A stretch of 64,000 nucleotides of DNA from positions 248,001 to 312,000 of the forward strand of contig NZ_JAUSXO010000001.1 of NCBI RefSeq assembly GCF_030816075.1, given 5' to 3'. A program made the translations under genes and the position numbers. The stretch comes from Arthrobacter agilis (GTDB taxonomy: Bacteria; Actinomycetota; Actinomycetes; Actinomycetales; Micrococcaceae). The stretch's first letter is position 1. Each line of letters begins with the position of its first letter. Of the stretch, positions 1 through 64,000 are shown in pieces. Under the pieces are notes generated by a model, which worked only from the letters and a program-made list of their open reading frames with translations, searched no databases and was not told where the DNA came from.

Positions 1-703
1 CAGCGACGGCGGGGGCCAGGATGTCCGCGTCCTCGTCGCCGAACAGACGGTTCTCGCCTGCGTGTGGGTTGAGCCCGGCGAGGCCGATCGGCTCGTCCGG
101 GTTGCCGAGGGCCTTCGTGAACGCACTGACGAGCTCGATGACGTTGCCGGTGCGCTCCGGCGTGACGTCCTCGATCGCCTGCCGCAGGGAGACGTGGGTG
201 GTGAGGTGGAAGAAGTAGAGGTCGCCCGCGGACAGGACGAGGCTGAAGTTCTCCACCCCGAACTCGTGAGCGAGAAGCTCCGTGTGGCCGGGCCACTTGT
301 GACCGCCGGCGTGCATCGCGGCCTTGTTCAGCGGCGCGGTGACGATGCCCTGGACCTTGCCTTCACGGGCCAGGCGGCAGGCCTCGACGACGAAGCGGTA
401 GGAGCCGTCGCCTGCGGCGGGGCTGAGCTCGCCCAGCTTCACGTCGGCCAGCGACGGCCCGGTCTGCAGGAGCTCGATGATGCCGGGCTCGTTCGTCGCG
501 TCCTCGATGGAGGACAGCACGCGGACCTTGTCCGGGTCGCCGCCCACGTTGGACACGCCCTGGCGCATGGCGGCCTCGTCGCCGATAACGACCGGCACGC
601 ATTCCTGCCGGATGTCGTCGTGCCCGAGCAGTGATTTCGCGGTGATCTCCGGCCCGATGCCGGCGACGTCGCCGAGGGTGACGGCGAGGGTGGGGATGCT
701 CAT
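1..703 (-). CDS. pdxA2: PdxA2-type 4-phospho-D-threonate/erythronate dehydrogenase (3' end cut by window)
   Basis: Only the first 234 codons are present; the C-terminus lies beyond position 1. The N-terminus (MSIPTLAVTLGDVAGIGPEI) is the classic PdxA opening, followed by a TAPLNKAAMHAGG segment and GHTELLAH, which carry substrate- and metal-binding residues in this family. PdxA proper makes the PLP precursor, but next to a DUF1537 kinase and a KdgT permease the known paralogue PdxA2 oxidises 4-phospho-D-threonate or -erythronate, yielding DHAP after decarboxylation. The ATG (703-701) overlaps the kinase stop as ATGA, so the two are probably translationally coupled. Family assignment is firm; the PdxA2 role is inferred from context. 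Confidence 0.9.
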   Translation of the reverse strand, partial: MSIPTLAVTLGDVAGIGPEITAKSLLGHDDIRQECVPVVIGDEAAMRQGVSNVGGDPDKVRVLSSIEDATNEPGIIELLQTGPSLADVKLGELSPAAGDGSYRFVVEACRLAREGKVQGIVTAPLNKAAMHAGGHKWPGHTELLAHEFGVENFSLVLSAGDLYFFHLTTHVSLRQAIEDVTPERTGNVIELVSAFTKALGNPDEPIGLAGLNPHAGENRLFGDEDADILAPAVA

Positions 704-1995
704 GAGGATGCCTCCGTTGACTGGGCGAGGATGGTGAGGGTTCGGGTGAGTTCGGTGACGGTGTCGAGCAGGGCGGTGACCGGCCCGAAGCCGCCGGCCT
801 TCGTGACGACAATCTTCCCAGCCGCGGTGCCGCCTTCGACGACGCCGACCGGGATACCCTCCTGGATGGCACCGGTGATACGCAGCGCCTGGGCGCGTGT
901 GGCGTCGAGGACCGCGCGGGCTCCGTCGCCGCCGACGAGTACCAGGGCTCCGACGGACGTGCGGGCCAGGGTCTGCTGCACCACCGAGGCGAGACTGCGG
1001 GCGATGGCGGCACCGCTGAGGGTCACGGACCCGCCGACCGCCTCGGGGGAGGTGATGACGACGACCCGCGGGAGGGACTCCGGGAGGTCGAGTTCTGCTG
1101 AGGCCCACTGCGCGAGCCGGTTCGGCTGGTCGAGCAGTGACTCGTCGGGCTGCAGGATGCGGAGGTCGGACGGGTCCACGTGGTCGCGCAGGTGATCGGT
1201 CTGGGCGCGGGCGACGTCGTGCAGCGAACTGACGACGACGACGATGCGCTGCCCCTGCGCGGCGGGTGCCGGTTCGGGTGGAGTCAGCACGGTGGCATCA
1301 TCGGCCCACGCCGTTGCCAGTGCGGCGGCGAGGCCGGCCGACCCGGCGGGGATCGCCGTCGGGCCGGCGACGACGAGCGCGGCCGCGAGGGTGAGGAGGT
1401 CGCTATCGGACGCCGCGTTGACGATGACGACACCGTCACCCGCCGCTTCGCGCAGCGCCTGGGCGTCTGCCTCGGGTGAGCCACTGAGGCTGATCGTCGT
1501 CGTGCCCGGCATGAGCTGCGAGAACTCGCTTGTCGGGACCGGGGTTACCGGATCCCGGCCCGCGGGGGAGTCCTCCACGGGTCCGCCGTTGACGCGCAGC
1601 AGGCCGTTCTCGATGGTCCGGCCCATCGCCGGGTAGGCCGGGCACACGACGGCGAAGCAGCCGGGGTGTTGCTCCTGCCAGGCGTCCATGGAACCGGCGA
1701 TCTGTGCCGGGACGCTGCCGCGCATGGTGGAGTCGATCTTCAGGTACAGGCTGTTCGCCCCCGCGGCGATCAGGTTCCTGATGGCGCTCGCCGTGGCCTG
1801 ACGGGCAGCTGCAGGATCCATAGCGCGGGCGTCGGTGTTGACGGCCAGGGCGCTGCCGGGCTCCACCGAGTCCGGGAGCAGTTCGCCCAGCAGCAGCCGG
1901 GAGGGCCAGCCGGTGCGGGAGAACTGGACCACGGAGTCGGTGGCGCCGGTGACGTCGTCGGCCGCGATGCCGACGATGGGTGCGGAAGGTGTCAC
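700..1995 (-). CDS. DUF1537 four-carbon acid sugar kinase (D-threonate/D-erythronate kinase type)
   Basis: This 431-aa protein starts with GIAADDVTGATDS, the N-terminal substrate-domain signature of DUF1537 kinases, and has KIDSTMRG at about residue 88, the family's TDSTLRG-like motif. A C-terminal nucleotide-binding half contains GGDGARAVLDA and GTAAGKIVVTKAGGFG. These enzymes phosphorylate D-threonate, D-erythronate or related acids at O4, giving the substrate for the PdxA2 encoded just downstream. The GTG start (1995-1993) overlaps the permease stop as GTGA and the stop overlaps pdxA2, so all three genes form one coupled unit. Substrate stereochemistry cannot be read from sequence, so no DtnK/DenK symbol is given. 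Confidence 0.9.
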   Translation of the reverse strand: MTPSAPIVGIAADDVTGATDSVVQFSRTGWPSRLLLGELLPDSVEPGSALAVNTDARAMDPAAARQATASAIRNLIAAGANSLYLKIDSTMRGSVPAQIAGSMDAWQEQHPGCFAVVCPAYPAMGRTIENGLLRVNGGPVEDSPAGRDPVTPVPTSEFSQLMPGTTTISLSGSPEADAQALREAAGDGVVIVNAASDSDLLTLAAALVVAGPTAIPAGSAGLAAALATAWADDATVLTPPEPAPAAQGQRIVVVVSSLHDVARAQTDHLRDHVDPSDLRILQPDESLLDQPNRLAQWASAELDLPESLPRVVVITSPEAVGGSVTLSGAAIARSLASVVQQTLARTSVGALVLVGGDGARAVLDATRAQALRITGAIQEGIPVGVVEGGTAAGKIVVTKAGGFGPVTALLDTVTELTRTLTILAQSTEASS

Positions 1996-3077
1996 GGCCG
2001 GTCGTCGCCCTGCGTTCGACGGGGACGGTCGGTCGGGGCCGACGGGTCGCCCGCGGGTGGGAGCTCGGAGGCGGACGTCGGGGTCACTGCAACGGCGTCG
2101 TCCGTGTCCAGCCCGCCCTGGCGTTTGAGCACCCAGGTGGCGAGGAGCGGGGCGAAGATCGCCGTGACCAGGACCGCCGAGGCGACCTGCGCCGTCGCGA
2201 CTTCCACGAACGGGGAGAAGGTCGGGTCAGCCGCGGCGACGATGGCCGGCGTGGCGATCGAGTTGCCCGCCGTCGTCGCCGAGGCGATGCCGATACCGGA
2301 CTTGATGCCGCGGCGGAGGACGAACCGGTAGCCGATGTAGACGAGGGTGCCGGTGATAAGGGTAGCGGCGAGGCCGACGAAGATGCCGCTGATGCCGCCG
2401 GTGATGACGTTGCGGAGGTCGATGCCGGTGCCGAGGGCGAACGCGAAGAACGGGATGACGATGTTCGGAACCGGCCGCATGACCTCGGTCCATTTGGCGT
2501 CGAGGTTACCGACGATGAAGCCAAGGATCAGAGGGATGACGGCGGCGAGGAGGGTAAGGAACGGGATGTTGCCGAGGCCCGAGATGCCGAGGAAGAGCAG
2601 GGTGAAGAAGGGGCCGTCGTTGATGGCCGAGGCCATGTAGGCGCCGCGGTCGCGGTAGTCGCCGTAGCGGCCGGTGAAGGCGAGCCAGAGGCCGCCGTTG
2701 CTGTTGTCGAAGCTGGCCAGCAGGGCGAGGATCGAGATCCCGAGGATGCCCTCGACGCCGACGACCAGGCCGAGGGTGGCCACGAGGGCGGCGGGGATGA
2801 TCGTCTTGAACAGCAGGACGACGCCGGTGGTCGCGAGGACGGGGCCCGAAGCCTTCGCGGTGATCTGCATGCCGGTGGCGAAGATCAGGACGGCGATCAG
2901 CGGCAGGGCCGAGTCGGCGAAGAGGGCGGTGGTGAAGCTGCCGAGTTCGAGGAAGCCGGGGGCGAACGTCCCGACGATCGAGCCGAGGATCAGGGGGATC
3001 AGCATGAGTCCGCCGGGGATGCGGTTCATGCCGTCGAACAGGGGGATGCGGGACTTCGGAAGCGATTCGGCTGCCAT
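1992..3077 (-). CDS. kdgT: KdgT-family 2-keto-3-deoxygluconate-type permease
   Basis: This 361-aa membrane protein has about ten hydrophobic segments and family signatures such as IPGGLMLIPLILGSI near residue 20, ASFDNSNGGLW near 140 and SATTAGNSIATPAIVA near 270. KdgT proteins import 2-keto-3-deoxygluconate by proton symport. As the first gene of an operon with a DUF1537 kinase and PdxA2, it more likely brings in a tetronate. The last 35 residues form a polar Pro/Asp/Arg-rich cytoplasmic tail. An AGAGAGAAG purine stretch lies upstream of the ATG. The upstream region carries repeated GTAC motifs that may be an operator. Confidence 0.9.
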   Translation of the reverse strand: MAAESLPKSRIPLFDGMNRIPGGLMLIPLILGSIVGTFAPGFLELGSFTTALFADSALPLIAVLIFATGMQITAKASGPVLATTGVVLLFKTIIPAALVATLGLVVGVEGILGISILALLASFDNSNGGLWLAFTGRYGDYRDRGAYMASAINDGPFFTLLFLGISGLGNIPFLTLLAAVIPLILGFIVGNLDAKWTEVMRPVPNIVIPFFAFALGTGIDLRNVITGGISGIFVGLAATLITGTLVYIGYRFVLRRGIKSGIGIASATTAGNSIATPAIVAAADPTFSPFVEVATAQVASAVLVTAIFAPLLATWVLKRQGGLDTDDAVAVTPTSASELPPAGDPSAPTDRPRRTQGDDRP

Positions 3078-3126
3078 GGCGAATCTTCTCTCTGTACGGG
3101 AGGTCTCTGTGCGGACGGAGGAGTGC

Positions 3127-3152
3127 GTACAACTAGTACGGACACGATGTAC
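3127..3152 (-). promoter_or_regulatory. Possible operator: three GTAC motifs upstream of the tetronate operon
   Basis: Three GTAC tetramers occur at 3127-3130, 3136-3139 and 3149-3152, the first two as an inverted pair around an ACTAGT core. On the minus strand the segment TAGTTGTACGC is close to the TNGTNNNACNA pattern of FadR-subfamily GntR regulators, which often control sugar-acid operons. No regulator gene is adjacent in the window, so this is only a candidate site. Confidence 0.3.
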
Positions 3153-3281
3153 CTACTGTAGGCCGCGTGGGGCACGTCACACAAGAAGCGGCCGCGAGGA
3201 GTCATCCGTTCGCTCGGCAGTGCAGAAGACTTTGTAGTCTTCGCTGCCGTGGCACACGTCCACCTGATCTGACGGGAACCG

Positions 3282-3341
3282 ATGATGAGCACCACCTTGA
3301 ACGGCGACCGCGGGTGCCGCGTCGCCCGCGCCGAGCAGTGA
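3282..3341 (+). CDS. Possible short upstream leader ORF coupled to the GT2 gene
   Basis: ATGATGAGC at 3282 opens a 19-codon frame that ends with TGA at 3339-3341. That stop overlaps the proposed GTG start (3338) of the glycosyltransferase as GTGA, the same coupling geometry seen elsewhere in the window. A weak purine run (ACGGGAA) precedes it. The peptide has no recognisable family. It may be a leader that re-initiates ribosomes on the GT2 start, which lacks a clear Shine-Dalgarno, or it may be chance. Confidence 0.25.
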   Translation: MMSTTLNGDRGCRVARAEQ

Positions 3342-4150
3342 CCCCGTCGACGACCGCCGCGTCGGCACTGGTGGTCATCCCCGCGTTCGGTTCGCCGGAG
3401 CTGACCGATGCGGTGGTGCGTGACCTGTGCCGCGACGGGAGCGACCTCGACCCGGCCCTGCGCATCGTGGTGGTCGACAACGCCGGTGACTACGTGCTGC
3501 CCGAGGGGCACATCGAGGTCCACCGGCCGGGGCGCAACCTGCGGTGGATCGGCGCCGCCAACTGGGCTCTGCAGACGGCGTCGCGCGATGGCCATGCGGT
3601 CTGCGTGGTACTGAACAACGACATCCGGCTGTCGCCCGGATTCCTCAACGGATTGCTCGCACCCTTCTCGACAGCGGACGACATCGCGCTCGCGGCGGCC
3701 TGTTACGACGATTTCTGGCTCCACCAGCGGGCCTCTGCGATCCCGGGTACCGCTGCGGAGTACGTCCCGCGCGACGTGCTGCGCGACGTCGACTTCTGCG
3801 ACGGCACCGCCCTAGCGTTCGCGGTGCCCCCCGTCGTCGACCTGGGAGGTCTGGACGAGATCACCTTCCCGCGGCACGGCTACGGCGCGGACATCGACCT
3901 CGCGATGCGCGTGCGGGCGGCCGGCCTGCGGTGCGTCGTCACGGAGGGCGCCTACGTCTCGCACCTGCGGCGGCAGACGATGAACCGGACCGGTCAGAGC
4001 TCCGAGGGCAACCGGGCGGAGATCCTCCACGGACTGGACGCTAAGTGGGGCGACGGGTGGCGGGCGGACGTCGGGCTCGGCCCGGACTCGTTCCCCGCCC
4101 ACAACACCGGGAGCGGGGCGTCGTGGTACCTGACGGCTCCGGCATGGTGA
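3338..4150 (+). CDS. GT2-like family glycosyltransferase (GT-A fold)
   Basis: The 270-aa product begins with ALVVIPAFGSPELTDAVV, then IVVVDNAG, and a GRNLRWIGAANWAL segment followed by CVVLNNDIRLSPGFL. The NND triplet occupies the position of the metal/nucleotide-sugar-binding DXD motif of GT2 enzymes. A later H-GYGADIDLAMRVRAAG block resembles the rhamnosyl/GT2 acceptor region (ED-like catalytic motif). It probably transfers a sugar from a nucleotide donor in surface glycan synthesis. The frame is open further upstream, but the conserved fold starts only after the GTG at 3338, whose GTGA overlap with a short ORF supports it. The downstream GT4 gene overlaps by 7 bp. Confidence 0.8.
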   Translation: MTPSTTAASALVVIPAFGSPELTDAVVRDLCRDGSDLDPALRIVVVDNAGDYVLPEGHIEVHRPGRNLRWIGAANWALQTASRDGHAVCVVLNNDIRLSPGFLNGLLAPFSTADDIALAAACYDDFWLHQRASAIPGTAAEYVPRDVLRDVDFCDGTALAFAVPPVVDLGGLDEITFPRHGYGADIDLAMRVRAAGLRCVVTEGAYVSHLRRQTMNRTGQSSEGNRAEILHGLDAKWGDGWRADVGLGPDSFPAHNTGSGASWYLTAPAW

Positions 4151-5169
4151 GCCGTCCCGGACGGTCCCCGGGGCGGATCGTCTACGCGGGTTTCGCCACC
4201 CGCCACCACAGCGGCGGCGTGCATGTGATGACCCAGCACGTCCGGCTGCTGCGTGAGCTCGGCCACGAGGCCTGGTTGTGGCTGCCCGACGCGGACGACC
4301 GCACCGACTGGATCGCCGACGACGTGCCGATGGTGTTCGGCGCCACCTCTGCTATTGGCGCCGACGACCTCCTGGTGTTGCCGGAGACACCGACCGTTCA
4401 CGGCCGCGATCCGGCACCCGGAGCGCGCAAGGTCATCTTCAACCAGAACCACTTCTACACCTTCGCGGCCGGCGACCCCGGCGAGGATTTCCCCGGGTGG
4501 ACGCCGGCGCCCGCGCTCTGGGTGGTGTCCGAGGAGAGCCGCGGCGTGCTGTCCGCCGCGCTGCCCGGCCTGCCGGTGAGCGTGGTGCCCAACCCGGTCG
4601 ACGGCGAGCTGTTCGCCCCAGGCCCCGCCGGACAGCTCCGGGTGAGCTGGTTTCCCAAGAAGCGGCCGCGGGAGGCCTCACTGCTGAAGCGGCTGCTGGC
4701 CGACGAGCCACGGCTCTCGGGGGTGGAGCTGGTGGAACTGGTCCAGGCCCCGCGGGCGGAGGTGGCCGCCACCCTGGCGGGCTCGGCCGTCTTCGTCGCC
4801 CTCGGGCACACCGAGAGCTACGGCCTGCCGGTCGCCGAGGCGCTGGCCTCGGGCTGTCTCGTGGTCGGGTACGACGGCGGTGGCGGGCACGAGCTGTTCG
4901 AGGCACCCGGCGCGTGGCGGGTCCCGGACCAGCGACCGCTGCTGATCCGCGACCAGGTGGCGGACCTGATCCAGGACCTCGACGCCCTGGCACCGGTCCG
5001 TGCGGCGAACCGCCGCTGGGTGCTCGACCGCTATCCGTTCGCCCGGACCGGAGCGGCGCTGCAGGAGGCGGTCGCGGCCGCACGGGCCCGGCCCGGCGCT
5101 GACGCCGTGGCCGTGCATCCGGTCGCCTGGCTCGACACCCTCGGCCCGCACTTCACAGCGTATGCGTGA
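4144..5169 (+). CDS. GT4-like (GT-B fold) glycosyltransferase
   Basis: This 341-aa protein starts with RIVYAGFATRHHSGGVHVMTQ, a GT-B N-terminal strand followed by a GGV loop. It later has VSVVPNPVDGELF and a C-terminal GHTESYGLPVAEALASGCLVVGYD, whose E-x7-E arrangement is typical of family 4 retaining enzymes. It is shorter than many GT4 proteins (about 370-400 aa). Translation starts at ATG 4144 inside the end of the GT2 gene, or possibly the in-frame GTG 4147, so the pair is coupled. It converges on the dehydrogenase with only four bases between the stops. Confidence 0.8.
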   Translation: MVSRPGRSPGRIVYAGFATRHHSGGVHVMTQHVRLLRELGHEAWLWLPDADDRTDWIADDVPMVFGATSAIGADDLLVLPETPTVHGRDPAPGARKVIFNQNHFYTFAAGDPGEDFPGWTPAPALWVVSEESRGVLSAALPGLPVSVVPNPVDGELFAPGPAGQLRVSWFPKKRPREASLLKRLLADEPRLSGVELVELVQAPRAEVAATLAGSAVFVALGHTESYGLPVAEALASGCLVVGYDGGGGHELFEAPGAWRVPDQRPLLIRDQVADLIQDLDALAPVRAANRRWVLDRYPFARTGAALQEAVAAARARPGADAVAVHPVAWLDTLGPHFTAYA

Positions 5170-5173
5170 GGAT

Positions 5174-6088
5174 TCAGTGGGCGTCCTTCACCACGTTGAC
5201 GAGGTCCTCGCCGGCCACGTAGCGGCGCACCTGTGCGTTGACCAGCGCGAAGGCTCGTGGGCCGGACTGCGCGATCGAGCCGGCGGCGTGCGGGGTGATG
5301 ATCAGGTTCGGCGCGTTCCACAGCGGGTGATCGGCAGGCAGGGGCTCCGGCTCCATCACGTCCAGGGCGGCGCGCAGCCGCCCGGACGTCAGTTCCGCGA
5401 GCAGTGCCGAGGTGTCGACGACCTTGCCGCGCGCCACGTTGACCAGCAGGGCGCCGTCGGGCATCCGGGAGAGGAACTCTGCGTCGACGAGCCCGGTCGT
5501 GTCCGACGTGAGCGGAACGGTCAGCACCACCACGTCGGCCTCGGGCAGCAGGCCCGGCAGCTCCGACGTCGCGTGGATGCCGTCCCGTGCCGTGTGCGCC
5601 ACGAGCACGGGAACGGCGTCGAAGCTCCGCAGGCGGCGCGCGGTCTGCTCGCCGAGGTCACCGGCGCCGATGATCAGGACGCGCTTGTCGCGCAGGTCGT
5701 CGGCCTCCATCGGGTCCCACCGGCCCTGTCGCTGCGCTTCACCGAAGTGGGGCAGCCGACGCAGCGTGGCCAGGACGACGGCCAGGACCAGTTCGGCGAC
5801 GGCCGAGCCGTGCACCCCACGCGCGCTGCACAGGGTCACGCCGTCCGGGACGTGCTCGAGGATGTCCTCCACGCCGGCACTCGTCAGCTGGGTGACCTCG
5901 AGCTTCGGCATGGCCGCGAACTTCCCGGCGAGGTTGGTGGAGTCCTCGACCTGCGGCACCCAGAAGACGGTCTCTGCCAGGCGCTCGGGCTTGTCGCCCT
6001 CGCCGTCCCAGACGATCACCTCGACCTCATCGGGAAGGGCTCCGAGGAGATTCCGGGCATTCGGGTCGGGTACGCATACGACAGTCAT
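5174..6088 (-). CDS. D-2-hydroxyacid dehydrogenase (NAD-dependent)
   Basis: The 304-aa protein has the family's GAGDLGEQ dinucleotide-binding loop near residue 147, the NVARG segment with the substrate-binding Arg, DVMEPEPLP with the catalytic Glu and TPHAAGS with the catalytic His. Such enzymes interconvert 2-oxo and D-2-hydroxy acids. The gene is convergent with the GT4 gene and divergent from the flavoprotein gene. It has no Shine-Dalgarno; a TACACT box lies six bases before the ATG, which suggests a leaderless transcript. The substrate is unknown. Confidence 0.88.
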   Translation of the reverse strand: MTVVCVPDPNARNLLGALPDEVEVIVWDGEGDKPERLAETVFWVPQVEDSTNLAGKFAAMPKLEVTQLTSAGVEDILEHVPDGVTLCSARGVHGSAVAELVLAVVLATLRRLPHFGEAQRQGRWDPMEADDLRDKRVLIIGAGDLGEQTARRLRSFDAVPVLVAHTARDGIHATSELPGLLPEADVVVLTVPLTSDTTGLVDAEFLSRMPDGALLVNVARGKVVDTSALLAELTSGRLRAALDVMEPEPLPADHPLWNAPNLIITPHAAGSIAQSGPRAFALVNAQVRRYVAGEDLVNVVKDAH

Positions 6089-6094
6089 TTTGTC

Positions 6095-6100
6095 AGTGTA
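6095..6100 (-). promoter_or_regulatory. Putative -10 box of a leaderless promoter for the hydroxyacid dehydrogenase
   Basis: On the minus strand TACACT is followed by GACAAA and then ATG. A TANNNT box 6-7 bases from the start codon, with no ribosome-binding site, is the usual layout of actinobacterial leaderless genes. Confidence 0.45.
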
Positions 6101-6257
6101 AACATTCCCTTGACGAGGCAGGGCTATGGTGAAAACAGGACTTCTACAGAACTGAGAAATTCATCCACGGCGGCGGGAAACACCCCCTGCCGGTGGATCA
6201 GCCGTGCACGTCAGTGCGGTTTCGAAGGCAGAACCGAACTTCTACAGGAGACTCGTC

Positions 6258-7640
6258 ATGGCCATCAAGCAACTCACCTATCCCCACCAGGAGCCGGAGT
6301 TCACCGGCGAGGACACCCGGCTCCGCAACTGGGCCAGGAACTCCCGACTGGGCCCGCCCGGCTCCGTTGTCGCTCCGGCCACCGAGGCGGAGCTGTGCGA
6401 CTTCCTGTCCACCAGTGACGGCCGGGTCCGGATGATCGGGAGCCGGATGTCGCCCGGCAGGATGATCGAGGTCGCGGACGGGGCCGGCACGCTCCTGGAC
6501 CTCAGCAGGCTGAGCGGCCTGATCTCCAGCACCGATGACACCGCGACCTTCGCCGGCTCGACCTCCCTGGCCGAGGTGTACGCGTTCCTCACCGCGCGAG
6601 GGCAGATGCTGGACGCCTCACCCGGGGTGATCGCCGAGCAGACGCTGGCCGGCGCCCTGTCCACCGGAACCCATGGTCAAGGCCTGCAGCAGAGCTCGAT
6701 CGCCGGCGCCGCGCTGGCCATCCGCATGGTGCTGGCCGACGGCACGGTCGCGGAGTTCGACCAGAACCACCCGGACTTCCCCGCCGTCCAGCTCGGCCTC
6801 GGCTCCCTGGGCGTGATCACCGCCGTGACATTGCGTGCACGGGAGTCGATGATCTACACCTGCGTGAAGAAGGCCATCGATGCGGGCACGCTCGAGACGG
6901 ACCTGGAAGCCTGGAATCGGGAGAACATCCTGGTCAAGGCGTGGTGGTTCCCCCAGGAGAACCAGGTCCAGGTGTGGACCGCCAACGAGGCGTCCGACGA
7001 CGAGGTGTCGCGGTACCGGGCCGGCGGCAGTCAGCTCGTGGAGTACGCGACGACCGATACGTCCATGAACAGCACGATCGAGGCAACGCTGCAGCACCTC
7101 CGCGACGACAGCAAGGGTGTCGCCGACAACGGCAAGTCGCTCCGCACGGTGTCGCGTTTCCGGGACTTCACCGATGTCACGGGTGACATCTACCAGGTGT
7201 TCTGCAAGGGGATCGCGACTCCCCAGATCAACGTGGAGATCGGCATCCCGCTCGCCCGGGCCGGAGCGGTGATCAGGAAGATCAAGGACTGGCATGCGGA
7301 GACCCGCCCCCGCATGCACTACCCGGTGATCCTGCGCTGCACCGGCGCGTCCGAGGGATGGCTGAGCCCGTCCAACGGCCAGGACACCTGCTACTTCGGC
7401 TTCGTGGTCTACTACGCGGCCGACGGTTCGCTGTCCGAGGAGGGCGACAGCTTCCTCCGGGCCGTGGAGCGGGCCCTCGCCGAGGAGGGCGGCCGTCCGC
7501 ACTGGGGCAAGTACTTCGACGAGTCTCTCTACGACTGGCCGGCGCTCTACCCCCAGTGGGAAGCGTTCCTCCGGGTGCGCGAGACGCTGGACCCGGAGCA
7601 CAGGTTCGCGAACGCCTTCACCGATGCGCTCCTCGACTGA
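6258..7640 (+). CDS. FAD-linked sugar-lactone/alditol oxidase-like protein (VAO fold)
   Basis: The 460-aa product follows the VAO layout of gulonolactone oxidase, ALO and alditol oxidase: an N-terminal FAD domain with LAGALSTGTHGQGLQ and LGSLGVITAVTL, then a C-terminal ALO domain ending in RPHWGKYFD and DPEHRFANAF. Relatives oxidise aldonolactones or alditols with oxygen or a dehydrogenase acceptor. The segment that normally reads GSGHS or GTRHS, where the His binds FAD covalently, is GSRMSPG here, so histidyl flavinylation looks lost. ATG 6258 is chosen because AGGAG lies just upstream; an earlier in-frame ATG at 6204 has no such site. Its neighbour is a GT8 gene 33 bp downstream. Confidence 0.8.
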   Translation: MAIKQLTYPHQEPEFTGEDTRLRNWARNSRLGPPGSVVAPATEAELCDFLSTSDGRVRMIGSRMSPGRMIEVADGAGTLLDLSRLSGLISSTDDTATFAGSTSLAEVYAFLTARGQMLDASPGVIAEQTLAGALSTGTHGQGLQQSSIAGAALAIRMVLADGTVAEFDQNHPDFPAVQLGLGSLGVITAVTLRARESMIYTCVKKAIDAGTLETDLEAWNRENILVKAWWFPQENQVQVWTANEASDDEVSRYRAGGSQLVEYATTDTSMNSTIEATLQHLRDDSKGVADNGKSLRTVSRFRDFTDVTGDIYQVFCKGIATPQINVEIGIPLARAGAVIRKIKDWHAETRPRMHYPVILRCTGASEGWLSPSNGQDTCYFGFVVYYAADGSLSEEGDSFLRAVERALAEEGGRPHWGKYFDESLYDWPALYPQWEAFLRVRETLDPEHRFANAFTDALLD

Positions 7641-7673
7641 CCCGACCCGCCCACTAGGACAGGAGCACCACCG

Positions 7674-8516
7674 ATGAATGCCTGGGTGACCTTGCTGACT
7701 CAACCCGACTACCTGATCGGGGTTCGGACGCTGCGGGCGTCGCTCGCGGCCTCCGGCAGCACCGCCCCCCTCGTGGTCATGGTGACCGAGGGGATCGACG
7801 AGCAGGCCCGGCGCCTCCTGTTGGACGACGGGTGCCTCCTGCGCGACGTGACACCGCTGCGTCCCGCCGGGGGATCGGCCGACAGCTACGCCAACGCCCG
7901 GTTCGCGGAGGTGTGGACCAAGCTGGCCGTGTGGGGCCTCACGGAGTTCGAGCGCGTCGTCTTCCTGGACGCCGACATGCTGGTCACCCGGAACATGGAC
8001 GAGCTATTCTCACTGGACCTGCCCGACGGCGTCATCGCCGCCTGCCACGCCTGCCGGTGCAACCCGAACCGGATCGCGAGCTATCCGCCGAGCTGGACAC
8101 CCGAGACCTGCTTCTACACGCACTGCCGGGGCGGAGACCACGTCACCGAACCGGGCGCGACGGACAACTACCTGAACGGCGGCTTCCTCGTGCTGGCGCC
8201 CGACGAGGCCGTGTTCACCGACATGGTGGGGCAGCTGGCAGGCGTGGACGATCTGTCGCACTATCCGTTCGCGGAACAGGACTTCCTCAACGAGTACTAC
8301 CGCGACCGCTGGCGTCCGCTGCCCTACGTGTACAACGCGCTGAAGACCCTGCAGCACCAGCACCCCGCGGTCTGGGATCCGGCGTCGGTGAAGAACATCC
8401 ACTACATCATCGACAAGCCGTGGGCGAAGCCGCTCGACTCCACCGATCGGTACGTCGAGGTGAACCGGCTCTGGTGGGAAATGGCAGAGACTCTGGGCGC
8501 ACCCGTCGGCTTCTGA
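7674..8516 (+). CDS. GT8 family glycosyltransferase (glycogenin/galactinol-synthase-like)
   Basis: The 280-aa protein has AWVTLLTQPDYLIGVRTL at its N-terminus, VFLDADML with the metal-binding DXD, LNGGFLVLAPD, and HYIIDKPWAK with the C-terminal His used in metal coordination. This motif order is that of GT8 enzymes such as glycogenin and galactinol synthase. An AGGAG lies about nine bases before the ATG. The gene is the last of the glycosyltransferase block; a possible co-expressed partner is the flavoprotein just upstream. The acceptor is unknown. Confidence 0.85.
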   Translation: MNAWVTLLTQPDYLIGVRTLRASLAASGSTAPLVVMVTEGIDEQARRLLLDDGCLLRDVTPLRPAGGSADSYANARFAEVWTKLAVWGLTEFERVVFLDADMLVTRNMDELFSLDLPDGVIAACHACRCNPNRIASYPPSWTPETCFYTHCRGGDHVTEPGATDNYLNGGFLVLAPDEAVFTDMVGQLAGVDDLSHYPFAEQDFLNEYYRDRWRPLPYVYNALKTLQHQHPAVWDPASVKNIHYIIDKPWAKPLDSTDRYVEVNRLWWEMAETLGAPVGF

Positions 8517-8747
8517 CCCCGCGACGAAGTGCTCAGTCCCGACCCCGCTACCCCTATAGGAGTTCGCACCCGCTGGATTTCGCGTCACCAGGATGTGCGT
8601 CCGCATGGCGGTATCCGGTCCTCTTCGAGTTGTCGCCGCCAACAGCGCATATGACAGTTTTTGGTGGTATGGCAAGATCGCTGAGTCCTTCGGGTGCCCG
8701 TGCCCGGGGGCGAGATCTAAACTTGAACCTCACCTGCGCCCGCCTGG

Positions 8748-11700
8748 TTAGCCAGCCGATTGGTGGTTGCCTAGCCCGAAAAACCTTTCGAAGAACGTGC
8801 CGAGCTTCCCAAGAACACGGTCTTTCTTCTCTCCATGGCCTCCGTCCGACCCGAATCTCGAAACCGGCGGCAACACCTTGGTGATGGCAGTGCCGCTCTT
8901 TCTGATTTCACCGTCTCGGAAGGCCGTTTCGATGAACGAACGCGTCTCATCCGCTTTAAGGTTCTCTTGCTCGACAATCGCATTGAGCTCTGCGGCCCGG
9001 CGGGCGGCGACGTAGGCCGCCCACTGCTCGTCGATATCTCCGCTGGCAGAGATGGAGTCTACGAAATCCTCGACCAAGTCCTTCTTATTGCGCAGGCTCG
9101 GGCTCGCGTCGATCGCGTGCGAGATCGTCACCCGGATGTCGCGGTCTTCGCCGTCGCCGGTAGCCTCGCGGAACTTCTGAACGAGCATCAGGATGTAATC
9201 GACGTTGATCTCGACCTGTTTGATCAGCTCGATCTCGAAGACGACGTCATCGACAATCGACTCCTTATCGGTGTCCTTGCGCTTGCGGAACTCGGCGTAC
9301 AGGTCGAGGTAGACGCTGCGGTAGTCCTGGCCTTGGCGGTCGGTCAGGATCTCATTTCCAATGAAATCGTCGAACGAGCTCAAGATGTTCTGCAGGCGCA
9401 GGATCTGACCGAACAGCGCGATGAAGGTTTTCGGCGCCGATTCGCCGATGATCGGCTGCCCCAGCGGGAACTGGGCCACAAGTTCCCGCACGAGCTCTGA
9501 ATACGTGTCGTAGTACTCGGCGTACGGCTTGAGAAGTACGACGCTCTTTGCATCCTTATTACCGAAGAGTGCGATGGCCTCGTTGGTTTCCTCTTCGAGG
9601 TCACGGAAACTGACAATGTTACCGTAGGTTTTGACCGAGTTGAGGATGCGGTTGGTCCGGGAGAACGCCTGGATAAGACCGTGGTTCACAAGCCGTTTGT
9701 CGACAAAGAGTGTGTTGAGCGTGGTGGCGTCGAAGCCGGTCAAGAACATGTTGACCACGATGACAAGGTCAAGTTCGCGGTTTTTCAGGCGTAGCGACAG
9801 ATCCTTGTAGTAGTTCTGAAATTTCTCGGACGAGGTGTCGAAACTCGTGTTGAACATCAAGTTGTAGTCCTTGATCGCGGCTTCTAGGAAGTCACGCGAG
9901 GACTGGTCGAGGTTGGCTGTATCGAAGCCCTCGTCGTCGAGGGAGTCGTCGCCGACCTCTTCATTTGCCGCGTAGGAGTAGATGATGCCGATCTTGAGCT
10001 TGCGATCCGGCGTCAGGTGTGCCTGCTGCACTTGGAAGCGAGTGTAGTAGCGCTTAGCTGCCTCGATCGAGGCGGTCGCGAATAGTGCATTGAAGCCATG
10101 TACTCGACGCTCACCCAGCGAGTAGTGCTCTGCGCGGCGGGTCTTCTGGTCGAAATGCTCCAGCGTGTAGTCGACGACTTTGCGGAGGCGCTCAGGCGCG
10201 AGGAGCGCCTTCTCAGTGTCGATCGCGGGTACCTGCGCATCGACGACCGAGCCCACCTTAACCGTGTTCACGTAGTCAATGCGGAACGGCAGGACGTTCT
10301 TGTCGCTGATGGCATCGACAATCGTGTAGGTGTGGATCGCCATCTGGTGGCTCTCGGGCGGGCACTTCTTCGGGTCTCCGTGCAGGAAGCAACCGAAAGC
10401 CTGGGCCGTAGTGCGCAAGTTCGCGTTACCACTGGTGCCGGCGTTGCTGGCGAAGATCGGCGTCCCGGTGAAGCCGAAGAGGTTATAGCGCTTGAACGCT
10501 TTGGTGATCGCCGTATGCATGTCTCCAAACTGGGAGCGATGGCACTCATCGAAGATGAGTACGACATGCCCGTCGAAGATCTCGTGGCCCTTGTTTGCCG
10601 GCGCATTGATGAATGTCGCGAGCTTCTGAATCGTCGTGATGATGATCCGCGCGCTCGGGTCCTCCAGCTGCTTCTTGAGAACCGCTGTTGAAGTGTTGGA
10701 GTTGGCAGCACCCTTCTCGAAGCGGTCGTACTCGCGCATCGTTTGGTAGTCGAGATCCTTACGATCGACGACGAAGAGCACCTTCTCGACGCTCGGCATC
10801 CGGCTGGCAAGCTGGGCCGCCTTGAAGCTCGTGAGCGTCTTACCCGAACCGGTGGTGTGCCAGACGTAGCCACCGGCTTTGAGCGTGCCGAGCTGCTTGT
10901 AGTTGGCAGAGACCTCGATGCGGTTTAGGATCCGCTCTGCGGAGACGATTTGATACGGGCGCATCACAAGCAGCATGCGATCGGCGGTGAGCACGCAGTA
11001 CTTAGTGAGGACGTTGAGCAGGGTGTGGCGAGCGAAGAACGTCTTGGCGAAGGCCGAGAGGTCTTGTATCGGCTTGTTCTGGGCGTCGGCCCACCAAGAG
11101 GTGAACTCGAATGAGTTGCTGGTCTTGCGTGTCCGCTTCTTGCCCTTCAGATCCTCGACATGCTGACGCCGCGTGGTGTTGCTGTAGTACTTGGTCAGTG
11201 TGCCGTTACTGATAACGAAGAGTTGGACGTACTCGAACAGGCCTGAGCCGGCCCACAGGCTGTCGCGCTGATAGCGATCAATCTGATTGAAGGCTTCGCG
11301 GATGTCGACGCCGCGGCGCTTGAGTTCGATATGCACCATCGGGAGCCCATTGATGAGGACGGTGACGTCGTAACGGTTGGCATGATTGGCGCCACCCTCA
11401 CCTGCAGCGAGTTCGTATTGGTTGATCACCTGTAGGCGATTATTGTGGACGTTCTTCTTGTCGATGAGGCTGATGTTCTTCGTCGTACCGTCGTCGCGCT
11501 TAAGCGTCTGGATGTGATCATCCTGGAGGCGGACGGTCTTTTCGGCGATGCCATCGTTCGCTGCAGCGATCTTCGTCGTGAAAAACTGCTCCCACTCCGG
11601 ATCGCTGAAGGTGGTGCGGTTCAGCGCCTCTAGCTGAACACGAAGGTTCGCGATCAGCTGCTGTTCACTGGTGATCGGAAGGTATTCGTACGCCTGCGAC

Positions 11701-11846
11701 TCCAGGAGCTTGATGAACTCCTTCTCAAGCTCAGCCTCGGACTGGTAGGCCGTCGCATCGCCCGCATCGGCGACGTACTCAGCAACAACCGTGCTCTCGG
11801 AGCTGACGGCAATTGGGGCGTACTGACGAGGGCGGGAATCGCTCAT
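8748..11846 (-). CDS. hsdR: Type I restriction enzyme, HsdR subunit
   Basis: This 1032-aa protein carries the DNA-cleavage and motor functions of a type I system. An N-terminal nuclease domain has RYDVTVLINGLPMVHIELKRRG near residue 160 (the D...ExK of PD-(D/E)XK). The SF2 motor has VWHTTGSGKTLTS (Walker A) near 330, LIFDECHRSQFG, and FGFTGTPIF, with a helicase C half reading VNMFLTGFDATTLNTLFVDK. The C-terminal region is the usual helical HsdM-binding domain. It resembles the EcoR124/IC branch. Its ATG overlaps the hsdS stop by four bases (ATGA). Confidence 0.97.
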   Translation of the reverse strand: MSDSRPRQYAPIAVSSESTVVAEYVADAGDATAYQSEAELEKEFIKLLESQAYEYLPITSEQQLIANLRVQLEALNRTTFSDPEWEQFFTTKIAAANDGIAEKTVRLQDDHIQTLKRDDGTTKNISLIDKKNVHNNRLQVINQYELAAGEGGANHANRYDVTVLINGLPMVHIELKRRGVDIREAFNQIDRYQRDSLWAGSGLFEYVQLFVISNGTLTKYYSNTTRRQHVEDLKGKKRTRKTSNSFEFTSWWADAQNKPIQDLSAFAKTFFARHTLLNVLTKYCVLTADRMLLVMRPYQIVSAERILNRIEVSANYKQLGTLKAGGYVWHTTGSGKTLTSFKAAQLASRMPSVEKVLFVVDRKDLDYQTMREYDRFEKGAANSNTSTAVLKKQLEDPSARIIITTIQKLATFINAPANKGHEIFDGHVVLIFDECHRSQFGDMHTAITKAFKRYNLFGFTGTPIFASNAGTSGNANLRTTAQAFGCFLHGDPKKCPPESHQMAIHTYTIVDAISDKNVLPFRIDYVNTVKVGSVVDAQVPAIDTEKALLAPERLRKVVDYTLEHFDQKTRRAEHYSLGERRVHGFNALFATASIEAAKRYYTRFQVQQAHLTPDRKLKIGIIYSYAANEEVGDDSLDDEGFDTANLDQSSRDFLEAAIKDYNLMFNTSFDTSSEKFQNYYKDLSLRLKNRELDLVIVVNMFLTGFDATTLNTLFVDKRLVNHGLIQAFSRTNRILNSVKTYGNIVSFRDLEEETNEAIALFGNKDAKSVVLLKPYAEYYDTYSELVRELVAQFPLGQPIIGESAPKTFIALFGQILRLQNILSSFDDFIGNEILTDRQGQDYRSVYLDLYAEFRKRKDTDKESIVDDVVFEIELIKQVEINVDYILMLVQKFREATGDGEDRDIRVTISHAIDASPSLRNKKDLVEDFVDSISASGDIDEQWAAYVAARRAAELNAIVEQENLKADETRSFIETAFRDGEIRKSGTAITKVLPPVSRFGSDGGHGEKKDRVLGKLGTFFERFFGLGNHQSAG

Positions 11847-13072
11847 GATGCAAGCTCCTCGAAGGTGAGAAGGCGGTCCCGGTAGTACTCATACTGAGTG
11901 CGTCGGGCCTTCAGCTCGGCGGGGAGATTCGCGCTCAACTCGCTGACCAATGCGTCGAATTTGTCGAGAATTTTGACGATGCGCTCCTGCTCGCTCTTGG
12001 GCGGAACCGGAACCATCACGGACTTCACTATGTCCGCGTTGAGGTTCCTGACGGTGCCGGAGCCGGCGCGCTGGGCGAACTCGGCCTGGACGGGTGCCGA
12101 ACGGAGGAGATAGTAGAGGTAGTCGGGGATGAACGACTCGCTGAAGTTGCTGATCGCGAGCCAACCGTCGTGGATGCAGCCCTCGATTTTCGAGATGTAG
12201 GGGCGCCCGAAACTCATTGAGTTGGAGAGCACGAAGTCTCCGGGAACCACACGACGCGACTTGGCTGCCCCAGCGGGCGTCACTCGCTGCGCGGTGCGAG
12301 TTATGAACTTGTCGCCCGCAGGAACGTCGCCGATCTTGATCCATGGGATCCCGTCTTCGGCGGTTGTGATGAAGGACTGGATTGGTCTCGGCGATGCACC
12401 GCGAACGATGGTGGCTACGTCGCCAAATCTGACGCGAGCGACGTGGTCCGCATTCTCGAGCAAGAGACCGGCGTGGTGGTTGTACTGGTTTCGCCGAGCC
12501 AGCTCTTCGTTTTCAAGCTCCTCAGCGAGTGCCGAAGTGAGTGCGTTGAGTTGGTCCAACACGCGCACAAGCTCGCGCTGCAGTTCGAGAGGAGGCACGG
12601 GAATTCGATATGCGCGGACAGCTCGGTCGGAAATCGATGGATAGTTTCCGGGGACCTGGTTGGCCTCGATGTATTGGCGAAAGGTCTCAGTACCGAGTAT
12701 GTGCGCGAGGAAGTTTGTGAGCACGACTGACGTGTCGGGTCTGAGTACGCAGTACCCAGTGCTCGCGATCTGCCCGTCATACTCTGCTGGAATCACCGCC
12801 CAACGCATCTGCGCGGGTCGTGTGGTCGCGAAGATCACGTCCCCTGTTCGTACGACCTGCTGCGCACGACTGGGAGCGTCCTTCGCGGTGATGACAACGG
12901 TGTCACCGATCGCGTGCGTTGCGCGGTCGACAGAAGCTAGGTCAATGTACTTGAACTCGTCGTTGGTATTGGCCCACTTGATCTTCGACGCCGTTGCGGT
13001 GATCTCGCCCACAGCTCTGAACGGCACAGCACTCGCTGCGAGCTGATGAATCAGGTTCTCGGCCCGGCTCAT
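11843..13072 (-). CDS. hsdS: Type I restriction specificity subunit HsdS
   Basis: The 409-aa protein shows two target-recognition domains, each ending in a conserved helical spacer. The first runs to about residue 150 and closes with RIPVPPLELQRELVRVLDQL; the second runs from about 215 and closes with VPVPPKSEQERIVKILDKF. This duplicated layout gives a bipartite DNA target. The spacer continues as AEELENEELARRNQYNHH and AELKARRTQYEYYRDRLL. The gene overlaps its neighbours on both sides by four bases. No second hsdS fragment or inverted repeat for phase variation was seen nearby. Confidence 0.95.
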   Translation of the reverse strand: MSRAENLIHQLAASAVPFRAVGEITATASKIKWANTNDEFKYIDLASVDRATHAIGDTVVITAKDAPSRAQQVVRTGDVIFATTRPAQMRWAVIPAEYDGQIASTGYCVLRPDTSVVLTNFLAHILGTETFRQYIEANQVPGNYPSISDRAVRAYRIPVPPLELQRELVRVLDQLNALTSALAEELENEELARRNQYNHHAGLLLENADHVARVRFGDVATIVRGASPRPIQSFITTAEDGIPWIKIGDVPAGDKFITRTAQRVTPAGAAKSRRVVPGDFVLSNSMSFGRPYISKIEGCIHDGWLAISNFSESFIPDYLYYLLRSAPVQAEFAQRAGSGTVRNLNADIVKSVMVPVPPKSEQERIVKILDKFDALVSELSANLPAELKARRTQYEYYRDRLLTFEELAS

Positions 13073-13884
13073 GGCGCCACTCCCTCGGATGCGATCTGCC
13101 CGATGTCATCTACGGCCCATCCGAGCTCCTCGATTGCATTCGCGTACTCGTTGTCCTTTGCGACCTGATCGACGACACCCAGCACCAGCTGGCGACATGG
13201 CGCGTACTTGGCGAGGGCAATGTCTTCGTCGGAGTGCCCGTGGATGACGTCGCTCAGTTCACCGAAGAGCTTGTAGCCGCTACCGGAGAACCGGAGCGGG
13301 ATGATGTTGCGTTTTTCGTTGACCTCCTGCAGCACGTCCTTGAACGGCCGACGCTTTCCTCTGGACGTCTGGAGGGGGACATCGGCGAGGACGGCGACCT
13401 GATGAGTCACTAACTCGAAGATTTTGCGCAGATAGATCATGGAACCTGCACCGAGGCCAAGCTCGTACGCCTGCTGAGCTCGTGTAAGCAGTTCGGCAAA
13501 TGGTCCAGAGTCGGAATCTGCGCGATCTGCACGGTCTCGCAGGTTCTCGGTGTAGCGCTCAACGCGAACGAGTGGTGCAGAGGAGTAGAAGTCATCTTCG
13601 GCGGCGACGAGAAACCATGCCTCCACGGTGCTGGCACAGCTCGAGCACTTGAGAGTGACGTCGATGCTGAGTAAGCCGTCGCCGACTACCAAGCAAGACA
13701 GCTTGGCACCTGAGAGGAATGTGCGGGTTACGTCGCACGTACGACAGCGGAAGTTGAGCGCGACCTGACCAACACGAATTGTCGTGGTTCGCCCCCAGCC
13801 AAGTCGACGGTCACCGAAGAGGAAGCGCTCTACCCGCGACTCCGGACGCGCAGGCGCTTTGGAGAGCAGTTCAGACAAGAGCAT
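13069..13884 (-). CDS. Zinc-ribbon protein of unknown function embedded in the hsd operon (DUF4145-like)
   Basis: The 271-aa protein sits between hsdM and hsdS, overlapping hsdM by 14 bases and hsdS by four. An N-terminal zinc ribbon is visible as CRTC near residue 47 and CSSC near residue 80. The second half contains ELGLGAGSMIYLRKIFELV and KRNIIPLRFSGSGYKLFGELSDVIHG, resembling the helical DUF4145-type regions found in many defence loci. The overlaps on both sides imply it is made in proportion to the Hsd subunits. It could be an accessory or control factor of the enzyme, but no catalytic motif was recognised. Confidence 0.75.
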   Translation of the reverse strand: MLLSELLSKAPARPESRVERFLFGDRRLGWGRTTTIRVGQVALNFRCRTCDVTRTFLSGAKLSCLVVGDGLLSIDVTLKCSSCASTVEAWFLVAAEDDFYSSAPLVRVERYTENLRDRADRADSDSGPFAELLTRAQQAYELGLGAGSMIYLRKIFELVTHQVAVLADVPLQTSRGKRRPFKDVLQEVNEKRNIIPLRFSGSGYKLFGELSDVIHGHSDEDIALAKYAPCRQLVLGVVDQVAKDNEYANAIEELGWAVDDIGQIASEGVAP

Positions 13885-15451
13885 GTCCCTCCCCTTTCAG
13901 ACCTGCGACGATCTTGCCGATAGCGGCTCGGAGTTCAGCTTGTCGCGCCACAATCTGAGTGATTTCGGCGTCCAGCTCCTGGATATCGACTATCTCGCGG
14001 GTGTGTTTGGCCTCGACGTACGAAGTCACGGCGATGTTGTAGCTGTTGGTTGCGAGATCGGCGTTCGAGACGATTTTGGCGAAGTGATCTACGTCCTCAC
14101 GGTTGACGAACGCATCGAGGATGGCGTTCTGGTTGTCCGTGCTGAGCTTGTTCTTATTGCCGGGGCGCACGACCTCGTCGGTCGCATTGATGAACAGGAC
14201 GGAGTTGTCCTTCTTCGACTTTTTGAGCACGAGGATGCAAGTCGCGATCGTGGTGCCGAAGAAGAGGTCCGGCGGCAGCTGGATCACTGCATCGACGTAG
14301 TTGTTTTCTATGAGATATTTGCGGATCTTCTGCTCTGCGCCTCCGCGGTACATGACGCCGGGGAACTCAACGATGGCGGCCGTCCCATTGACGGCGAGCC
14401 AACTGAGGATGTGCATGGTGAAGGCAAGATCTGCCTTGCTCTTTGGCGCTAGGACACCAGCGGGCGCGAAGCGCGGGTCGTTGATGAGGAGCGGATCGGC
14501 GTCGCCCTCCCAGTTGATTGAATACGGCGGGTTCGAGACGATCGCCTCAAACGGCTCGTCGTCCCAGTGCGCCGGGTCGACGAGGGTATCACCGTGCGCG
14601 AGGTTGATCTTCTCGTAGTTCACGTCGTGCAGGAACATGTTGATGCGGGCGAGGTTGTAGGTGGTCAGGTTGATCTCCTGGCCGTAGAAGCCCTGGCGGA
14701 CGTTCTCCTTACCCAGGACCTTGGCGAACTTCAGCAGGAGCGAGCCTGAGCCGACGGCGGGGTCGTAAACCTTATTGACCGACTTCTTGCCCACGACCGT
14801 GATGCGCGCGAGCAGCTCGGAGACCTCCTGGGGCGTGTAGTACTCGCCACCGGACTTGCCGGCGTTGGCTGCGTACATCTGCATCAGGTACTCGTAAGCG
14901 TCACCGAAGGTGTCGATGGCATGATCGTCGAAGCCGCCGAGATTGAGGTCGCCGATGGCGTTGAGCAGCTTGACCAGCTTCTCGTTGCGCCGAGCAACAG
15001 TGTTGCCGAGCTTGGCGCTGTTGACGTCGAGGTCGTCGAATAGACCCTTGAAATCGTCCTCGGAGTCCGTCCCTATCGCCGAACCCTCGATGTTGCCGAA
15101 GATTCGATCGAGCGTCTCGTTGAGGTTCTCGTCATCGGCGGCGCCTTCACGGACGTTGGCGAAGAGCTCGCTCGGGAGGATATAGAAGCCCTTCTCGGCG
15201 ACCGTCTCTCGTCGACCAAACTCAGCCTGCTCGTCGGAAAGTCGCGCGTAATCGAAGCCTGTCTCGCCAGCCTCCGCTTCGCCCTTGTTGATGTACGCGG
15301 CGAGATTCTCTGAGACAAACCGGTAAAAGAGCATTCCGAGCACGTAGCTCTTGAAATCCCAGCCGTCGACTGAACCTCGCAGATCGTTTGCGATTCGCCA
15401 AATTGTCCTGTGTAACTCAGCACGCTGAGCTTCCTTCGTGGCCGGTGTCAT
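13871..15451 (-). CDS. hsdM: Type I DNA methyltransferase subunit HsdM
   Basis: The 526-aa protein has the N-terminal helical HsdM domain (WDFKSYVLGMLFYRFVSE near residue 30), then the adenine methyltransferase core with DPAVGSGSLLLKF (SAM-binding motif I) near 225 and SNPPYSINW (catalytic NPPY) near 300. It methylates adenine at the site chosen by HsdS. It is the first gene of the hsd operon. Start choice is ambiguous: a GAGGGGAC purine run is better placed for an overlapping ATG at 15461 that opens only a 14-codon frame. Confidence 0.96.
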   Translation of the reverse strand: MTPATKEAQRAELHRTIWRIANDLRGSVDGWDFKSYVLGMLFYRFVSENLAAYINKGEAEAGETGFDYARLSDEQAEFGRRETVAEKGFYILPSELFANVREGAADDENLNETLDRIFGNIEGSAIGTDSEDDFKGLFDDLDVNSAKLGNTVARRNEKLVKLLNAIGDLNLGGFDDHAIDTFGDAYEYLMQMYAANAGKSGGEYYTPQEVSELLARITVVGKKSVNKVYDPAVGSGSLLLKFAKVLGKENVRQGFYGQEINLTTYNLARINMFLHDVNYEKINLAHGDTLVDPAHWDDEPFEAIVSNPPYSINWEGDADPLLINDPRFAPAGVLAPKSKADLAFTMHILSWLAVNGTAAIVEFPGVMYRGGAEQKIRKYLIENNYVDAVIQLPPDLFFGTTIATCILVLKKSKKDNSVLFINATDEVVRPGNKNKLSTDNQNAILDAFVNREDVDHFAKIVSNADLATNSYNIAVTSYVEAKHTREIVDIQELDAEITQIVARQAELRAAIGKIVAGLKGEGHALV

Positions 15452-15838
15452 CGACGTTCATGTCCCCTCGCGCTGCTAGGCGCATTTTCGTAGATACTTC
15501 AGGTAGCTCGCCATCGGTTACCGCGGCACCCCGTCTGAGGGCGTCGGATGCTGCGCGTCGCGCAGGTCGGTACAAGACATAATCTATCTGGTCGCGCAGG
15601 CTCTGCCGTCGCTCGGCAGTCCGGTCGCTCGGGTCGTGCCCAGGGCTTGCATCGCAGTAGCGCCTTGCCCCGCGTGCGAGACCGCTACTTGTTGTCGCGG
15701 AGCATATTAGGAGACGGGGACGCGTTTGGTGTTCTGTTCGAGCGGGCCGGTGCTCGCGTGTACCGCCACGGCTATCGACCAACTCAGGACAGGCCGAACG
15801 CCGAAGCGACGAGTGCGGCTGCTTTCCTCGAGCCGTGG
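15452..15838 (+). other. Non-coding stretch between hsdM and the IS element
   Basis: No convincing gene lies here; open frames are short and lack family motifs. The segment nearest hsdM should contain its promoter. The minus strand has a TATCTAC box about 30 bases upstream of the hsdM start, but no clear -35. The IS element sits about 390 bp upstream of hsdM. Confidence 0.4.
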
Positions 15839-15846
15839 CGATATCA
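15839..15846 (+). repeat. Left target-site duplication of the IS element
   Basis: CGATATCA directly precedes the left inverted repeat and is identical to 17223-17230. Eight-base duplications are typical of ISL3-family insertions. Confidence 0.85.
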
Positions 15847-17222
15847 GGCTCAACGTAATTGACGGTGTAGCAGGCTTCGAAAGCCGCCTGATTCCAGGAG
15901 TGATCGGGCGATGTAGTTGGTGGGGTTTCGGAATCCAAGGGCTGACCCGCGGAGGTGTTCGAGGCGTCCATTGATGGCCTCCGTGGGGCCATTCGAGGTA
16001 CGGGGGGCGGTCAAAGAATGCGAGCACGTCGACCGCCCGCTGCTTCAGAGTCCGGCCGAGTCGGCGGATCTCGGTCAGCACGGCGGGAACGCCGCTAGTG
16101 ACCGAGCTGATCACCGACTTCATCATTTCCTTCCCCTTCCTCTTGTCGGGTTCCCTGTAGGCGGCGACGATTCGTTGATAGATGCCCACGTCGCTTCGAC
16201 CTCAAGGTGATCCTCGACCGCGAACACCGCGGCCAGACGCGCTCTCTGCTTCTCGGTCAGCAGGTCAGCACCGGTATGGAGAATTCGTCGGGCGCGATAG
16301 AGCGGGTCACCGGCACGACCCCGATGCCCGAGCGTCGCCTGTTGGATGCGTTGCCGGCACCGGTCCAACCCGTCCCCGGCGAGCCGGACCACGTGGAAAG
16401 GGACCATGACGGGGACCGCGTCGGGGAGCTCCTCGGAGGTCGCGGTCTCGAAGCCGGTGAACCCCATCCATCGCGACGACCTCCACCCCGTCCCGCCACG
16501 CCTGCGGGCGACGTTGGAGCCAGTCCTTGAAGACCTGCTTGGAGCGTCCCTCGACCATGTCCAGCAAACGCGCCGGGCCCGTCTTATCGCAGATCGGAGT
16601 CAGGTCAATGATGAACATCACGTATCTGTCGCCGCGGCGGGCATGCCGCCATGTATGCTCATCCACCCCGATCACGGACACCCCGTCGAACCTGTCCGGG
16701 TCGTCGATCAACCGACGCTTGCCCTCGGTCAGGACCGCACTGTTCGCCGCATGCCAGGACACCCCGAGACCTGCCGCAACACGGAACACGGTGAGGTGAG
16801 TAATAACCAGGCCTTCCAGCGCCCGACGAAGCCCGCGACGGGAGATCTTCGCCCGTCGCTCAGCCGCCCTCGAGGTGTCCTGCCTCCAGGTGCGTCTGCA
16901 CCCGGTGCACCGGTAGCGGCGCACCCGCACCAGCAGCGCCTTCCTTCCGCCCCGCACGACCGGCACCACGGGTCCGCCTCGACAACACGGCACTCGATCA
17001 CCGCCCGATCGGGCTCAAGGTGCTCTCCGACAGCTTCGAGGCCGTGCTCGTCGAGCCGGCAGAACGTAGTGAGGTCAGACGTAGCAAAGGTAGCGTTGAG
17101 CACGTCGAGGTCTTTCGGATAGCGAGCATAGGAACTTTCATCATCGGAAGGCCTCGACCACTATCCCGCCTTCAACGCGCCAAACCCACTCGGGCCGACC
17201 ACACCCTCAATTACGAAAAGCC
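15847..17222 (-). mobile_element. Decayed ISL3-family insertion sequence (1376 bp)
   Basis: The element is bounded by imperfect inverted repeats: the left end begins GGCTCAACGTAATTGACGGTG and the reverse complement of the right end begins GGCTTTTCGTAATTGAGGGTG, sharing CGTAATTGA. Perfect 8-bp direct repeats flank it. The single gene inside is an ISL3-type transposase broken by several frameshifts and one internal deletion, so the copy cannot move by itself. It lies between the hsd operon and the 529-aa gene at 17276. Confidence 0.9.
15850..17103 (-). pseudogene. ISL3-family transposase pseudogene (at least four frameshifts and a deletion)
   Basis: Joining frames gives a recognisable ISL3 transposase. 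It starts MLNATFATSDLTTFCRLDE at 17103, has the zinc-finger CRSCG and RYRCTGCRRTWRQDT, and the DDE core with VIGVDEHTWRH, VVAMDG and FHVVRLAGDALD-like text. It ends in GPTEAINGRLEHLRGSALGF and stops at 15850. Lesions: about 20 codons missing after CGAEG (near 16950), an extra G after VVAMDG (near 16465), a lost G at EATWG (near 16190) and an extra base at FFDRP (near 16010). Flanking codons remain conserved, so decay is recent. Confidence 0.88.
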
Positions 17223-17230
17223 CGATATCA
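17223..17230 (+). repeat. Right target-site duplication of the IS element
   Basis: CGATATCA follows the right inverted repeat and matches the left copy base for base. Confidence 0.85.
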
Positions 17231-17275
17231 GTCAACTTAAATCTTCCCGGGGTGAGTGAACGCTTAGCGTTCGAA

Positions 17276-18865
17276 TTAGTTCGTTTGACCGTTGGGGAGG
17301 TGTGGTCCAATATGACCTATGTAGATTTTCCCTGTTACCCCGGACGTGTCGTCATAAAAATGAACTCTCGGGGCAGGGCGCCCACCTTCAACAATTTTTA
17401 TGTGCGCTGACATATACACCTTGCCCTCCTTGTCCACTCCGGTTGGCACAGGAAAGATTCGAGCATTTCTGTACTTGGAATTATTATCGACAGAAGAACT
17501 CTCGGCTAGAGCCACCCAATTGCTGGGCACAGAGGGGGAACTGGGCGTTTCGGGTTCAATGCACCACGTTTGGAAATCTCCGTTCCAACCACGAGTCTTT
17601 GCCTCGGCATATGCGTCCAGAGACAGGAGGGAACGCCAAGCCTTTTTCGCCCATGCGCTTGCTTGGGGGTATTCATCCAGAGCGGCGACTCCTTCATCCG
17701 TATCACCGATTATGAGATTGGTAAGTTGATAACTTCCTTCTTCAAGTACATCATCAAACGACGAAATTGATATTTCGGAAAATTGCTCCGGCGTTTCGAC
17801 TCCGGCGAGGTACTTACCGGCGTCGGACAGCTCTGATTCGAGGAATTTTATCCGGGCTTGTGCGCTCCCCAGCTCCGCCAATGTTTCATCGTGCTCTGCT
17901 GAGGCAAAATCGAGATCATCGCGTAGTTCAACGAGTGCTCTCTCTGCGCGGTCCGCCGCTTCCTGAGCCTCGGTCGCAAACGACAAAAATATTTCAGCGT
18001 CAGCGCCTGAATTGATGGACTGGAGGAGTTCTCGGCCTTGCTTCCGGTATACAGCTGGAGGACGTGCACTGAGGGCGCGGGTGCGGACGGGGGAGGCAAT
18101 CATTGCTACGGCCCTCCAACTGTCCTGCTGGAACCACTTCGCGCCAAGTACCCGATGACGCTTCGTCGCCGGTCCTGCGTGGTCGAGTGCTGGAAGGTAC
18201 GTCCTGACAGCCCCGCCATATACCATAAGGCCATTATTTAGAGCACTGTTCAAAGCATTTGTGGCGGCTTCCGACAGAAGATACACCGGCGCCAAACCGA
18301 GAACTTCGCGCGCAAGGCGCTTGGCCCTATCTTGCTGGTCGGAAAGAGGCGAATGCAAATCTGCACTCAGAATTATTACGGGAGACGATCGATCTGGGTT
18401 CAGCAGAACTTGAATGACTCCAGCCGCTTGATTTTCAGATATAATATGATGATATGTAGGCGGCAAACCGACTGGCCCCACCGTCATTGAATCTTCGACA
18501 AGTAAATACTGTACTAATGCTGGCGGCTTAACAGTTGGAGGGTGGCCCCAGGGGTCGTCGCTTACCCATTCAAGGTCGACCCAGACCCAAGACTCGTTCT
18601 CGGTCTTTATTATGGTAAGTATTGTTGCCCATCGTTCGTGGGACGAAGTTTCTTCGTATAAAGCCATTCGCCGAACCACTACATCATCTGCTGCAACATT
18701 CAACACGCTGACTTCGACGTCTTGGCCTTCTGTGCGGCGTCCGTCGATCGAAAGATCGACACTTAGACCTTTCCGTTGCGTCAGCCAATAGTCAAACGCT
18801 TTCGTGGCAGCCTCAATCGAGTTAGACCGTGAGTCTTTGGCAATCATTCGGTACTGAAGTGACAT
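17276..18865 (-). CDS. Protein of unknown function with central coiled coil (defence-island gene)
   Basis: I do not recognise this 529-aa protein. The N-terminal part contains VWVDLEWVSDDPWG near residue 105 and a VIILSADLHSP strand near 180. A coiled-coil-like stretch (AADRAERALVELRDDLDF onward) spans about residues 305-360. The C-terminus has a distinct compact block, KVYMSAHIKIVEGG to HFYDDTSGVTGKIYIGHIGP, which looks like a separate beta-rich domain. The start at 18865 is chosen because AAAGGAGC lies seven bases upstream. Base composition is clearly lower in GC than the window's core genes, a sign of transfer. It sits among restriction genes, so a defence role is possible but unproven. 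Confidence 0.7.
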   Translation of the reverse strand: MSLQYRMIAKDSRSNSIEAATKAFDYWLTQRKGLSVDLSIDGRRTEGQDVEVSVLNVAADDVVVRRMALYEETSSHERWATILTIIKTENESWVWVDLEWVSDDPWGHPPTVKPPALVQYLLVEDSMTVGPVGLPPTYHHIISENQAAGVIQVLLNPDRSSPVIILSADLHSPLSDQQDRAKRLAREVLGLAPVYLLSEAATNALNSALNNGLMVYGGAVRTYLPALDHAGPATKRHRVLGAKWFQQDSWRAVAMIASPVRTRALSARPPAVYRKQGRELLQSINSGADAEIFLSFATEAQEAADRAERALVELRDDLDFASAEHDETLAELGSAQARIKFLESELSDAGKYLAGVETPEQFSEISISSFDDVLEEGSYQLTNLIIGDTDEGVAALDEYPQASAWAKKAWRSLLSLDAYAEAKTRGWNGDFQTWCIEPETPSSPSVPSNWVALAESSSVDNNSKYRNARIFPVPTGVDKEGKVYMSAHIKIVEGGRPAPRVHFYDDTSGVTGKIYIGHIGPHLPNGQTN

Positions 18866-19811
18866 GGAAGCTCCTTTTCTAGTGAATATACGACCTTGGC
18901 TTCCCGCTTGATACTCTGTGTACAAGTCTTTCTCAGGTCCAATGTGGGAAAGCTCAAATGCTCTGGTCTCGTGCGCTCGGTGTGGTCGTAGATGCTCTTC
19001 TTGAAGCACCTATTGGGAGTCATCAGCATCCGCACATGTGGTCAGCGTGGTTGATCCACCACGTACTGATCACGAGCGAGTCGTCCAGGCGGTTCGTGTA
19101 ACTTTCAGAGACAATGCCTGACGAGTTACCTAGTACGGGTGATCAGCCTCGAAGTCGGTAGTCCGTCTCGCCTGTCTCGATGCCAACTACACGGCCGCCC
19201 CCTCGAACACGGAAGCGTGTTTCTCAAAGTTGGCGTTACGATGCGGTCGTTGTGTACGCGGGAATCCGTCTCCGCGGAAGTCGCATTGACTACCGACCGA
19301 CCGTCCCAGCTGTCATAAGTCATGGCTAAGAGTATGCGCCGAGTGTCCCACCGCATCCACGGTAGAGAACGACCTTTAGCCTGCGCCCGCGATACGAGCT
19401 GCAGGACAGGCCCTGCTCGCCCTGCTGCTATTGGGTCTTCGAATGAAGCCCGAGGCTAATTGACGACTGCCCGTAATGCGGCCCCCCGTTGACCGGGACT
19501 GCGAACGTTCAGTTCGAGGAAGGCGCTTTGTCCTTCTCGCAACCTAACGGGACCTTTCTCGTCCGACCTGCCCGAACTACTGCTCGATTACGGCCCATTG
19601 GCGGGACGTGCTGCTGCTTCCTTTGTTGATCCTGTCTCGGCGAAGGATCCTTTGCCCGGACCGACTGCCGTGCCCAACGGTGTGGCTTCCGCACTCTTTA
19701 TGGACGACCGAAACGCTTAGGCGGATTCTAGTACGGACAGTGTGCGCGGTCTTTGGCTGAGTGAAGATGACGCAGGTAGAGTCGTTTGAACGTTGAAGTT
19801 GGGGGATTGCA
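18866..19811 (+). other. Long stretch without an intact gene; possible gene remnants
   Basis: Nothing here has a complete gene structure. A plus-strand frame ending at 19722 reads smoothly for about 60 codons (LPELLLDYGPLAGRAAA near 19575) but has no start or known motif, and may be the tail of a decayed gene. The 18866-19100 part must hold the promoter of the 529-aa gene. Confidence 0.35.
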
Positions 19812-20359
19812 GTGACACGTGGTGGAAACCGCGCGACGGGCGTGCTGTTTGTCGGACTGGGACTGCTCGCCGTCGCGACGATCCCTTTCCTGCTCATTCC
19901 GGTGGTGATCGCTGGTTCTTGGGTTGTAGCAGCACGACTGAGAACCACGCACCCAAGATTTCCCGCGCATGGCGTATGGCCGGTGTCACGGCACGTCTCC
20001 TCGCGGCAGCGGCCGGTTCCAGTATCGGCGCCCTGCAGACCGATGTCATGCTCGCCGTCTAGATCAGGGATCTCGGCCTGGAGGTCATGGCCGGCGACGA
20101 CCTCCTCGTCTCCAACAGCGACGGATCGAAAACCACCGCCCTCCTGGCGATCGACCCCGATCAGGACGTGTGGCTGTTGCTCGGCGAGGACGATTCCGTC
20201 CTCGATAAGACGATCGACAGCCCGCGCCTTCACACCCTCTTCGATGCGGAGATCCGGTCCCTGATGGCGCCCCTGAAGGATCTTCCCAATATCCAAGCAC
20301 CCACATGTCCCGGCGACTGCCCGGGCATCCATACTCACAATCACTCATCTGGGGGACTC
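19812..20359 (+). pseudogene. Decayed small membrane/secreted protein gene upstream of the lipoprotein
   Basis: From GTG 19812 (preceded by GGGGGA) the frame encodes a clear transmembrane segment, VLFVGLGLLAVATIPFLLIP, then loses coding character near 19965. A neighbouring frame picks up with ARLLAAAAGSSIGALQTDV, is cut by TAG at 20060, and then reads MAGDDLLVSNSDGSKTTALL and continues to the lipoprotein start. One frameshift plus one nonsense mutation would explain this. Alternatively, the part from ATG 20087 could be a small separate gene. The ancestral function is unknown. Confidence 0.4.
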
Positions 20360-21187
20360 ATGCGTAAACCATTCCTACTCGCGATAATCGCCGTTCTGGC
20401 GCTGTCGGGGTGTGCCTCAGAGGGCGAGAGCTCCGCCGGGTCAATCCCGGACACGGAGAAGACTGTGACTGCTTCCGCGGAGCCGACGGAGACATCCACG
20501 CCTACCCCAACACGAACACCCATTCCCAGCCCCACCCCCAGTCCGACTCCGACTATGGAGACCGCGGAACTCGTGTACTCCTGCTACAAGGACCGTCCGC
20601 AGGTCTTCTACGACTTCCACGAGGTGTGGGCCGCTAATGAGGATGTGGGCCGCTGCGAGGTGGAAAGGTTCCCGGCTCCCGAGGAGGGTGAGCTGACTAC
20701 CATCGAGCAGAAGGCCCTCACCACCGCGTACGGTGACGAGGCCGAGCCCACCAGCATCGAGACGCTTTACGGGATGTGCGCCACAACCAGCGGCTATCCC
20801 ATCGACGCGGTGGGCACCGGCCCGCAGGCCAGGGAGACCTCCGGCGCCGTTCTGCTGTGTCCGGACCACCCGAAAATCGACGCCATCAAAGCGGGAATTA
20901 CAAAGGGCATGGCGCAGGACGGGATCGAAGCCGCCATGGCGGAGGACAGGAAGAACGGCAAGCTCCTCGCGTCGGGCTCCTACCTGATAGGCACCGAAGC
21001 AGTGCCCGGCACCTGGCAGTCCCAGGGCGAGAAGGTGACCGACTGCTACTGGGAGGTCTCTGACGCCCAAGGGAACATCCTCGCGAACAACTTCATCAAC
21101 GTTGCTCCGCCGTTTACCATCAGCGTGCCGGCGGACGCCGCGGGACTGACTATCGAAGGCTGTGCCTTCCGCTGGGTCAGCCCCTAG
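20360..21187 (+). CDS. Lipoprotein with Thr/Pro-rich linker, unknown function
   Basis: The 275-aa product begins MRKPFLLAIIAVLALSGCAS, a signal peptide with lipobox LSGC, so Cys18 should be lipidated and the protein anchored on the outer face of the membrane. A Thr/Pro/Ser-rich spacer (TPTPTRTPIPSPTPSPTPT) follows at about residues 52-70. The folded part has several cysteines and a C-terminal beta-rich block containing ASGSYLIGTEAVPGTWQSQG, seen in actinobacterial secreted proteins of unknown role. GGGGGA precedes ATG 20360; the frame is open upstream but that part lacks a signal peptide. A hairpin terminator follows at 21209. Confidence 0.8.
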   Translation: MRKPFLLAIIAVLALSGCASEGESSAGSIPDTEKTVTASAEPTETSTPTPTRTPIPSPTPSPTPTMETAELVYSCYKDRPQVFYDFHEVWAANEDVGRCEVERFPAPEEGELTTIEQKALTTAYGDEAEPTSIETLYGMCATTSGYPIDAVGTGPQARETSGAVLLCPDHPKIDAIKAGITKGMAQDGIEAAMAEDRKNGKLLASGSYLIGTEAVPGTWQSQGEKVTDCYWEVSDAQGNILANNFINVAPPFTISVPADAAGLTIEGCAFRWVSP

Positions 21188-21208
21188 TCCCAACCGTTCG
21201 ACACCTCG

Positions 21209-21248
21209 AAAGGTGCGGCTTGATCTCAGATCCGGTCGCACCTTTTCT
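21209..21248 (+). terminator. Rho-independent-type terminator after the lipoprotein gene
   Basis: AAAGGTGCG (21209-21217) pairs with CGCACCTTT (21237-21245), followed by TTCTC, 22 bases after the lipoprotein stop. Confidence 0.7.
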
Positions 21249-21320
21249 CATGCCCGGCCCTTGCCAGTCGGCGGCCACACGTCCCTCACGCCCACCTCCC
21301 ACCCCCGCGAGACCACGATC

Positions 21321-21425
21321 ATGACAACTACGACTGCCACCCCGAGCAACAAGCTCGACGACCCCCGCTACCAACGGACCATCACACTAAACCGACTCTC
21401 ACTGACCGAATACAAACCCCCATAG
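21321..21425 (+). CDS. Possible 34-aa ORF or truncated gene start
   Basis: ATG 21321 opens a frame with a Thr-rich start and RYQRTITLNRLSLTEYKPP at the end. Codon use looks plausible and the end may reflect truncation of a longer gene. No ribosome-binding site or family match was recognised. Confidence 0.22.
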   Translation: MTTTTATPSNKLDDPRYQRTITLNRLSLTEYKPP

Positions 21426-21974
21426 CCCACCTGATCGACGGATCCTTTCCTAGGACGGACCGGATGCTCGGCAAGGACGACGCTGATGCAGCATCTGCAC
21501 GGGCTCTGGCCTCTGACCGTGGTCTCAGCAATGTGTCTCACCTCGGTCCCTCTCGACAGAGCAAGATACAGCCTTTGATGAGATCAATGGAAAGCTGAGG
21601 CGAAGAGTGTCAAGTAGGCGAGAGCTCGCACTCCGACGAACACGGCGTGGCAGGGCAGGAAAGGCTCTTATCGTCCTGAAGGCAAATCGCCGCTGTCTTT
21701 CCGAGCCGCTGTAGTGCCAGCGCAAGCTATCGCGCAGGTACAGGCTGGGTTGGCAGAGGTAGGTGACCCATTTCGGGTGCACCGTGTCGGCGGGCCATGA
21801 GTGTCAGGTCAGAAGGCGCGAATATCGGGTATCAGTCACCTCGCCGTAATCTACGTTGATGGGTTGGCTGTGACGATCGTTGGATCATGAAGCGCGCGGA
21901 TTGCCCTGATGGGATCGCCGCGTGTGCTTCGGCATAGCTAGCTGCCGGTATTTGTCGCAACACCGACTTACTCT
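21426..21974 (+). other. Intergenic stretch upstream of the PLD-helicase cluster
   Basis: No gene was recognised in about 550 bases. The far right end must contain the promoter of the defence cluster. TACTCT lies a few bases before the GTG start and no Shine-Dalgarno is evident, so the first gene may be leaderless or nearly so. Confidence 0.35.
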
Positions 21975-24900
21975 GTGACGGTGGAGAAAATCGATGGGGG
22001 AGTAGCCCGGCAGGAATTAGCCGAAGGGCTCTACGAGACGCTCGTTACTCGCTCGCTCTCAGAGCGCCTAGCTGGTTTGCCTGAACTCGAAGCAACAGTT
22101 GAGCCGCTTAGCGAAAGCGATGCGCTTGTAGCCGTATCTCAGTACGTAACCAGGGAGTTGAGTGTTGCGATGTCGAGAGCAGAGCCCGAAGCTCGACTTG
22201 CGCTAGCCAATCAACTTCTAGAGGTACTTTCATCCAGCGATGCAATTGACCAGGGCCCGTCGCAGCTTTTGTCGCTACACAAGCCCGAGTCAGTGAAGCG
22301 GCGCGACCTGCGGCGGCCCGCGACGGCGCTCTCCGACTCAGCGCTCCTGACGAACGGCAGAGATGAACCGAACTTGGCGGCGGAGCTGCGGGCTGAGATG
22401 GAGTCCGCCAACACCGTCGACCTTCTCTGTGCCTTTGTTCGATGGACCGGGCTCAGGCTTCTCCACCCGGCTCTCGAGCGATTGACCGAGCGTGGGGTGA
22501 AGCTTCGCGTCATAACGACCACCTATACGGGTGCTACTGAACGCCGAGCCATCGACGAGTTGGTGAATCGATACGGCGCCGAGGTCAAGATCAGCTATGA
22601 ATCGCAAGCGACACGGTTGCACGCGAAGGCGTGGCTGTTCCGCCGCAACACCGGTTTCGATACGGCGTATGTGGGCAGCTCGAATTTGAGCAAGGCAGCT
22701 TTAGTCGACGGGTTGGAATGGAACGTGCGCCTCAGCTCCGTCGCCACGGCAGACCTCCTTAAGAAGTTCGAGGTGACCTTCGATAGTTACTGGGCACAGC
22801 GCACCTTCCAGGCCTACGACCCTGAGCGGGACGGCGACAAACTTGATGCAGCGCTCGAACGCAACGGTGGACGCCGCACCGGTGCACCGAAGGCCGAAAC
22901 CGGGCTTGAGGTAGAGCCGTACCTGCACCAAGTCGAGATGCTCGAGGATCTCGAATCTGAACGACTCAAGGGCCATACGCGGAACCTCATGGTCGCGGCA
23001 ACCGGCACCGGCAAGACCGTCATCGCCGCTCTTGATTATCAGCGTCTCTGCGAAGCAGCGGGCCGGCGCCTCAAGCTGCTCTTCGTGGCGCACCGACAAG
23101 AGATTCTGAAGCAAGCGCTGAGTACATATCGCACCGTGATGCAAGACGGCGCGTTTGGCGAGCTCTACGTGGGAGACAACAAGCCAACGCAGTGGAACCA
23201 CGTCTTCGCATCGGTGCAATCGCTCGCCTCGCGCGGAGTGGAAGCGCTGGAACCAGATTCCTTCGAGGTCGTCGTTATTGACGAGTTCCACCACGCGATG
23301 GCGCCGAGCTATCGCCGCATCATCGACCATCTCCGCCCTCAGCAGTTACTCGGGCTGACGGCCACTCCTGAGCGGGGTGACGGGGTGAATGTGGCGCAAC
23401 AGTTCTTTGATGGTCGGACTGCGAGCGAACTTCGCCTCTGGGATGCTCTGGACGCTGACCTCCTGGTGCCGTTTCACTACTTTGGAGTGTCAGACGACGT
23501 CGACCTCAGCCAGCTGGAGTGGAAGCGCGGCAACTACGACGTTGCACAACTGGACCGCCTCTATACGGGTAATGACGCCCGCGCAGCGAAGGTAATCCGA
23601 GAGTTGCGTGACAAAGTCACCAATACGGACGATATGCGCGCGCTCGGGTTCTGCGTATCCGTTCAGCACGCGCACTACATGGCAGAGGTCTTCAACCGCG
23701 CGGGTATCCAATCGCTCGCCGTCGACGGCGGTACCGACGACGCTGCCCGAGCCTTCGCCCTCGCGCAGCTGCGAGACTCAACAATCAACTGTCTCTTCAC
23801 CGTTGATCTCTTCAACGAAGGCCTCGACCTACCGCAGGTAGACACGGTGCTCCTCCTGCGTCCCACCCAGAGCTCTACGGTCTTCCTCCAGCAACTCGGC
23901 CGTGGACTTAGGAGAGCTGAAGCGAAGTCTGTACTCACCGTATTGGACTTCATCGGCCAACAACGTCGTGAGTTCCGGTTCGACCTCCGGTACCGAGGGC
24001 TCACCGGTTACGGGCGGAAGCAACTTGAAAAAGCGGTGGAGGACGAGTTCCCATACCTTCCGTCGGGATCGCAGATCATCCTCGATCGTGTTGCTCAGAA
24101 GGTCGTCCTCGACAACATCAGGTCTCAGCTGCGGTTCAATCGGTCGCAACTCGTTCGGGACATCGCCTCCTACGGTGAGACGAACTTGGCTTCGTATCTC
24201 GAGAAGTCCGGCAATGACCTTAAGCAGCTGTATCGGAACACCAAGAACTCCTGGACCGGCTACCTGCGTCAGGCCGGCTTGATCGACTCTCTCGCGGAAG
24301 CCGGCAAAGGGCAGCAGATCCTCGCACTGTCCGGTCCAGACGAGCAGAAGCTTCTCGGTCGAATGGTGCGCTTCCTGCACGTCGACGATCCCGAGCGCGG
24401 AGAGGCCTATACAAAACTTGTTGATCCGGCGTGCCCGCCCTACGCCGAACTCGGTCCGCGCGAGCAGACCTACGCGCGGATGCTGTTCTACACGCTGTGG
24501 AACGACGGCGGAGGATTCAGCACTTACGACGCGGGACTCAGCCACCTTCGCCAATACCGCTTCGTGTGCAGCGAGATTCAGCAGTTGATTGAGCTTGGGG
24601 TGGCAGCGTCGCGTCACGCGGGTAAGAGCCTTGGCTTGGGCTTGCAACACATTCCACTCCTGTCGCACGCGACATACCGCCGGGAGGAGATACTTGCAGC
24701 TCTCGGTTATGGCTCGCTGGAATCAGGCAAGAACGTGCAGCACCGCGAGGGCGTTGCCTGGTGTCCTCAAACCTCTACGGACGCCTTCTTCATTACGCTC
24801 AACAAGGACGACAAGAATCATTCAGCGTCGACGATGTACAAGGACTACGCAATCAGTCCGGAGCTGTTCCACTGGGAATCTCAGAACGCGACTTCGCCCT

Positions 24901-25130
24901 CAAGCCCGACTGGACGCCGGTACCTCGATCGGAAGAGCCACGATTCTCACGTGCTGATCTTCACGCGGCCCACCGCGGAGGACGAGACCGGGCTCGCTGT
25001 GCCGTACACCTGCCTCGGTGCGGTGGACTACGTTCAGCACTCGGGTGAGAAGCCGATTGCCATCACGTGGAAGCTGCAGAGGCCAATGCCGGCCGACGTC
25101 TTTGTGGAGGCGGCCGCTGTAGCGCAGTGA
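21975..25130 (+). CDS. PLD-nuclease / SF2 helicase / DUF3427 fusion
   Basis: This 1051-aa protein joins three modules. A phospholipase-D-type nuclease domain covers about residues 130-265, with one HKD-like motif (LHAKAWLF at 214 and GSSNLS at 233). An SF2 helicase core covers about 310-690, with VAATGTGKTV (Walker A, 341), VIDEFHHA (motif II, 434), LTATPERGDG (motif III, 461) and LGRGLRRA (motif VI). The last 330 residues match the DUF3427 region found at the end of such proteins. The set suits ATP-driven DNA tracking plus cleavage, as in antiviral systems. The GTG start opens a plus-strand cluster with the next two genes, 73 and 50 bases apart. It is not a classical HsdR, since no MTase is linked. 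Confidence 0.88.
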   Translation: MTVEKIDGGVARQELAEGLYETLVTRSLSERLAGLPELEATVEPLSESDALVAVSQYVTRELSVAMSRAEPEARLALANQLLEVLSSSDAIDQGPSQLLSLHKPESVKRRDLRRPATALSDSALLTNGRDEPNLAAELRAEMESANTVDLLCAFVRWTGLRLLHPALERLTERGVKLRVITTTYTGATERRAIDELVNRYGAEVKISYESQATRLHAKAWLFRRNTGFDTAYVGSSNLSKAALVDGLEWNVRLSSVATADLLKKFEVTFDSYWAQRTFQAYDPERDGDKLDAALERNGGRRTGAPKAETGLEVEPYLHQVEMLEDLESERLKGHTRNLMVAATGTGKTVIAALDYQRLCEAAGRRLKLLFVAHRQEILKQALSTYRTVMQDGAFGELYVGDNKPTQWNHVFASVQSLASRGVEALEPDSFEVVVIDEFHHAMAPSYRRIIDHLRPQQLLGLTATPERGDGVNVAQQFFDGRTASELRLWDALDADLLVPFHYFGVSDDVDLSQLEWKRGNYDVAQLDRLYTGNDARAAKVIRELRDKVTNTDDMRALGFCVSVQHAHYMAEVFNRAGIQSLAVDGGTDDAARAFALAQLRDSTINCLFTVDLFNEGLDLPQVDTVLLLRPTQSSTVFLQQLGRGLRRAEAKSVLTVLDFIGQQRREFRFDLRYRGLTGYGRKQLEKAVEDEFPYLPSGSQIILDRVAQKVVLDNIRSQLRFNRSQLVRDIASYGETNLASYLEKSGNDLKQLYRNTKNSWTGYLRQAGLIDSLAEAGKGQQILALSGPDEQKLLGRMVRFLHVDDPERGEAYTKLVDPACPPYAELGPREQTYARMLFYTLWNDGGGFSTYDAGLSHLRQYRFVCSEIQQLIELGVAASRHAGKSLGLGLQHIPLLSHATYRREEILAALGYGSLESGKNVQHREGVAWCPQTSTDAFFITLNKDDKNHSASTMYKDYAISPELFHWESQNATSPSSPTGRRYLDRKSHDSHVLIFTRPTAEDETGLAVPYTCLGAVDYVQHSGEKPIAITWKLQRPMPADVFVEAAAVAQ

Positions 25131-25203
25131 TGACCGTCCGGTTCACAGCAGTCGGCACTCCAAGTTATCGTTTGCTACTACATGGTCTGTCTAAATATTG
25201 GGG

Positions 25204-25926
25204 ATGCACGTGCCTACAGGTCTCAAGGATACTGAAATAGCCAAGCTCTCGACCAGCGTCGATGCTCTGTCGCCTAATCCGCGGCATGCTCGCTGGGCGC
25301 ATCTATCGTTGTGTGTTCTTGACGCGACGTTTTCTATTGGCTTGCGGTACAACGCGGTAGTTGTTCCGGTCGTGCGTAGGTACGCGCGATCGCAGAGCCT
25401 CGCGCCTGTACTAATCGAGGGGCCGGGACTGCTGGAGAAAGTGAGTCCGCGAGAGAACGAGCAGTCGCTCTCTCAATTTCTTTCGTCTATCGGGACAATT
25501 TCTGACGACGACCTTGCTACTCAGCTCGGCAGCAAGAATAGGACTTCGTCCCGTGGCGGGATTTTGAAAGCCAGCGCCTCGCGGCAGATTGCAGAAGTGC
25601 TCGTCGCGGCGGAGGTCGAAAGTCTGAGTGATGTTGCCGTACTACTAGCTGATGCTGCTCGCACCGTGCGAGTGGAGGAGGACCTGAGACGCATTGCTGG
25701 AGGCGGATCTCGAGGCATCCGGACAAGCTACCTTTGGATGCTCGCAGGTGATGATAACCACGTGAAGCCTGATCGACACGTTCTCAAGTGGCTCGGCGGC
25801 GTTCTCGGTCGTCAAGTCTCAGTCACCGAAGCCCGCTCCCTTTTGAGTGCAGTCGCGAAGGAGCTTCAAATCTCCCCGTGGTCTGTGGATCATGCAATCT
25901 GGTCGAAGATGACACGACGGACTTAG
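25204..25926 (+). CDS. HhH-GPD (DNA glycosylase-like) protein
   Basis: The 240-aa protein ends with a segment recalling the helix-hairpin-helix region of endonuclease-III-like enzymes: GSRGIRTSYLWMLAGDD near residue 167, then VKPDRHVLKWLGGVLG near 184. The VKPD Asp aligns with the catalytic Asp of HhH-GPD glycosylases; no Lys of a bifunctional enzyme and no FeS cluster cysteines are visible. It may bind or excise an unusual base. It is encoded between a PLD-helicase and a DUF262 enzyme. The ATG at 25204 is preferred over the in-frame TTG at 25198. The N-terminal 90 residues are unfamiliar. Confidence 0.6.
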   Translation: MHVPTGLKDTEIAKLSTSVDALSPNPRHARWAHLSLCVLDATFSIGLRYNAVVVPVVRRYARSQSLAPVLIEGPGLLEKVSPRENEQSLSQFLSSIGTISDDDLATQLGSKNRTSSRGGILKASASRQIAEVLVAAEVESLSDVAVLLADAARTVRVEEDLRRIAGGGSRGIRTSYLWMLAGDDNHVKPDRHVLKWLGGVLGRQVSVTEARSLLSAVAKELQISPWSVDHAIWSKMTRRT

Positions 25927-25976
25927 TCCACCCCGTGCAGTTGCCAACCGTTTGATGACACTCTCAGGAGGCATGT

Positions 25977-28508
25977 GTGGTTAGAGCAGAAAACGGGACG
26001 CTCGCAGGTGTCTTGGAAGGCAAGAAGCAGTACCAGGTTCCGCTCTATCAACGGGTGTACTCGTGGGGAAAAAAGCAGCTCGAGCAGCTCTGGTCGGACA
26101 TCACCGAGCTCGAGCATTCTCTTGCCGACGACCCGAAGGCCACACACTTTATCGGTTCCCTCGTACTAGCGAGCAGCCCTGACTTCGGTGCCATCGGCGT
26201 TAACAAATTCCTAGTTGTCGACGGCCAACAGCGCTTGACCACGTTGACGCTCCTTTTGGCTGCGCTGCGCGATCATCTCGATGCGACAGGTTACGCCGAT
26301 CGAGCAAGCGGCATAGACGCGCAATACCTGATTAACGTCTTCGACAGCGGGAAACCCATCAAGGTCATGCCGACTCAGGCAGACAGAGCGTCCTACATGG
26401 CAGTGCTGAATCGTGCGCGGCAGGCCGGCGGCGAGGACACGGTCGGCGATGCCTATCGGTTCTTCCGATCGAAGATAGCCGCTGCAGACCACCCGGACGA
26501 CCCGCACGATCTCGAGCTTCTCGAAGCGGCCGTTGTGCGCGGCCTTGCGCTCGTCGTCGTCACCGCGGAACCGTCTGACAACGCGCATCGCATCTTCGAG
26601 TCGCTCAACAACACCGGGCTCCGATTGACGCAGAGCGACCTGCTCAAGAACTACCTATTCATGCGGCTCGGTAGTCGTGCAGAAGAAGTGTACGGCAACG
26701 TCTGGCTCCCGCTGGAGAGAAAGCTTGACTCTGACAACCTCGAGCTGCTGTTCTGGCTCGACCTCGCTCAACGTGATGAACGGGCGAAGCAATCAGATAC
26801 TTATGTCGGGCAGCAAGTTCGACTTGAGAGACTCAAGAGCATCGACGAGGTGGAGGCCGAGGTAGCTCGTATCGCAGAGCCCGGTGACGTACTTGCGACG
26901 ATCCTCCAGCCTTCGAGCGAGAAGCACAGCGAAATAAGCCGACGTCTTACGAGGATCAAAGCGTGGGGTTCGACGACCGCCTATCCAGTGGTGATGCAGA
27001 TACTTGCGCGACGCGCTGACAGCACCGCCACTGAAGATGAGGTCGTGCGGGCACTGACGTACTTGGAGTCGTACTTCGTGCGACGCGTAGTGATTGGGCG
27101 TGCTACAGCAAACCTGAATCGGACTTTACTGCAAGCTGTTGGTTCGATCAGTGAAGCGGACCACATCGATTCTGCGCTGCGAGACTACCTATCGCGTGGA
27201 CGAAAGTATTTTGCCAGCGATCAGCAAGTGCTGGACGCGGCGAGAAATGTTGCGTTCTATTGGCAGGGGCGAGGACCCCAGAAGAAGCTTATTCTGCAGT
27301 GGCTGGAGGAAGCATATCGTCCGAAGGAAGTTGTCGACTTGGACCCAAGGCACCTAACAATCGAGCACGTGTTGCCACAGACAATGACCGATGAGGTGAG
27401 AGATGAGTTCGCAGCGGGTTTCGACGCTGATGCGGACATCGACTACGAGCACGAGCGGGTAATCCACACACTCGGCAACCTTACCCTGAGCGGCTATAAC
27501 AGCGAGCTCAGCAATAGGCCATTCGCTGAGAAGCGGGAAATGCTGGCAAAAAGTGGTCTGGCAATGAATCAGCATATCGCTGATAGGGCCATATGGGGCG
27601 CTGCCGAAATCAACAATCGTAGCGATGAGCTTGCTAAGAAGATCATTGAGCTCTGGCCGGGCCCGGACGAGACGGTTAGCGCGGCAGGCGACGAACCGAC
27701 GGCCTTTCGGAGCCAAATCGCTGCAATTCTTGCTCAGATTCCGGCTGGGCGCTGGACTTCTTACGGCGACGCGGCGATCGTGGCCGGCACCTGGACGCAA
27801 CCCTTAGCTGCAGTCATCGCTAAATTCCCGATGGCTAACGCGTGGCGGGTCCTGCAGAGCGGCGGAACAATCTCGCCTGGGTTTCGTTGGATTGACCTCA
27901 GTCGCGCCGATGATCCCCGGGCGGTTCTTGAAGAAGAAGGGGTTCGATTCGACGCAGAAGGGCGCGCGGCTCCAGAGCACTTTATTGGGGCAGAAGAATT
28001 AGCGGTGGCCGCTGGCCTCGATCTGGATGGGGAAGTACTCGCTGCGCGTCGCAAGAACAACAAGCCGAACACCTGGGCGGGGGGTAAGGCTCTCATGAAG
28101 GACGCCCAGCTTGCCTTCTTTGAGAAAGTGCGTGAGTACGGACTTACAAATGCGGCTCACGTTAAAATTTGGCGACAACCTCTGCGACGGGGTTGGTACG
28201 ACATACCTATCGGAGATTCGCGCGGGAGGGTCACACTACTGGTTAACTCTCAGAAGAACCTCGCCGTTACCCACTTCTGGATAGATAACGACAAGGATCT
28301 CTATCTGCAGTTGGTGAGCCAGCGAGACGCCATTGAAGCAGACTTGGGTTTTGTCCTTGAGTGGGACGCTAAACCTCACCGCAAAGCGTCGAAGCTGGTC
28401 ATCAGTCGTCCTGGCGACTTCTTGGACGAAGCTCAGTCGGAAGACCTCGTCAAGTGGCTCGTGACTACAGGAGACGCATTTGCGCGGGTCCTCCCGAAGT
28501 ACTTATAA
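25977..28508 (+). CDS. GmrSD-like DUF262 / HNH (DUF1524) / ATL-like / DUF4268 fusion
   Basis: Four modules can be read in this 843-aa protein. DUF262 opens it (QYQVPLYQRVYSW near residue 20 and VVDGQQRLTTL near 80). A DUF1524 HNH domain follows (LTIEHVLPQ near 460, HTLGNLTLSGYN near 498). Residues 579-661 look like an alkyltransferase-like domain (IPAGRWTSYGDAA, SPGFRWIDL, EEEGVRFDAEGRA). The C-terminal 140 residues match DUF4268. DUF262 plus DUF1524 make the type IV enzyme GmrSD, which cuts glucosylated hydroxymethylcytosine DNA. The ATL part lacks the PCHR cysteine (PMANAWRVL is found), so it should bind DNA rather than repair it. CAGGAGG lies five bases before the GTG start. Confidence 0.88.
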   Translation: MVRAENGTLAGVLEGKKQYQVPLYQRVYSWGKKQLEQLWSDITELEHSLADDPKATHFIGSLVLASSPDFGAIGVNKFLVVDGQQRLTTLTLLLAALRDHLDATGYADRASGIDAQYLINVFDSGKPIKVMPTQADRASYMAVLNRARQAGGEDTVGDAYRFFRSKIAAADHPDDPHDLELLEAAVVRGLALVVVTAEPSDNAHRIFESLNNTGLRLTQSDLLKNYLFMRLGSRAEEVYGNVWLPLERKLDSDNLELLFWLDLAQRDERAKQSDTYVGQQVRLERLKSIDEVEAEVARIAEPGDVLATILQPSSEKHSEISRRLTRIKAWGSTTAYPVVMQILARRADSTATEDEVVRALTYLESYFVRRVVIGRATANLNRTLLQAVGSISEADHIDSALRDYLSRGRKYFASDQQVLDAARNVAFYWQGRGPQKKLILQWLEEAYRPKEVVDLDPRHLTIEHVLPQTMTDEVRDEFAAGFDADADIDYEHERVIHTLGNLTLSGYNSELSNRPFAEKREMLAKSGLAMNQHIADRAIWGAAEINNRSDELAKKIIELWPGPDETVSAAGDEPTAFRSQIAAILAQIPAGRWTSYGDAAIVAGTWTQPLAAVIAKFPMANAWRVLQSGGTISPGFRWIDLSRADDPRAVLEEEGVRFDAEGRAAPEHFIGAEELAVAAGLDLDGEVLAARRKNNKPNTWAGGKALMKDAQLAFFEKVREYGLTNAAHVKIWRQPLRRGWYDIPIGDSRGRVTLLVNSQKNLAVTHFWIDNDKDLYLQLVSQRDAIEADLGFVLEWDAKPHRKASKLVISRPGDFLDEAQSEDLVKWLVTTGDAFARVLPKYL

Positions 28509-28660
28509 GACGCGTCGTTACTGAGCTCAGTGCTCCTTCCGGTTAGTACGCAATCAATCCTGAGATGGTGGGGTTGGTTGACGCCTAGCAATGGAGACGG
28601 GCGTATGTGCCGCTATCCTGGAGGCCCGTGCGCAGCGCCGCGCCCGGTCGCAGGAGACAG

Positions 28661-30502
28661 GTGCCGTACATGCAGCAGCTTCCCACGCCCAGCAACACCC
28701 AGAACCAGCGCAACCACACCCAGCCCTCCCAGCTCGACCGAATCACCGAACTCGCCGGGGACCTTGCCGGCCAGTTCGAGCTGGTCCCGCTCCTCGAACG
28801 CGTCCTTGGGCACGCCGCCGCCCTCCTCGGGTGTGAGAGCGGCTCCATCTCGATCGTCCACGAGACCGAGGGATACTACCGCAAGGAAGTGGACCAGGGC
28901 GTCGGCTGCCGCGAGGGCCAGACCTTCCCCCTGACCGAAGGCCTTACCGGGCAGATCGCGAGCACCCGCGGCACGGTCATCCTCGATCGCTACGCTTCCG
29001 TACCCTCGGGCCATATTGACCCGGCGGACCCTCGGTGGGGAAGCGCCGTCATCGGCGTCCCCATCACCTGGGCCGGCACGATCATCGGCACGTTCGCCAT
29101 CTTCAGTGACGGTCCCGGCCGGGTCTTCAGCCCCGGCGACGCATCCCTCGTGGAACTCTTCGCCAACCACGCCGCCATTGCCATCATGAACTCACGGCTC
29201 CACCAGGCCGCCGCTGCGAAGGAACGCGAGGCTGCCGTCGCTGGCGAACGCGAGCGTGCCGTGCAGGAGGTCCACGAGACCATCGGCCGGTCCCTGGGCT
29301 CGCTCCTGTTGCACCTCGACCGCGCGGACAAGGCGACGCCGGGCGGATCACCCTCCACCCAGCACATCGACTCCGCCCGGGTGCTCGCCCACGAGGCGCT
29401 CTTCGAGACCCGCCGCACCGTGCTGGGACTCGGACCCTCCAGTTTGGCCGACCGCTCCTTAGAGGAAGCGGTCCGCCAGGAACTCGACCGGGTGAGCGCG
29501 AACGATCCGATGGACGTGACGCTCCTCGTAACCGGCAATCGTCACGAGCTGGCGCCCGTCGTCGCCCATCAGCTCTTCATGATCATCCAGGAGGCCGTGG
29601 CCAACGCGGTCGCCCATGCCTGCGCCACCGCGTGCCGGGTGGGCATCTTCTACGACACCACCGGCATCACGGCCGTCGTCGAGGACAACGGCCGCGGGTT
29701 CGAGGGCCGGGAGAGCACAGACCTGAAGGGCAGTCGGCTCGGCCTGCACGGCATGGCAGCCCGGGCCCACTACCTGCGGGGAGAACTTCATGTGGAGTCG
29801 ACACTGGGCTGGGGGACGAGCGTCCGAGCGCAGGTGCCGTACTCCTCGAACGGCGACGCCTCCCGCGAACGCTGGAAGGTCCTCGTCGCCTGCACCCAGC
29901 CCCTTCTCCGGGCCGGGCTCGTCCGGCTGCTCGAGACATCCGAGCCGTCGGTGCAGGTCCTCGGCGAGTTCGGGACGCTCGAGGACCTCACCGAGTCGGT
30001 GTCCCTCCTGCAGCCGGACATGATCGTCCTCGACGAGCACCTGCTGTCCCGGTATGCCGGCGCCCGGGTGACGGACGCGGACACCGTCGAGCGGCCGGTG
30101 GTCGCCGTCGTCGACCATTTCGCGGACGAACTGCTGGCGGCTGCCGCGTCGTCGGGCGTGCGGGGTTTCCTCTCGCTGTCGTCGACGCCCGCGGAGGTGG
30201 CGCGCGTCGTCGTCGCCGCCGCCCGCGGTGACGCCCTGCTGGACGGGGCGATGTTCACGCGGCTCACGGAGAATCGCGCGGCGGACACAGGCGAGGCGAT
30301 ATCACTGACGGCCCGTGAACTCGAGGTACGAGACCTCCTGGCCGAGGGACTGGCGGACAAGCAGATCGCAACGCGGCTCGCCATCTCGGTGAAGACGGTC
30401 GAGAAGCACGTGAGCGCCATGCTGCGGAAGACCGGGGCACGTAACCGCACCATGCTGGTGGGCTTGCAGCACCAGGGCCAGGCAATCGCGAACTCCAGGT
30501 AG
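28661..30502 (+). CDS. GAF / histidine kinase / pseudo-receiver / LuxR single-chain sensor-regulator
   Basis: The 613-aa protein has an N-terminal GAF domain (about residues 30-180), a HisKA_3-like helix with EVHETIG near 203, an HATPase domain (QEAVANAVAHA near 310, VEDNGRGF near 340), a receiver-like domain from about 405, and a LuxR DNA-binding domain (LTARELEVRDLLAEG to SVKTVEKHV, about 547-595). The receiver keeps the central Asp (MIVLDE), but the usual acidic pair reads ACT and the conserved Lys is lost. GTG 28661 is closest to the AGGAG; ATG 28670 is an alternative. It is GC-rich, unlike its defence neighbours. Confidence 0.85.
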   Translation: MPYMQQLPTPSNTQNQRNHTQPSQLDRITELAGDLAGQFELVPLLERVLGHAAALLGCESGSISIVHETEGYYRKEVDQGVGCREGQTFPLTEGLTGQIASTRGTVILDRYASVPSGHIDPADPRWGSAVIGVPITWAGTIIGTFAIFSDGPGRVFSPGDASLVELFANHAAIAIMNSRLHQAAAAKEREAAVAGERERAVQEVHETIGRSLGSLLLHLDRADKATPGGSPSTQHIDSARVLAHEALFETRRTVLGLGPSSLADRSLEEAVRQELDRVSANDPMDVTLLVTGNRHELAPVVAHQLFMIIQEAVANAVAHACATACRVGIFYDTTGITAVVEDNGRGFEGRESTDLKGSRLGLHGMAARAHYLRGELHVESTLGWGTSVRAQVPYSSNGDASRERWKVLVACTQPLLRAGLVRLLETSEPSVQVLGEFGTLEDLTESVSLLQPDMIVLDEHLLSRYAGARVTDADTVERPVVAVVDHFADELLAAAASSGVRGFLSLSSTPAEVARVVVAAARGDALLDGAMFTRLTENRAADTGEAISLTARELEVRDLLAEGLADKQIATRLAISVKTVEKHVSAMLRKTGARNRTMLVGLQHQGQAIANSR

Positions 30503-30858
30503 GCGGCGGCGCCCGTCCTCAGCGCACGTACTGAGGCACCACATCAGTGAGTTGTTGCCCTTGTGGACTGGAACGGCAGGGAGCGGATAACGAACGCTAC
30601 GTGCTCCTCTGCGTCGGTAGGCTAGAAACCATCTCAGAACCAACTGCTCTGTCACGATTCCGCACCTCTGCTTGCTTGCTAGGTATGTAAGACAGGAGGG
30701 GAGCAGCGATGGCGGGGGATCGGTGGTGTCTCGACGGACAGTGTCGCATCCAAGGGACGCAAGACTTGAATCTGCACGATCCAACGCGGGCCCTATGCCA
30801 GCTCAGCACTGAAAGAGTTTCGAAGACGACAGAGTGGGCTCGGTAGTCACTGAGGTTG
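30503..30858 (+). other. Intergenic stretch between converging genes
   Basis: No gene or clear terminator was recognised. A TTCAAGTC-like motif on the minus strand near 30765 resembles a tRNA T-arm, but no acceptor or anticodon arms can be drawn around it. Confidence 0.4.
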
Positions 30859-32679
30859 CTATATTTCAAGAGGGTTTAGCACCTTGGCTAGCGTACTTGG
30901 GATGTCAAAGGTAGACGTCCAGACAAGCTCGACAAGATCGTCATCTTCGTCGTTAACGCGTAGCAAATCTATTACATCGCCCTCGAACACGTAGTCAGAG
31001 GCGGCACGGGCGCGTGCCTGCTTACTAAAGCGCATGTACTCTTCGCGCGATTGAAAGTGAATCGAATAGCTTCCATCGCCCCGTTCCCAAATCGAGACAT
31101 TCCAATTCTCTTCGAGTTCTTTCAGTGCGCGCGCGACAGGTTGTGCATCGAGAGGCTCGGCGAAGAGATCAGCACCGACGGCTTTCCGGCCAGTATTGTC
31201 TAAAGATGTTTCCTCCCAATCGATACTCACGTGGCGTTCGAGCTCGACCTGTTGAAGGTCTTGCGGAGACATTTCGAAAAAGTCGGATTTGAGATAGCTC
31301 CTCACGCTGCTTACGATCCAAATGATGGGGGCGTTCACAAGATTCTGCTGCCCTAATCCGATACCTGGGTGTGGTGGTGAGACTAAGGGAAGGCGACAAA
31401 TGCTTCGGATTATCTCTTTACAGTGGTAATCCTTACAAAACCGAAAATAGTGAGCAGCCATGCGTGGCAGCGCTTCCCACATTGAATTCCGCGCTAGTGG
31501 GTATCGATGCTGAATCTCTCCTAGCTGGCTCAAAAGCGATGCCTTGCTCGGGGAGACTACCAGATCTAGGTCAGATTCTTTCCAAGTTCCGCTAGCTTCG
31601 TATTCGAACTTTGCCTTACAAATTGAATAGATTTGTGATTGAACGCAAGCGTTGTACAGCTCATCGCTCACACGATAGCTAATTTCGCAATGATAATTTA
31701 GGTTGTAACGCGAGAGTTCCTCGTCGGTGGTCCGCTCAAAGATGTACTTAGCAGACAGAACATCAGTACCAGCTTGCCGAAAAACCAGATCCTTCTCCTG
31801 GGTATGCTCGATGGTCGACGCGTCGTACCACTCGGTATGCTCGGTGGTTGACTCGTCGTGCCACCGGAGTTCCTCCATAATGCCTTCTATGCTGGAGTCA
31901 ACCCGCTTGCGAGTGAGGTGGAGTGCGTCCGAGACGGCTTGGATTTTGATGCGTTGTGTCTCGTCCTGGAGCATCGTGCTCTCGACGAGTAGGTCAACAT
32001 CTGAAAGAAAAGGATAAACATCACCTACCCGCCGATGTCGAGCACCGCGGGAGTTCTGCTTTGTGAAGACTTCTGTGATGATAAGACCGAGTGCGAAAAT
32101 ATCCGCAGGTTTTCCAACGTCTTTAGCGTTGTTTTTTACCATTTGCTCCGGCGCCAAGTAGTTGCGATTGGCTAAGAGGTCACCTTTTCGGGTTAGAGAC
32201 GAATCTTTAAAGTGAGCAATTCCAAAATCTGCTAAGACGAGCCGTCGGTTGCCACTGTCTACAAGAATGTTCTCTGGCTTGATATCCCGGTGCACCGCTC
32301 CTTCGCCATGCACGTACGCAATACCTTCACAGAGCTGGGAGAGGTAATCGAGGAGCACTTGGTGATCGGATTCTTCTCTGATGATATCGCGTAGGCTCTT
32401 CGCATACAGGTCCATGGTGTAGTAGAAGTAATCCGCATCCTCAGATTCGTCATGAATTTTCACGACGTGATCATTGCTCGCTACTTTGCCAAATTTTATC
32501 TCTTCACGAAATCGCTTATCACGTCTCTCTGAACCGGACTTTGCGATCTTCTTGAGGGCATAGTCCTTACCGTCTGCTGAAGAGCGCACCCTGAAGACCT
32601 TGGCTGCACCTCCTTCTCCGAGCGGTGACTTGACGGTGTAAGATACGCCATTGACATCGAGAACATTCCCCACTTTCAT
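30859..32679 (-). CDS. Ser/Thr protein kinase with large C-terminal domain of unknown function
   Basis: The 606-aa product has a complete kinase domain (about residues 10-280): GEGGAAKVF glycine loop, YALKKI with the ATP-binding Lys, VHRDIKPEN catalytic loop, LADFGIAHF with the DFG, and APEQM. The remaining 320 residues are not recognised and contain no transmembrane helix, so this is a soluble kinase unlike PknB. Residues near 280-302 carry an 11-aa tandem repeat. The ATG at 32679 is chosen because conserved sequence starts there and a TATTCT box lies seven bases upstream, which suggests a leaderless transcript. Low GC and position at the island edge fit a defence or abortive-infection role, by analogy with antiphage kinases. 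Confidence 0.82.
   Translation of the reverse strand: MKVGNVLDVNGVSYTVKSPLGEGGAAKVFRVRSSADGKDYALKKIAKSGSERRDKRFREEIKFGKVASNDHVVKIHDESEDADYFYYTMDLYAKSLRDIIREESDHQVLLDYLSQLCEGIAYVHGEGAVHRDIKPENILVDSGNRRLVLADFGIAHFKDSSLTRKGDLLANRNYLAPEQMVKNNAKDVGKPADIFALGLIITEVFTKQNSRGARHRRVGDVYPFLSDVDLLVESTMLQDETQRIKIQAVSDALHLTRKRVDSSIEGIMEELRWHDESTTEHTEWYDASTIEHTQEKDLVFRQAGTDVLSAKYIFERTTDEELSRYNLNYHCEISYRVSDELYNACVQSQIYSICKAKFEYEASGTWKESDLDLVVSPSKASLLSQLGEIQHRYPLARNSMWEALPRMAAHYFRFCKDYHCKEIIRSICRLPLVSPPHPGIGLGQQNLVNAPIIWIVSSVRSYLKSDFFEMSPQDLQQVELERHVSIDWEETSLDNTGRKAVGADLFAEPLDAQPVARALKELEENWNVSIWERGDGSYSIHFQSREEYMRFSKQARARAASDYVFEGDVIDLLRVNDEDDDLVELVWTSTFDIPSTLAKVLNPLEI
31798..31863 (-). repeat. 33-bp tandem duplication inside the kinase gene
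   Basis: 31798-31830 and 31831-31863 match at 28 of 33 positions and encode WHDESTTEHTE followed by WYDASTIEHTQ, so the unit is in frame. Confidence 0.85.
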
Positions 32680-33218
32680 AATTATTAGAATACTAGAAGG
32701 CCAAAAAAATCCAAGACGAGCGTCTAGTAGCAACGCGGGCGGAATCACCAAAACCTACTACGCGATCCAACGCACTAACGCGAAGGCGAAATCGACACGG
32801 CGCGGATGCTGGCGTCATCAACTCATCGTTGGACAAACTCCAAGCGTTGTCGGTACCAGCTACTCGGATACCGAAGCGCTCGAGCAGCTTGGAGAGGTTC
32901 GCAACTGATCACAAACTTGGCCTGTTTGCAGTGCCTTGACCGGGGCTGGCGTCGCAACTAGGCCGCACGAGTCGGCGGAAGGACAGCGCGATCACCGGCG
33001 GCAGGGCACTCGTCGCCGGACTGCCGCATGGGAGGAATCCGTTGCGAGCACACTGCGGGCGTCTGGGGCGACGTCTTCCGTTTGACGATCGGCCGGTCGC
33101 GCCGTCGACACACTCACCGACACAGCGGACGCGCTGCGCAAATGGTCGGACAGGAACGCAGCAGAGCGACCGCCCATTGAAGTGTCAAGGATCTTGGTGT
33201 GATTGCTTCGGTCGGTGG
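32680..33218 (+). other. Intergenic or decayed DNA downstream of the island kinase promoter
   Basis: Next to the kinase start, the minus-strand TATTCT at 32687-32692 is a plausible -10. The rest holds short frames in all phases without motifs and may be decayed mobile-element DNA. Confidence 0.3.
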
Positions 33219-33440
33219 TCACGACATCAGGTTCGGCCAAGGACAAGCAAACATGGTCAGGTACTCGTTCGCAGGGTTGTTGAACCAGTCTTCGATATTG
33301 CCGGAGTAGTACCGGGCTGTGTTTCGTCACAGCATGAAGTAGGGCTGTCCGATGTTTGCTCGGCGCCACTGCGCTGGCTCTTGGCTTGTCACGCCGTATA
33401 ACTCGGCCACGTCCTGCGGTGTTATCATCGTGCCCACCAT
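33219..33440 (-). pseudogene. Excisionase-like HTH protein with a nonsense codon
   Basis: A GGAGGGA ribosome-binding site precedes ATG 33440. The frame reads ITPQDVAELYGVTSQEPAQW then GQPYFML, TGA, RNTARYYSGNIEDWFNN and stops at 33219. This matches the small MerR-like/excisionase HTH family, where the broken position is normally Gly (FKLGRNVRY-type), so GGA or GGG likely became TGA at 33327-33329. Such proteins direct excision or transfer of integrated elements. The product as it stands would be 37 aa. Confidence 0.65.
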
Positions 33441-33540
33441 AAGTCCCTCCTTCATCGTTGCCCTGCGTTCCTTTGGGCAACGCCGCCATCACTTGGACGC
33501 GGAATGAATGGGCACGGCGGATAGGTCGGACCGTGGAATA

Positions 33541-33747
33541 CCGCAAGCGGAGCGAGGATATGCCGCGAAAGCCGGCCTTGGAAGTCTCGCCGAGAGAAGG
33601 GCGGACAGTACATTCACTAGCCGAAACGGAACGGCGTAGCCGTGAGGGTCAGTCCAGACGCGAAGCGTCATACCGCTTGCGTGACACCCCGCCCGGCACA
33701 GGTCGCCGTGCGAGACACAGATGGATTTCTCAGCGGAGCAAGCTCCG
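33541..33747 (+). repeat. Cluster of very short perfect DNA hairpins
   Basis: Within about 200 bases are CCGC-AA-GCGG (33541), GCGAAAGC (33565), TCTCG-C-CGAGA (33585), CCG-AAA-CGG (33621), ACGGC-GTA-GCCGT (33631), GACGC-GAA-GCGTC (33657) and CGGAGC-AA-GCTCCG (33734). Two contain GCGAAGC or GCGAAAGC, sequences known to form unusually stable DNA mini-hairpins. No protein motif was found in this stretch. A single-stranded replication or transfer origin is one possible reading. Confidence 0.5.
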
Positions 33748-33754
33748 AGGGCAG

Positions 33755-34546
33755 TTACGACGACCCAGCGGCGGTGGCGTCAAGTATGAACCGGGCTGTC
33801 TCCTGCGGCTGGTCCCAGTGCGGGAAGTGCCCGCAGTCCTCGAAGACGTGCAGGGTGGCGTCCGGATAGAGAGACATGGCGACGGCGGCCTCACTGAGCG
33901 GGGTGACCCTGTCCGACCGGCCCCAGCCGAACGCCAGCGTGCCCTTGATCGTCCCCTGGGGCGCGCCCGCTTGGCGCGGTCCGTGCGCGAGCGACTTCCG
34001 CGCTTCGTCGAGACTGGGCGAGGTGGCGAACCCGCGGAGCTCCGTCAGGACGAGGTCCGGGTCGAGCTTCCAGGGGGCCGCGGAGAATTGGGCGAGCAGC
34101 GTTGTCCGGCCCGCGGCCTGCTGGACGAGTGACGGCAGGACGGGCTGGAGGCGCCGTACCAGCGCAATGGACGCGGTGATGCTGCCGTTGAAGATGCGCA
34201 CCTGGGTGTCGTTCCAGAATCCTCCGGGATCGAGGGCGACGACGTTGCCGGCGTGACCCCGTCGCGCCAACTCGACCACGATCCGCGCACCCATCGAGCT
34301 TCCGACGATATCCACGTCGCGCAGGTTCTCCTGCTCGAGGAACTGCTCGACGGCGTCCGTGAGGGCAGCGATGGTCACCTCACCCGCGAGCGGCGCGCTG
34401 CCGCCGAACCCGGGGAGGTCAATGGCGATGACCTCGCGTTGTTCCTGCAGCAGGGGGAGGACGGGGTCCCAGGTACGGACGCTCGAGCCGAGCCCATGCA
34501 CGAGGACGAGTGGCTTTCCGGTGCCGGTTCGTTCGGTCTTCAACAT
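33755..34546 (-). CDS. Alpha/beta hydrolase
   Basis: The 263-aa protein has the fold's LVLVHGLGSS oxyanion segment near residue 14, GSSMGA with the nucleophile Ser near 103 and CGHFPHWDQP with the catalytic His near 244; GRSDRVTP probably supplies the Asp. It may hydrolyse a small ester, lactone or similar compound. It is divergent from a SRPBCC gene, 101 bp away, and marks the return to high-GC core-like DNA. Confidence 0.88.
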   Translation of the reverse strand: MLKTERTGTGKPLVLVHGLGSSVRTWDPVLPLLQEQREVIAIDLPGFGGSAPLAGEVTIAALTDAVEQFLEQENLRDVDIVGSSMGARIVVELARRGHAGNVVALDPGGFWNDTQVRIFNGSITASIALVRRLQPVLPSLVQQAAGRTTLLAQFSAAPWKLDPDLVLTELRGFATSPSLDEARKSLAHGPRQAGAPQGTIKGTLAFGWGRSDRVTPLSEAAVAMSLYPDATLHVFEDCGHFPHWDQPQETARFILDATAAGSS

Positions 34547-34647
34547 GGGGGCCTTCCGTAGCCGGAGCGAGCACCCAGTCTATGCGGGCACGGATTGCTG
34601 CAGCCGATCCCCGCAGGACGAGGGGACTCTTCTGTGAGAATGGGCGC

Positions 34648-35148
34648 ATGAGCCAGACCGAGATCCGCCACCACCAGGAGTCCGTCACGATCCAGGCGTC
34701 GGCGGACAGCATCTACGATCTGGTCTCCGACATCACCCGCACCGGCGAGTGGAGCCCGGTGTGCACGCGGTGCTGGTGGGAGGACGACGCCGCTGCAGGC
34801 GAGGTCGGTGCGTGGTTCACAGGGCGCAACGAGCTTCCACACCGCACCTGGGAGACCCGGTCGCAGCTCGTGGCGGCAGAGCGCGGCCGTGAGTTCGCGT
34901 GGGTGGTCGGCGGCGACAGGGTGCGCTGGGGCTACACGCTGACCCCGGCTGGCACCGGGACCACCCTGACAGAATCCTGGGATTTCCTGCCGGGCGGCAT
35001 CGCCTTCTTCGACGAAAAGTTCGGGGAGGATGCTCCCGCGCAGATCATCGACCGGACCCGGCAGGCGCTCGACGGCATCCCGAAGACGCTCGCCGCCATC
35101 AAGCGCATCGCCGAGTCCGGCACGTTCCGTGAGGATGGCCGGTCCTAG
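34648..35148 (+). CDS. SRPBCC (polyketide-cyclase-like) family protein
   Basis: The 166-aa protein opens with SVTIQASADSIYDLVSDITRTGEWSP, the common start of SRPBCC hydrophobic-ligand-binding proteins, and ends with a long helix (IIDRTRQALDGIPKTLAAI). It should bind a lipid or aromatic ligand in a helix-grip fold. The ATG follows GAGAATGGGCGC, so a leaderless start is possible; no Shine-Dalgarno is visible. The ligand is unknown. Confidence 0.82.
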   Translation: MSQTEIRHHQESVTIQASADSIYDLVSDITRTGEWSPVCTRCWWEDDAAAGEVGAWFTGRNELPHRTWETRSQLVAAERGREFAWVVGGDRVRWGYTLTPAGTGTTLTESWDFLPGGIAFFDEKFGEDAPAQIIDRTRQALDGIPKTLAAIKRIAESGTFREDGRS

Positions 35149-35171
35149 CGGGAAGCTGACCCCGCACGAGG

Positions 35172-35609
35172 TCAGGCGATCGCCAACTCCAGGTACGCGG
35201 CGGCGCCGGCGGAGGCGACTTCCTGGTCCTGCTCGATGGTGCCGGTGGAAACGCCGATGGCGCCGACGATGCTGCCGTCGCGCACCAGCGGGATGCCGCC
35301 GGGGAACACCGCGAGCCGGCCGCCGTGGGCGTCACTCAGTCCGTAGATGGGGCCGTCCTGCCGGGTGACGCCCTGCAGGTCGCCGGTCTCGCACTGGAAC
35401 GCGATGGACGTGTAGGCCTTGTTGATGGCGATGGTGATGCTGCCGATGTTCGCGCCGTCCATCCGCACGTGCGCCTTCAGGTTCCCGCCGGCATCGACCA
35501 CGGCGATGTCCATGGGCTGGCCGATCTCCTCGGCTTTCGCCGCCGCGGCGTCGATGACGAGGCGGGCCTCTTTGGACGTGATGGTTTCGAGTACTGATCC
35601 GGGAGTCAT
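35172..35609 (-). CDS. HbpS/GlcG-family heme-binding-like protein
   Basis: The 145-aa protein fits the GlcG/HbpS family in length and motifs: MDIAVVDAGGNLKAHVRMDGA near residue 32, then INKAYTSIAF and AVFPGGIPLVRDGSIVGAIGVSTG. Members bind heme or are encoded beside diol and glycerol pathways. It lies divergently upstream of the aldolase-kinase operon and may serve it. AAGGA stands six bases upstream of ATG 35609; the frame extends upstream but has no family match there. Confidence 0.85.
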   Translation of the reverse strand: MTPGSVLETITSKEARLVIDAAAAKAEEIGQPMDIAVVDAGGNLKAHVRMDGANIGSITIAINKAYTSIAFQCETGDLQGVTRQDGPIYGLSDAHGGRLAVFPGGIPLVRDGSIVGAIGVSTGTIEQDQEVASAGAAAYLELAIA

Positions 35610-35781
35610 GGGGGTCCTTCGTCGTCGAAGTGGGTGGCCGGGCGGCCGCGGCCCACTCAACCACGCGCATCCATCGCTGACGAGGTGGTGATTACCCCCA
35701 GGGGGAGGGCGGGAGAACCCCCATATCCAGCGCGGCTTCGCCCACCTAGCGTGGGGGTCAGCCTGACCAGGAGGAATCACC

Positions 35782-36645
35782 ATGGCCGTTGTACCGCTGA
35801 AGGACATCGTCGACCCGGCATTCGAGGCACGCTACGGGGTGCCCGCCATCAACATCTTCAACGACCTGACCATGGAGGGCGTGCTCGCCGGTGCCGTGGA
35901 GGCCAACTCCCCGGTGATCCTGCAGACCTCGGTGAAGACCGTGCGCAGCATCGGCTCGCGGGTGCTCTTCGACATGTGGCAGTCGATGACGCGCGGCATC
36001 GAGGTGCCCGTCACCCTGCACCTGGACCACTGCCCAGACCGTGACGTCGTCACCGAATGCCTCAAGGCCGGCTGGAACTCCGTGCTCTTCGACGCCTCAA
36101 ACCTCCCCGTCGAGGAGAACCAGCGCCAGACCGTCGAGGTCGTCGCCGAGGCCCGCAGCTACGGCGCCCAGGTGGAGGGCGAGATCGAGGCGATCACCGG
36201 CGTCGAGGACGACCACGGGTCCGACGACGTCTCCAAGCAGCAGAGCCTCGAGGTGGCGCTCGCGTTCATCGACGCCACCGGGATCGACGTCTTCGCCCCC
36301 TCGATCGGCAACGCCCACGGCAGCTACAAGGCCGCACCCGTGATCGACGCCGACCGCGTCACGCAGATCGTCGAGGCACGCAACGTGCCCATCGCCCTGC
36401 ACGGCGGCAGTGGCCTGAGCGCGGAGCAGTTCGCCGACCTCATCGCCCGCGGCTGCGCGAAGGTCAACATCTCCACGGCCCTCAAGGAGACGTACATGCA
36501 GTCCAGCCTGGTGTTCCTCAAGCAGGCCGAGCAGAACAGCAAGTGGGACCCGCCGTCGCTCTTCAAGCACACCCGGGCCGACGTCGTCGCGATGGTCACC
36601 GACCTCTGCAAGCAGTTCGGCAGCGCCGGGAAGGGCGGACGCTGA
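35782..36645 (+). CDS. Class II fructose/tagatose-bisphosphate-type aldolase
   Basis: The 287-aa protein shows class II aldolase signatures: GVPAINIFNDLTMEGVL near residue 20, VTLHLDHCPD with the zinc-binding His near 83, VEGEIEAITGVED, NAHGSYK near 178 and ALHGGSG near 208. It cleaves a ketose phosphate to DHAP and an aldehyde. Next to DhaK/DhaL-type kinases the substrate may be a sugar phosphate made by that kinase. AGGAGGAATCACC gives a strong ribosome-binding site. It is the first gene of a four-gene operon. Confidence 0.88.
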   Translation: MAVVPLKDIVDPAFEARYGVPAINIFNDLTMEGVLAGAVEANSPVILQTSVKTVRSIGSRVLFDMWQSMTRGIEVPVTLHLDHCPDRDVVTECLKAGWNSVLFDASNLPVEENQRQTVEVVAEARSYGAQVEGEIEAITGVEDDHGSDDVSKQQSLEVALAFIDATGIDVFAPSIGNAHGSYKAAPVIDADRVTQIVEARNVPIALHGGSGLSAEQFADLIARGCAKVNISTALKETYMQSSLVFLKQAEQNSKWDPPSLFKHTRADVVAMVTDLCKQFGSAGKGGR

Positions 36646-36647
36646 CT

Positions 36648-37466
36648 ATGCCCGCCCTCATCTTCGACTGCGACGGCGTGCTCGCCGACACCGAGCAGTA
36701 CGGCCACCTGCCCGCCTTCAACCGGACCTTCGCCGAGTTCGGCGTGCCCGTGCAGTGGAGCGTCAACGAGTACGCCGAGAAGGTGAAGATCGGCGGCGGC
36801 AAGGAGCGCATGCGCAGCATTCTCACCCCCGCGCTGGTCGCCGAGCTCAGCCTGAACGATGACTCCTCCACGGACGCCGCGATCCTCGCCTGGCACAAGC
36901 GGAAGACCGAGATCTACAAGGGGCTCGTGGAAAGCGGTGTCATGCCCGCACGGCCCGGCATCGCCCGGATCGTGCGGGAAGCGCACGACGCCGGGTGGAC
37001 CCTCGCCGTCGCGTCCACCTCCGCGGAACCCGCGGTCCGTGCCGTCCTGGCGCACGCCGTCGGGGACGACCTCGCTTCCCACTTCGCGGTGTTCGCCGGT
37101 GACGTGGTGCCCGCCAAGAAACCGGCGCCGGACATCTACCTGCTCGCGCTCCGGGAACTCGGAGTGCCGGCGCAGGACGCGATCGTCGTCGAGGACAGCG
37201 GCAACGGGCTGCGCGCCGCCGTCGACGCCGGCCTCGCCACGGTGGTCACTGTCAGCGGCTTCACCCGTGAGGAGGACTTTACGGGCGCGGCACTCGTCGT
37301 CAGCTCGCTCGGTGATTCGAACGGGGAACAGGCCGAGGTGCTCGATAGCCCGTACGGCGTCGGGGTCCGCGGTGTCGTCAACCTCGCCACGCTGCAAGCC
37401 CTGCTCGACGCTTCCAGGGCGCCGTCTGCCTCCCACGCATCGTCGACCGGAACGGAGATCCCATGA
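36648..37466 (+). CDS. HAD-superfamily phosphatase/phosphomutase (CbbY-like)
   Basis: The 272-aa protein begins PALIFDCDGVLADTE, the DxD motif I of the HAD family, with the nucleophile Asp followed by DGVL. VASTSAEPAVRAVL supplies motif II and KPAPDIYLLAL and VVEDSGNGLRAA supply motifs III and IV. The GGGKERMR insert marks a C1 cap like CbbY or beta-phosphoglucomutase. It probably dephosphorylates or isomerises a sugar phosphate in this operon. The ATG lies two bases after the aldolase stop and its own stop overlaps dhaL by ATGA. Confidence 0.85.
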   Translation: MPALIFDCDGVLADTEQYGHLPAFNRTFAEFGVPVQWSVNEYAEKVKIGGGKERMRSILTPALVAELSLNDDSSTDAAILAWHKRKTEIYKGLVESGVMPARPGIARIVREAHDAGWTLAVASTSAEPAVRAVLAHAVGDDLASHFAVFAGDVVPAKKPAPDIYLLALRELGVPAQDAIVVEDSGNGLRAAVDAGLATVVTVSGFTREEDFTGAALVVSSLGDSNGEQAEVLDSPYGVGVRGVVNLATLQALLDASRAPSASHASSTGTEIP

Positions 37467-38095
37467 GCACCACCACGATCGACGACATCGAGTACGTCGT
37501 TCATTCCCTGGCGCAGACCGCCGTCGAGAAGGAGAAGGAATTCGGTGACCTCGATGCCGTGGTGGGCGACGGCGACCTCGGCTACTCCCTCGCCCGCGGC
37601 TTCGAGAAGGTGCTGGCGGACTGGGACTCGTTCAAACGCGATGACGCCGCCACGTTCCTGCAGCAGATCGCGCTCGCCATCTCCAGCAGGATCGGCGGTA
37701 CCTCAGGTCCGCTGTGGGGGACGGCGTTCCTGCGCGCATCCGCCGCCGCGAAGACCACCGAGACGATCGACGGGGCCGCCGTCGTCGCCATGCTCCGTGG
37801 AGCCACCGACGGCATCAAGAAGCGCGGCAACGCCGACCTCGGCGACAAGACCCTGCTGGACGCCCTCATCCCCGCCACTGACGAACTCGAACGCCAGCTC
37901 GCCGCAGGCGCCTCGCCGGAGGACTGCCGGAGTGCATTCGCCGCGAAGGTCCGCGAGTGCGCGGATGCGACGTCGAGCATGCAGGCGAAGCGTGGCCGCG
38001 CCAGCTACAGCGGGGAACGCAGCATCGGCTCGCCCGACGCCGGCGCAGTGGCCGTGGCCGTCATCATCGAACGCATCGTGGCCGACTGGCCCTGA
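37463..38095 (+). CDS. dhaL: DhaL-type kinase subunit (ADP/ATP-binding)
   Basis: The 210-aa protein has AVVGDGDLGYSLARGF near residue 31 (the DGDxGxxL Mg/nucleotide-binding motif of DhaL), GGTSGPLWGTAFL near 76, and LGDKTLLDALIPA. It ends with RGRASYSGERSIGSPDAGA, a common DhaL C-terminal block. DhaL phosphorylates the ketose held covalently by DhaK. No DhaM or PTS part is present, so ATP is the probable donor, as in the tetrulose kinases of erythritol pathways. It overlaps the HAD gene and lies 44 bases before dhaK. Confidence 0.88.
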   Translation: MSTTTIDDIEYVVHSLAQTAVEKEKEFGDLDAVVGDGDLGYSLARGFEKVLADWDSFKRDDAATFLQQIALAISSRIGGTSGPLWGTAFLRASAAAKTTETIDGAAVVAMLRGATDGIKKRGNADLGDKTLLDALIPATDELERQLAAGASPEDCRSAFAAKVRECADATSSMQAKRGRASYSGERSIGSPDAGAVAVAVIIERIVADWP

Positions 38096-38139
38096 CTCTT
38101 CCTCCCAACCGTCCCAACTCACAATGATGTGGAGTACCC

Positions 38140-39135
38140 ATGAAGAAGTTCGTCAATGATCCGCAGCAGTTCGTCCCGGAGATGCTCGAGGGCCTGGCGC
38201 TCGCCAACCCCGACACCCTGAAGTACGTGCCCGAGTACAACCTGATCATGCGCGCCGACGGCCCGGACGAGAGCAAGGTGTCCATCATCCAGGGCTCCGG
38301 TTCCGGGCACGAGCCGGCGCACGTGATGATCGTGGGCAAGGGCATGCTCGACGCCGCCTGCCCCGGCGACGTGTTCGCGGCCCCGCCCTTCGACTACGTG
38401 TACGAGACCACCAAGCTCATGGCGTCACCCAAGGGCGTGCTCCTGCTGGTGAACAACTACACGGGCGACAAGATGGTGTTCGAGATGGCGGAGGAGATGT
38501 CCTCGGCGGACGGCATCGAGGTGAAGACGCTCTTCATCAACGACGACGTCTCCGTGGAGGACTCCACCTACACAATCGGCCGGCGCGGGGTGGCGGGCAA
38601 CTTCTTCGTCATCAAGGCCGTCGCGGCCGCGTCCGAGCGGGGCGCGGACCTCAATGAGATCATCCGCATCGGCGAGAAGGTGAACTCGGTGACCCGGACC
38701 ATGGGTGTCGCGCTGACGGCGTGTACGCCCCCGGCCAAGGGCAGCCCGCTGTTCGAACTCGGTGAGGACGAGATCGAGATGGGCGTGGGTATCCACGGTG
38801 AGCCCGGCCGACGTCGGGCGAAGATGATGCCGGCCAACGAGATCGTCGAGGAGATGCTCGGCCCGGTGGTGCGGGACCTGCCCTTCAAGGAGGGCGACCG
38901 CGTGGCGCTCATGATCAACGGACTCGGCGGCACCCCGATCAGCGAGCTGTACCTGCTGTACGGGCAGGCGCACAAGCGCCTCGCCGAGCAGGGCATCAGC
39001 GTGGGCCGCAGCTATGTGGGGGAGTACTGCACGTCCCTGGACATGGCCGGCGCGTCCATCACGCTGGTCCGGCTCGACGACGAGATCGAGTCGCTGCTCA
39101 TGGATCCCGCGGAGATCCCCATCCGGGTCTTCTAG
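38140..39135 (+). CDS. dhaK: DhaK-type dihydroxyacetone/tetrulose kinase substrate subunit
   Basis: This 331-aa protein starts MKKFVNDPQQFVPEMLEG and carries IIQGSGSGHEPAHVMIVGKGML, the substrate pocket, and MGVGIHGEPG with the His that forms a hemiaminal with the ketose. Length fits DhaK. Together with dhaL it could use dihydroxyacetone or a tetrulose such as erythrulose. It is the last gene of the operon; a strong hairpin follows at 39151. Confidence 0.9.
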   Translation: MKKFVNDPQQFVPEMLEGLALANPDTLKYVPEYNLIMRADGPDESKVSIIQGSGSGHEPAHVMIVGKGMLDAACPGDVFAAPPFDYVYETTKLMASPKGVLLLVNNYTGDKMVFEMAEEMSSADGIEVKTLFINDDVSVEDSTYTIGRRGVAGNFFVIKAVAAASERGADLNEIIRIGEKVNSVTRTMGVALTACTPPAKGSPLFELGEDEIEMGVGIHGEPGRRRAKMMPANEIVEEMLGPVVRDLPFKEGDRVALMINGLGGTPISELYLLYGQAHKRLAEQGISVGRSYVGEYCTSLDMAGASITLVRLDDEIESLLMDPAEIPIRVF

Positions 39136-39150
39136 GTCCACCGCGTACGA

Positions 39151-39186
39151 CGGCGGGCCGGTCACCTTTCGGTGGCCGGCCCGCCG
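39151..39186 (+). terminator. Terminator after dhaK
   Basis: A 16-bp stem (39151-39166 with 39171-39186), four-base loop TTTC and one G-T type mismatch, 15 bases after the dhaK stop, followed by CTTCTTGC. Confidence 0.75.
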
Positions 39187-39233
39187 CTTCTTGCTGTCAG
39201 GGTGCCTACCGCGTTCCCGGTCGCCAGTAGGAA

Positions 39234-39959
39234 CTAGAGGGTGTCGGGAATGGGTCGTCCAGGGAAAAGCGTGGCGTACTGCTTCCGATACAGCCGGCGC
39301 CCGACAAGACGGTAGGCGAGTCGCACCGGCGGCGGGATCTCCTTGAAGAACTCCTCGCGCTCGCCGCGCGGATTCGTGGCCAGCACCATCCCGAGGTAAC
39401 CGACCAGGAACTTCTTGTCGAACGTCTCCACGCCGTGCTTCCCGATCTCCTTCCCCTCCTTCTCGGTCATCACCCTGTCCACAGCGGGCATCACCTCGGT
39501 GACCTCGCGGCGCAGGTGCACCTGAAGGACGGTGGATAGCTCCTCGTAACGATCAGCGAGGTCCACCCGCACGCTCGCCTCGGCTGTCTCCATCCAGCCC
39601 AGGCGGACCGGCTCGATGCTCTCGAGCCGTTGTGTCACCTGCCGGTGCTGCTCGAGCATCTGCTCGATGTGCAGCGCACACCCCGGTGCTCTCTCCGCCA
39701 GCCGCGGGTACATGAGGAGGTCCTCGCCTTCATGATGCACATGGAGCACTTTGTCGAAGTTCCCCAGTACCTCTCCGACATAGGCGGCGCGGGCGGTGTC
39801 GCCGGGCTCGACGGATCTCACCAGACCCGGGGCCTCGCCGTACGCCCACAGGAAGAAGCGGTGGATCCGACGCATGCTCGCCGAGCCTGTACAGATAACG
39901 GGTCCTGCTGGCAATGGCGCAGCAGTCTCGCCGGGTCTCATGGTGAAGAAGTCGGTCAT
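39234..39959 (-). CDS. Hemerythrin (HHE)-domain protein
   Basis: The 241-aa protein has the HHE helices: IHRFFLWAYG near residue 30, VHHEGEDLLMYPRL (HxxxE) near 73, EQHRQVTQ near 103 and VHLRREVTEVMPAV near 147. These should bind a di-iron centre for oxygen or NO sensing. The C-terminal 80 residues are basic and unassigned. GAGGGGC stands upstream of ATG 39959; the open frame beyond it has no match. Confidence 0.85.
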   Translation of the reverse strand: MTDFFTMRPGETAAPLPAGPVICTGSASMRRIHRFFLWAYGEAPGLVRSVEPGDTARAAYVGEVLGNFDKVLHVHHEGEDLLMYPRLAERAPGCALHIEQMLEQHRQVTQRLESIEPVRLGWMETAEASVRVDLADRYEELSTVLQVHLRREVTEVMPAVDRVMTEKEGKEIGKHGVETFDKKFLVGYLGMVLATNPRGEREEFFKEIPPPVRLAYRLVGRRLYRKQYATLFPGRPIPDTL

Positions 39960-40170
39960 GGGATTGCCCCTCACGAAATTGGTCGAGACCAAGTCCTTCC
40001 CCGGCAGGATCATAGGCTTCGCCACCGCCTCCCACAATGGCTGGGCAACGCCCGTATCGGCGGTTCAGCGGCATCGAGCCGACGCGAACAGGTCAGCTGG
40101 TTTTGGGGTGCGAGGTCGTATCCATCAGTCAACGAAAACTGAACCTGCCCGAGTGAGGAATGATCGGCTC

Positions 40171-40911
40171 ATGGAACTGGAAGCCCCGTCACCGTCGATG
40201 ATCGCGCGACTCCTGGAGGAGATTTCCTGGGAGAGGGCCGTGAAGTACCGAAACGGTGGCCGCGGGATGGAGAACGTCCTGACTGCCGAAGTGCTCATCG
40301 CGCTGGACCTCCTACCAAGGAGTCACTTCTTTGCTGCCGTCGTCAACTCATGCTCGGGAGCCGCCCACGCCCGGGATCAATTGGTCGAACAGGCTGAGAT
40401 GGCGGAAATGTCCCTTCTGCCCGGGGATATGTCGGTGAATCCGCTCGGAGTGGCAGCGAAGAAGTTCATCGTGCAGCCGGATGCAGTGATTGCCACACCG
40501 AATGTCTTCGCTTTCGTCGAGGCTAAGCGGATCAGGACGAGCGCCTTTCAACCGGAACAACTTGCTCGGGAGTACGTAGCCGTGATGACCAACATGGGTG
40601 AGCGGTTGCCACTGTTGTTCCTCCTGGGCGTCGAACCGCCCGTGTCAGTCAAGGGACTGGGGAGGATGGCGGTGCACGACGCAATACGGCTGTATCTTCC
40701 TACGGTCCTCGAGCGGGCAGGAGACATCGGCATTTCGGACGACGAGTTGATGACCAGGATTGACGATGTCGTGTGCTGGATTCCCTGGGGCGGAGTGGTG
40801 GCAGCGGTCGAAGCGCAGCTTGCGTCGTTTTCCTGCGGGGACCCTAGCACCGGCGCGACTATTCAGCGCATTGGACAACAGTTGATCAATGCCGTCGAGT
40901 GGCACTCCTAG
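40171..40911 (+). CDS. Unrecognised protein with PD-(D/E)XK-like motif
   Basis: I do not recognise this 246-aa protein by name. A segment near residues 105-130 reads IVQPDAVIATPNVFAFVEAKR, an Asp followed by a strand and E-x-K, the order of PD-(D/E)XK nucleases. The region just after it (SAFQPEQLAREYVAVM) would supply the helix. No other nuclease or MTase gene is adjacent. GTGAGGA 11-17 bases upstream of ATG 40171 could be its ribosome-binding site. Confidence 0.55.
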   Translation: MELEAPSPSMIARLLEEISWERAVKYRNGGRGMENVLTAEVLIALDLLPRSHFFAAVVNSCSGAAHARDQLVEQAEMAEMSLLPGDMSVNPLGVAAKKFIVQPDAVIATPNVFAFVEAKRIRTSAFQPEQLAREYVAVMTNMGERLPLLFLLGVEPPVSVKGLGRMAVHDAIRLYLPTVLERAGDIGISDDELMTRIDDVVCWIPWGGVVAAVEAQLASFSCGDPSTGATIQRIGQQLINAVEWHS

Positions 40912-41006
40912 TGCCGGTGCGAATCCGGCTTCGACACCGGATAGATTTACCTTCGTAACTCCGGTGAACGTACGTGCGCTCCGTCCGGGGACACTTGCTC
41001 AGCAGC

Positions 41007-41774
41007 TTAAGGTGTCGCTCCGCCAAGTACATCCACGTGCACATGATCCAGGTGGCGCAAGATCTCATTCGCCGGCGCGGGGGCTTCGTAGTCGTGCCAC
41101 TCACCGCGCGCGATTCGGGAGCTCCAGAACTGGTCGTCGAAAATGACGTACTGAATGTTCAGATCGTCGGCATGGGCAACCAGCCACTGCGCGAGTACCC
41201 ACCCCTCCCGCCGGTTCTCCTCGGTCACGGGTCGGAAAAAGACATCGATCGCCCGCCCGTCGTAATGCGTGGAGTCACCGCCATGCCCGGAGCCCACACC
41301 GCCGGGCTCGAAACCGCCCAGGTTCTGCTCGCCGAACACGTCGGTCATCGCCGTTCGCACCTGCTCTGCACGGGGAGTCAGGCCGGTCGCTGTCAGCCGC
41401 TCCTCCTGCAAGTCACTGGCCGCTGAACCACGGCAGCTCAGGACAGGCCCAGCCTTGCCGGATCGACCATCAGCCAGGGCTTGAAGTGCAGCTTCGTCAA
41501 GGCTGGACGATTCTGTGGGCTCTACGCCACGGGCTCGAAGTGCTACCTCCGTCGTGGCACGTTTCGCCTCTTCTCGGCTGAGCTCGACCTCGTCGTCGGA
41601 AGTACGAACCACGCACTCCGGGCCAGCGAGAAGGGACCCACCTCCGGTTGACAGACTGCCGAGGACGTTCGGTCCTAAGAACACCAACGCTGAGCCGAGC
41701 ACAGCGAGGATCAGTACGGTCACGAGCACCTGGAGCGGGCGGCGCTGACGGTCGCGCGGGACGCTGCCGGTCAT
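41007..41774 (-). CDS. Membrane-anchored M15-like (ARB_07466-type) protein
   Basis: The 255-aa protein has one N-terminal membrane helix (about residues 15-37, LQVLVTVLILAVLGSALVFL) and an extracytoplasmic domain. Its end has STHYDGRAIDVFF (H-x6-D) near residue 175 and DHVHVDV near 245, zinc-ligand patterns of M15 LD/DD-peptidases and of the ARB_07466-type domain common in actinobacteria. A role in trimming cell-wall peptides is possible. GAGGTGG precedes the ATG. Confidence 0.75.
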   Translation of the reverse strand: MTGSVPRDRQRRPLQVLVTVLILAVLGSALVFLGPNVLGSLSTGGGSLLAGPECVVRTSDDEVELSREEAKRATTEVALRARGVEPTESSSLDEAALQALADGRSGKAGPVLSCRGSAASDLQEERLTATGLTPRAEQVRTAMTDVFGEQNLGGFEPGGVGSGHGGDSTHYDGRAIDVFFRPVTEENRREGWVLAQWLVAHADDLNIQYVIFDDQFWSSRIARGEWHDYEAPAPANEILRHLDHVHVDVLGGATP

Positions 41775-42037
41775 GGGCGGGCCACCTCAGCGGACGAACG
41801 GGGGACAAGGCATGAGGTTCTCCTGGTCAGTGCACATCCGCAGGCGGCTAACGCCGCGAACCTGCTCGCCATGCTGGGTCCTCCTGTTGTGATGCCACGT
41901 ACTTCCAGGTGCGGAGCGACCTACTGCTCAGGAAGTTAATTGACGGCAGGCATCAGTAGTTCCCCTCGGAGCAGGATCTCGAGGGGAACGAAGCGGTCGC
42001 CGCGTCATCGATCTGATGGCGCCGTGACCATGCAAGG

Positions 42038-43207
42038 TCAGCAGGGCCGCCAGCTCTTGCCACCCGGTGCGTAGCAGCGAGGACCGTTGTAGCCGGGGTA
42101 GGGGTTCTGAGCTGCAGGGGGAGCGGGAGGAATGTACTGCTGCGCAGGTGGGATGTAGGGCGCGGGGACGGGCGGAAGATTGCGGATCCGCTCCTGCTCT
42201 GCGGCAGCTGCCGCTTCGGCGGCCAGACGGTCAGCTTCGGCACGAGCATTGGCTTCTGCCTGAACCCGTTCGGCTTCGACGCGCGCAGCCTCCGCGGCCT
42301 CTGCCTGGATGCGTTCAGCCTCCACCCGCGCTGCCTCTGCCACCCTGGCGGCCTCTGCTTCGTCGGCAGCAGCTTCGGCTGCCTTCTCTGCTTCCTGCAG
42401 AGCCGTGGCTTTGGTGTTGGCGGAAGCCAGTGATTGCTCACCCTTCGTGATCTGGGTGTCGAGCTCGCGCGCCAAGGCCGCCGTGCGATCGGCTCCGAGA
42501 GCAAGCACGCGGACGGTGTCCTTTCCTGCTTCGAGCGCCTCTCGGGCGGCCTTCGCCGTCGTCAGGGCGGCGAGGATACCCGCGGCGGTTGCGGCCACGG
42601 CTGTTGCCGTCTCACCGGCCTGAGCGTCGGTTGCTTCAGTCAGTGCTTCCACGGCATCGGTCACTTCGGCCGGGAGGGTGCAGCCGGTAGCGACGTCCAG
42701 CAACCCGACGCCTTGCGCAGTCGCCTCGTTGTACGCCGCTTGCACCTCGTCGTAGTACTTCTTGTTCGGCTCGATGAGGACGGGGACGCCCAGGCCCACG
42801 CGGGCGAGTTCCGCGTTGACCAGGGTCTGGTCCTCGATGAACACAGCCGCCAGGACGCGGTCGTACTTGTCCGTGCGCTCGACATCGAAGTCCAGCGCGA
42901 CCTTGGTCCCGGGAGGGGTCAACGACTCGAGCTTCTCGGTCGCCTCCGGGCCGAGGCACTCGACGGGCTTGTTCGGGTCCTTCGTTTCCGGAGTGTCGAC
43001 GTTGAGCAGGCGCACCGTCTGGTCTTCGTCGTCGAAGTTGATGACAAGAGTGTCGCCGTCGATCACCCGCACCACGGTGCCCGCTTCGAAGTCGGCTGTC
43101 GCATCGCCGGACGGAGTGGAGCCGGTGCAGGCAGTCAGGGTTGTGGCGAGAACTGCCGCGGTCAGGAGGGTCGCCGGTGCTAGACGACGGAAAGGAGCAT
43201 GATTCAT
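42038..43207 (-). CDS. Secreted lipoprotein with staphylococcal-nuclease-like domain
   Basis: The 389-aa product starts with a signal peptide ending in the lipobox TLTAC, so it should be a surface lipoprotein. The SNase fold follows at about residues 40-175: GTVVRVIDGDTLVI, VRLLNVDTPET (catalytic Arg and Asp), ARVGLGVP and KYYDEVQAAYNEA. Then an Ala/Glu-rich helical stretch (about 200-340) with AARVEAER-type repeats and a Pro-rich tail ending in NGPRCYAPGGKSWRPC. It should cut extracellular DNA or RNA. ATG 43207 is chosen from the signal peptide. It is divergent from an HNH lipoprotein. Confidence 0.85.
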   Translation of the reverse strand: MNHAPFRRLAPATLLTAAVLATTLTACTGSTPSGDATADFEAGTVVRVIDGDTLVINFDDEDQTVRLLNVDTPETKDPNKPVECLGPEATEKLESLTPPGTKVALDFDVERTDKYDRVLAAVFIEDQTLVNAELARVGLGVPVLIEPNKKYYDEVQAAYNEATAQGVGLLDVATGCTLPAEVTDAVEALTEATDAQAGETATAVAATAAGILAALTTAKAAREALEAGKDTVRVLALGADRTAALARELDTQITKGEQSLASANTKATALQEAEKAAEAAADEAEAARVAEAARVEAERIQAEAAEAARVEAERVQAEANARAEADRLAAEAAAAAEQERIRNLPPVPAPYIPPAQQYIPPAPPAAQNPYPGYNGPRCYAPGGKSWRPC

Positions 43208-43529
43208 GGATCTACTTCTGCGGGTGCGAATACGGGAGTGGTGAGGGGCCCAGCACGTCGAACTCTCTGCTGATGGAGGGCGATGGTCAGCCATCACTGC
43301 AGGGTTAGCTAGCCACTCAAGTGGACTCATGCAGCGTATCGACGGAAGCGGCGACGAATGCCAATCCTGAGCGAAAGCTGAGCGAGTGGGACGCGGAGAG
43401 GCACTGGGCAGGGGCCCTCGAGCCCGGTTGGTTGATTGGACAGACACGCAAGTACGCTGCAAACAACACATCGCATCTACCTGGGGGCATTCCATCAATT
43501 CACCGTTCCTTCCGCCTGCCCAAAAGACA

Positions 43530-44660
43530 TTGCCAGAAGGGCCGCACCTGCGGCTCTCTGGGGTGATTGCCGTGGGAGCAGCCGTCGTCGCCCTGCTCGC
43601 CGGTTGCGGGGCCGGGCCGGCTGCAGAATCTGCATCGACGCCTGTCGCCCCAGTGAGCGAACAGGCCAGCGAAGCCAGCACCGCAAAGCCCTCCGTCACG
43701 CCGACGCCATCTCCCACCGCGAGCCCGACGCTGTCGGACGTGGCACCGCTGGATACCGACACGGTCGCGGACGTGACTGGCACGCCCCGTGCTCCGTCCG
43801 ACCAGCCGGCGGCGAACACCACGGCGCTGGCCCTGCTGGAGACGCTGCCCATCAAGGGCCGGGCGCCGAAGACCGGCTACGACCGCGATCAGTTCGGTCA
43901 GGCCTGGGCCGACGTCGACCGCAATGGATGCGACACCCGAAACGACATGCTCAACCGCGACCTGACGGACATCGTGCACGCTAACTCCGTGCCCTGCAAG
44001 GTGCAGTCAGGTCTGCTGGACGACCCGTACACCGGGACCGAGATCCCGTTCCAGCGAGGCCAGTTGACCAGCACCAAGGTGCAGATCGATCACATCGTCG
44101 CGCTGTCGGACGCCTGGCAGAAGGGCGCGCAGCAGCTCACGCCCGACCAGCGCCTCGCGTTCGCCAACGACCCGCTGAACCTCCAGTCCACCGACGGCCC
44201 CACCAACCAGCAGAAGAGCGACGGCGACGCCGCCACCTGGCTGCCGCCGAACAAGGGCTACCGCTGCGAGTACGTGGCGCGGCAGATCTCGGTCAAGGCG
44301 ACGTACACCCTGTGGGTCACGCAGGCCGAGCACGACGCCATGGCGGGCATACTGGCCGACTGCGCGGACATCCTTGCACCGACCAACCAGATGGCACCGT
44401 CCGTCGCAGCACCGGTGGAACCGGTCGAAGAGGCTGCGCCCGTCGTGGAGCCCGCTGCTCCTGCCCCGGCGCCCGTCGTGCCGGAACCGGCAGCACCGCC
44501 GGTTGTCGCTCCCGCTCCGGCAGCGCCGGCTCCAGCAGCGCCCTACTACGCGAACTGCGATGCGGTCCGCGCGGCGGGTGCAGCCCCGATTGCGGCCGGT
44601 TCGCCTGGTTTCCAGCCGAAGTTCGACCGCGATAAGGACGGGTGGGGCTGCGACAGCTAG
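43530..44660 (+). CDS. Secreted lipoprotein with HNH (DUF1524) nuclease and excalibur domains
   Basis: The product (about 376 aa) has a signal peptide with lipobox LLAGC. A Thr/Pro-rich linker is followed by the HNH nuclease: YDRDQFGQAWADVDRNG, VQIDHIVALSDAW (catalytic His) and FANDPLNLQSTDG with the second metal region. A Pro/Ala linker leads to an excalibur domain ending FDRDKDGWGCDS, a calcium-binding DxDxDG motif. The start is uncertain: TTG 43530 fits a full signal peptide, GTG 43563 is shorter, and a GTG at 43386 lies too far out. Confidence 0.8.
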   Translation: MPEGPHLRLSGVIAVGAAVVALLAGCGAGPAAESASTPVAPVSEQASEASTAKPSVTPTPSPTASPTLSDVAPLDTDTVADVTGTPRAPSDQPAANTTALALLETLPIKGRAPKTGYDRDQFGQAWADVDRNGCDTRNDMLNRDLTDIVHANSVPCKVQSGLLDDPYTGTEIPFQRGQLTSTKVQIDHIVALSDAWQKGAQQLTPDQRLAFANDPLNLQSTDGPTNQQKSDGDAATWLPPNKGYRCEYVARQISVKATYTLWVTQAEHDAMAGILADCADILAPTNQMAPSVAAPVEPVEEAAPVVEPAAPAPAPVVPEPAAPPVVAPAPAAPAPAAPYYANCDAVRAAGAAPIAAGSPGFQPKFDRDKDGWGCDS

Positions 44661-44680
44661 CAGCTCGCACCAGACCGAAC

Positions 44681-44719
44681 GACGGCGGGGCAGTCACCTG
44701 AGGTGACTGCCCCGCCGTC
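44681..44719 (+). terminator. Bidirectional terminator between converging genes
   Basis: Nineteen bases (44681-44699) pair perfectly with 44701-44719 around one base, extended further by CGAAC/GTTC-like flanks; it serves the HNH lipoprotein and the aldo/keto-reductase-like gene. Confidence 0.8.
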
Positions 44720-44737
44720 GTCGTTCAGCATGAGGCC

Positions 44738-45640
44738 CTACATTGACCAGGGCTCCGCGTGGATGTCCGTCTCGTCGGACCAGCGACGCTGCAGGGCGAA
44801 CAGCTCCTCAACGATGTCCTGCGGCAGCGGCTCGATGGCCTGACTGAAGGCGAGCAGTTCCTTCAGGTTCTCCTCGCGGCTCGTCGAGCCGACGGTGGAC
44901 ACCACCTGCGGGGTGCTGTGGGCGAAGCGGATGCAGAACTCCGCCCAGCTCTCGACACCCGACCGCTCGAAGATCGGCGCCACCTCGACCGCGCGCTCCT
45001 GCAGGTAGGGCTTCCACGCAGCGCCGGGGACGTCGCGCAGGGTGTGGACGGGCGCTCCGGCCACGGTACGCATCGAGATGATGGCCTTGTCCTGTGCCAG
45101 CAGCTCGTCCCACAGCTCGTTGGACGCGAAGCGCTGCAGCGGGTTGAGGTAGAAGATGTAGCCGTCGATCAGCCTGTCGAGGTACCCGGCCCGGAGCGCC
45201 TTGAGCGGGGCCTCCGAGGTCCAGGGGAAGATCTCGAGGACGAAGCGCCGCACGAGGCCCTCGTCCTTGATGCGCTGCAGCTCGGCCAGGGTGGGCCCGC
45301 CGGTGACCATGTCGTCCGCGAACGCCCCGGCCCCGGTCAGCTGGCCGATGTCGATGGAACTGATCCCCAGGGGTTCGATGTTCTCGGCGACCGTGGCTCG
45401 CACGTCGTCGGCCGTCCCGCCGCCGAGCTTCACGATGACCGGCGGGATCTTGCTGGGCTCCTCGGCGATGGCGGCGCCGAGGACCTCGAGGGCGTGGTCG
45501 TACTGACGGGATGTGTGGAGCCAGAGGCCGGCGTCGATCGCCGTGCGCGCCATGGCGGCCTGCTGCTCGCGGGGGACGTCGTCGTGCCCGAGCCGCGTGG
45601 TGCCGTAGATGTACGGGGGGAGGTCTGCCAGGAGTTTCAT
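44738..45640 (-). CDS. Aldo/keto-reductase-superfamily protein
   Basis: The 300-aa protein has the TIM-barrel reductase pattern: YIYGTTRLGH, AIDAGLWLHTSRQYDHALEVLG near residue 33, VIVKLGGG near 70, then DIGQL. The region that normally binds NADPH ends with STVGSTSREENLKELL near 260. Typical Asp-Tyr-Lys-His residues appear only partly (Tyr48 equivalent in RQYDHA), so the activity may differ from classic AKRs. TAGCCT lies six bases before the ATG, which suggests a leaderless promoter, although GAGG is also close. Confidence 0.75.
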   Translation of the reverse strand: MKLLADLPPYIYGTTRLGHDDVPREQQAAMARTAIDAGLWLHTSRQYDHALEVLGAAIAEEPSKIPPVIVKLGGGTADDVRATVAENIEPLGISSIDIGQLTGAGAFADDMVTGGPTLAELQRIKDEGLVRRFVLEIFPWTSEAPLKALRAGYLDRLIDGYIFYLNPLQRFASNELWDELLAQDKAIISMRTVAGAPVHTLRDVPGAAWKPYLQERAVEVAPIFERSGVESWAEFCIRFAHSTPQVVSTVGSTSREENLKELLAFSQAIEPLPQDIVEELFALQRRWSDETDIHAEPWSM

Positions 45641-45719
45641 TGCCTCAGGCTACCGGAGCAGGAAATGCCGCCCCGGGTGCGACGGGTCGGCGAGCTGCCG
45701 GTGTGACAGAGTGGCAGGC

Positions 45720-46337
45720 ATGCGCCACACGCCACACTTCGTCCTGTCCGACGTCGGCGAGGTCAAGAGATTCGTCCGGGAGAATCCCTGGGCGACGATC
45801 GTGTCCTCACCGGCCGGCGGACTCGTGGCGTCCCACTACCCGGTGATGCTCGAAGAGACGTCCGAGGACAGCATCAGCATCATCAGTCATGTGGGGCGCC
45901 CCGACGAGCAGCTGCACGAACTCGGTGACCACGAGGTGCTGGTGATCATCCAGGGCCCGCACGGCTACATCTCGCCGGGCTGGTACCCCGAGGAGCAGAT
46001 CGTCCCGACGTGGAACCACGTCACCGCACACCTGTACGGGAAGCCGGAGATCCTCTCCGACGAGGAGAACTTCAGGATGCTCGGCAAGCTGGTCGACACC
46101 TTCGAGGGCGTCATGCCCGAACCCTCCTCACTGACCCTGGACCTCGACGGATCGCGCCGCGTCGCCCGGGGGACAGTGGGGATCCGCCTCGTGGTGACCC
46201 GCTTCGACGCGCGGCTGAAGCTCAGCCAGAACAAGGACGCCGCGGTGGTCGGGCGGATCATCGACGAGCTCGAGCACGACGGGCCCTACGCGAACCCGGC
46301 CCTCGCCCACGAGATGCGGCGTGCACGGCGAGGATGA
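45720..46337 (+). CDS. PaiB-family FMN-binding protein
   Basis: The 205-aa protein matches PaiB/Pai2-type FMN-binding split-barrel proteins: FVRENPWATIVSS near residue 18, ASHYPVMLEE near 40, HVGRPDEQLHEL near 58, and GYISPGWYPEEQIVPTWNHV near 87, with a C-terminal RLVVTRFDARLKLSQNKD. Such proteins are annotated as negative regulators or flavin-dependent oxidoreductases. Its stop overlaps the next start as ATGA, so it is coupled to the amidohydrolase gene. Confidence 0.85.
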   Translation: MRHTPHFVLSDVGEVKRFVRENPWATIVSSPAGGLVASHYPVMLEETSEDSISIISHVGRPDEQLHELGDHEVLVIIQGPHGYISPGWYPEEQIVPTWNHVTAHLYGKPEILSDEENFRMLGKLVDTFEGVMPEPSSLTLDLDGSRRVARGTVGIRLVVTRFDARLKLSQNKDAAVVGRIIDELEHDGPYANPALAHEMRRARRG

Positions 46338-47848
46338 ACAGCCAGGTGGGTGGCGTCCTTCTCCGCTCCGCGCGCCTGGTCGGTGCCGCCGGTGAGCCAC
46401 TGGACCTCCTCGTCGAGAACGGGATCATCGCCGCCGCGGGCGCTGGCCTGGACCCCGGTGACGCCGGGACGGTGGATCTCGCCGGACGGTGGGTATCACC
46501 GGGTCTCTGGGATTCGCACGTGCACATGGACCAGTGGGCGCTCGTGCGCCAGCGCCTCGACCTGTCCTCGGCGACCTCCGCCGCCGGGGCTGCAGCACTG
46601 GTCGCCGGACGCCTGCACTCGCAGCCACCGGCGGCCGGACAGCCCCTGATCGGCTACGGCTTCCAGGACGGGCTGTGGCCGGATGCCCCGACGCGGCAAC
46701 TGCTCGACGCCGTCGGGCCCGACGTGCCCATCGTGCTGGTCAGCAAGGACCTGCACGCGGCGTGGCTGAACACCAGGGCCCTCGCCCTCCACGGGCACGC
46801 CGAGCACCCCACGGGTGTGCTGCGCGAACAGGCCGCCTTCGATGTCAACGCCCGCATCAGCTCGGTCCCCGACGAGGACCTCGACGGCTGGGTGGCGGAG
46901 GCGGTCGACGCCGCGGCCGCCCGGGGCGTCGTCGGCGTCGTCGACCTCGAGATGACCTTCTCCCTCGACCGGTGGGCTCACCGTGTCGCCCGCGGCATCC
47001 GGGGCATGCGGGTCCGGGCCGGCGTGTACCCGCACGATCTCGACGCCGTCATCGCGAGGGGCTTGCGCACCGGGGACGTCATCGAAGGTACGGACGGCCT
47101 GGTGACGATGGGCCCGTTCAAGATCATCACCGACGGTTCGCTGAACACCCGGACCGCGTTCTGCCATGCACCGTATCCAGGCCTCGACGGTGCCCGTGAA
47201 GGCCGGGGGATCTGCACGGTCGACCGCGGCCGGCTCGTCGACCACCTCCGCCGCGCGTCGTCGGGAGGCCTCGTGCCCGCGGTCCACGCGATCGGGGACG
47301 CGGCGAACTCCCTCGCCCTCGACGCGTTCGAGGAGGTGGGCTGCGGCGGCAGCATCGAGCATGCCCAGCTCGTCGGCGAGGCCGACTTCGGACGCTTCGC
47401 GCGCCTCGGCATCATTGCCAGCGTCCAGCCCGAGCACGCGATGGATGACCGCGATGTCGCGGATCGTTACTGGCCGGGGAGGACCCACCGGGCCTTCGCC
47501 TTCGGGAGCCTGGTGGCAGCGGGCGCGGAGGTCAGGCTCGGCTCGGACGCACCGGTCGCGCCGCTCGACCCATGGGTCTCGATGGCCGCCGCCGTATCCC
47601 GTGCACGGGACGGGCGGTCACCCTGGCATCCCGAGCAGCGCATGCTGTCGTCGGTGGCACTCGCGGCGTCCACCGACGGGCGCACGATGCTTCGGCCGGG
47701 GTCCGTCGCGGATCTCGTGGTCACCGAACGGGACCCGCTCCAGGCAGACGACCACCAGCTGCGGAACCTCGCTGTGTCGGCGACCATGCTCGGGGGCCGG
47801 TGGACGCACTCCACCCTCGACGGCGACGCAGGAACTGTTCAGCGCTGA
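46334..47848 (+). CDS. YtcJ-like metal-dependent amidohydrolase
   Basis: The 504-aa protein has the amidohydrolase-3 layout: GRWVSPGLWDSHVHMDQWAL near residue 52 (HxH metal ligands), KIITDGSLNTRTA near 258, VPAVHAIGDAANSLA near 315 with a metal-binding His, HAQLVG near 345 and GSDAPVAPLDPW near 405 with the catalytic Asp. The family hydrolyses amide or C-N bonds of N-acyl or imidazolone compounds. It is coupled to the PaiB gene. A second member is encoded at 51940-53622. Confidence 0.88.
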   Translation: MNSQVGGVLLRSARLVGAAGEPLDLLVENGIIAAAGAGLDPGDAGTVDLAGRWVSPGLWDSHVHMDQWALVRQRLDLSSATSAAGAAALVAGRLHSQPPAAGQPLIGYGFQDGLWPDAPTRQLLDAVGPDVPIVLVSKDLHAAWLNTRALALHGHAEHPTGVLREQAAFDVNARISSVPDEDLDGWVAEAVDAAAARGVVGVVDLEMTFSLDRWAHRVARGIRGMRVRAGVYPHDLDAVIARGLRTGDVIEGTDGLVTMGPFKIITDGSLNTRTAFCHAPYPGLDGAREGRGICTVDRGRLVDHLRRASSGGLVPAVHAIGDAANSLALDAFEEVGCGGSIEHAQLVGEADFGRFARLGIIASVQPEHAMDDRDVADRYWPGRTHRAFAFGSLVAAGAEVRLGSDAPVAPLDPWVSMAAAVSRARDGRSPWHPEQRMLSSVALAASTDGRTMLRPGSVADLVVTERDPLQADDHQLRNLAVSATMLGGRWTHSTLDGDAGTVQR

Positions 47849-47942
47849 TACCCGAGCCCGGGGCGATGCTGTGTGAAAGCACACTGCGGCTGCTCCAGGC
47901 CGTGGGGAAACGCCATCCCGGCAGGGCGGAGGCACTGGGACG

Positions 47943-49271
47943 ATGGAAGGGACACCCAATCCCGCGTCAGAATGGACAGCCATGGGCAACGAAGCCGTAG
48001 CCACCCCGGACCCGTCGACCTTCGAGGGGAGGGACGCCGTCTTCCTTCAGGACTTCACCACGCTCTGCACCTTCGGTGCCACGCCCGGCGGGGGAGTGGA
48101 GCGGCAGGCGGGCTCCCCGGCAGACGGGGAGCAGCGTGCCTGGCTCACCGGACTGCTCACCGACCAGGGCTTCACGGTCCGCTTCGATCGGATCGGCAAC
48201 CAGTTCGGGCTCCTGGAGCTCGTCCCCGGCGCACCCTACGTCCTCGTCGGCTCGCACCTCGACTCCCAGCCCTCGGCCGGCCGGTACGACGGCGCGTACG
48301 GCGTCCTCGCTGCCGCCCACGCGGCCTTCGCGCTCGCGGAGGAGTGGCGTGCCGCCGGTGACACCCCGCGCTACAACCTGGCGGTGGTGAACTGGTTCAA
48401 CGAGGAGGGCGCCCGCTTCAAGCCGTCCATGATGGGCAGCTCCGTCTTCACCGGCAAGCTGCCCCTCGAGGACGCACTCGCCACCGAGGACCCCTCCGGC
48501 ATCGCCGTCCGCGACGCCCTGGCGGCCACGGCGAGCCAGGGCACGCTCGACGGGCCCGAGCCGGCCTACTACGCCGAGATCCATATCGAACAGGGCCGCG
48601 GGATGGAGCGCGACGGCGTCACGATCGGCGCCGTCGAATCGAACTGGGCAGCCAACAAGTACGAGTTCGTGGTGCACGGCGAGCAGTCCCACACCGGCTC
48701 GACGGTCATGGCGGACCGACAGGACGCACTCCTGGGCGCGTCCCTCCTGGTGGTCGCCGCCCGGGACGTCGCGGACCAGTTCCCGGACGGTGTCCTCCAC
48801 ACCTCCGTCGGGCAGCTCGACGTCTACCCGAACTCGCCCGTCGTCGTCGCGTCCCGGGTGACGCTGCTGCTGGACCTCCGCTCGGCCGACGAGGAACTCC
48901 TCGCCGCCGCCGACAGGGCCCTGCACGAGCAGCTCCGGGTCATCGAGGATCGCGCACGGGTACGCATCGAGAAGACCGGCTCGCACTGCTGGGGCGTCAC
49001 GCCCTACCAGCTCGAGGGCGTCGAGCTGGCGGAGAAACTCACGGCGAACCGGGGCCTCAAGCACGCCCGGGTCAAGACGCTCGCGGGCCACGACTCCACC
49101 AACATGAAGGACATCGTCCCGACCGTCATGCTGTTCGTCCCCTCGGTGGACGGCATCTCGCACAACGAACACGAGTACACCACCGACGCGGACATCGTGG
49201 ACGGACTGCACGTACTGACCGACGTCGTCCGCGCGCTGTGCGCCGGGGAACTCGACCAGCCCGCAACCTGA
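47943..49271 (+). CDS. AllC/HyuC-like M20 amidohydrolase (N-carbamoyl/ureido hydrolase type)
   Basis: The 442-aa protein shows the family's metal motifs: YVLVGSHLDSQPSAGRYDG near residue 100, NWFNEEGARF near 150, EIHIEQGRGMERDGV near 215, and SHNEHEYTTDADI near the end. Members cleave N-carbamoyl amino acids, allantoate or ureidoglycolate. GGAGG lies about 12 bases before ATG 47943; ATG 47982 is another option. A strong terminator follows at 49281. It may act after one of the amidohydrolases. Confidence 0.85.
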   Translation: MEGTPNPASEWTAMGNEAVATPDPSTFEGRDAVFLQDFTTLCTFGATPGGGVERQAGSPADGEQRAWLTGLLTDQGFTVRFDRIGNQFGLLELVPGAPYVLVGSHLDSQPSAGRYDGAYGVLAAAHAAFALAEEWRAAGDTPRYNLAVVNWFNEEGARFKPSMMGSSVFTGKLPLEDALATEDPSGIAVRDALAATASQGTLDGPEPAYYAEIHIEQGRGMERDGVTIGAVESNWAANKYEFVVHGEQSHTGSTVMADRQDALLGASLLVVAARDVADQFPDGVLHTSVGQLDVYPNSPVVVASRVTLLLDLRSADEELLAAADRALHEQLRVIEDRARVRIEKTGSHCWGVTPYQLEGVELAEKLTANRGLKHARVKTLAGHDSTNMKDIVPTVMLFVPSVDGISHNEHEYTTDADIVDGLHVLTDVVRALCAGELDQPAT

Positions 49272-49280
49272 CCCCCCAAC

Positions 49281-49315
49281 GAGAAGGAGCCCGGCCGATG
49301 GCCGGGCTCCTTCTC
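49281..49315 (+). terminator. Terminator between converging hydrolase genes
   Basis: A 16-bp perfect stem (49281-49296 with 49300-49315), three-base loop, followed by a TCTCTCT run; serves both converging genes. Confidence 0.85.
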
Positions 49316-49326
49316 TCTCTGCACGC

Positions 49327-50622
49327 TCAGGCGGTCTCGGACACCCCGCACCAGGTCGCGATGAACAGGGCGATCGTCTTGGTCACGTTCCGGACGGATT
49401 CCACGGAGACCCGTTCGTCGAAGCCGTGGATGGACTCCGACGTCGGCCCGTACACCAGGGCGGGGATCCCGGCGTACAGCGAGAACACGCGGCCGTCGAG
49501 GTAGCCCGGCGTCGTGAAGCTCTGCAGCTCCGTGCCGGTGACCTCCCGGTGTGCCGTTGCCAGGGCCTCCTCGGCCGCTGACCCCTCCTCGAGGACGTAG
49601 CCCTCGGAGAAGAAGCCCGTGCGGACGGCGGAGATGTCCGCCTCGCTCTCGATCGACTGCAGGCAGTCCTCGATCTCCTGCCAGGCGTCCGCCGCAGAGA
49701 TTCCGGGGTAGAGGGCTGCGCGGACGTCGAACTCGCACCAGGAGGGGACACTCGACGGCCAGTCACCCCCGGCGATGGTGCCGATGTTGAAGTTGATCGG
49801 ATGCTCGAGGTCCTCGAAGTGCCGGTGGTTGCCCTTGTCCGCGTTCCAGCGGTCCTGCACCGTCCGGAGCTCCTGCATCACGGGGTAGGCGGCGTCGATC
49901 GCGTTGAAGCCCGAGGCCATCTCCCGCACGTGCGTGGGCTGGCCGGAGACGCGGACCCGGAACCAGATCACGCCCACGTTCGCGCGGACCAGCATGTCCT
50001 CCTCCGGTTCGGGGATGACGACGGCGTCCGCCGTGTACCCGCGCTGCAGGGCCGCGAGGGACCCGTTGCCGGTGCACTCCTCCTCGACCACGGACTGCAG
50101 GTGGATCCGTCCCTGCGGCGACAGGCCCGCGGCACGCACGGCGTCGAAGGCGAACAGGTTCGCGGCGAGCCCGGCCTTCATGTCCGCCACACCGCGCCCG
50201 TACATCCACCCGTCGATGACGGGCGCGTCCCAGGGGCTGCGCGACCACGTCTCCTCCGGGCCGGTGGGGACGACGTCCACGTGGCCGTTGAGGATCAGCG
50301 AGTGGCCCTCCGCGGGCCCCTCCGGCGTGTAGGTGCCGACGACATTGGTGAGGTCCTCGAACGCCACGGTGGTGGGGCCGTACCCGACATGGCCGGACAG
50401 GGACTCCTCCTCGAGCTGCCACCGGTCCATCGCCAGGCCCCGCTCCTGCAGGGCCTCGAAGAGGAGGTCCTGGGCACTGGCCTCCTGGGCGCGGACCGAG
50501 GGATGGCGGACGAGGTCGGCCGTGAAGGCGAGCTGCCGGTCGAAAGCGGCGTCGACGGCGTCGAGGATCCTGCGGCGCTGCCCGTCATCGAGGGGCGCGT
50601 CCGCTGCCGGGTTACTGGACAA
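49327..50622 (-). CDS. ArgE/DapE-like M20 deacylase
   Basis: The 431-aa enzyme shows LILNGHVDVVP near residue 107 (first zinc His), GWMYGRGVADMKAGLAA near 138 (bridging Asp), VVEEECTGNGS near 175 (catalytic Glu) and the final SIHGFDERVSVESV near 400. It removes an acyl or succinyl group from an amino compound. The start is TTG at 50622, inside the MFS gene's end, supported by AAGGA about eight bases upstream. It is the last gene of the minus-strand unit with the permease and amidohydrolase. Confidence 0.87.
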   Translation of the reverse strand: MSSNPAADAPLDDGQRRRILDAVDAAFDRQLAFTADLVRHPSVRAQEASAQDLLFEALQERGLAMDRWQLEEESLSGHVGYGPTTVAFEDLTNVVGTYTPEGPAEGHSLILNGHVDVVPTGPEETWSRSPWDAPVIDGWMYGRGVADMKAGLAANLFAFDAVRAAGLSPQGRIHLQSVVEEECTGNGSLAALQRGYTADAVVIPEPEEDMLVRANVGVIWFRVRVSGQPTHVREMASGFNAIDAAYPVMQELRTVQDRWNADKGNHRHFEDLEHPINFNIGTIAGGDWPSSVPSWCEFDVRAALYPGISAADAWQEIEDCLQSIESEADISAVRTGFFSEGYVLEEGSAAEEALATAHREVTGTELQSFTTPGYLDGRVFSLYAGIPALVYGPTSESIHGFDERVSVESVRNVTKTIALFIATWCGVSETA

Positions 50623-51937
50623 TGGCTTTGTCCTTCACGCGGAGGCGCTCGCCGAAGAACCCGCCGGCGGCGGTGATCAGCGAGACGACCATGAGCAGCA
50701 GGGCTGCGGTCCACGATCCGCCACCGGAGGCACCCTGCAGTGCGACGGCGATCAGCGGGAGGAACCCGCTCAGCGCACCGGCCAGGTTGTAGCCGAGGGA
50801 CACACCGCTGTAGCGCAGGCGGGGCGGGAACAGCTCGGTGAGCAGGGCGCCGGTCACGGAGTAGGCGATGGAGAGGAACGCGATGCCGAGCGTCACGGCG
50901 AGGATGATCGCGGCGGGGTTTTTCGTGTCGATGAGCCAGAACAGCGGGAAGGCGGCGACGGCGGTGACGATGCCGCCGATGAACGTCATGCGGCCGGGGC
51001 CCACGCGCTCGCTGATGCGTCCCATGACGAGGACGACGGCGATCTGGAAGACCGCTGCGACGAGCGTCGCGTTGACCATGAGTCCGCGCTCGAGGCCGAG
51101 CGTCCCGGTCCCGTAGCTGATGACGAACGTCGTCATGACGTAGAAGCCACCGACCCCGAGGAACGCGGCGGCCACGGCGACGATCAGGCGGCCCCAGGCG
51201 TTCCGGAAGACCTCCAGGGCGGGGATCTTCGCGCGTTCCTCGAGCTTGACGAGCTCGCGGAAGATCGGCGACTCCTCGACCTTGAGGCGGATGTAGAGGG
51301 CGATGAGCAGCAGCGGGAAGGCGGCCAGGAACGGCAGGCGCCAGCCCCAGGAGTCGAAGGCCTCCGAGGGCAGCAGCAGCACCAGGGCGAAGGCGCCGGA
51401 GGACATGAGCGTGCCGACGGGCGATCCGACCTGGACGAGCGCGGCGAACCGGCCGCGCCTCTCGATCGGTGCGTGCTCGACGGCGATGGTCATCGCGCCG
51501 CCCCACTCACCGCCGACCGCCAGTCCCTGCAGGAGGCGCAGGACGGCGAGCATGATGGGCGCCGCGAGGCCGATGGTGCCGAAGTCCGGCAGGACGCCGA
51601 TGAGCCCGGTGGCGCAGCCGATCATGACGATGGTGATGAGCAGGGCCGGACGGCGGCCGACGCGGTCTCCGATGAAGCCGAACAGCACGGCGCCGAGGGG
51701 ACGTGCGGCGAAACCGACGCCGAAGGTCGCGAATGCGGCCAGCGTCGCAGCTGTCGGATCGAGGGTGGTGAAGAACAGGCGGTTGAAGACGATGGCCGCG
51801 GCCGTGCCGAAGAGGAAGTAGTCGTACCACTCGAGCGCGGTGCCGACGAACGCGGCGCGGGCGATCCTGCCGGCGTCGGCACCGCTCACCTTCGGGATGT
51901 CGGGCGGGGTGGTGGGTGTTGCCTCGGAGGGTTGCAT
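50612..51937 (-). CDS. MFS metabolite:H+ symporter family transporter
   Basis: The 441-aa protein has twelve hydrophobic segments and the MHS signatures: GTALEWYDYFLFGTAAAIVF near residue 30, GDRVGRRPALL near 90, and LLQGLAVGGEWGGA near 135. Relatives carry dicarboxylates, proline, betaine or shikimate. Between an amidohydrolase and a deacylase, it should import their substrate or a related acyl-amino compound. The deacylase start overlaps its last codons. GGAGG stands before ATG 51937 in the minus direction. Confidence 0.9.
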   Translation of the reverse strand: MQPSEATPTTPPDIPKVSGADAGRIARAAFVGTALEWYDYFLFGTAAAIVFNRLFFTTLDPTAATLAAFATFGVGFAARPLGAVLFGFIGDRVGRRPALLITIVMIGCATGLIGVLPDFGTIGLAAPIMLAVLRLLQGLAVGGEWGGAMTIAVEHAPIERRGRFAALVQVGSPVGTLMSSGAFALVLLLPSEAFDSWGWRLPFLAAFPLLLIALYIRLKVEESPIFRELVKLEERAKIPALEVFRNAWGRLIVAVAAAFLGVGGFYVMTTFVISYGTGTLGLERGLMVNATLVAAVFQIAVVLVMGRISERVGPGRMTFIGGIVTAVAAFPLFWLIDTKNPAAIILAVTLGIAFLSIAYSVTGALLTELFPPRLRYSGVSLGYNLAGALSGFLPLIAVALQGASGGGSWTAALLLMVVSLITAAGGFFGERLRVKDKAIVQ

Positions 51938-51939
51938 GG

Positions 51940-53622
51940 TCAGGCTTCCTGGTCGGAGGGGTACGGGGTGGCAGGGACGGGGACGGCCGTCCGGGAGTCG
52001 AGGAACGCACCGCCGAAGACGCACTCGCCGCCGATGACGGTGGCGAGGACCTCGATGGCGCCGATGCGCTCCGGTGCTACGGAGGCGGGGTGGTCGGAGA
52101 GGACGACGAAGTCGGCGAGCTTGCCGGGTTCGAGGGTGCCGCGGCGCTGTTCGTCACCGGCGGCCCATGCCGCGTCGACGGTGTAGGCACGGAGGGCCGC
52201 CTCTGCGTCGACACGTTCGTCGGGGCCGAGGACGGCGCCCGCGGAGGTGAGGCGCTGGACCATGGACTGCATGCCGAGCAGGGGAGCGCCGCTGGCGACG
52301 GGGCGGTCCGAGCTGCCGGGTACCCGTACGCCGGAGGCGAGGAACGAGCGGTGGCGGTACAGCCAGGGTTCGCGCTCGGCGCCGATGGCCGCGGCCAGGG
52401 TGTCGCCCACCTCGTACAGGAAGTGCGGCTGCGGGACGGGGGTGACACCGAGCTCCGCGAACCGGGCCAGCTGGTCGGGGCGCACCATGCCGGCGTGCTC
52501 GATCCGGTGGCGGGCCTCGGGCCGGGGCAGTTCCTGCTGCGCCGCCGCGAACGCGTCGAGGGCGACGTCGACGGCGGAGTCCCCGATGGCGTGCGCCGCG
52601 ACGGTCCAGCCCGAGCGGTGCGCCGCGATGATCCGGCGGGTCAGCTCCTCGATCGAGAGCTGGAACGCACCCGTGCCATGGGCGTGGTCGCAGAACGGCT
52701 CGGTCACGGCCGCGGTGCGCCCGATCAGCGATCCGTCCACGAAGATCTTCATCGCGCCGACCCGGACGGCGTCGTCGCCGAAGCCCGTGGAGATCCCGAG
52801 GTCCAGGCCGAAGTCGATGCCGTCGTCGTCGTGCGAGGTGACCGGATGCAGGGCGTCGCTGGCCACCATGAGCTGCACGCGCGTCCTGAGGCCACCCTGC
52901 CGGCGGGCGAGCGTGTAGGCGGTGAGTTCGACGGGGCTGCGCCCGATCCACCCGCCGCCGATGCCGGCCTCCACGACGTGCGTCAGGCCCTCCGAGGCGT
53001 AGACCTCGCTGGCCGCGCCGATCGCGGCGGCCAGATCCGCCACGGGGTAGGGCACCACGAGGGCGGTCACGAGCTTCTGGGCCTGCTCCTCCAGCAGTCC
53101 GGTGGGTCCGTCGGCGTCCTCCACGATCTTCCCGCCCTCCGGTGTCTCCACCGATCCGTCGAGGACGCCGGCAAGATCGAGGACGGCCGAGTTCACGGTG
53201 CACATGTGGCCGGACCGGTGCTTGAGCCATACCGGGCGGCCCGGGGCGGCGGCGTCCAGCTGGGCGCGGTGCGGGTGCTCGCCGAGCACTGTGTCGTCGT
53301 AGCCGGAACCCACGAGCCACTGGCCGTCGTCGAGCGTCGCGGCGAAGCCCTCCACCGCTGCATACAGCTCGTCGGAGGTGCGGCAGCCGCTGAGGTCCAA
53401 CTCGCCGAGCGACTGGCCGAACCAGGCCATGTGATTGTGAGAATCTCCAAAACCGGGCACGACGACGGCCTGGTCGGCGTCGATCGTCCGGCGTGCCGGG
53501 AGGTCGGCGATGTCGTCGTCGAATCCGACGATGGTGCCGTGGAGGATGCCCATCGAGTGGGCGGTGGGCCTGTCCTCGTTCAGCGTGAAGAGTCTGGCGT
53601 TCGTGATCGTGAGATCGAGCAT
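51940..53622 (-). CDS. Second YtcJ-like amidohydrolase
   Basis: The 560-aa protein has VVVPGFGDSHNHMAWFGQSL near residue 56 (HxH), VDGSLIGRTAAV near 300, AAHAIGDSAVDVAL near 345, HRIEHAGMV near 380 and GSDRPVASGAPL near 438. It follows the same scheme as the enzyme at 46334 but is only distantly similar. It should act on an amide or exocyclic C-N bond. It is the first gene of the minus-strand unit, two bases before the MFS start, and faces the PucR gene. Start ATG 53622 is after a leading stretch that lacks homology. Confidence 0.88.
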   Translation of the reverse strand: MLDLTITNARLFTLNEDRPTAHSMGILHGTIVGFDDDIADLPARRTIDADQAVVVPGFGDSHNHMAWFGQSLGELDLSGCRTSDELYAAVEGFAATLDDGQWLVGSGYDDTVLGEHPHRAQLDAAAPGRPVWLKHRSGHMCTVNSAVLDLAGVLDGSVETPEGGKIVEDADGPTGLLEEQAQKLVTALVVPYPVADLAAAIGAASEVYASEGLTHVVEAGIGGGWIGRSPVELTAYTLARRQGGLRTRVQLMVASDALHPVTSHDDDGIDFGLDLGISTGFGDDAVRVGAMKIFVDGSLIGRTAAVTEPFCDHAHGTGAFQLSIEELTRRIIAAHRSGWTVAAHAIGDSAVDVALDAFAAAQQELPRPEARHRIEHAGMVRPDQLARFAELGVTPVPQPHFLYEVGDTLAAAIGAEREPWLYRHRSFLASGVRVPGSSDRPVASGAPLLGMQSMVQRLTSAGAVLGPDERVDAEAALRAYTVDAAWAAGDEQRRGTLEPGKLADFVVLSDHPASVAPERIGAIEVLATVIGGECVFGGAFLDSRTAVPVPATPYPSDQEA

Positions 53623-53723
53623 GGCTGTCCTGGGAGGTGGAGAGGCGGTGGTGATGCCGATTCCTACCAGTGTGGTCCCCGTCACCTGCGCCCACAATGG
53701 AGGGATGGCACCGCCTCCCGCCG

Positions 53724-53729
53724 TAAAAT
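53724..53729 (+). promoter_or_regulatory. -10 box of a leaderless promoter for the PucR-like regulator
   Basis: TAAAAT, six bases (GGGCGT), then ATG; no Shine-Dalgarno is present. Confidence 0.5.
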
Positions 53730-53735
53730 GGGCGT

Positions 53736-54938
53736 ATGCCCAAGGAGATCGAACCGCCGCTCCGCGAACCGTCCAGATCGGTGCTCTCCGACGTCGTCAC
53801 CCGCTGCCTCGCGGACATCGACGGCATCGCCGAGCGGTTCCTCATCGATGTGCAGGACATCGAGGGCTATGCGGGCTCGCCGGTGCAGGACAAGGATCTG
53901 CGCGAGACGGCCGTCGCCTCGATGGAGCTGCTCCTGCGGATCGTGGGCGGCCTGCCCGTCCCCGACCGCCTCGCCGGGATCTCCGATGCCCTCGGTCATC
54001 GCCGCGCACATCAGGGGGTCCCCCTGGAATCCCTGCTGCAGGCCGTACGGATGGACTTCCGGATCCTCTGGACGGACATGCTCGCCCGGGTCCCGGCGGC
54101 ATCGCTGTCCGATTTCACGCAGGACGCCGTGCGTGTCTGGGAGGCCGTGGAGTTCCACACCACCCGCGTCCACGCCGGCTACATGGACGAACTGGCCTCG
54201 ATGGCCCACGAGAAGGAGCAGCAGCGGGCGTTCCTCCTGTCACGGCTGCTGTCCTCGGACGGGCGGGACGCACAGCTTCTCGGCCAGGCGGCGCGGGCGC
54301 TGGGGGTGGCGTCCTCGGGGGCCTTCGTCGTGGCCGTCGGCGTAGAGAGCGCACGGAAGGAATTCCGGGCAGGCGTCGCCCGCGCGCAGGCGGAGGAGTA
54401 CCTGCACGAGCGTGACGGTGCCCTGATCCTCATCCTCGAGGACCGGCGCCCGGCCTCCGGCAGGACGGGCACGGAGGTGCCGGTCTGGCTGACCAGGCTC
54501 AGGTGCTTCGTGGCACCCGTGGCGGAGTCCCTGGCGGAGGTCCCGAAGATGGTCCGTGTGGCGCTCGAGGCGGTGGCCGTCCTCGACCTGGCCGCGCCCG
54601 GGCACCAGACCATCCGCCAGGCCTGGGGTCCCGTGGCGGCGGAGCGGCTGGGAGAGTTCGGCGAGGTGCTCGGGGACGCGGTGCTTGCACCCCTGGCCGG
54701 CATCCCGGTCGCGGAGTCGGACCGCCTCGTCGAGACGGTCCTCGCCTACGTGCAGACCGGATCGGTGTCGCGGGCGGCGCAGCAGCTGTACTGCCACCGC
54801 AACACGGTGCTCAACCGGCTGGCACGCGTGCACCAGCTCACCGGGTACGACCCGGCCGTCCCCACCGATGCCGCCACCCTGCTGGCGGCCCTGAACTGCC
54901 GCTCGCGCCGGCAGCCGGGTGAGCTGTTCGGCCGGTGA
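53736..54938 (+). CDS. PucR-family transcriptional regulator
   Basis: The 400-aa protein has a helical N-terminal domain (RETAVASMELLLRIVGG near residue 60) and a C-terminal PucR-type HTH, VETVLAYVQTGSVSRAAQQLYCHRNTVLNRLARV near 345. Family members answer to purines, amino acids or amides and control nearby catabolic genes. Being divergent from the amidohydrolase-MFS-deacylase unit 113 bp away, it probably controls it. An inverted pair AGGCGGTG (53643) / CACCGCCT (53709) lies in that gap as a possible operator. Confidence 0.88.
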   Translation: MPKEIEPPLREPSRSVLSDVVTRCLADIDGIAERFLIDVQDIEGYAGSPVQDKDLRETAVASMELLLRIVGGLPVPDRLAGISDALGHRRAHQGVPLESLLQAVRMDFRILWTDMLARVPAASLSDFTQDAVRVWEAVEFHTTRVHAGYMDELASMAHEKEQQRAFLLSRLLSSDGRDAQLLGQAARALGVASSGAFVVAVGVESARKEFRAGVARAQAEEYLHERDGALILILEDRRPASGRTGTEVPVWLTRLRCFVAPVAESLAEVPKMVRVALEAVAVLDLAAPGHQTIRQAWGPVAAERLGEFGEVLGDAVLAPLAGIPVAESDRLVETVLAYVQTGSVSRAAQQLYCHRNTVLNRLARVHQLTGYDPAVPTDAATLLAALNCRSRRQPGELFGR

Positions 54939-54990
54939 CAGCTTCGCCGGCGTCGTTCCTCCCGCGGCTGGCCGTGGCGTCGACGATGGG

Positions 54991-56025
54991 TCAGGCCCGC
55001 AGGGCGGGAGTGGTTGCCCGCACCACGAGTTCCGGCGGCAGCAGAATGTCCTGCGTGGCTTCGCCCCGGAGGGTCCTCAGCAGGGTCTGCACACTCAGGG
55101 TCCCCATCGCCACGAGATCGCTCCGCACGGACGTGAGGGGAACGGGAAGCGTGGCAGCCAGGTCGAGATCGTTGTAGCCGATGAGCGCCACATCCTCGCC
55201 GACCCGCTTCCCGGCGTCGCGGATGGCCCCCATCGCCCCGAGGGCGAGGAGGTCGTGGACGGCGAAGATGGCGGTGGGTGGGTCCGGCAGCCGCAGGAGC
55301 TGGTGTCCCGCTTCCAGCCCTGAGGGCGTGCTGAACGTCGACTGCACGACGGAGGAATCGGGCAGGGGGTAGCCGGCGGCTTCGAAGACCCTGCGGAAAC
55401 CGAGCGTGCGCTCGCGGCCCGTACTCGCCAGCTGGTCTCCCGCGATCACGCCGACCCGGCGGTGCCCGAGGGCGAGGAGGTGCTCGGCGGCGAGCTGCCC
55501 GCCACGGTAGTCGTCCGTGGTGACGGACAGGTGCCCCTCGAGCTTGCGCATGACGAGCACGTAGGGGACGCCGCGGGCCCGGAGTTCGTGCGCGGCGGTG
55601 TCCCCGCTGTGTGAATCACCGATGATGACGCCGTCGATCCGCCGCGAGAGCATCGCGTCCAGGCGCATCCGGCGGTGCTCGGGGTCGTCCAGGGTGTTGG
55701 CGACGACGGTTCCGTAGCCGGCGGCGCTGGCCTCAGCGTCGATGCTCTCGTAGATCGAGGCGAGCACGAGGTCGGTGAGGCGTGGCACGAGGACGCCGAT
55801 CAGGCGGGACGACCCCGTCCTGAGGCCCGCCGCACCGACATCGCGCCGGTACCCGAGGACGGCCGCGAGCTCGCGCACGCGCCGCACGGTGTCGGCGCCG
55901 ATGCCGGCGGGGTTCTCGCTCAGGGCCCGCGATGCCGTGGAGACATGCACCTGCGCATGGCGTGCGACGGTCGCGAGGGTCACGGGGCGTGCCCGCGCCG
56001 GCTGCCCGCTGGGATCTTCCTTCAT
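54991..56025 (-). CDS. LacI-family transcriptional regulator
   Basis: The 344-aa protein has the LacI HTH near residue 15 (VTLATVARHAQVHVSTASRAL) and hinge (VRELAAVLGYRRD), then the periplasmic-binding-like core: LIGVLVPRLTDLVLASIYES, RRIDGVIIGDSH and GLAAEHLLALGHRRV-type text. It is divergent from the M20 operon at 56211, and a LacI-type operator lies at that operon's start. It likely represses that operon until an effector appears; a sugar or amide compound is plausible. Confidence 0.9.
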   Translation of the reverse strand: MKEDPSGQPARARPVTLATVARHAQVHVSTASRALSENPAGIGADTVRRVRELAAVLGYRRDVGAAGLRTGSSRLIGVLVPRLTDLVLASIYESIDAEASAAGYGTVVANTLDDPEHRRMRLDAMLSRRIDGVIIGDSHSGDTAAHELRARGVPYVLVMRKLEGHLSVTTDDYRGGQLAAEHLLALGHRRVGVIAGDQLASTGRERTLGFRRVFEAAGYPLPDSSVVQSTFSTPSGLEAGHQLLRLPDPPTAIFAVHDLLALGAMGAIRDAGKRVGEDVALIGYNDLDLAATLPVPLTSVRSDLVAMGTLSVQTLLRTLRGEATQDILLPPELVVRATTPALRA

Positions 56026-56143
56026 CGCCCTGAGTCTAGGGCTCCTGCGGCGTCGCGTACCGCGCGTCGCCGCCCGTTTCGCAAAGGTTTGCGCCGGGCG
56101 GGAGGCGGAAAGGGTGGGGTGAAGGGTTCACCTCACGGAAACA

Positions 56144-56172
56144 TTGACGAAACCCGCCGCCTGTAGTGTGAT
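56144..56172 (+). promoter_or_regulatory. Promoter of the hydrolase-transporter operon
   Basis: TTGACG (56144-56149), 17-base spacer and TGTGAT (56167-56172). The predicted transcript would start near 56179, about 30 bases before the first ATG. Confidence 0.5.
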
Positions 56173-56184
56173 GAGCACCACACT
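56165..56184 (+). promoter_or_regulatory. Inverted repeat over the -10/start site
   Basis: AGTGTG (56165-56170) and CACACT (56179-56184) pair around eight bases, over the -10 and transcript start; a second regulator may bind here. Confidence 0.4.
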
Positions 56185-56210
56185 TTCCCTGCAGACCCCT
56201 CTGTAGCGGG

Positions 56211-57509
56211 ATGCGCAAACGATTGCACGAAGGACTGATTCTTCTGTCCCAGACGATCTCTCTCGAGACCTCCGATCGGCTCGGTTCCGGAGTCGCCGAG
56301 CTCTCCGCCTTCCGCGCCGATGACCGGCCGGGCTGGACCCGGGAGGTGTTCAGCGAGCCGTACCGGGCGTCGCGGGACTGGACCGCGGCCCGCATGCGCG
56401 AAGCAGGGCTCGAGGTCCACGTGGACGCCGCCGGCAACATCGTGGGGCGGCTGGCGGGCCGCGTGCCGTCCGCTCCGGCGCTCGTCACCGGATCGCACAC
56501 CGACACGGTGGACGGCGGCGGGCGATTCGACGGCATCGTCGGCGTCCTCGGGTCGATCGAGGCCGCCCGGCTGCTGCAGGACTCCGGGAGGCAGCTCGAG
56601 CGGGACCTGCTGGTGGTCGACTTCCTCGGGGAGGAATCGAACGTCTTCGGCCTCAGTTGCCTCGGGAGCCGGTCCGCGGCGCAGGAGATGACGCGCGAGG
56701 ATCTCGAACGGCGCGACTACCGCGGCGTGAGCCTCGGCCAGGCCTACACGGACTTCGGTCTCGACCCCTCCCGGCTCTCGGACGTGCCGTGGGCGAAGGA
56801 CCCCCTGCACGCCTTCGTCGAACTGCACATCGAGCAGGGCCCCACCCTCGAGAAGCGGGGGCTGCCCCTGGGCATCGTCACCGCCATCACCGGGATCGAG
56901 CGCTTCATCGCCACCTTCGCCGGGTCCGCCGGCCATGCGGGAACCACCTCGATGGAGGACCGCCGCGACGCCATGGTCGCCGCCGCCGAAGCCGTCCTGG
57001 CAGTGCGCGCCGAGGGGTGCGGCGCGCCCACCCACGGCGTCGCGACATCGACCCGCGTGGAGTCGGAATCTCGGTCACCGAACGTGGTGCCCTCCCTCGT
57101 CCGCATGTACAGCGAGGTGCGCAGTGTCGACTCCTCCTGGCTGTCCGGGGTCAAGGGCCGGCTCACCGCGGACATCGCCGCGAAGGCGGCCGATCTCGGC
57201 GTCGACGTCGGCTTCGAGTGGTCCACGGACAACACGGTGGTGCAGGCGGACCGGGGTGTGCAGGACGTGGCGGGCGCGGCCGCCGACGCCCTCGGACTCC
57301 CGTGGATGCCGATCCCCAGCGGGGCCACGCACGACGCCGTGCACATGGCCTCCCTCGCACCCATGGGCATGATCTTCATCCCATCGAAGAACGGCAAGAG
57401 CCATTGCCCCGAGGAGTTCAGCAGTACCGACGACATCGCCGTGGGCGTGCACGCGCTCGTGGCGACCCTCCGACACCTCGACGGTGCCGACACACACACG
57501 TCCGCCTGA
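56211..57509 (+). CDS. AllC/HyuC-like M20 amidohydrolase
   Basis: The 432-aa protein shares the family frame: ALVTGSHTDTVDGGGRFDG near residue 90, VVDFLGEESNVFG near 138, ELHIEQGPTLEKRG near 205, and KSHCPEEFSSTDDI near 405. It should cleave an N-carbamoyl or ureido amide. The LacI-type operator overlaps its first codons, so either ATG 56211 is correct and the operator lies in the coding region, or translation starts later. No ATG or GTG is available soon after; TTG 56223 is the nearest. It is the first gene of a five-gene operon. Confidence 0.82.
   Translation: MRKRLHEGLILLSQTISLETSDRLGSGVAELSAFRADDRPGWTREVFSEPYRASRDWTAARMREAGLEVHVDAAGNIVGRLAGRVPSAPALVTGSHTDTVDGGGRFDGIVGVLGSIEAARLLQDSGRQLERDLLVVDFLGEESNVFGLSCLGSRSAAQEMTREDLERRDYRGVSLGQAYTDFGLDPSRLSDVPWAKDPLHAFVELHIEQGPTLEKRGLPLGIVTAITGIERFIATFAGSAGHAGTTSMEDRRDAMVAAAEAVLAVRAEGCGAPTHGVATSTRVESESRSPNVVPSLVRMYSEVRSVDSSWLSGVKGRLTADIAAKAADLGVDVGFEWSTDNTVVQADRGVQDVAGAAADALGLPWMPIPSGATHDAVHMASLAPMGMIFIPSKNGKSHCPEEFSSTDDIAVGVHALVATLRHLDGADTHTSA
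56214..56227 (+). promoter_or_regulatory. LacI-type operator
   Basis: GCAAACGATTGC (56215-56226) fits the GCAAnCGnTTGC half-site pattern of LacI/GalR operators and lies inside the first codons of the hydrolase frame. The divergent LacI gene is the likely binder. Confidence 0.65.
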
Positions 57510-57567
57510 CCACCCGCCTGACCATCTGCCCGCCCGACTTCCGCCCGCCCTGCCGACTGGAGCTCCC

Positions 57568-58323
57568 ATGGAAACCGCACCGACTCCCGAGGGACTGTCC
57601 ACGGACATCCTTGCGATCGCCAACCTGCCCGTCCTCTGGATCCTCGCCATCGGCGTCTTCGGCGCCATCATCGTGCAGTCCCTCATCTACATGAAGGCCG
57701 CCAGGAAAGCGGGCCCCGCGGCGGACATCTCCGCGGAGGAACTGCGGACGTCCTTCCGGGCGGGAGCCATCGCGGCGATCGGCCCATCGCTGGCCGTGGT
57801 GCTCGTCAGCATCGCCCTCCTCACACTGTTCGGCACGCCGGCCGTCCTCGTGCGGATCGGCCTCGTCGGCTCCGCAGCCACCGAGTCGGCGTCCGCGAGC
57901 CTCGCCGCGGGCACCATGGGTGCCACCCTCGGCGGCGCCGACTACACGCAGGCGGTGTTCGTGGTCGCCTTCATGGCCATGAGCCTCTCCGGCGCCGGTT
58001 GGATGCTCGCGACGCTCGTGCTGACGCCGGTGCTGCGCAGGGGGGATACCAAGCTCCGCCGCGTCAACCCCGCCCTGATGGCCATCGTGCCTGCCGCCGC
58101 CCTGATCGGGGCCTTCGCGAGCCTCGGCATCGCCGAACTCGGCAAGACACCCGTCCACATCCTCTCCGTCATCGTCTCGGCCGTGACGATGGGCGTGTGC
58201 ATCCTCCTCGCGAACAGGACCTCCGCGACCTGGCTGAGGGAGTGGGGCCTCGGCATCTCGATCATCGTCGGACTGTTCGCCGCCTACATCGCCCACACCT
58301 CCGGCATGGCTCCCACCGCCTAG
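57568..58323 (+). CDS. DUF5058 membrane protein (first part of a paired transporter)
   Basis: The 251-aa protein has six to seven hydrophobic segments, for example LPVLWILAIGVFGAIIVQSL near residue 20, and the DUF5058-type VGSAATESASASLAAGTMG stretch near 110. DUF5058 proteins are found with a small membrane partner and a hydrolase; together they probably form an uptake system. GGAG stands just before ATG 57568. It is followed at once by the partner at 58351. Confidence 0.75.
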   Translation: METAPTPEGLSTDILAIANLPVLWILAIGVFGAIIVQSLIYMKAARKAGPAADISAEELRTSFRAGAIAAIGPSLAVVLVSIALLTLFGTPAVLVRIGLVGSAATESASASLAAGTMGATLGGADYTQAVFVVAFMAMSLSGAGWMLATLVLTPVLRRGDTKLRRVNPALMAIVPAAALIGAFASLGIAELGKTPVHILSVIVSAVTMGVCILLANRTSATWLREWGLGISIIVGLFAAYIAHTSGMAPTA

Positions 58324-58350
58324 GCAGTACCTCACCCGAAAGGAACCACC

Positions 58351-59079
58351 ATGTCTGCTGCAGATACTGCCGTCACCCCCTCCGCCTCACTCGCCGAGTT
58401 CGACCGCACCACCTCCCGCTGGGGCCAGCTCACCATGGGCGCCGCGCTCCTGTTCTCCCTCGCCGCCCCGCTCTACCTCGTGCTGTCCACCGACCTGGGT
58501 ATCACCGGCGGGATGATCTGGACGGCCTATCTCGCCGTCGCCGCCGCGTTCTTCGTGCTCTGGTTCGTGGAGCCCATCACCTACTACCCGGTGCTCGGCC
58601 CGGCCGCGATGTACCAGGCGTTCATGATCGGCAACATCGCCAACAAGCTCCTGCCCTCGGCCCTCGTGGCACAGGCCGCCATCGGAGCAAAGGCCGGTAC
58701 CAAGCGCGGCGAGTTCGCGGCCCTCATGGCCATCTGCGGCGCGGCGATGGTCCACGTCGTCTCGATGCTCCTGTTCGTCGGGATCCTCGGGACCTGGCTG
58801 GTCAGCATCATCCCCACCGACATCGTCGACGTGGCCCGGCTCTACATCTTCCCGGCCATCATCGGCGGGGTGCTCGTCCAGCTCATCGTCACCATGAAGC
58901 AGCCCCGCGTCACAGTGATCGCCGTCGTCGTCGCCGTCGTGGTGCTCTTCGTCCTGGTGCCGGCAGTGCCCGCACTCGCCAAGCCGGCCACCGGCGTCGT
59001 CGTCCTGATCACCGCCGTCCTGGCCTGGTTCCTGCGCTCGCGCAAGGCGACCGCCACACCCACCACGCTCGTCAACTAG
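58351..59079 (+). CDS. Membrane protein partner of the DUF5058 protein
   Basis: The 242-aa protein has about six hydrophobic segments and no recognised catalytic motif. A conserved-looking core reads PITYYPVLGPAAMYQAFMIGN near residue 75, which suggests a substrate path, and EFAALMAICGAAMVH. Its position 28 bp after the DUF5058 gene and 32 bp before an M20 enzyme suits a two-subunit permease for that enzyme's substrate. AAAGGA precedes the ATG. Confidence 0.65.
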   Translation: MSAADTAVTPSASLAEFDRTTSRWGQLTMGAALLFSLAAPLYLVLSTDLGITGGMIWTAYLAVAAAFFVLWFVEPITYYPVLGPAAMYQAFMIGNIANKLLPSALVAQAAIGAKAGTKRGEFAALMAICGAAMVHVVSMLLFVGILGTWLVSIIPTDIVDVARLYIFPAIIGGVLVQLIVTMKQPRVTVIAVVVAVVVLFVLVPAVPALAKPATGVVVLITAVLAWFLRSRKATATPTTLVN

Positions 59080-59110
59080 GCTCCCAGACAGACCCGCCCG
59101 AAAGGACACC

Positions 59111-60346
59111 ATGACCATCGACACCGCCGTCTTCAACCTCTCCGACGCCGACACCACCGCGATGCACGAGCTGTACCGGCACCTCCACGCCCACCCGGAG
59201 CTCTCCATGCAGGAGACGCACACCGCCGCGTTCATCCTCGAGAAGCTGAACCACCTCGGGATGGAGACCTTCCTGTGCGGGGGGACCGGCGTCGTCGGGA
59301 TCCTGCGCAACGGCGACGGCCCGGTGGTCGGCTACCGGGCCGACACGGACGGACTGCCCATCGCGGAGGACACCGGCCTCGACTACGCGAGCACGGCGGC
59401 CGGCAACCTCGCCGACGGCACCGATGTCCCGGTGATGCACGGCTGCGGCCACGACACCCACATGACCGTGGGCCTGACCGCCGCCCAGCTGCTGGCCGAG
59501 AGCCGCGAGGCGTGGTCCGGCACCGTGGTGTTCATCTTCCAGCCCGGCGAGGAGACCGGCGAGGGCGCCGAGGCCATGGTGGAGGACGGACTGTGGGACA
59601 AGGCGCCGAAACCCGAGATCATCTACGGACAGCACGTCTGGCCGGGACTCGCCGGCACCGTGAACATCAGCAAGGGCACGGCCATGGCGATGGCGGACTC
59701 CTGGAAGGTGACCGTGCACGGCAAGCAGGCCCACGGGTCGCAGCCGGAGCAGTCGATCGACCCGATCGTGCTCGGTGCGCACATGATCGTGCGGATCCAG
59801 ACCATCGTGTCCCGCGAGGTGCATCCGATGAAGTCCGCCGTGGTCACCATCGGCACGTTCCACGGCGGGCTGAAGGAGAACATCATCCCGGCGTCGGCCG
59901 AATTCACGCTCAATGTACGCACCTTCGACGTCGACGTGCGCGAGCGCGTCCTCGGCTCGCTGCGGCGCATCATCAGCGCCGAGGCTGCTGCGTCGGGTGC
60001 ACCGGAACCGGTCATCGAGGAGATCACGAACTTCCCCCAGTGCTACAACGACCCTGCTTCGACGGAGGATCTGATGGCCGTGCTCGGCGAGGTGCTGGGC
60101 GAGGACGCCGTCATCGAGTCCCCGCCCGTGATGGGCAGCGAGGACTTCGGCCTCCTGGCCGAGGCCATCGGCGTGCCCAGCGTCTACTGGTTCTTTGGCG
60201 GGCACCCGCAGGAGCTGCTCGACGGCGACGACCCCGTCCCGGGCAACCACTCGCCGTACTTCGCGCCGGCGATCGAGCCGACGCTCTCCACGGGAGTGCG
60301 GGCGGCGATGACGGCTCTGCTGTCCAAGGTCGGGACCACCGCGTGA
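59111..60346 (+). CDS. M20D amidohydrolase (hippurate/IAA-amino-acid hydrolase-like)
   Basis: The 411-aa enzyme has HAHPELSMQETHTA near residue 27, RADTDGLPI near 78, VMHGCGHDTHMTVG near 108 (metal Cys and His), FQPGEETGEGA near 140 (catalytic Glu) and MGSEDFGLLAEA near 345. Such enzymes split N-acyl amino acids or aromatic amides. AAAGGA lies before the ATG, and the amidase start overlaps its stop as GTGA. Placed after the transporter pair, it should hydrolyse the imported compound. Confidence 0.9.
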   Translation: MTIDTAVFNLSDADTTAMHELYRHLHAHPELSMQETHTAAFILEKLNHLGMETFLCGGTGVVGILRNGDGPVVGYRADTDGLPIAEDTGLDYASTAAGNLADGTDVPVMHGCGHDTHMTVGLTAAQLLAESREAWSGTVVFIFQPGEETGEGAEAMVEDGLWDKAPKPEIIYGQHVWPGLAGTVNISKGTAMAMADSWKVTVHGKQAHGSQPEQSIDPIVLGAHMIVRIQTIVSREVHPMKSAVVTIGTFHGGLKENIIPASAEFTLNVRTFDVDVRERVLGSLRRIISAEAAASGAPEPVIEEITNFPQCYNDPASTEDLMAVLGEVLGEDAVIESPPVMGSEDFGLLAEAIGVPSVYWFFGGHPQELLDGDDPVPGNHSPYFAPAIEPTLSTGVRAAMTALLSKVGTTA

Positions 60347-61752
60347 CCAGTGCGCTCTCCGACCTGTCCGCCGTCGAACTGACGGGAGCCATCCGCAGCC
60401 GTGACGTGTCCGCCCGGGAGGCGCTGGACGCGCACTTCGCGCGGATCGATGCGGTTAACGGATCGATCAACGCCGTCGTCACGGAGGACCGCGAGGGCGC
60501 TGCGGCGCTCGCGGCCGCCGCCGACGAGCTGACGGCATCGGGCGCCGACCTCCCGCCGCTGCACGGGCTGCCGATGACCCACAAGGACACGCACAACACC
60601 AAGGGGCTGCGCACGACACAGGGATCGGCGGTCTTCCGGGACTTCGTGCCGACGGTCGACGACCTGATCATCGCTCGGTTGAAGAACGCGGGCGCGGTGA
60701 CGACCGGCAAGACGAACGTGCCGGAGTTCGCCGCCGGTTCGCACACCTTCAACGAGGTGTTCGGTACGACGGTGAACCCGTACGACGCCACCCGCAGCGC
60801 CGGCGGCAGCAGCGGGGGAGTGGCGGCCTCGATCGCCGCGCGCATCCAGCCGCTCGGCGACGGCAGCGACATGGGCGGCTCGCTGCGCATCCCCGCGTCG
60901 TTCTGCAACGTGGTCGGGTACCGGCCCTCGATCGGGGTCGTCCCGTCCGTACCGACGCGCAACGCCTGGGCATGGCTGGCACGCAACGGACTGATGGCGC
61001 GCGACGTCGAGGACATCGCCCTCGGGATGACGGCGATCGCCGGTGCCGATCCGGCCATCCCGTACGCCTACCCCGTGGAGGGCTCCTTCGCAGCCCCGCT
61101 GCAGCGGGACCTGACCGGGCTGCGCGTCGGCTGGTCGCCCGACTTCGGGGTCGGCGTGCCCGTGGACCGGGAGGTGCTGCGGGTCCTCGAGGGACAGCTG
61201 CAGGTCTTCGCCGACCTGGGCGCCATCGTCGAGGAGGCCGCGCCGGATCTGCGGGACGCCGATCAGGTGTTCGGCACGACCCGCGCCTTCGACTTCGTGC
61301 TGGGCCTCGGCGAGCTCGTGCAGAAGCACGGCGAGGCGATCAAACCCGAGATCCGGTGGAACGTGGACCAGGGGCTGCAGCTCACGGCGCAGGACATGGT
61401 CGACGCCGCCGTCGCACGGACCCGGCTCGATACGAGTGTGCGGCGCTACTTCGGGCGGTACGACGTATTCGCGAGTCCGGCGGCGCAGGTGCTGCCGTTC
61501 GACGCCGCGGAGCGGTATCCGACGTCGGTGAACGGGGTGGAGTTCGAGACGTACCTGGACTGGATGCGCTCGGCCTGCCTGGTCTCGGCGACCGGGCTGC
61601 CCGCGGTGTCGGTCCCGGCGGGTTTCAGCGAGGGCGGCCTGCCCGTGGGGCTGCAGCTGGTGATGCCGCACGGCAGCGACGTGGAGCTGCTGCAGGTGGC
61701 GTATGCGTTCGAGCAGGCGACCGGGTGGGCGAAGCGGGCGCCGGAGCTGTAG
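60343..61752 (+). CDS. Amidase (amidase signature family)
   Basis: The 469-aa protein has the amidase triad: GLPMTHKDTHN (Lys near residue 83), RSAGGSSGGVAAS (Ser near 155) and GSDMGGSLRIPA with the nucleophile Ser near 178. The signature family hydrolyses carboxamides to acids and ammonia. The GTG start overlaps the M20D gene, so both steps are translated together. It ends the operon that begins at 56211. The chemistry fits nitrogen release. Confidence 0.92.
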   Translation: MTSALSDLSAVELTGAIRSRDVSAREALDAHFARIDAVNGSINAVVTEDREGAAALAAAADELTASGADLPPLHGLPMTHKDTHNTKGLRTTQGSAVFRDFVPTVDDLIIARLKNAGAVTTGKTNVPEFAAGSHTFNEVFGTTVNPYDATRSAGGSSGGVAASIAARIQPLGDGSDMGGSLRIPASFCNVVGYRPSIGVVPSVPTRNAWAWLARNGLMARDVEDIALGMTAIAGADPAIPYAYPVEGSFAAPLQRDLTGLRVGWSPDFGVGVPVDREVLRVLEGQLQVFADLGAIVEEAAPDLRDADQVFGTTRAFDFVLGLGELVQKHGEAIKPEIRWNVDQGLQLTAQDMVDAAVARTRLDTSVRRYFGRYDVFASPAAQVLPFDAAERYPTSVNGVEFETYLDWMRSACLVSATGLPAVSVPAGFSEGGLPVGLQLVMPHGSDVELLQVAYAFEQATGWAKRAPEL

Positions 61753-61760
61753 GGCTTCCG

Positions 61761-62810
61761 CTAGCGCCGGAGGAGACCCTCGACCTGGTTCCCGATCAGT
61801 ACCCCGTCCCGGTCCATCCAGTAACGCCGCAGCACACTCAGGCCCACGCAGGTATCCATGGACTGGACGCCGGGCAGCGCCCCGATCTCCTCGGTGATGA
61901 AGTGGGCCAGCTCTGCCGGCCCGGAGAACACCCCGTTGTAGATGACCGATGCCTTTCCGGTGACCATCGACACCATGCGGGCCGACTTCTGCCCGCTCAG
62001 CTCCTCCAGCACGCCGGCGATGGACCTGGGCTTGAGCTGGAGGGAGATGATGGCGTTGAGGGGGAATCCGGCGGCCGCGGGTTCGACCTCGACACGCGGG
62101 GACACCGCGCCGCTGCCCAGCAGGAGCTGCATCCCCCGATAGGCCGATGAACTGCTGATGCCGAGCTGTCGGGCCGCCTCGGCCGCGGAGATCCGGGCGT
62201 TGGCCCCGAGCTCCGCCATGATTCTCACTTCGACGTCGCTCAGGTCCTCGAGCCCGCCGATCGGTGGCCTGTTGACGGGGATGACGTAGGTCTGGAGCGC
62301 GGCCTGCTGCTCGTCGGACAGACGCTGGAGGCGCCATGACTGGCCCACCCGCTGGGATTCGAGCACCAACTGGCTCTCCGTGGAGGCCACCCCGGGAATC
62401 GATGGGATGGTCCGCGTGAGGAGCTCGTCGATGTCGGTCCCGTGCAGGGGGAAGAGGTCCGCATAGATGTCTGCACTCCCCGTCGTGAGCAGGAGGAACT
62501 GGATCTCCGGGATCGCCTTCAACGCCTCGGCGACGTCGGGCGCCCTGCCGGGCGTACACCGGAACCACAGCTGCCGGGGATTCCCCGACGTGACGAGCGG
62601 CCAGGCGAAGCGCCCGATGACCCTCACCAGCCGCTCGCGCTGGAGGCGGTTCAGCCGTCGGGTGATGGTACTCGTGGGCTCGTCCAGGATCTCGGCGAGG
62701 GCATTCGCCGGCACCCGGGGTGCGTGCTGCAGGGCGGCGACGATATCGAGATCTGTCTCATCCATGGCGGCGGGCCGGCTCGGGGGCTGCAGGGTCGGTA
62801 CTGCGGTCAT
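61761..62810 (-). CDS. Duplicated Lrp/AsnC-family regulator
   Basis: The 349-aa protein carries two Lrp-like halves. The first has an HTH (LDIVAALQHAPRVPANALAEIL near residue 20) and effector domain with GSADIYADLFPLHGTDIDELL; the second starts near 195 with VEVRIMAELGANARISAAEAA and has a second effector domain with KASVIYNGVFSG. Single Lrp proteins are about 150 aa, so this is a fused pair. TAGTCT lies seven bases before ATG 62810, so this start may be leaderless; ATG 62870 is also open but has no upstream signal. It is divergent from the deacetylase gene. Confidence 0.8.
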   Translation of the reverse strand: MTAVPTLQPPSRPAAMDETDLDIVAALQHAPRVPANALAEILDEPTSTITRRLNRLQRERLVRVIGRFAWPLVTSGNPRQLWFRCTPGRAPDVAEALKAIPEIQFLLLTTGSADIYADLFPLHGTDIDELLTRTIPSIPGVASTESQLVLESQRVGQSWRLQRLSDEQQAALQTYVIPVNRPPIGGLEDLSDVEVRIMAELGANARISAAEAARQLGISSSSAYRGMQLLLGSGAVSPRVEVEPAAAGFPLNAIISLQLKPRSIAGVLEELSGQKSARMVSMVTGKASVIYNGVFSGPAELAHFITEEIGALPGVQSMDTCVGLSVLRRYWMDRDGVLIGNQVEGLLRR

Positions 62811-62886
62811 GCTGTCGAGACTACAGGTGGGTTGTTCACTCTGTACTGGGTTGTCGCTGGTTTTTCTCATATGAGGAGAGATTCCT

Positions 62887-62925
62887 GAACGAATTAACCG
62901 TAAAGGGTTGCCTGGCCGAACGAAT
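62887..62925 (+). promoter_or_regulatory. Two GAACGAAT repeats, three helical turns apart
   Basis: GAACGAAT occurs at 62887-62894 and 62918-62925, 31 bp apart, so both lie on one DNA face. Lrp-type proteins bind such phased sites. Confidence 0.4.
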
Positions 62926-62936
62926 CAGCTTACGTT
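62908..62936 (+). promoter_or_regulatory. Promoter of the deacetylase operon
   Basis: TTGCCT (62908-62913), 17-base spacer and TACGTT (62931-62936); the second GAACGAAT lies inside the spacer. Confidence 0.4.
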
Positions 62937-63004
62937 GATGGTGAGACGCGCACCACACCGGACCGTTGCGCGGAGCCTCCACCCTTCCAGGAGAAGAGAT
63001 CACC

Positions 63005-63922
63005 ATGACTGTTGCAGAACCCTGGCGCTGGCCCGAGGAGACGTGGAGGAGCCACGTCGAACGGGTTCGAGCAGGACGATCGCTCGTCGATGCCGATCAG
63101 GCGCGACGCTGGAAGGACGGGGCGAGAGCAGCCGTCCTGATCTCCTTCGACTCCGACCACGAGACGCCCTCACTGCGCGACGGTGAGACCTCGCCCGGGC
63201 GGATGGCGCAGGGAGAGTACGGTGCACGGGTGGCCGTGCCCCGCATCCTCGATCTGCTCGGGCGGTACGAGGTGCCGTCGTCGTTCTACATCCCGGCAGT
63301 CTGCGCACTGCTGCGGCCGGACGAGGTACCGGCCTATGTCGCCGCCGGTCACGAGGTGGCCGTCCACGGCTGGATCCACGAACGGAACACGCAGCTCACG
63401 TACGAGCAGGAACTGGACCTGCTGGGCCGGGCACTCGGCGTCCTCGAGGAACAGTCCGGTCAGCGGCCGGTCGGCATCCGCACACCGTCCTGGGACTTCT
63501 CGGACTCGACGCTGCGGGTCATCCGCGAGCTCGGATTCGCCTACGACTCCTCCCTGATGGCGGATGACGAACCCTACGAGCTCCTGGCAGACGGGGAGGC
63601 CACCGGCATCATCGAGATCCCGGTGGAGTGGATCCGCGACGATGCGCCGTATCTCATGATGGACCGTTTCGCGTCACTGCGGCCGTACATGGCGCCGCGC
63701 CACCTCGTCCAGATCTGGAAGGACGAGTTCGACGCCGCCTATGCCGCGGGAGGTGTCTTCCAGCTGACGCTGCACCCCCACATCATCGGGCACCGATCAC
63801 GCCTCGTGGTCCTCGAGGAACTCCTGAAGCACATCCGCACCCACGACGATGTCTGGGTGACCACGCACGCCGAGCTCGCCCACCACCTCCGTCCCGCACT
63901 CACCTCCGAGGAAAGCCAATGA
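63005..63922 (+). CDS. Polysaccharide deacetylase-fold hydrolase (PuuE-like)
   Basis: The 305-aa protein has the NodB-type layout: LISFDSDHET near residue 47 (the paired Asp), AVHGWIHERN near 120 (HxxxH zinc motif), GIRTPSWDFSD near 160 and QLTLHPHIIGHRSR near 258. Cytoplasmic relatives with this length include PuuE-type allantoinases, which open hydantoin-like rings rather than deacetylating sugars; no signal peptide is present, which supports that. AGGAGAAGAG lies before the ATG. It is coupled with the MFS gene at 63919. Confidence 0.82.
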   Translation: MTVAEPWRWPEETWRSHVERVRAGRSLVDADQARRWKDGARAAVLISFDSDHETPSLRDGETSPGRMAQGEYGARVAVPRILDLLGRYEVPSSFYIPAVCALLRPDEVPAYVAAGHEVAVHGWIHERNTQLTYEQELDLLGRALGVLEEQSGQRPVGIRTPSWDFSDSTLRVIRELGFAYDSSLMADDEPYELLADGEATGIIEIPVEWIRDDAPYLMMDRFASLRPYMAPRHLVQIWKDEFDAAYAAGGVFQLTLHPHIIGHRSRLVVLEELLKHIRTHDDVWVTTHAELAHHLRPALTSEESQ

Positions 63923-64000
63923 GCGCAGAAACCACCGCCACGGCGGTTCACGACACGAAACTCAGCGCCCGCGGGCGGAAGGCCATCATCGCCGGCGGTA
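63919..64000 (+). CDS. Start of a probable MFS transporter gene (cut by window)
   Basis: Only 27 codons are present: MSAETTATAVHDTKLSARGR, then KAIIAGG. The N-terminus with a polar lead and RKAIIAG resembles MFS transporters. The ATG overlaps the deacetylase stop as ATGA. It probably imports that enzyme's substrate, but too little is visible to be sure. Confidence 0.5.
   Translation, partial: MSAETTATAVHDTKLSARGRKAIIAGG

Follow-up and report, generated by a model that had tools for sequence, protein, structure and literature searches.

SauUSI, a type IV restriction enzyme of Staphylococcus aureus, is composed of a PLD nuclease, an SF2 ATPase, a coupler and an SRA-type recognition domain and requires S5mCNGS sites, according to the available sections of its description (PMC7913695). 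Enzymes of the GmrSD family combine DUF262 with a DUF1524/HNH domain; DUF4268 and PF01035 are already named as additional domains in the text of a 2015 survey, the latter mainly in Streptomyces (PMC4619093). The anti-phage DNA glycosylases Brig1 and Brig3 show that base excision can be a form of defence (PMC11078745, PMC13160076). In the accessible parts of these reports, the Brig1 model is matched to uracil DNA glycosylases (PMC11078745), and Brig3 is described as a mixed alpha/beta protein likened to AAG (PMC13160076).

Here we describe three neighbouring genes of Arthrobacter agilis. Based on comparison with other genomes, the trio is very probably a chance neighbourhood of independent defence genes within an island, and not a dedicated three-part system. 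Any activity named below for gene 1, 2 or 3 is the one we infer from its family.

Organization of the locus

The window, i.e. the whole stretch of 64,000 nucleotides that was analysed, spans positions 248001–312000 of the single contig that makes up the 3.86-Mb genome. Genes 1 to 3 (Table 1) lie on the plus strand. Read with the ATG as start of gene 2, they are separated by 73 and 50 bases, in agreement with the initial annotation; this arrangement makes co-transcription possible in the window genome. The reported proximity to a type I restriction-modification (RM) operon and to further island genes was likewise found. GC content is about 0.57–0.60 across most of the region from 8.5 to 28.5 kb (extremes 0.53 and 0.66) and 0.67–0.69 just outside on both sides. 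We read this region as a defence island with exchangeable cargo.

Table 1. Features of the locus, in window coordinates
Feature	Position	Strand	Remarks
Type I RM operon: HsdR, HsdS, 271-aa gene, HsdM	8751..15451	-	Pfam and PADLOC
271-aa gene between HsdS and HsdM	13072-13884	-	
ISL3-type transposase fragment	16307-16993	-	inside the island
Low-GC ORF	17276-19009	-	577 aa
Gene 1: SauUSI-like type IV restriction enzyme	21975..25130	+	1051 aa
Gene 1, PLD nuclease	22467-22793		
Gene 1, SF2 ATPase	about 22911-23912		
Gene 1, DUF3427	24507-25103		
Gene 2: unannotated family, HhH-GPD glycosylase-like predicted fold	25198..25926	+	242 aa from first TTG; ATG at 25204
Gene 2, hairpin to presumed catalytic-Asp region	25687-25797		Asp192 at 25771-25773
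Gene 2, Asp231-x3-Trp235	25888-25902		
Gene 3: GmrSD-type with extra domains	25977..28508	+	843 aa
Gene 3, DUF262	26007-26660		
Gene 3, HNH (GmrSD_C)	27216-27638		
Gene 3, dead alkyltransferase-like (ATL) domain	27705-27944		
Gene 3, DUF4268	28107-28502		
GAF-histidine kinase-LuxR gene, right of gene 3	28607..30502	+	
Protein kinase gene, low GC (~0.5)	30859-32751	-	resembles mads_6 and PD-T4-6 kinases

The 271-aa gene of the RM operon displays no match in Pfam (E 0.01) or PADLOC (E 1e-5). The 577-aa ORF has no Pfam match and displays similarity to PADLOC HEC-07 (76 bits) and to NsnC; it is a further candidate defence gene of the island. For the protein kinase gene, no counterpart was found in the examined stretch of a genome that carries a close relative of gene 1 (G325, see below).

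Genes 1 and 3 resemble type IV restriction enzymes

Gene 1 was initially annotated as a fusion of PLD nuclease, SF2 helicase and DUF3427, and its Pfam matches (PLDc_2, ResIII, Helicase_C and DUF3427) agree with this. The PADLOC mREase_IV profile PDLC03659 matches with 1126 bits over residues 114–1049 of 1051, and PDLC03658 with 284 bits. Among PDB chains, 7clg ("Putative helicase", 953 aa), which we take to be SauUSI, aligns with E 2.7e-86 over residues 123–728 only. Gene 1 thus holds the PLD nuclease and the SF2 ATPase in the same order as SauUSI, whereas its last 320 residues, the DUF3427 region, gave no match to the SauUSI recognition domain in this search, and the acidic residue of HxK(x4)E is replaced by Arg. 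The motifs HxK, GSxN, GxGKT, DEFH and QxxGRxxR are all present.

Gene 1 belongs to a family that holds type IV enzymes, and may by itself be a defence gene against modified DNA. It probably acts alone in the fashion of SauUSI: the C-terminal domain would recognise the modified site, ATP hydrolysis would drive translocation, and PLD dimers would then cut.

Gene 3 matches the Pfam families GmrSD_N (DUF262), GmrSD_C, DNA_binding_1 and DUF4268, in agreement with the proposed DUF262-HNH-ATL-DUF4268 fusion. Its DUF262 and DUF1524 domains contain the motifs DGQQR and IEHVLPQ, the latter as HNH motif, and place the protein in the GmrSD family. The match to DNA_binding_1 (PF01035) is borderline (27.1 bits vs a cut-off of 27), and so is the score of the ATL part against 2kif (E 0.0021), in which Trp is aligned on Trp. 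There is no cysteine in the whole gene 3 protein, which therefore cannot be an active alkyltransferase; the idea of a catalytically dead ATL domain is thereby borne out. On these borderline scores the domain has an AGT DNA-binding fold without the cysteine nucleophile, the definition of an ATL, with a pLDDT of only 39 for the single-sequence model of the ATL-DUF4268 part. Compared with the text of the GmrSD survey, its figure left aside, gene 3 shares the two core domains and differs by uniting both named extra domains in one protein (PMC4619093).

Like gene 1, gene 3 is a member of a family with type IV enzymes and may on its own be a defence gene against modified DNA. It probably acts alone as a GmrSD-type enzyme, in which DUF262 would sense modified DNA with a nucleotide and the HNH domain would cut; the cysteine-free ATL domain and DUF4268 may add base recognition.

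Gene 2: sequence, predicted fold and conserved residues

A scan of genome contigs with alignment A1 displayed 130 relatives of gene 2 among 175 candidate stretches, and 80 loci were kept. Gene calling missed the relative in 7 of these 80 and L171 was cut, leaving 72, of which 65 were aligned with the window protein (alignment A3, 66 sequences). Gene 2 has no match in Pfam or PADLOC at E up to 1, and in NCBIfam one match at chance level (14.5 bits vs a cut-off of 513). None of the 66 members of A3 matches Pfam HhH-GPD at E 0.01, and PADLOC yields two chance-level matches only with this alignment. The three HhH-GPD Pfam matches of the window genome lie elsewhere and are not gene 2.

The AlphaFold2 model computed from A3 is mainly helical, with a pLDDT of 91.0 and a pTM of 0.88. 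In a Foldseek search against the PDB, 41 of the 43 best rows are HhH-GPD glycosylases and the other two are DUF2419, namely human queuine salvage enzyme. The best 33 rows comprise 32 8-oxoguanine glycosylases and one AlkA (E 0.009–0.14, probability 0.97–1.00, TM by query 0.42–0.56, rmsd 5–12), followed by the two DUF2419 rows and then by Nth and MutY; both OGG1 and OGG2 are among the matches, and no PDB match was obtained at E 0.001. Likewise, a viral structure library gave none below E 0.001, with endonuclease III of Halogranum virus in the second row. The model displays the helical fold with hairpin and catalytic Asp of the HhH-GPD superfamily, at Foldseek values that stay above E 0.001. The earlier designation of gene 2 as HhH-GPD-like is supported by the model and by Foldseek, and not by Pfam; we regard the evidence for membership in this superfamily as structural and modest.

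A search of PDB sequences with the gene 2 profile matches 8-oxoguanine DNA glycosylase/AP lyase chains with E 0.014–0.02, besides one variant (0.37) and one designed protein (0.54). We read these chains as OGG2 type. Asp192 of gene 2 aligns with the Asp of their IIDRHI stretch, and Asp231-x3-Trp235 aligns with their Asp-x3-Trp. In MjaOGG2 the corresponding pair is Asp194 and Trp198, of which the Trp stacks on 8-oxoG, as given in the available part of the report (PMC3397491). The position of the lyase lysine differs: at or beside its column, 63 of the 66 A3 members carry Gly, and no C-terminal residue is common to all members. With Gly at or beside this position, a monofunctional enzyme or a binder appears likelier than a lyase. 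The KPDR motif was a selection criterion of the scan, so that its conservation in A3 is in part a product of the selection; K190, D192, D231 and W235 are also invariant in a 13-sequence alignment that was not selected by pattern. An hhalign comparison of the gene 2 family with a small Nth profile (3 of 30 loci passed the motif filter) found no similarity (0.6% probability), which counts against close kinship with Nth. In L005 and L006, a gene-2-like domain forms the C-terminus of ORFs of about 540 aa without Pfam match at E 1, which may be fusions.

Based on these features, gene 2 most likely encodes an independent base-flipping protein of HhH-GPD type that would excise, or merely bind, an unusual base. 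With its Asp present and the lyase lysine absent, the protein would work as a monofunctional glycosylase. It shares with Brig1 and Brig3 the idea of base excision as defence; kinship with these proteins was rejected on fold, as the gene 2 model is mainly helical and finds its best PDB matches among HhH-GPD proteins. A restriction glycosylase of PabI type was rejected as well, since PabI is described, in the part of the literature at hand, as a HALFPIPE fold.

Distribution of the gene 2 family

Judged by their titles, the 80 loci derive from Actinomycetota, Bacteroidota, Bacillota, Proteobacteria, Planctomycetota, Chloroflexi, a cyanobacterium, a Nanoarchaeota MAG and others, the phyla of some being deduced from genus names. 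Relatives are further present on eleven Rhodococcus plasmids, 7 of them typed as conjugative. The family is sporadic and has no name in Pfam, PADLOC or NCBIfam (PHROGs lay outside the search), and it is the new part of our finding. The remaining interest of the locus rests on gene 2, whose family occurs in numerous bacterial phyla, on plasmids, in one archaeal MAG and in phages with U-DNA.

Viral contigs gave no match when searched with gene 2 or gene 3 alone, and 12 loci when searched with A3. Relatives were found in the Bacillus phages AR9, PBS1 and Goe21. AR9 and PBS1 are U-DNA phages according to the available text of PMC8150378. The AR9 member is g110 (L298 4914-5624), which is annotated as N-glycosylase and lies downstream of an annotated early promoter; in the GenBank record, the gene for the uracil-DNA-glycosylase inhibitor is located about 3.3 kb upstream of g110. 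AR9 g110 and the PBS1 "N-glycosylase" belong to the same family as gene 2 (28%), and all 12 columns invariant in A3 are also invariant in an alignment including g110; they differ from gene 2 in being encoded by a U-DNA phage near the inhibitor gene. A literature search that included the accessible parts of PMC10303552, PMC12697855 and PMC8150378, and did not cover the AR9 genome paper, yielded no functional study of the AR9/PBS1 homologue.

Association of the gene 2 family with defence genes

Restriction-type genes were found near gene 2 relatives in 12 of the 80 loci, as compared to 0 of 40 control stretches (p 0.008); the loci span many phyla, and the controls are chosen stretches in Actinomycetota genomes that match one gene of the trio. 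Among Actinomycetota-titled loci the ratio is 6 of 36 vs 0 of 40 (p 0.009). The 22 reference proteins behind this census were taken from the window and from further loci, and some are unidentified island ORFs; many defence types escape the census, and the positive locus L191 rests solely on such an ORF. Directly upstream of the relative, L127 and L138 encode a type IIG enzyme and L137 the end of one; L137 and L138 look like one lineage and not like two independent cases. In Nocardioides halotolerans (L118 520-10642), one strand encodes HsdM, HsdS, HsdR, a GmrSD protein (DUF5655), EcsC and a gene 2 relative (46%), and L181 likewise contains a GmrSD gene and type I RM genes in the stretch examined. 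In the other 68 loci no restriction reference is matched, and several relatives lie beside metabolic genes, such as a rhamnosidase (L174) or ribonucleotide reductase (L121). We conclude that the gene 2 family is partly tied to defence.

Gene 2 might alternatively be an ordinary accessory DNA-repair glycosylase of the 8-oxoguanine type that travels on mobile DNA and has no role in defence. We take this explanation seriously, while holding it to be somewhat less than probable. The closest folds and profile matches, the OGG2-like spacing of Asp-x3-Trp and the many loci outside restriction surroundings speak for it; the enrichment of restriction-type genes over controls, the adjacent type IIG enzymes, the loss of the lyase lysine and the lack of a common C-terminal residue speak against it.

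With considerable doubt, and as a tentative proposal only, we hypothesize that gene 2 founds a widespread family of monofunctional base-removing or base-reading proteins with HhH fold, unrelated in fold to Brig1/Brig3 and PabI. In this proposal, the family would give restriction islands a separate, independent line of defence against phages whose bases are altered, and U-DNA phages of the PBS1/AR9 group would have adopted it for purposes of their own. If gene 2 removes or reads altered phage bases, a further fold superfamily would have given rise to anti-phage base excision, and the copy that phages carry near the uracil-glycosylase inhibitor gene would be directly testable.

Linkage and co-occurrence of the three genes

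The search with all three proteins covered only about 420 genomes. A draw of 296 genomes at phylum level contained gene 1 in 26 (E 1e-60), gene 3 in 12 (E 1e-30) and gene 2 in 11 (E 0.001); a draw of 129 genomes at family level contained them in 47, 25 and 7, respectively. In both draws, the window genome being included, the number of genomes that share a pair is close to the chance expectation (p 0.06–0.80). For genes 1 and 3, 11 genomes were observed vs 9.1 expected in the family draw, and 2 vs 1.05 in the phylum draw; for genes 1 and 2, the numbers are 2 vs 2.6 and 3 vs 0.97 (p 0.06, borderline); for genes 2 and 3, they are 1 vs 1.4 and 1 vs 0.45, the single genome in each case being that of the window.

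Outside the window genome, two genes of the trio were not seen as neighbours in any genome that holds both. In the 14 other genome entries concerned, either the contigs differ or more than 100 kb separate the genes, most of these genomes being drafts, in which contig breaks can hide links. This holds for the 10 family genomes with genes 1 and 3 besides the window's (separate contigs, except for G422 with a distance of about 285 kb), for G196 (genes 1 and 3 about 103 kb apart) and for G365, G051 and G288 (genes 1 and 2 on separate contigs or at a distance above 1 Mb). Within flanks of 1.5 kb, gene 3 is present in 0 of 53 gene 1 loci, gene 1 in 0 of 36 gene 3 loci, and gene 2, by profile search, in 0 of all 89; 19 of 49 family-draw matches of gene 1 are without locus, and partners beyond these flanks are missed except in 19 longer stretches. 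No partner is common to ten gene 1 stretches or to nine gene 3 stretches of about 18–20 kb, in which pairs and small groups share single genes, type I RM genes included.

The gene 2 loci (3 to 20.7 kb each) give a similar picture. A GmrSD homologue is present in 2 of 80 (L118 with 31% and L181 with 25% identity), and a SauUSI-like gene in none, as L145 and L177 match gene 1 over the helicase only (27–28%). Seven Rhodococcus plasmid loci with gene 2 relatives contain neither gene 1 nor gene 3.

Variation at the site in relatives

In a genome of the same genus (G393), gene 1 (91%) and the downstream GAF-kinase-LuxR gene (82%) are kept. Between them, where the window has 3.5 kb carrying genes 2 and 3, G393 has 2.8 kb of other DNA with a different ORF. 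In G325, which carries gene 1 with 89% identity, homology extends to window position 25137; about 1 kb of different DNA follows, beyond which the homology picks up again at 33742. Among five same-genus genomes of the family draw, gene 1 is present in three, and gene 2 or 3 in none. The nearest relative of gene 3 (73%) lies in G339, a genome without match to gene 1 or gene 2.

As G393 and G325 lack gene 2 as well as gene 3 at this position, the two genes might be thought to form a unit, inserted together behind the SauUSI-like gene. The GmrSD genes around the gene 2 relatives in L118 and L181, as compared to 0 of 40 control stretches, would fit such a unit. However, G339 keeps its gene 3 without gene 2, both genes occur together in 1 of 129 and 1 of 296 genomes, each time that of the window, and 78 of the 80 gene 2 loci have no GmrSD gene in the stretch examined, so that we consider this explanation improbable. 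Least credible, and in our view very improbable, is a rare or recent real trio, in which gene 2 would excise or mark altered bases and genes 1 and 3 would shred the marked DNA: shared strand, short gaps, folds linked to altered bases and PLD and HNH effectors that could follow a base-excision step would suit it, but it is seen in no other genome examined, its genes co-occur at chance, and other DNA takes the place of genes 2 and 3 beside a gene 1 that is 91% identical.

A conserved three-gene system that detects and cuts modified phage DNA, as initially proposed, was rejected on the absence of conserved linkage, on co-occurrence close to chance and on relatives that keep gene 1 alone; the proposed search for genomes with all three genes as neighbours found none among those examined, an outcome that the initial annotation itself had named as refuting. 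Reading the trio as a chance neighbourhood of independent genes avoids a false lead: within a defence island, genes may share a strand and lie close together without making up a system.

Two observations were made by eye in the surroundings of the trio. The ORF that replaces genes 2 and 3 in G393 (L197 16420-17913, minus strand) has no PADLOC match and appears RelA/SpoT-like. The products of window 20087-21187, upstream of gene 1, and of L202 9100-9831, upstream of the nearest relative of gene 3, look alike in their C-termini.
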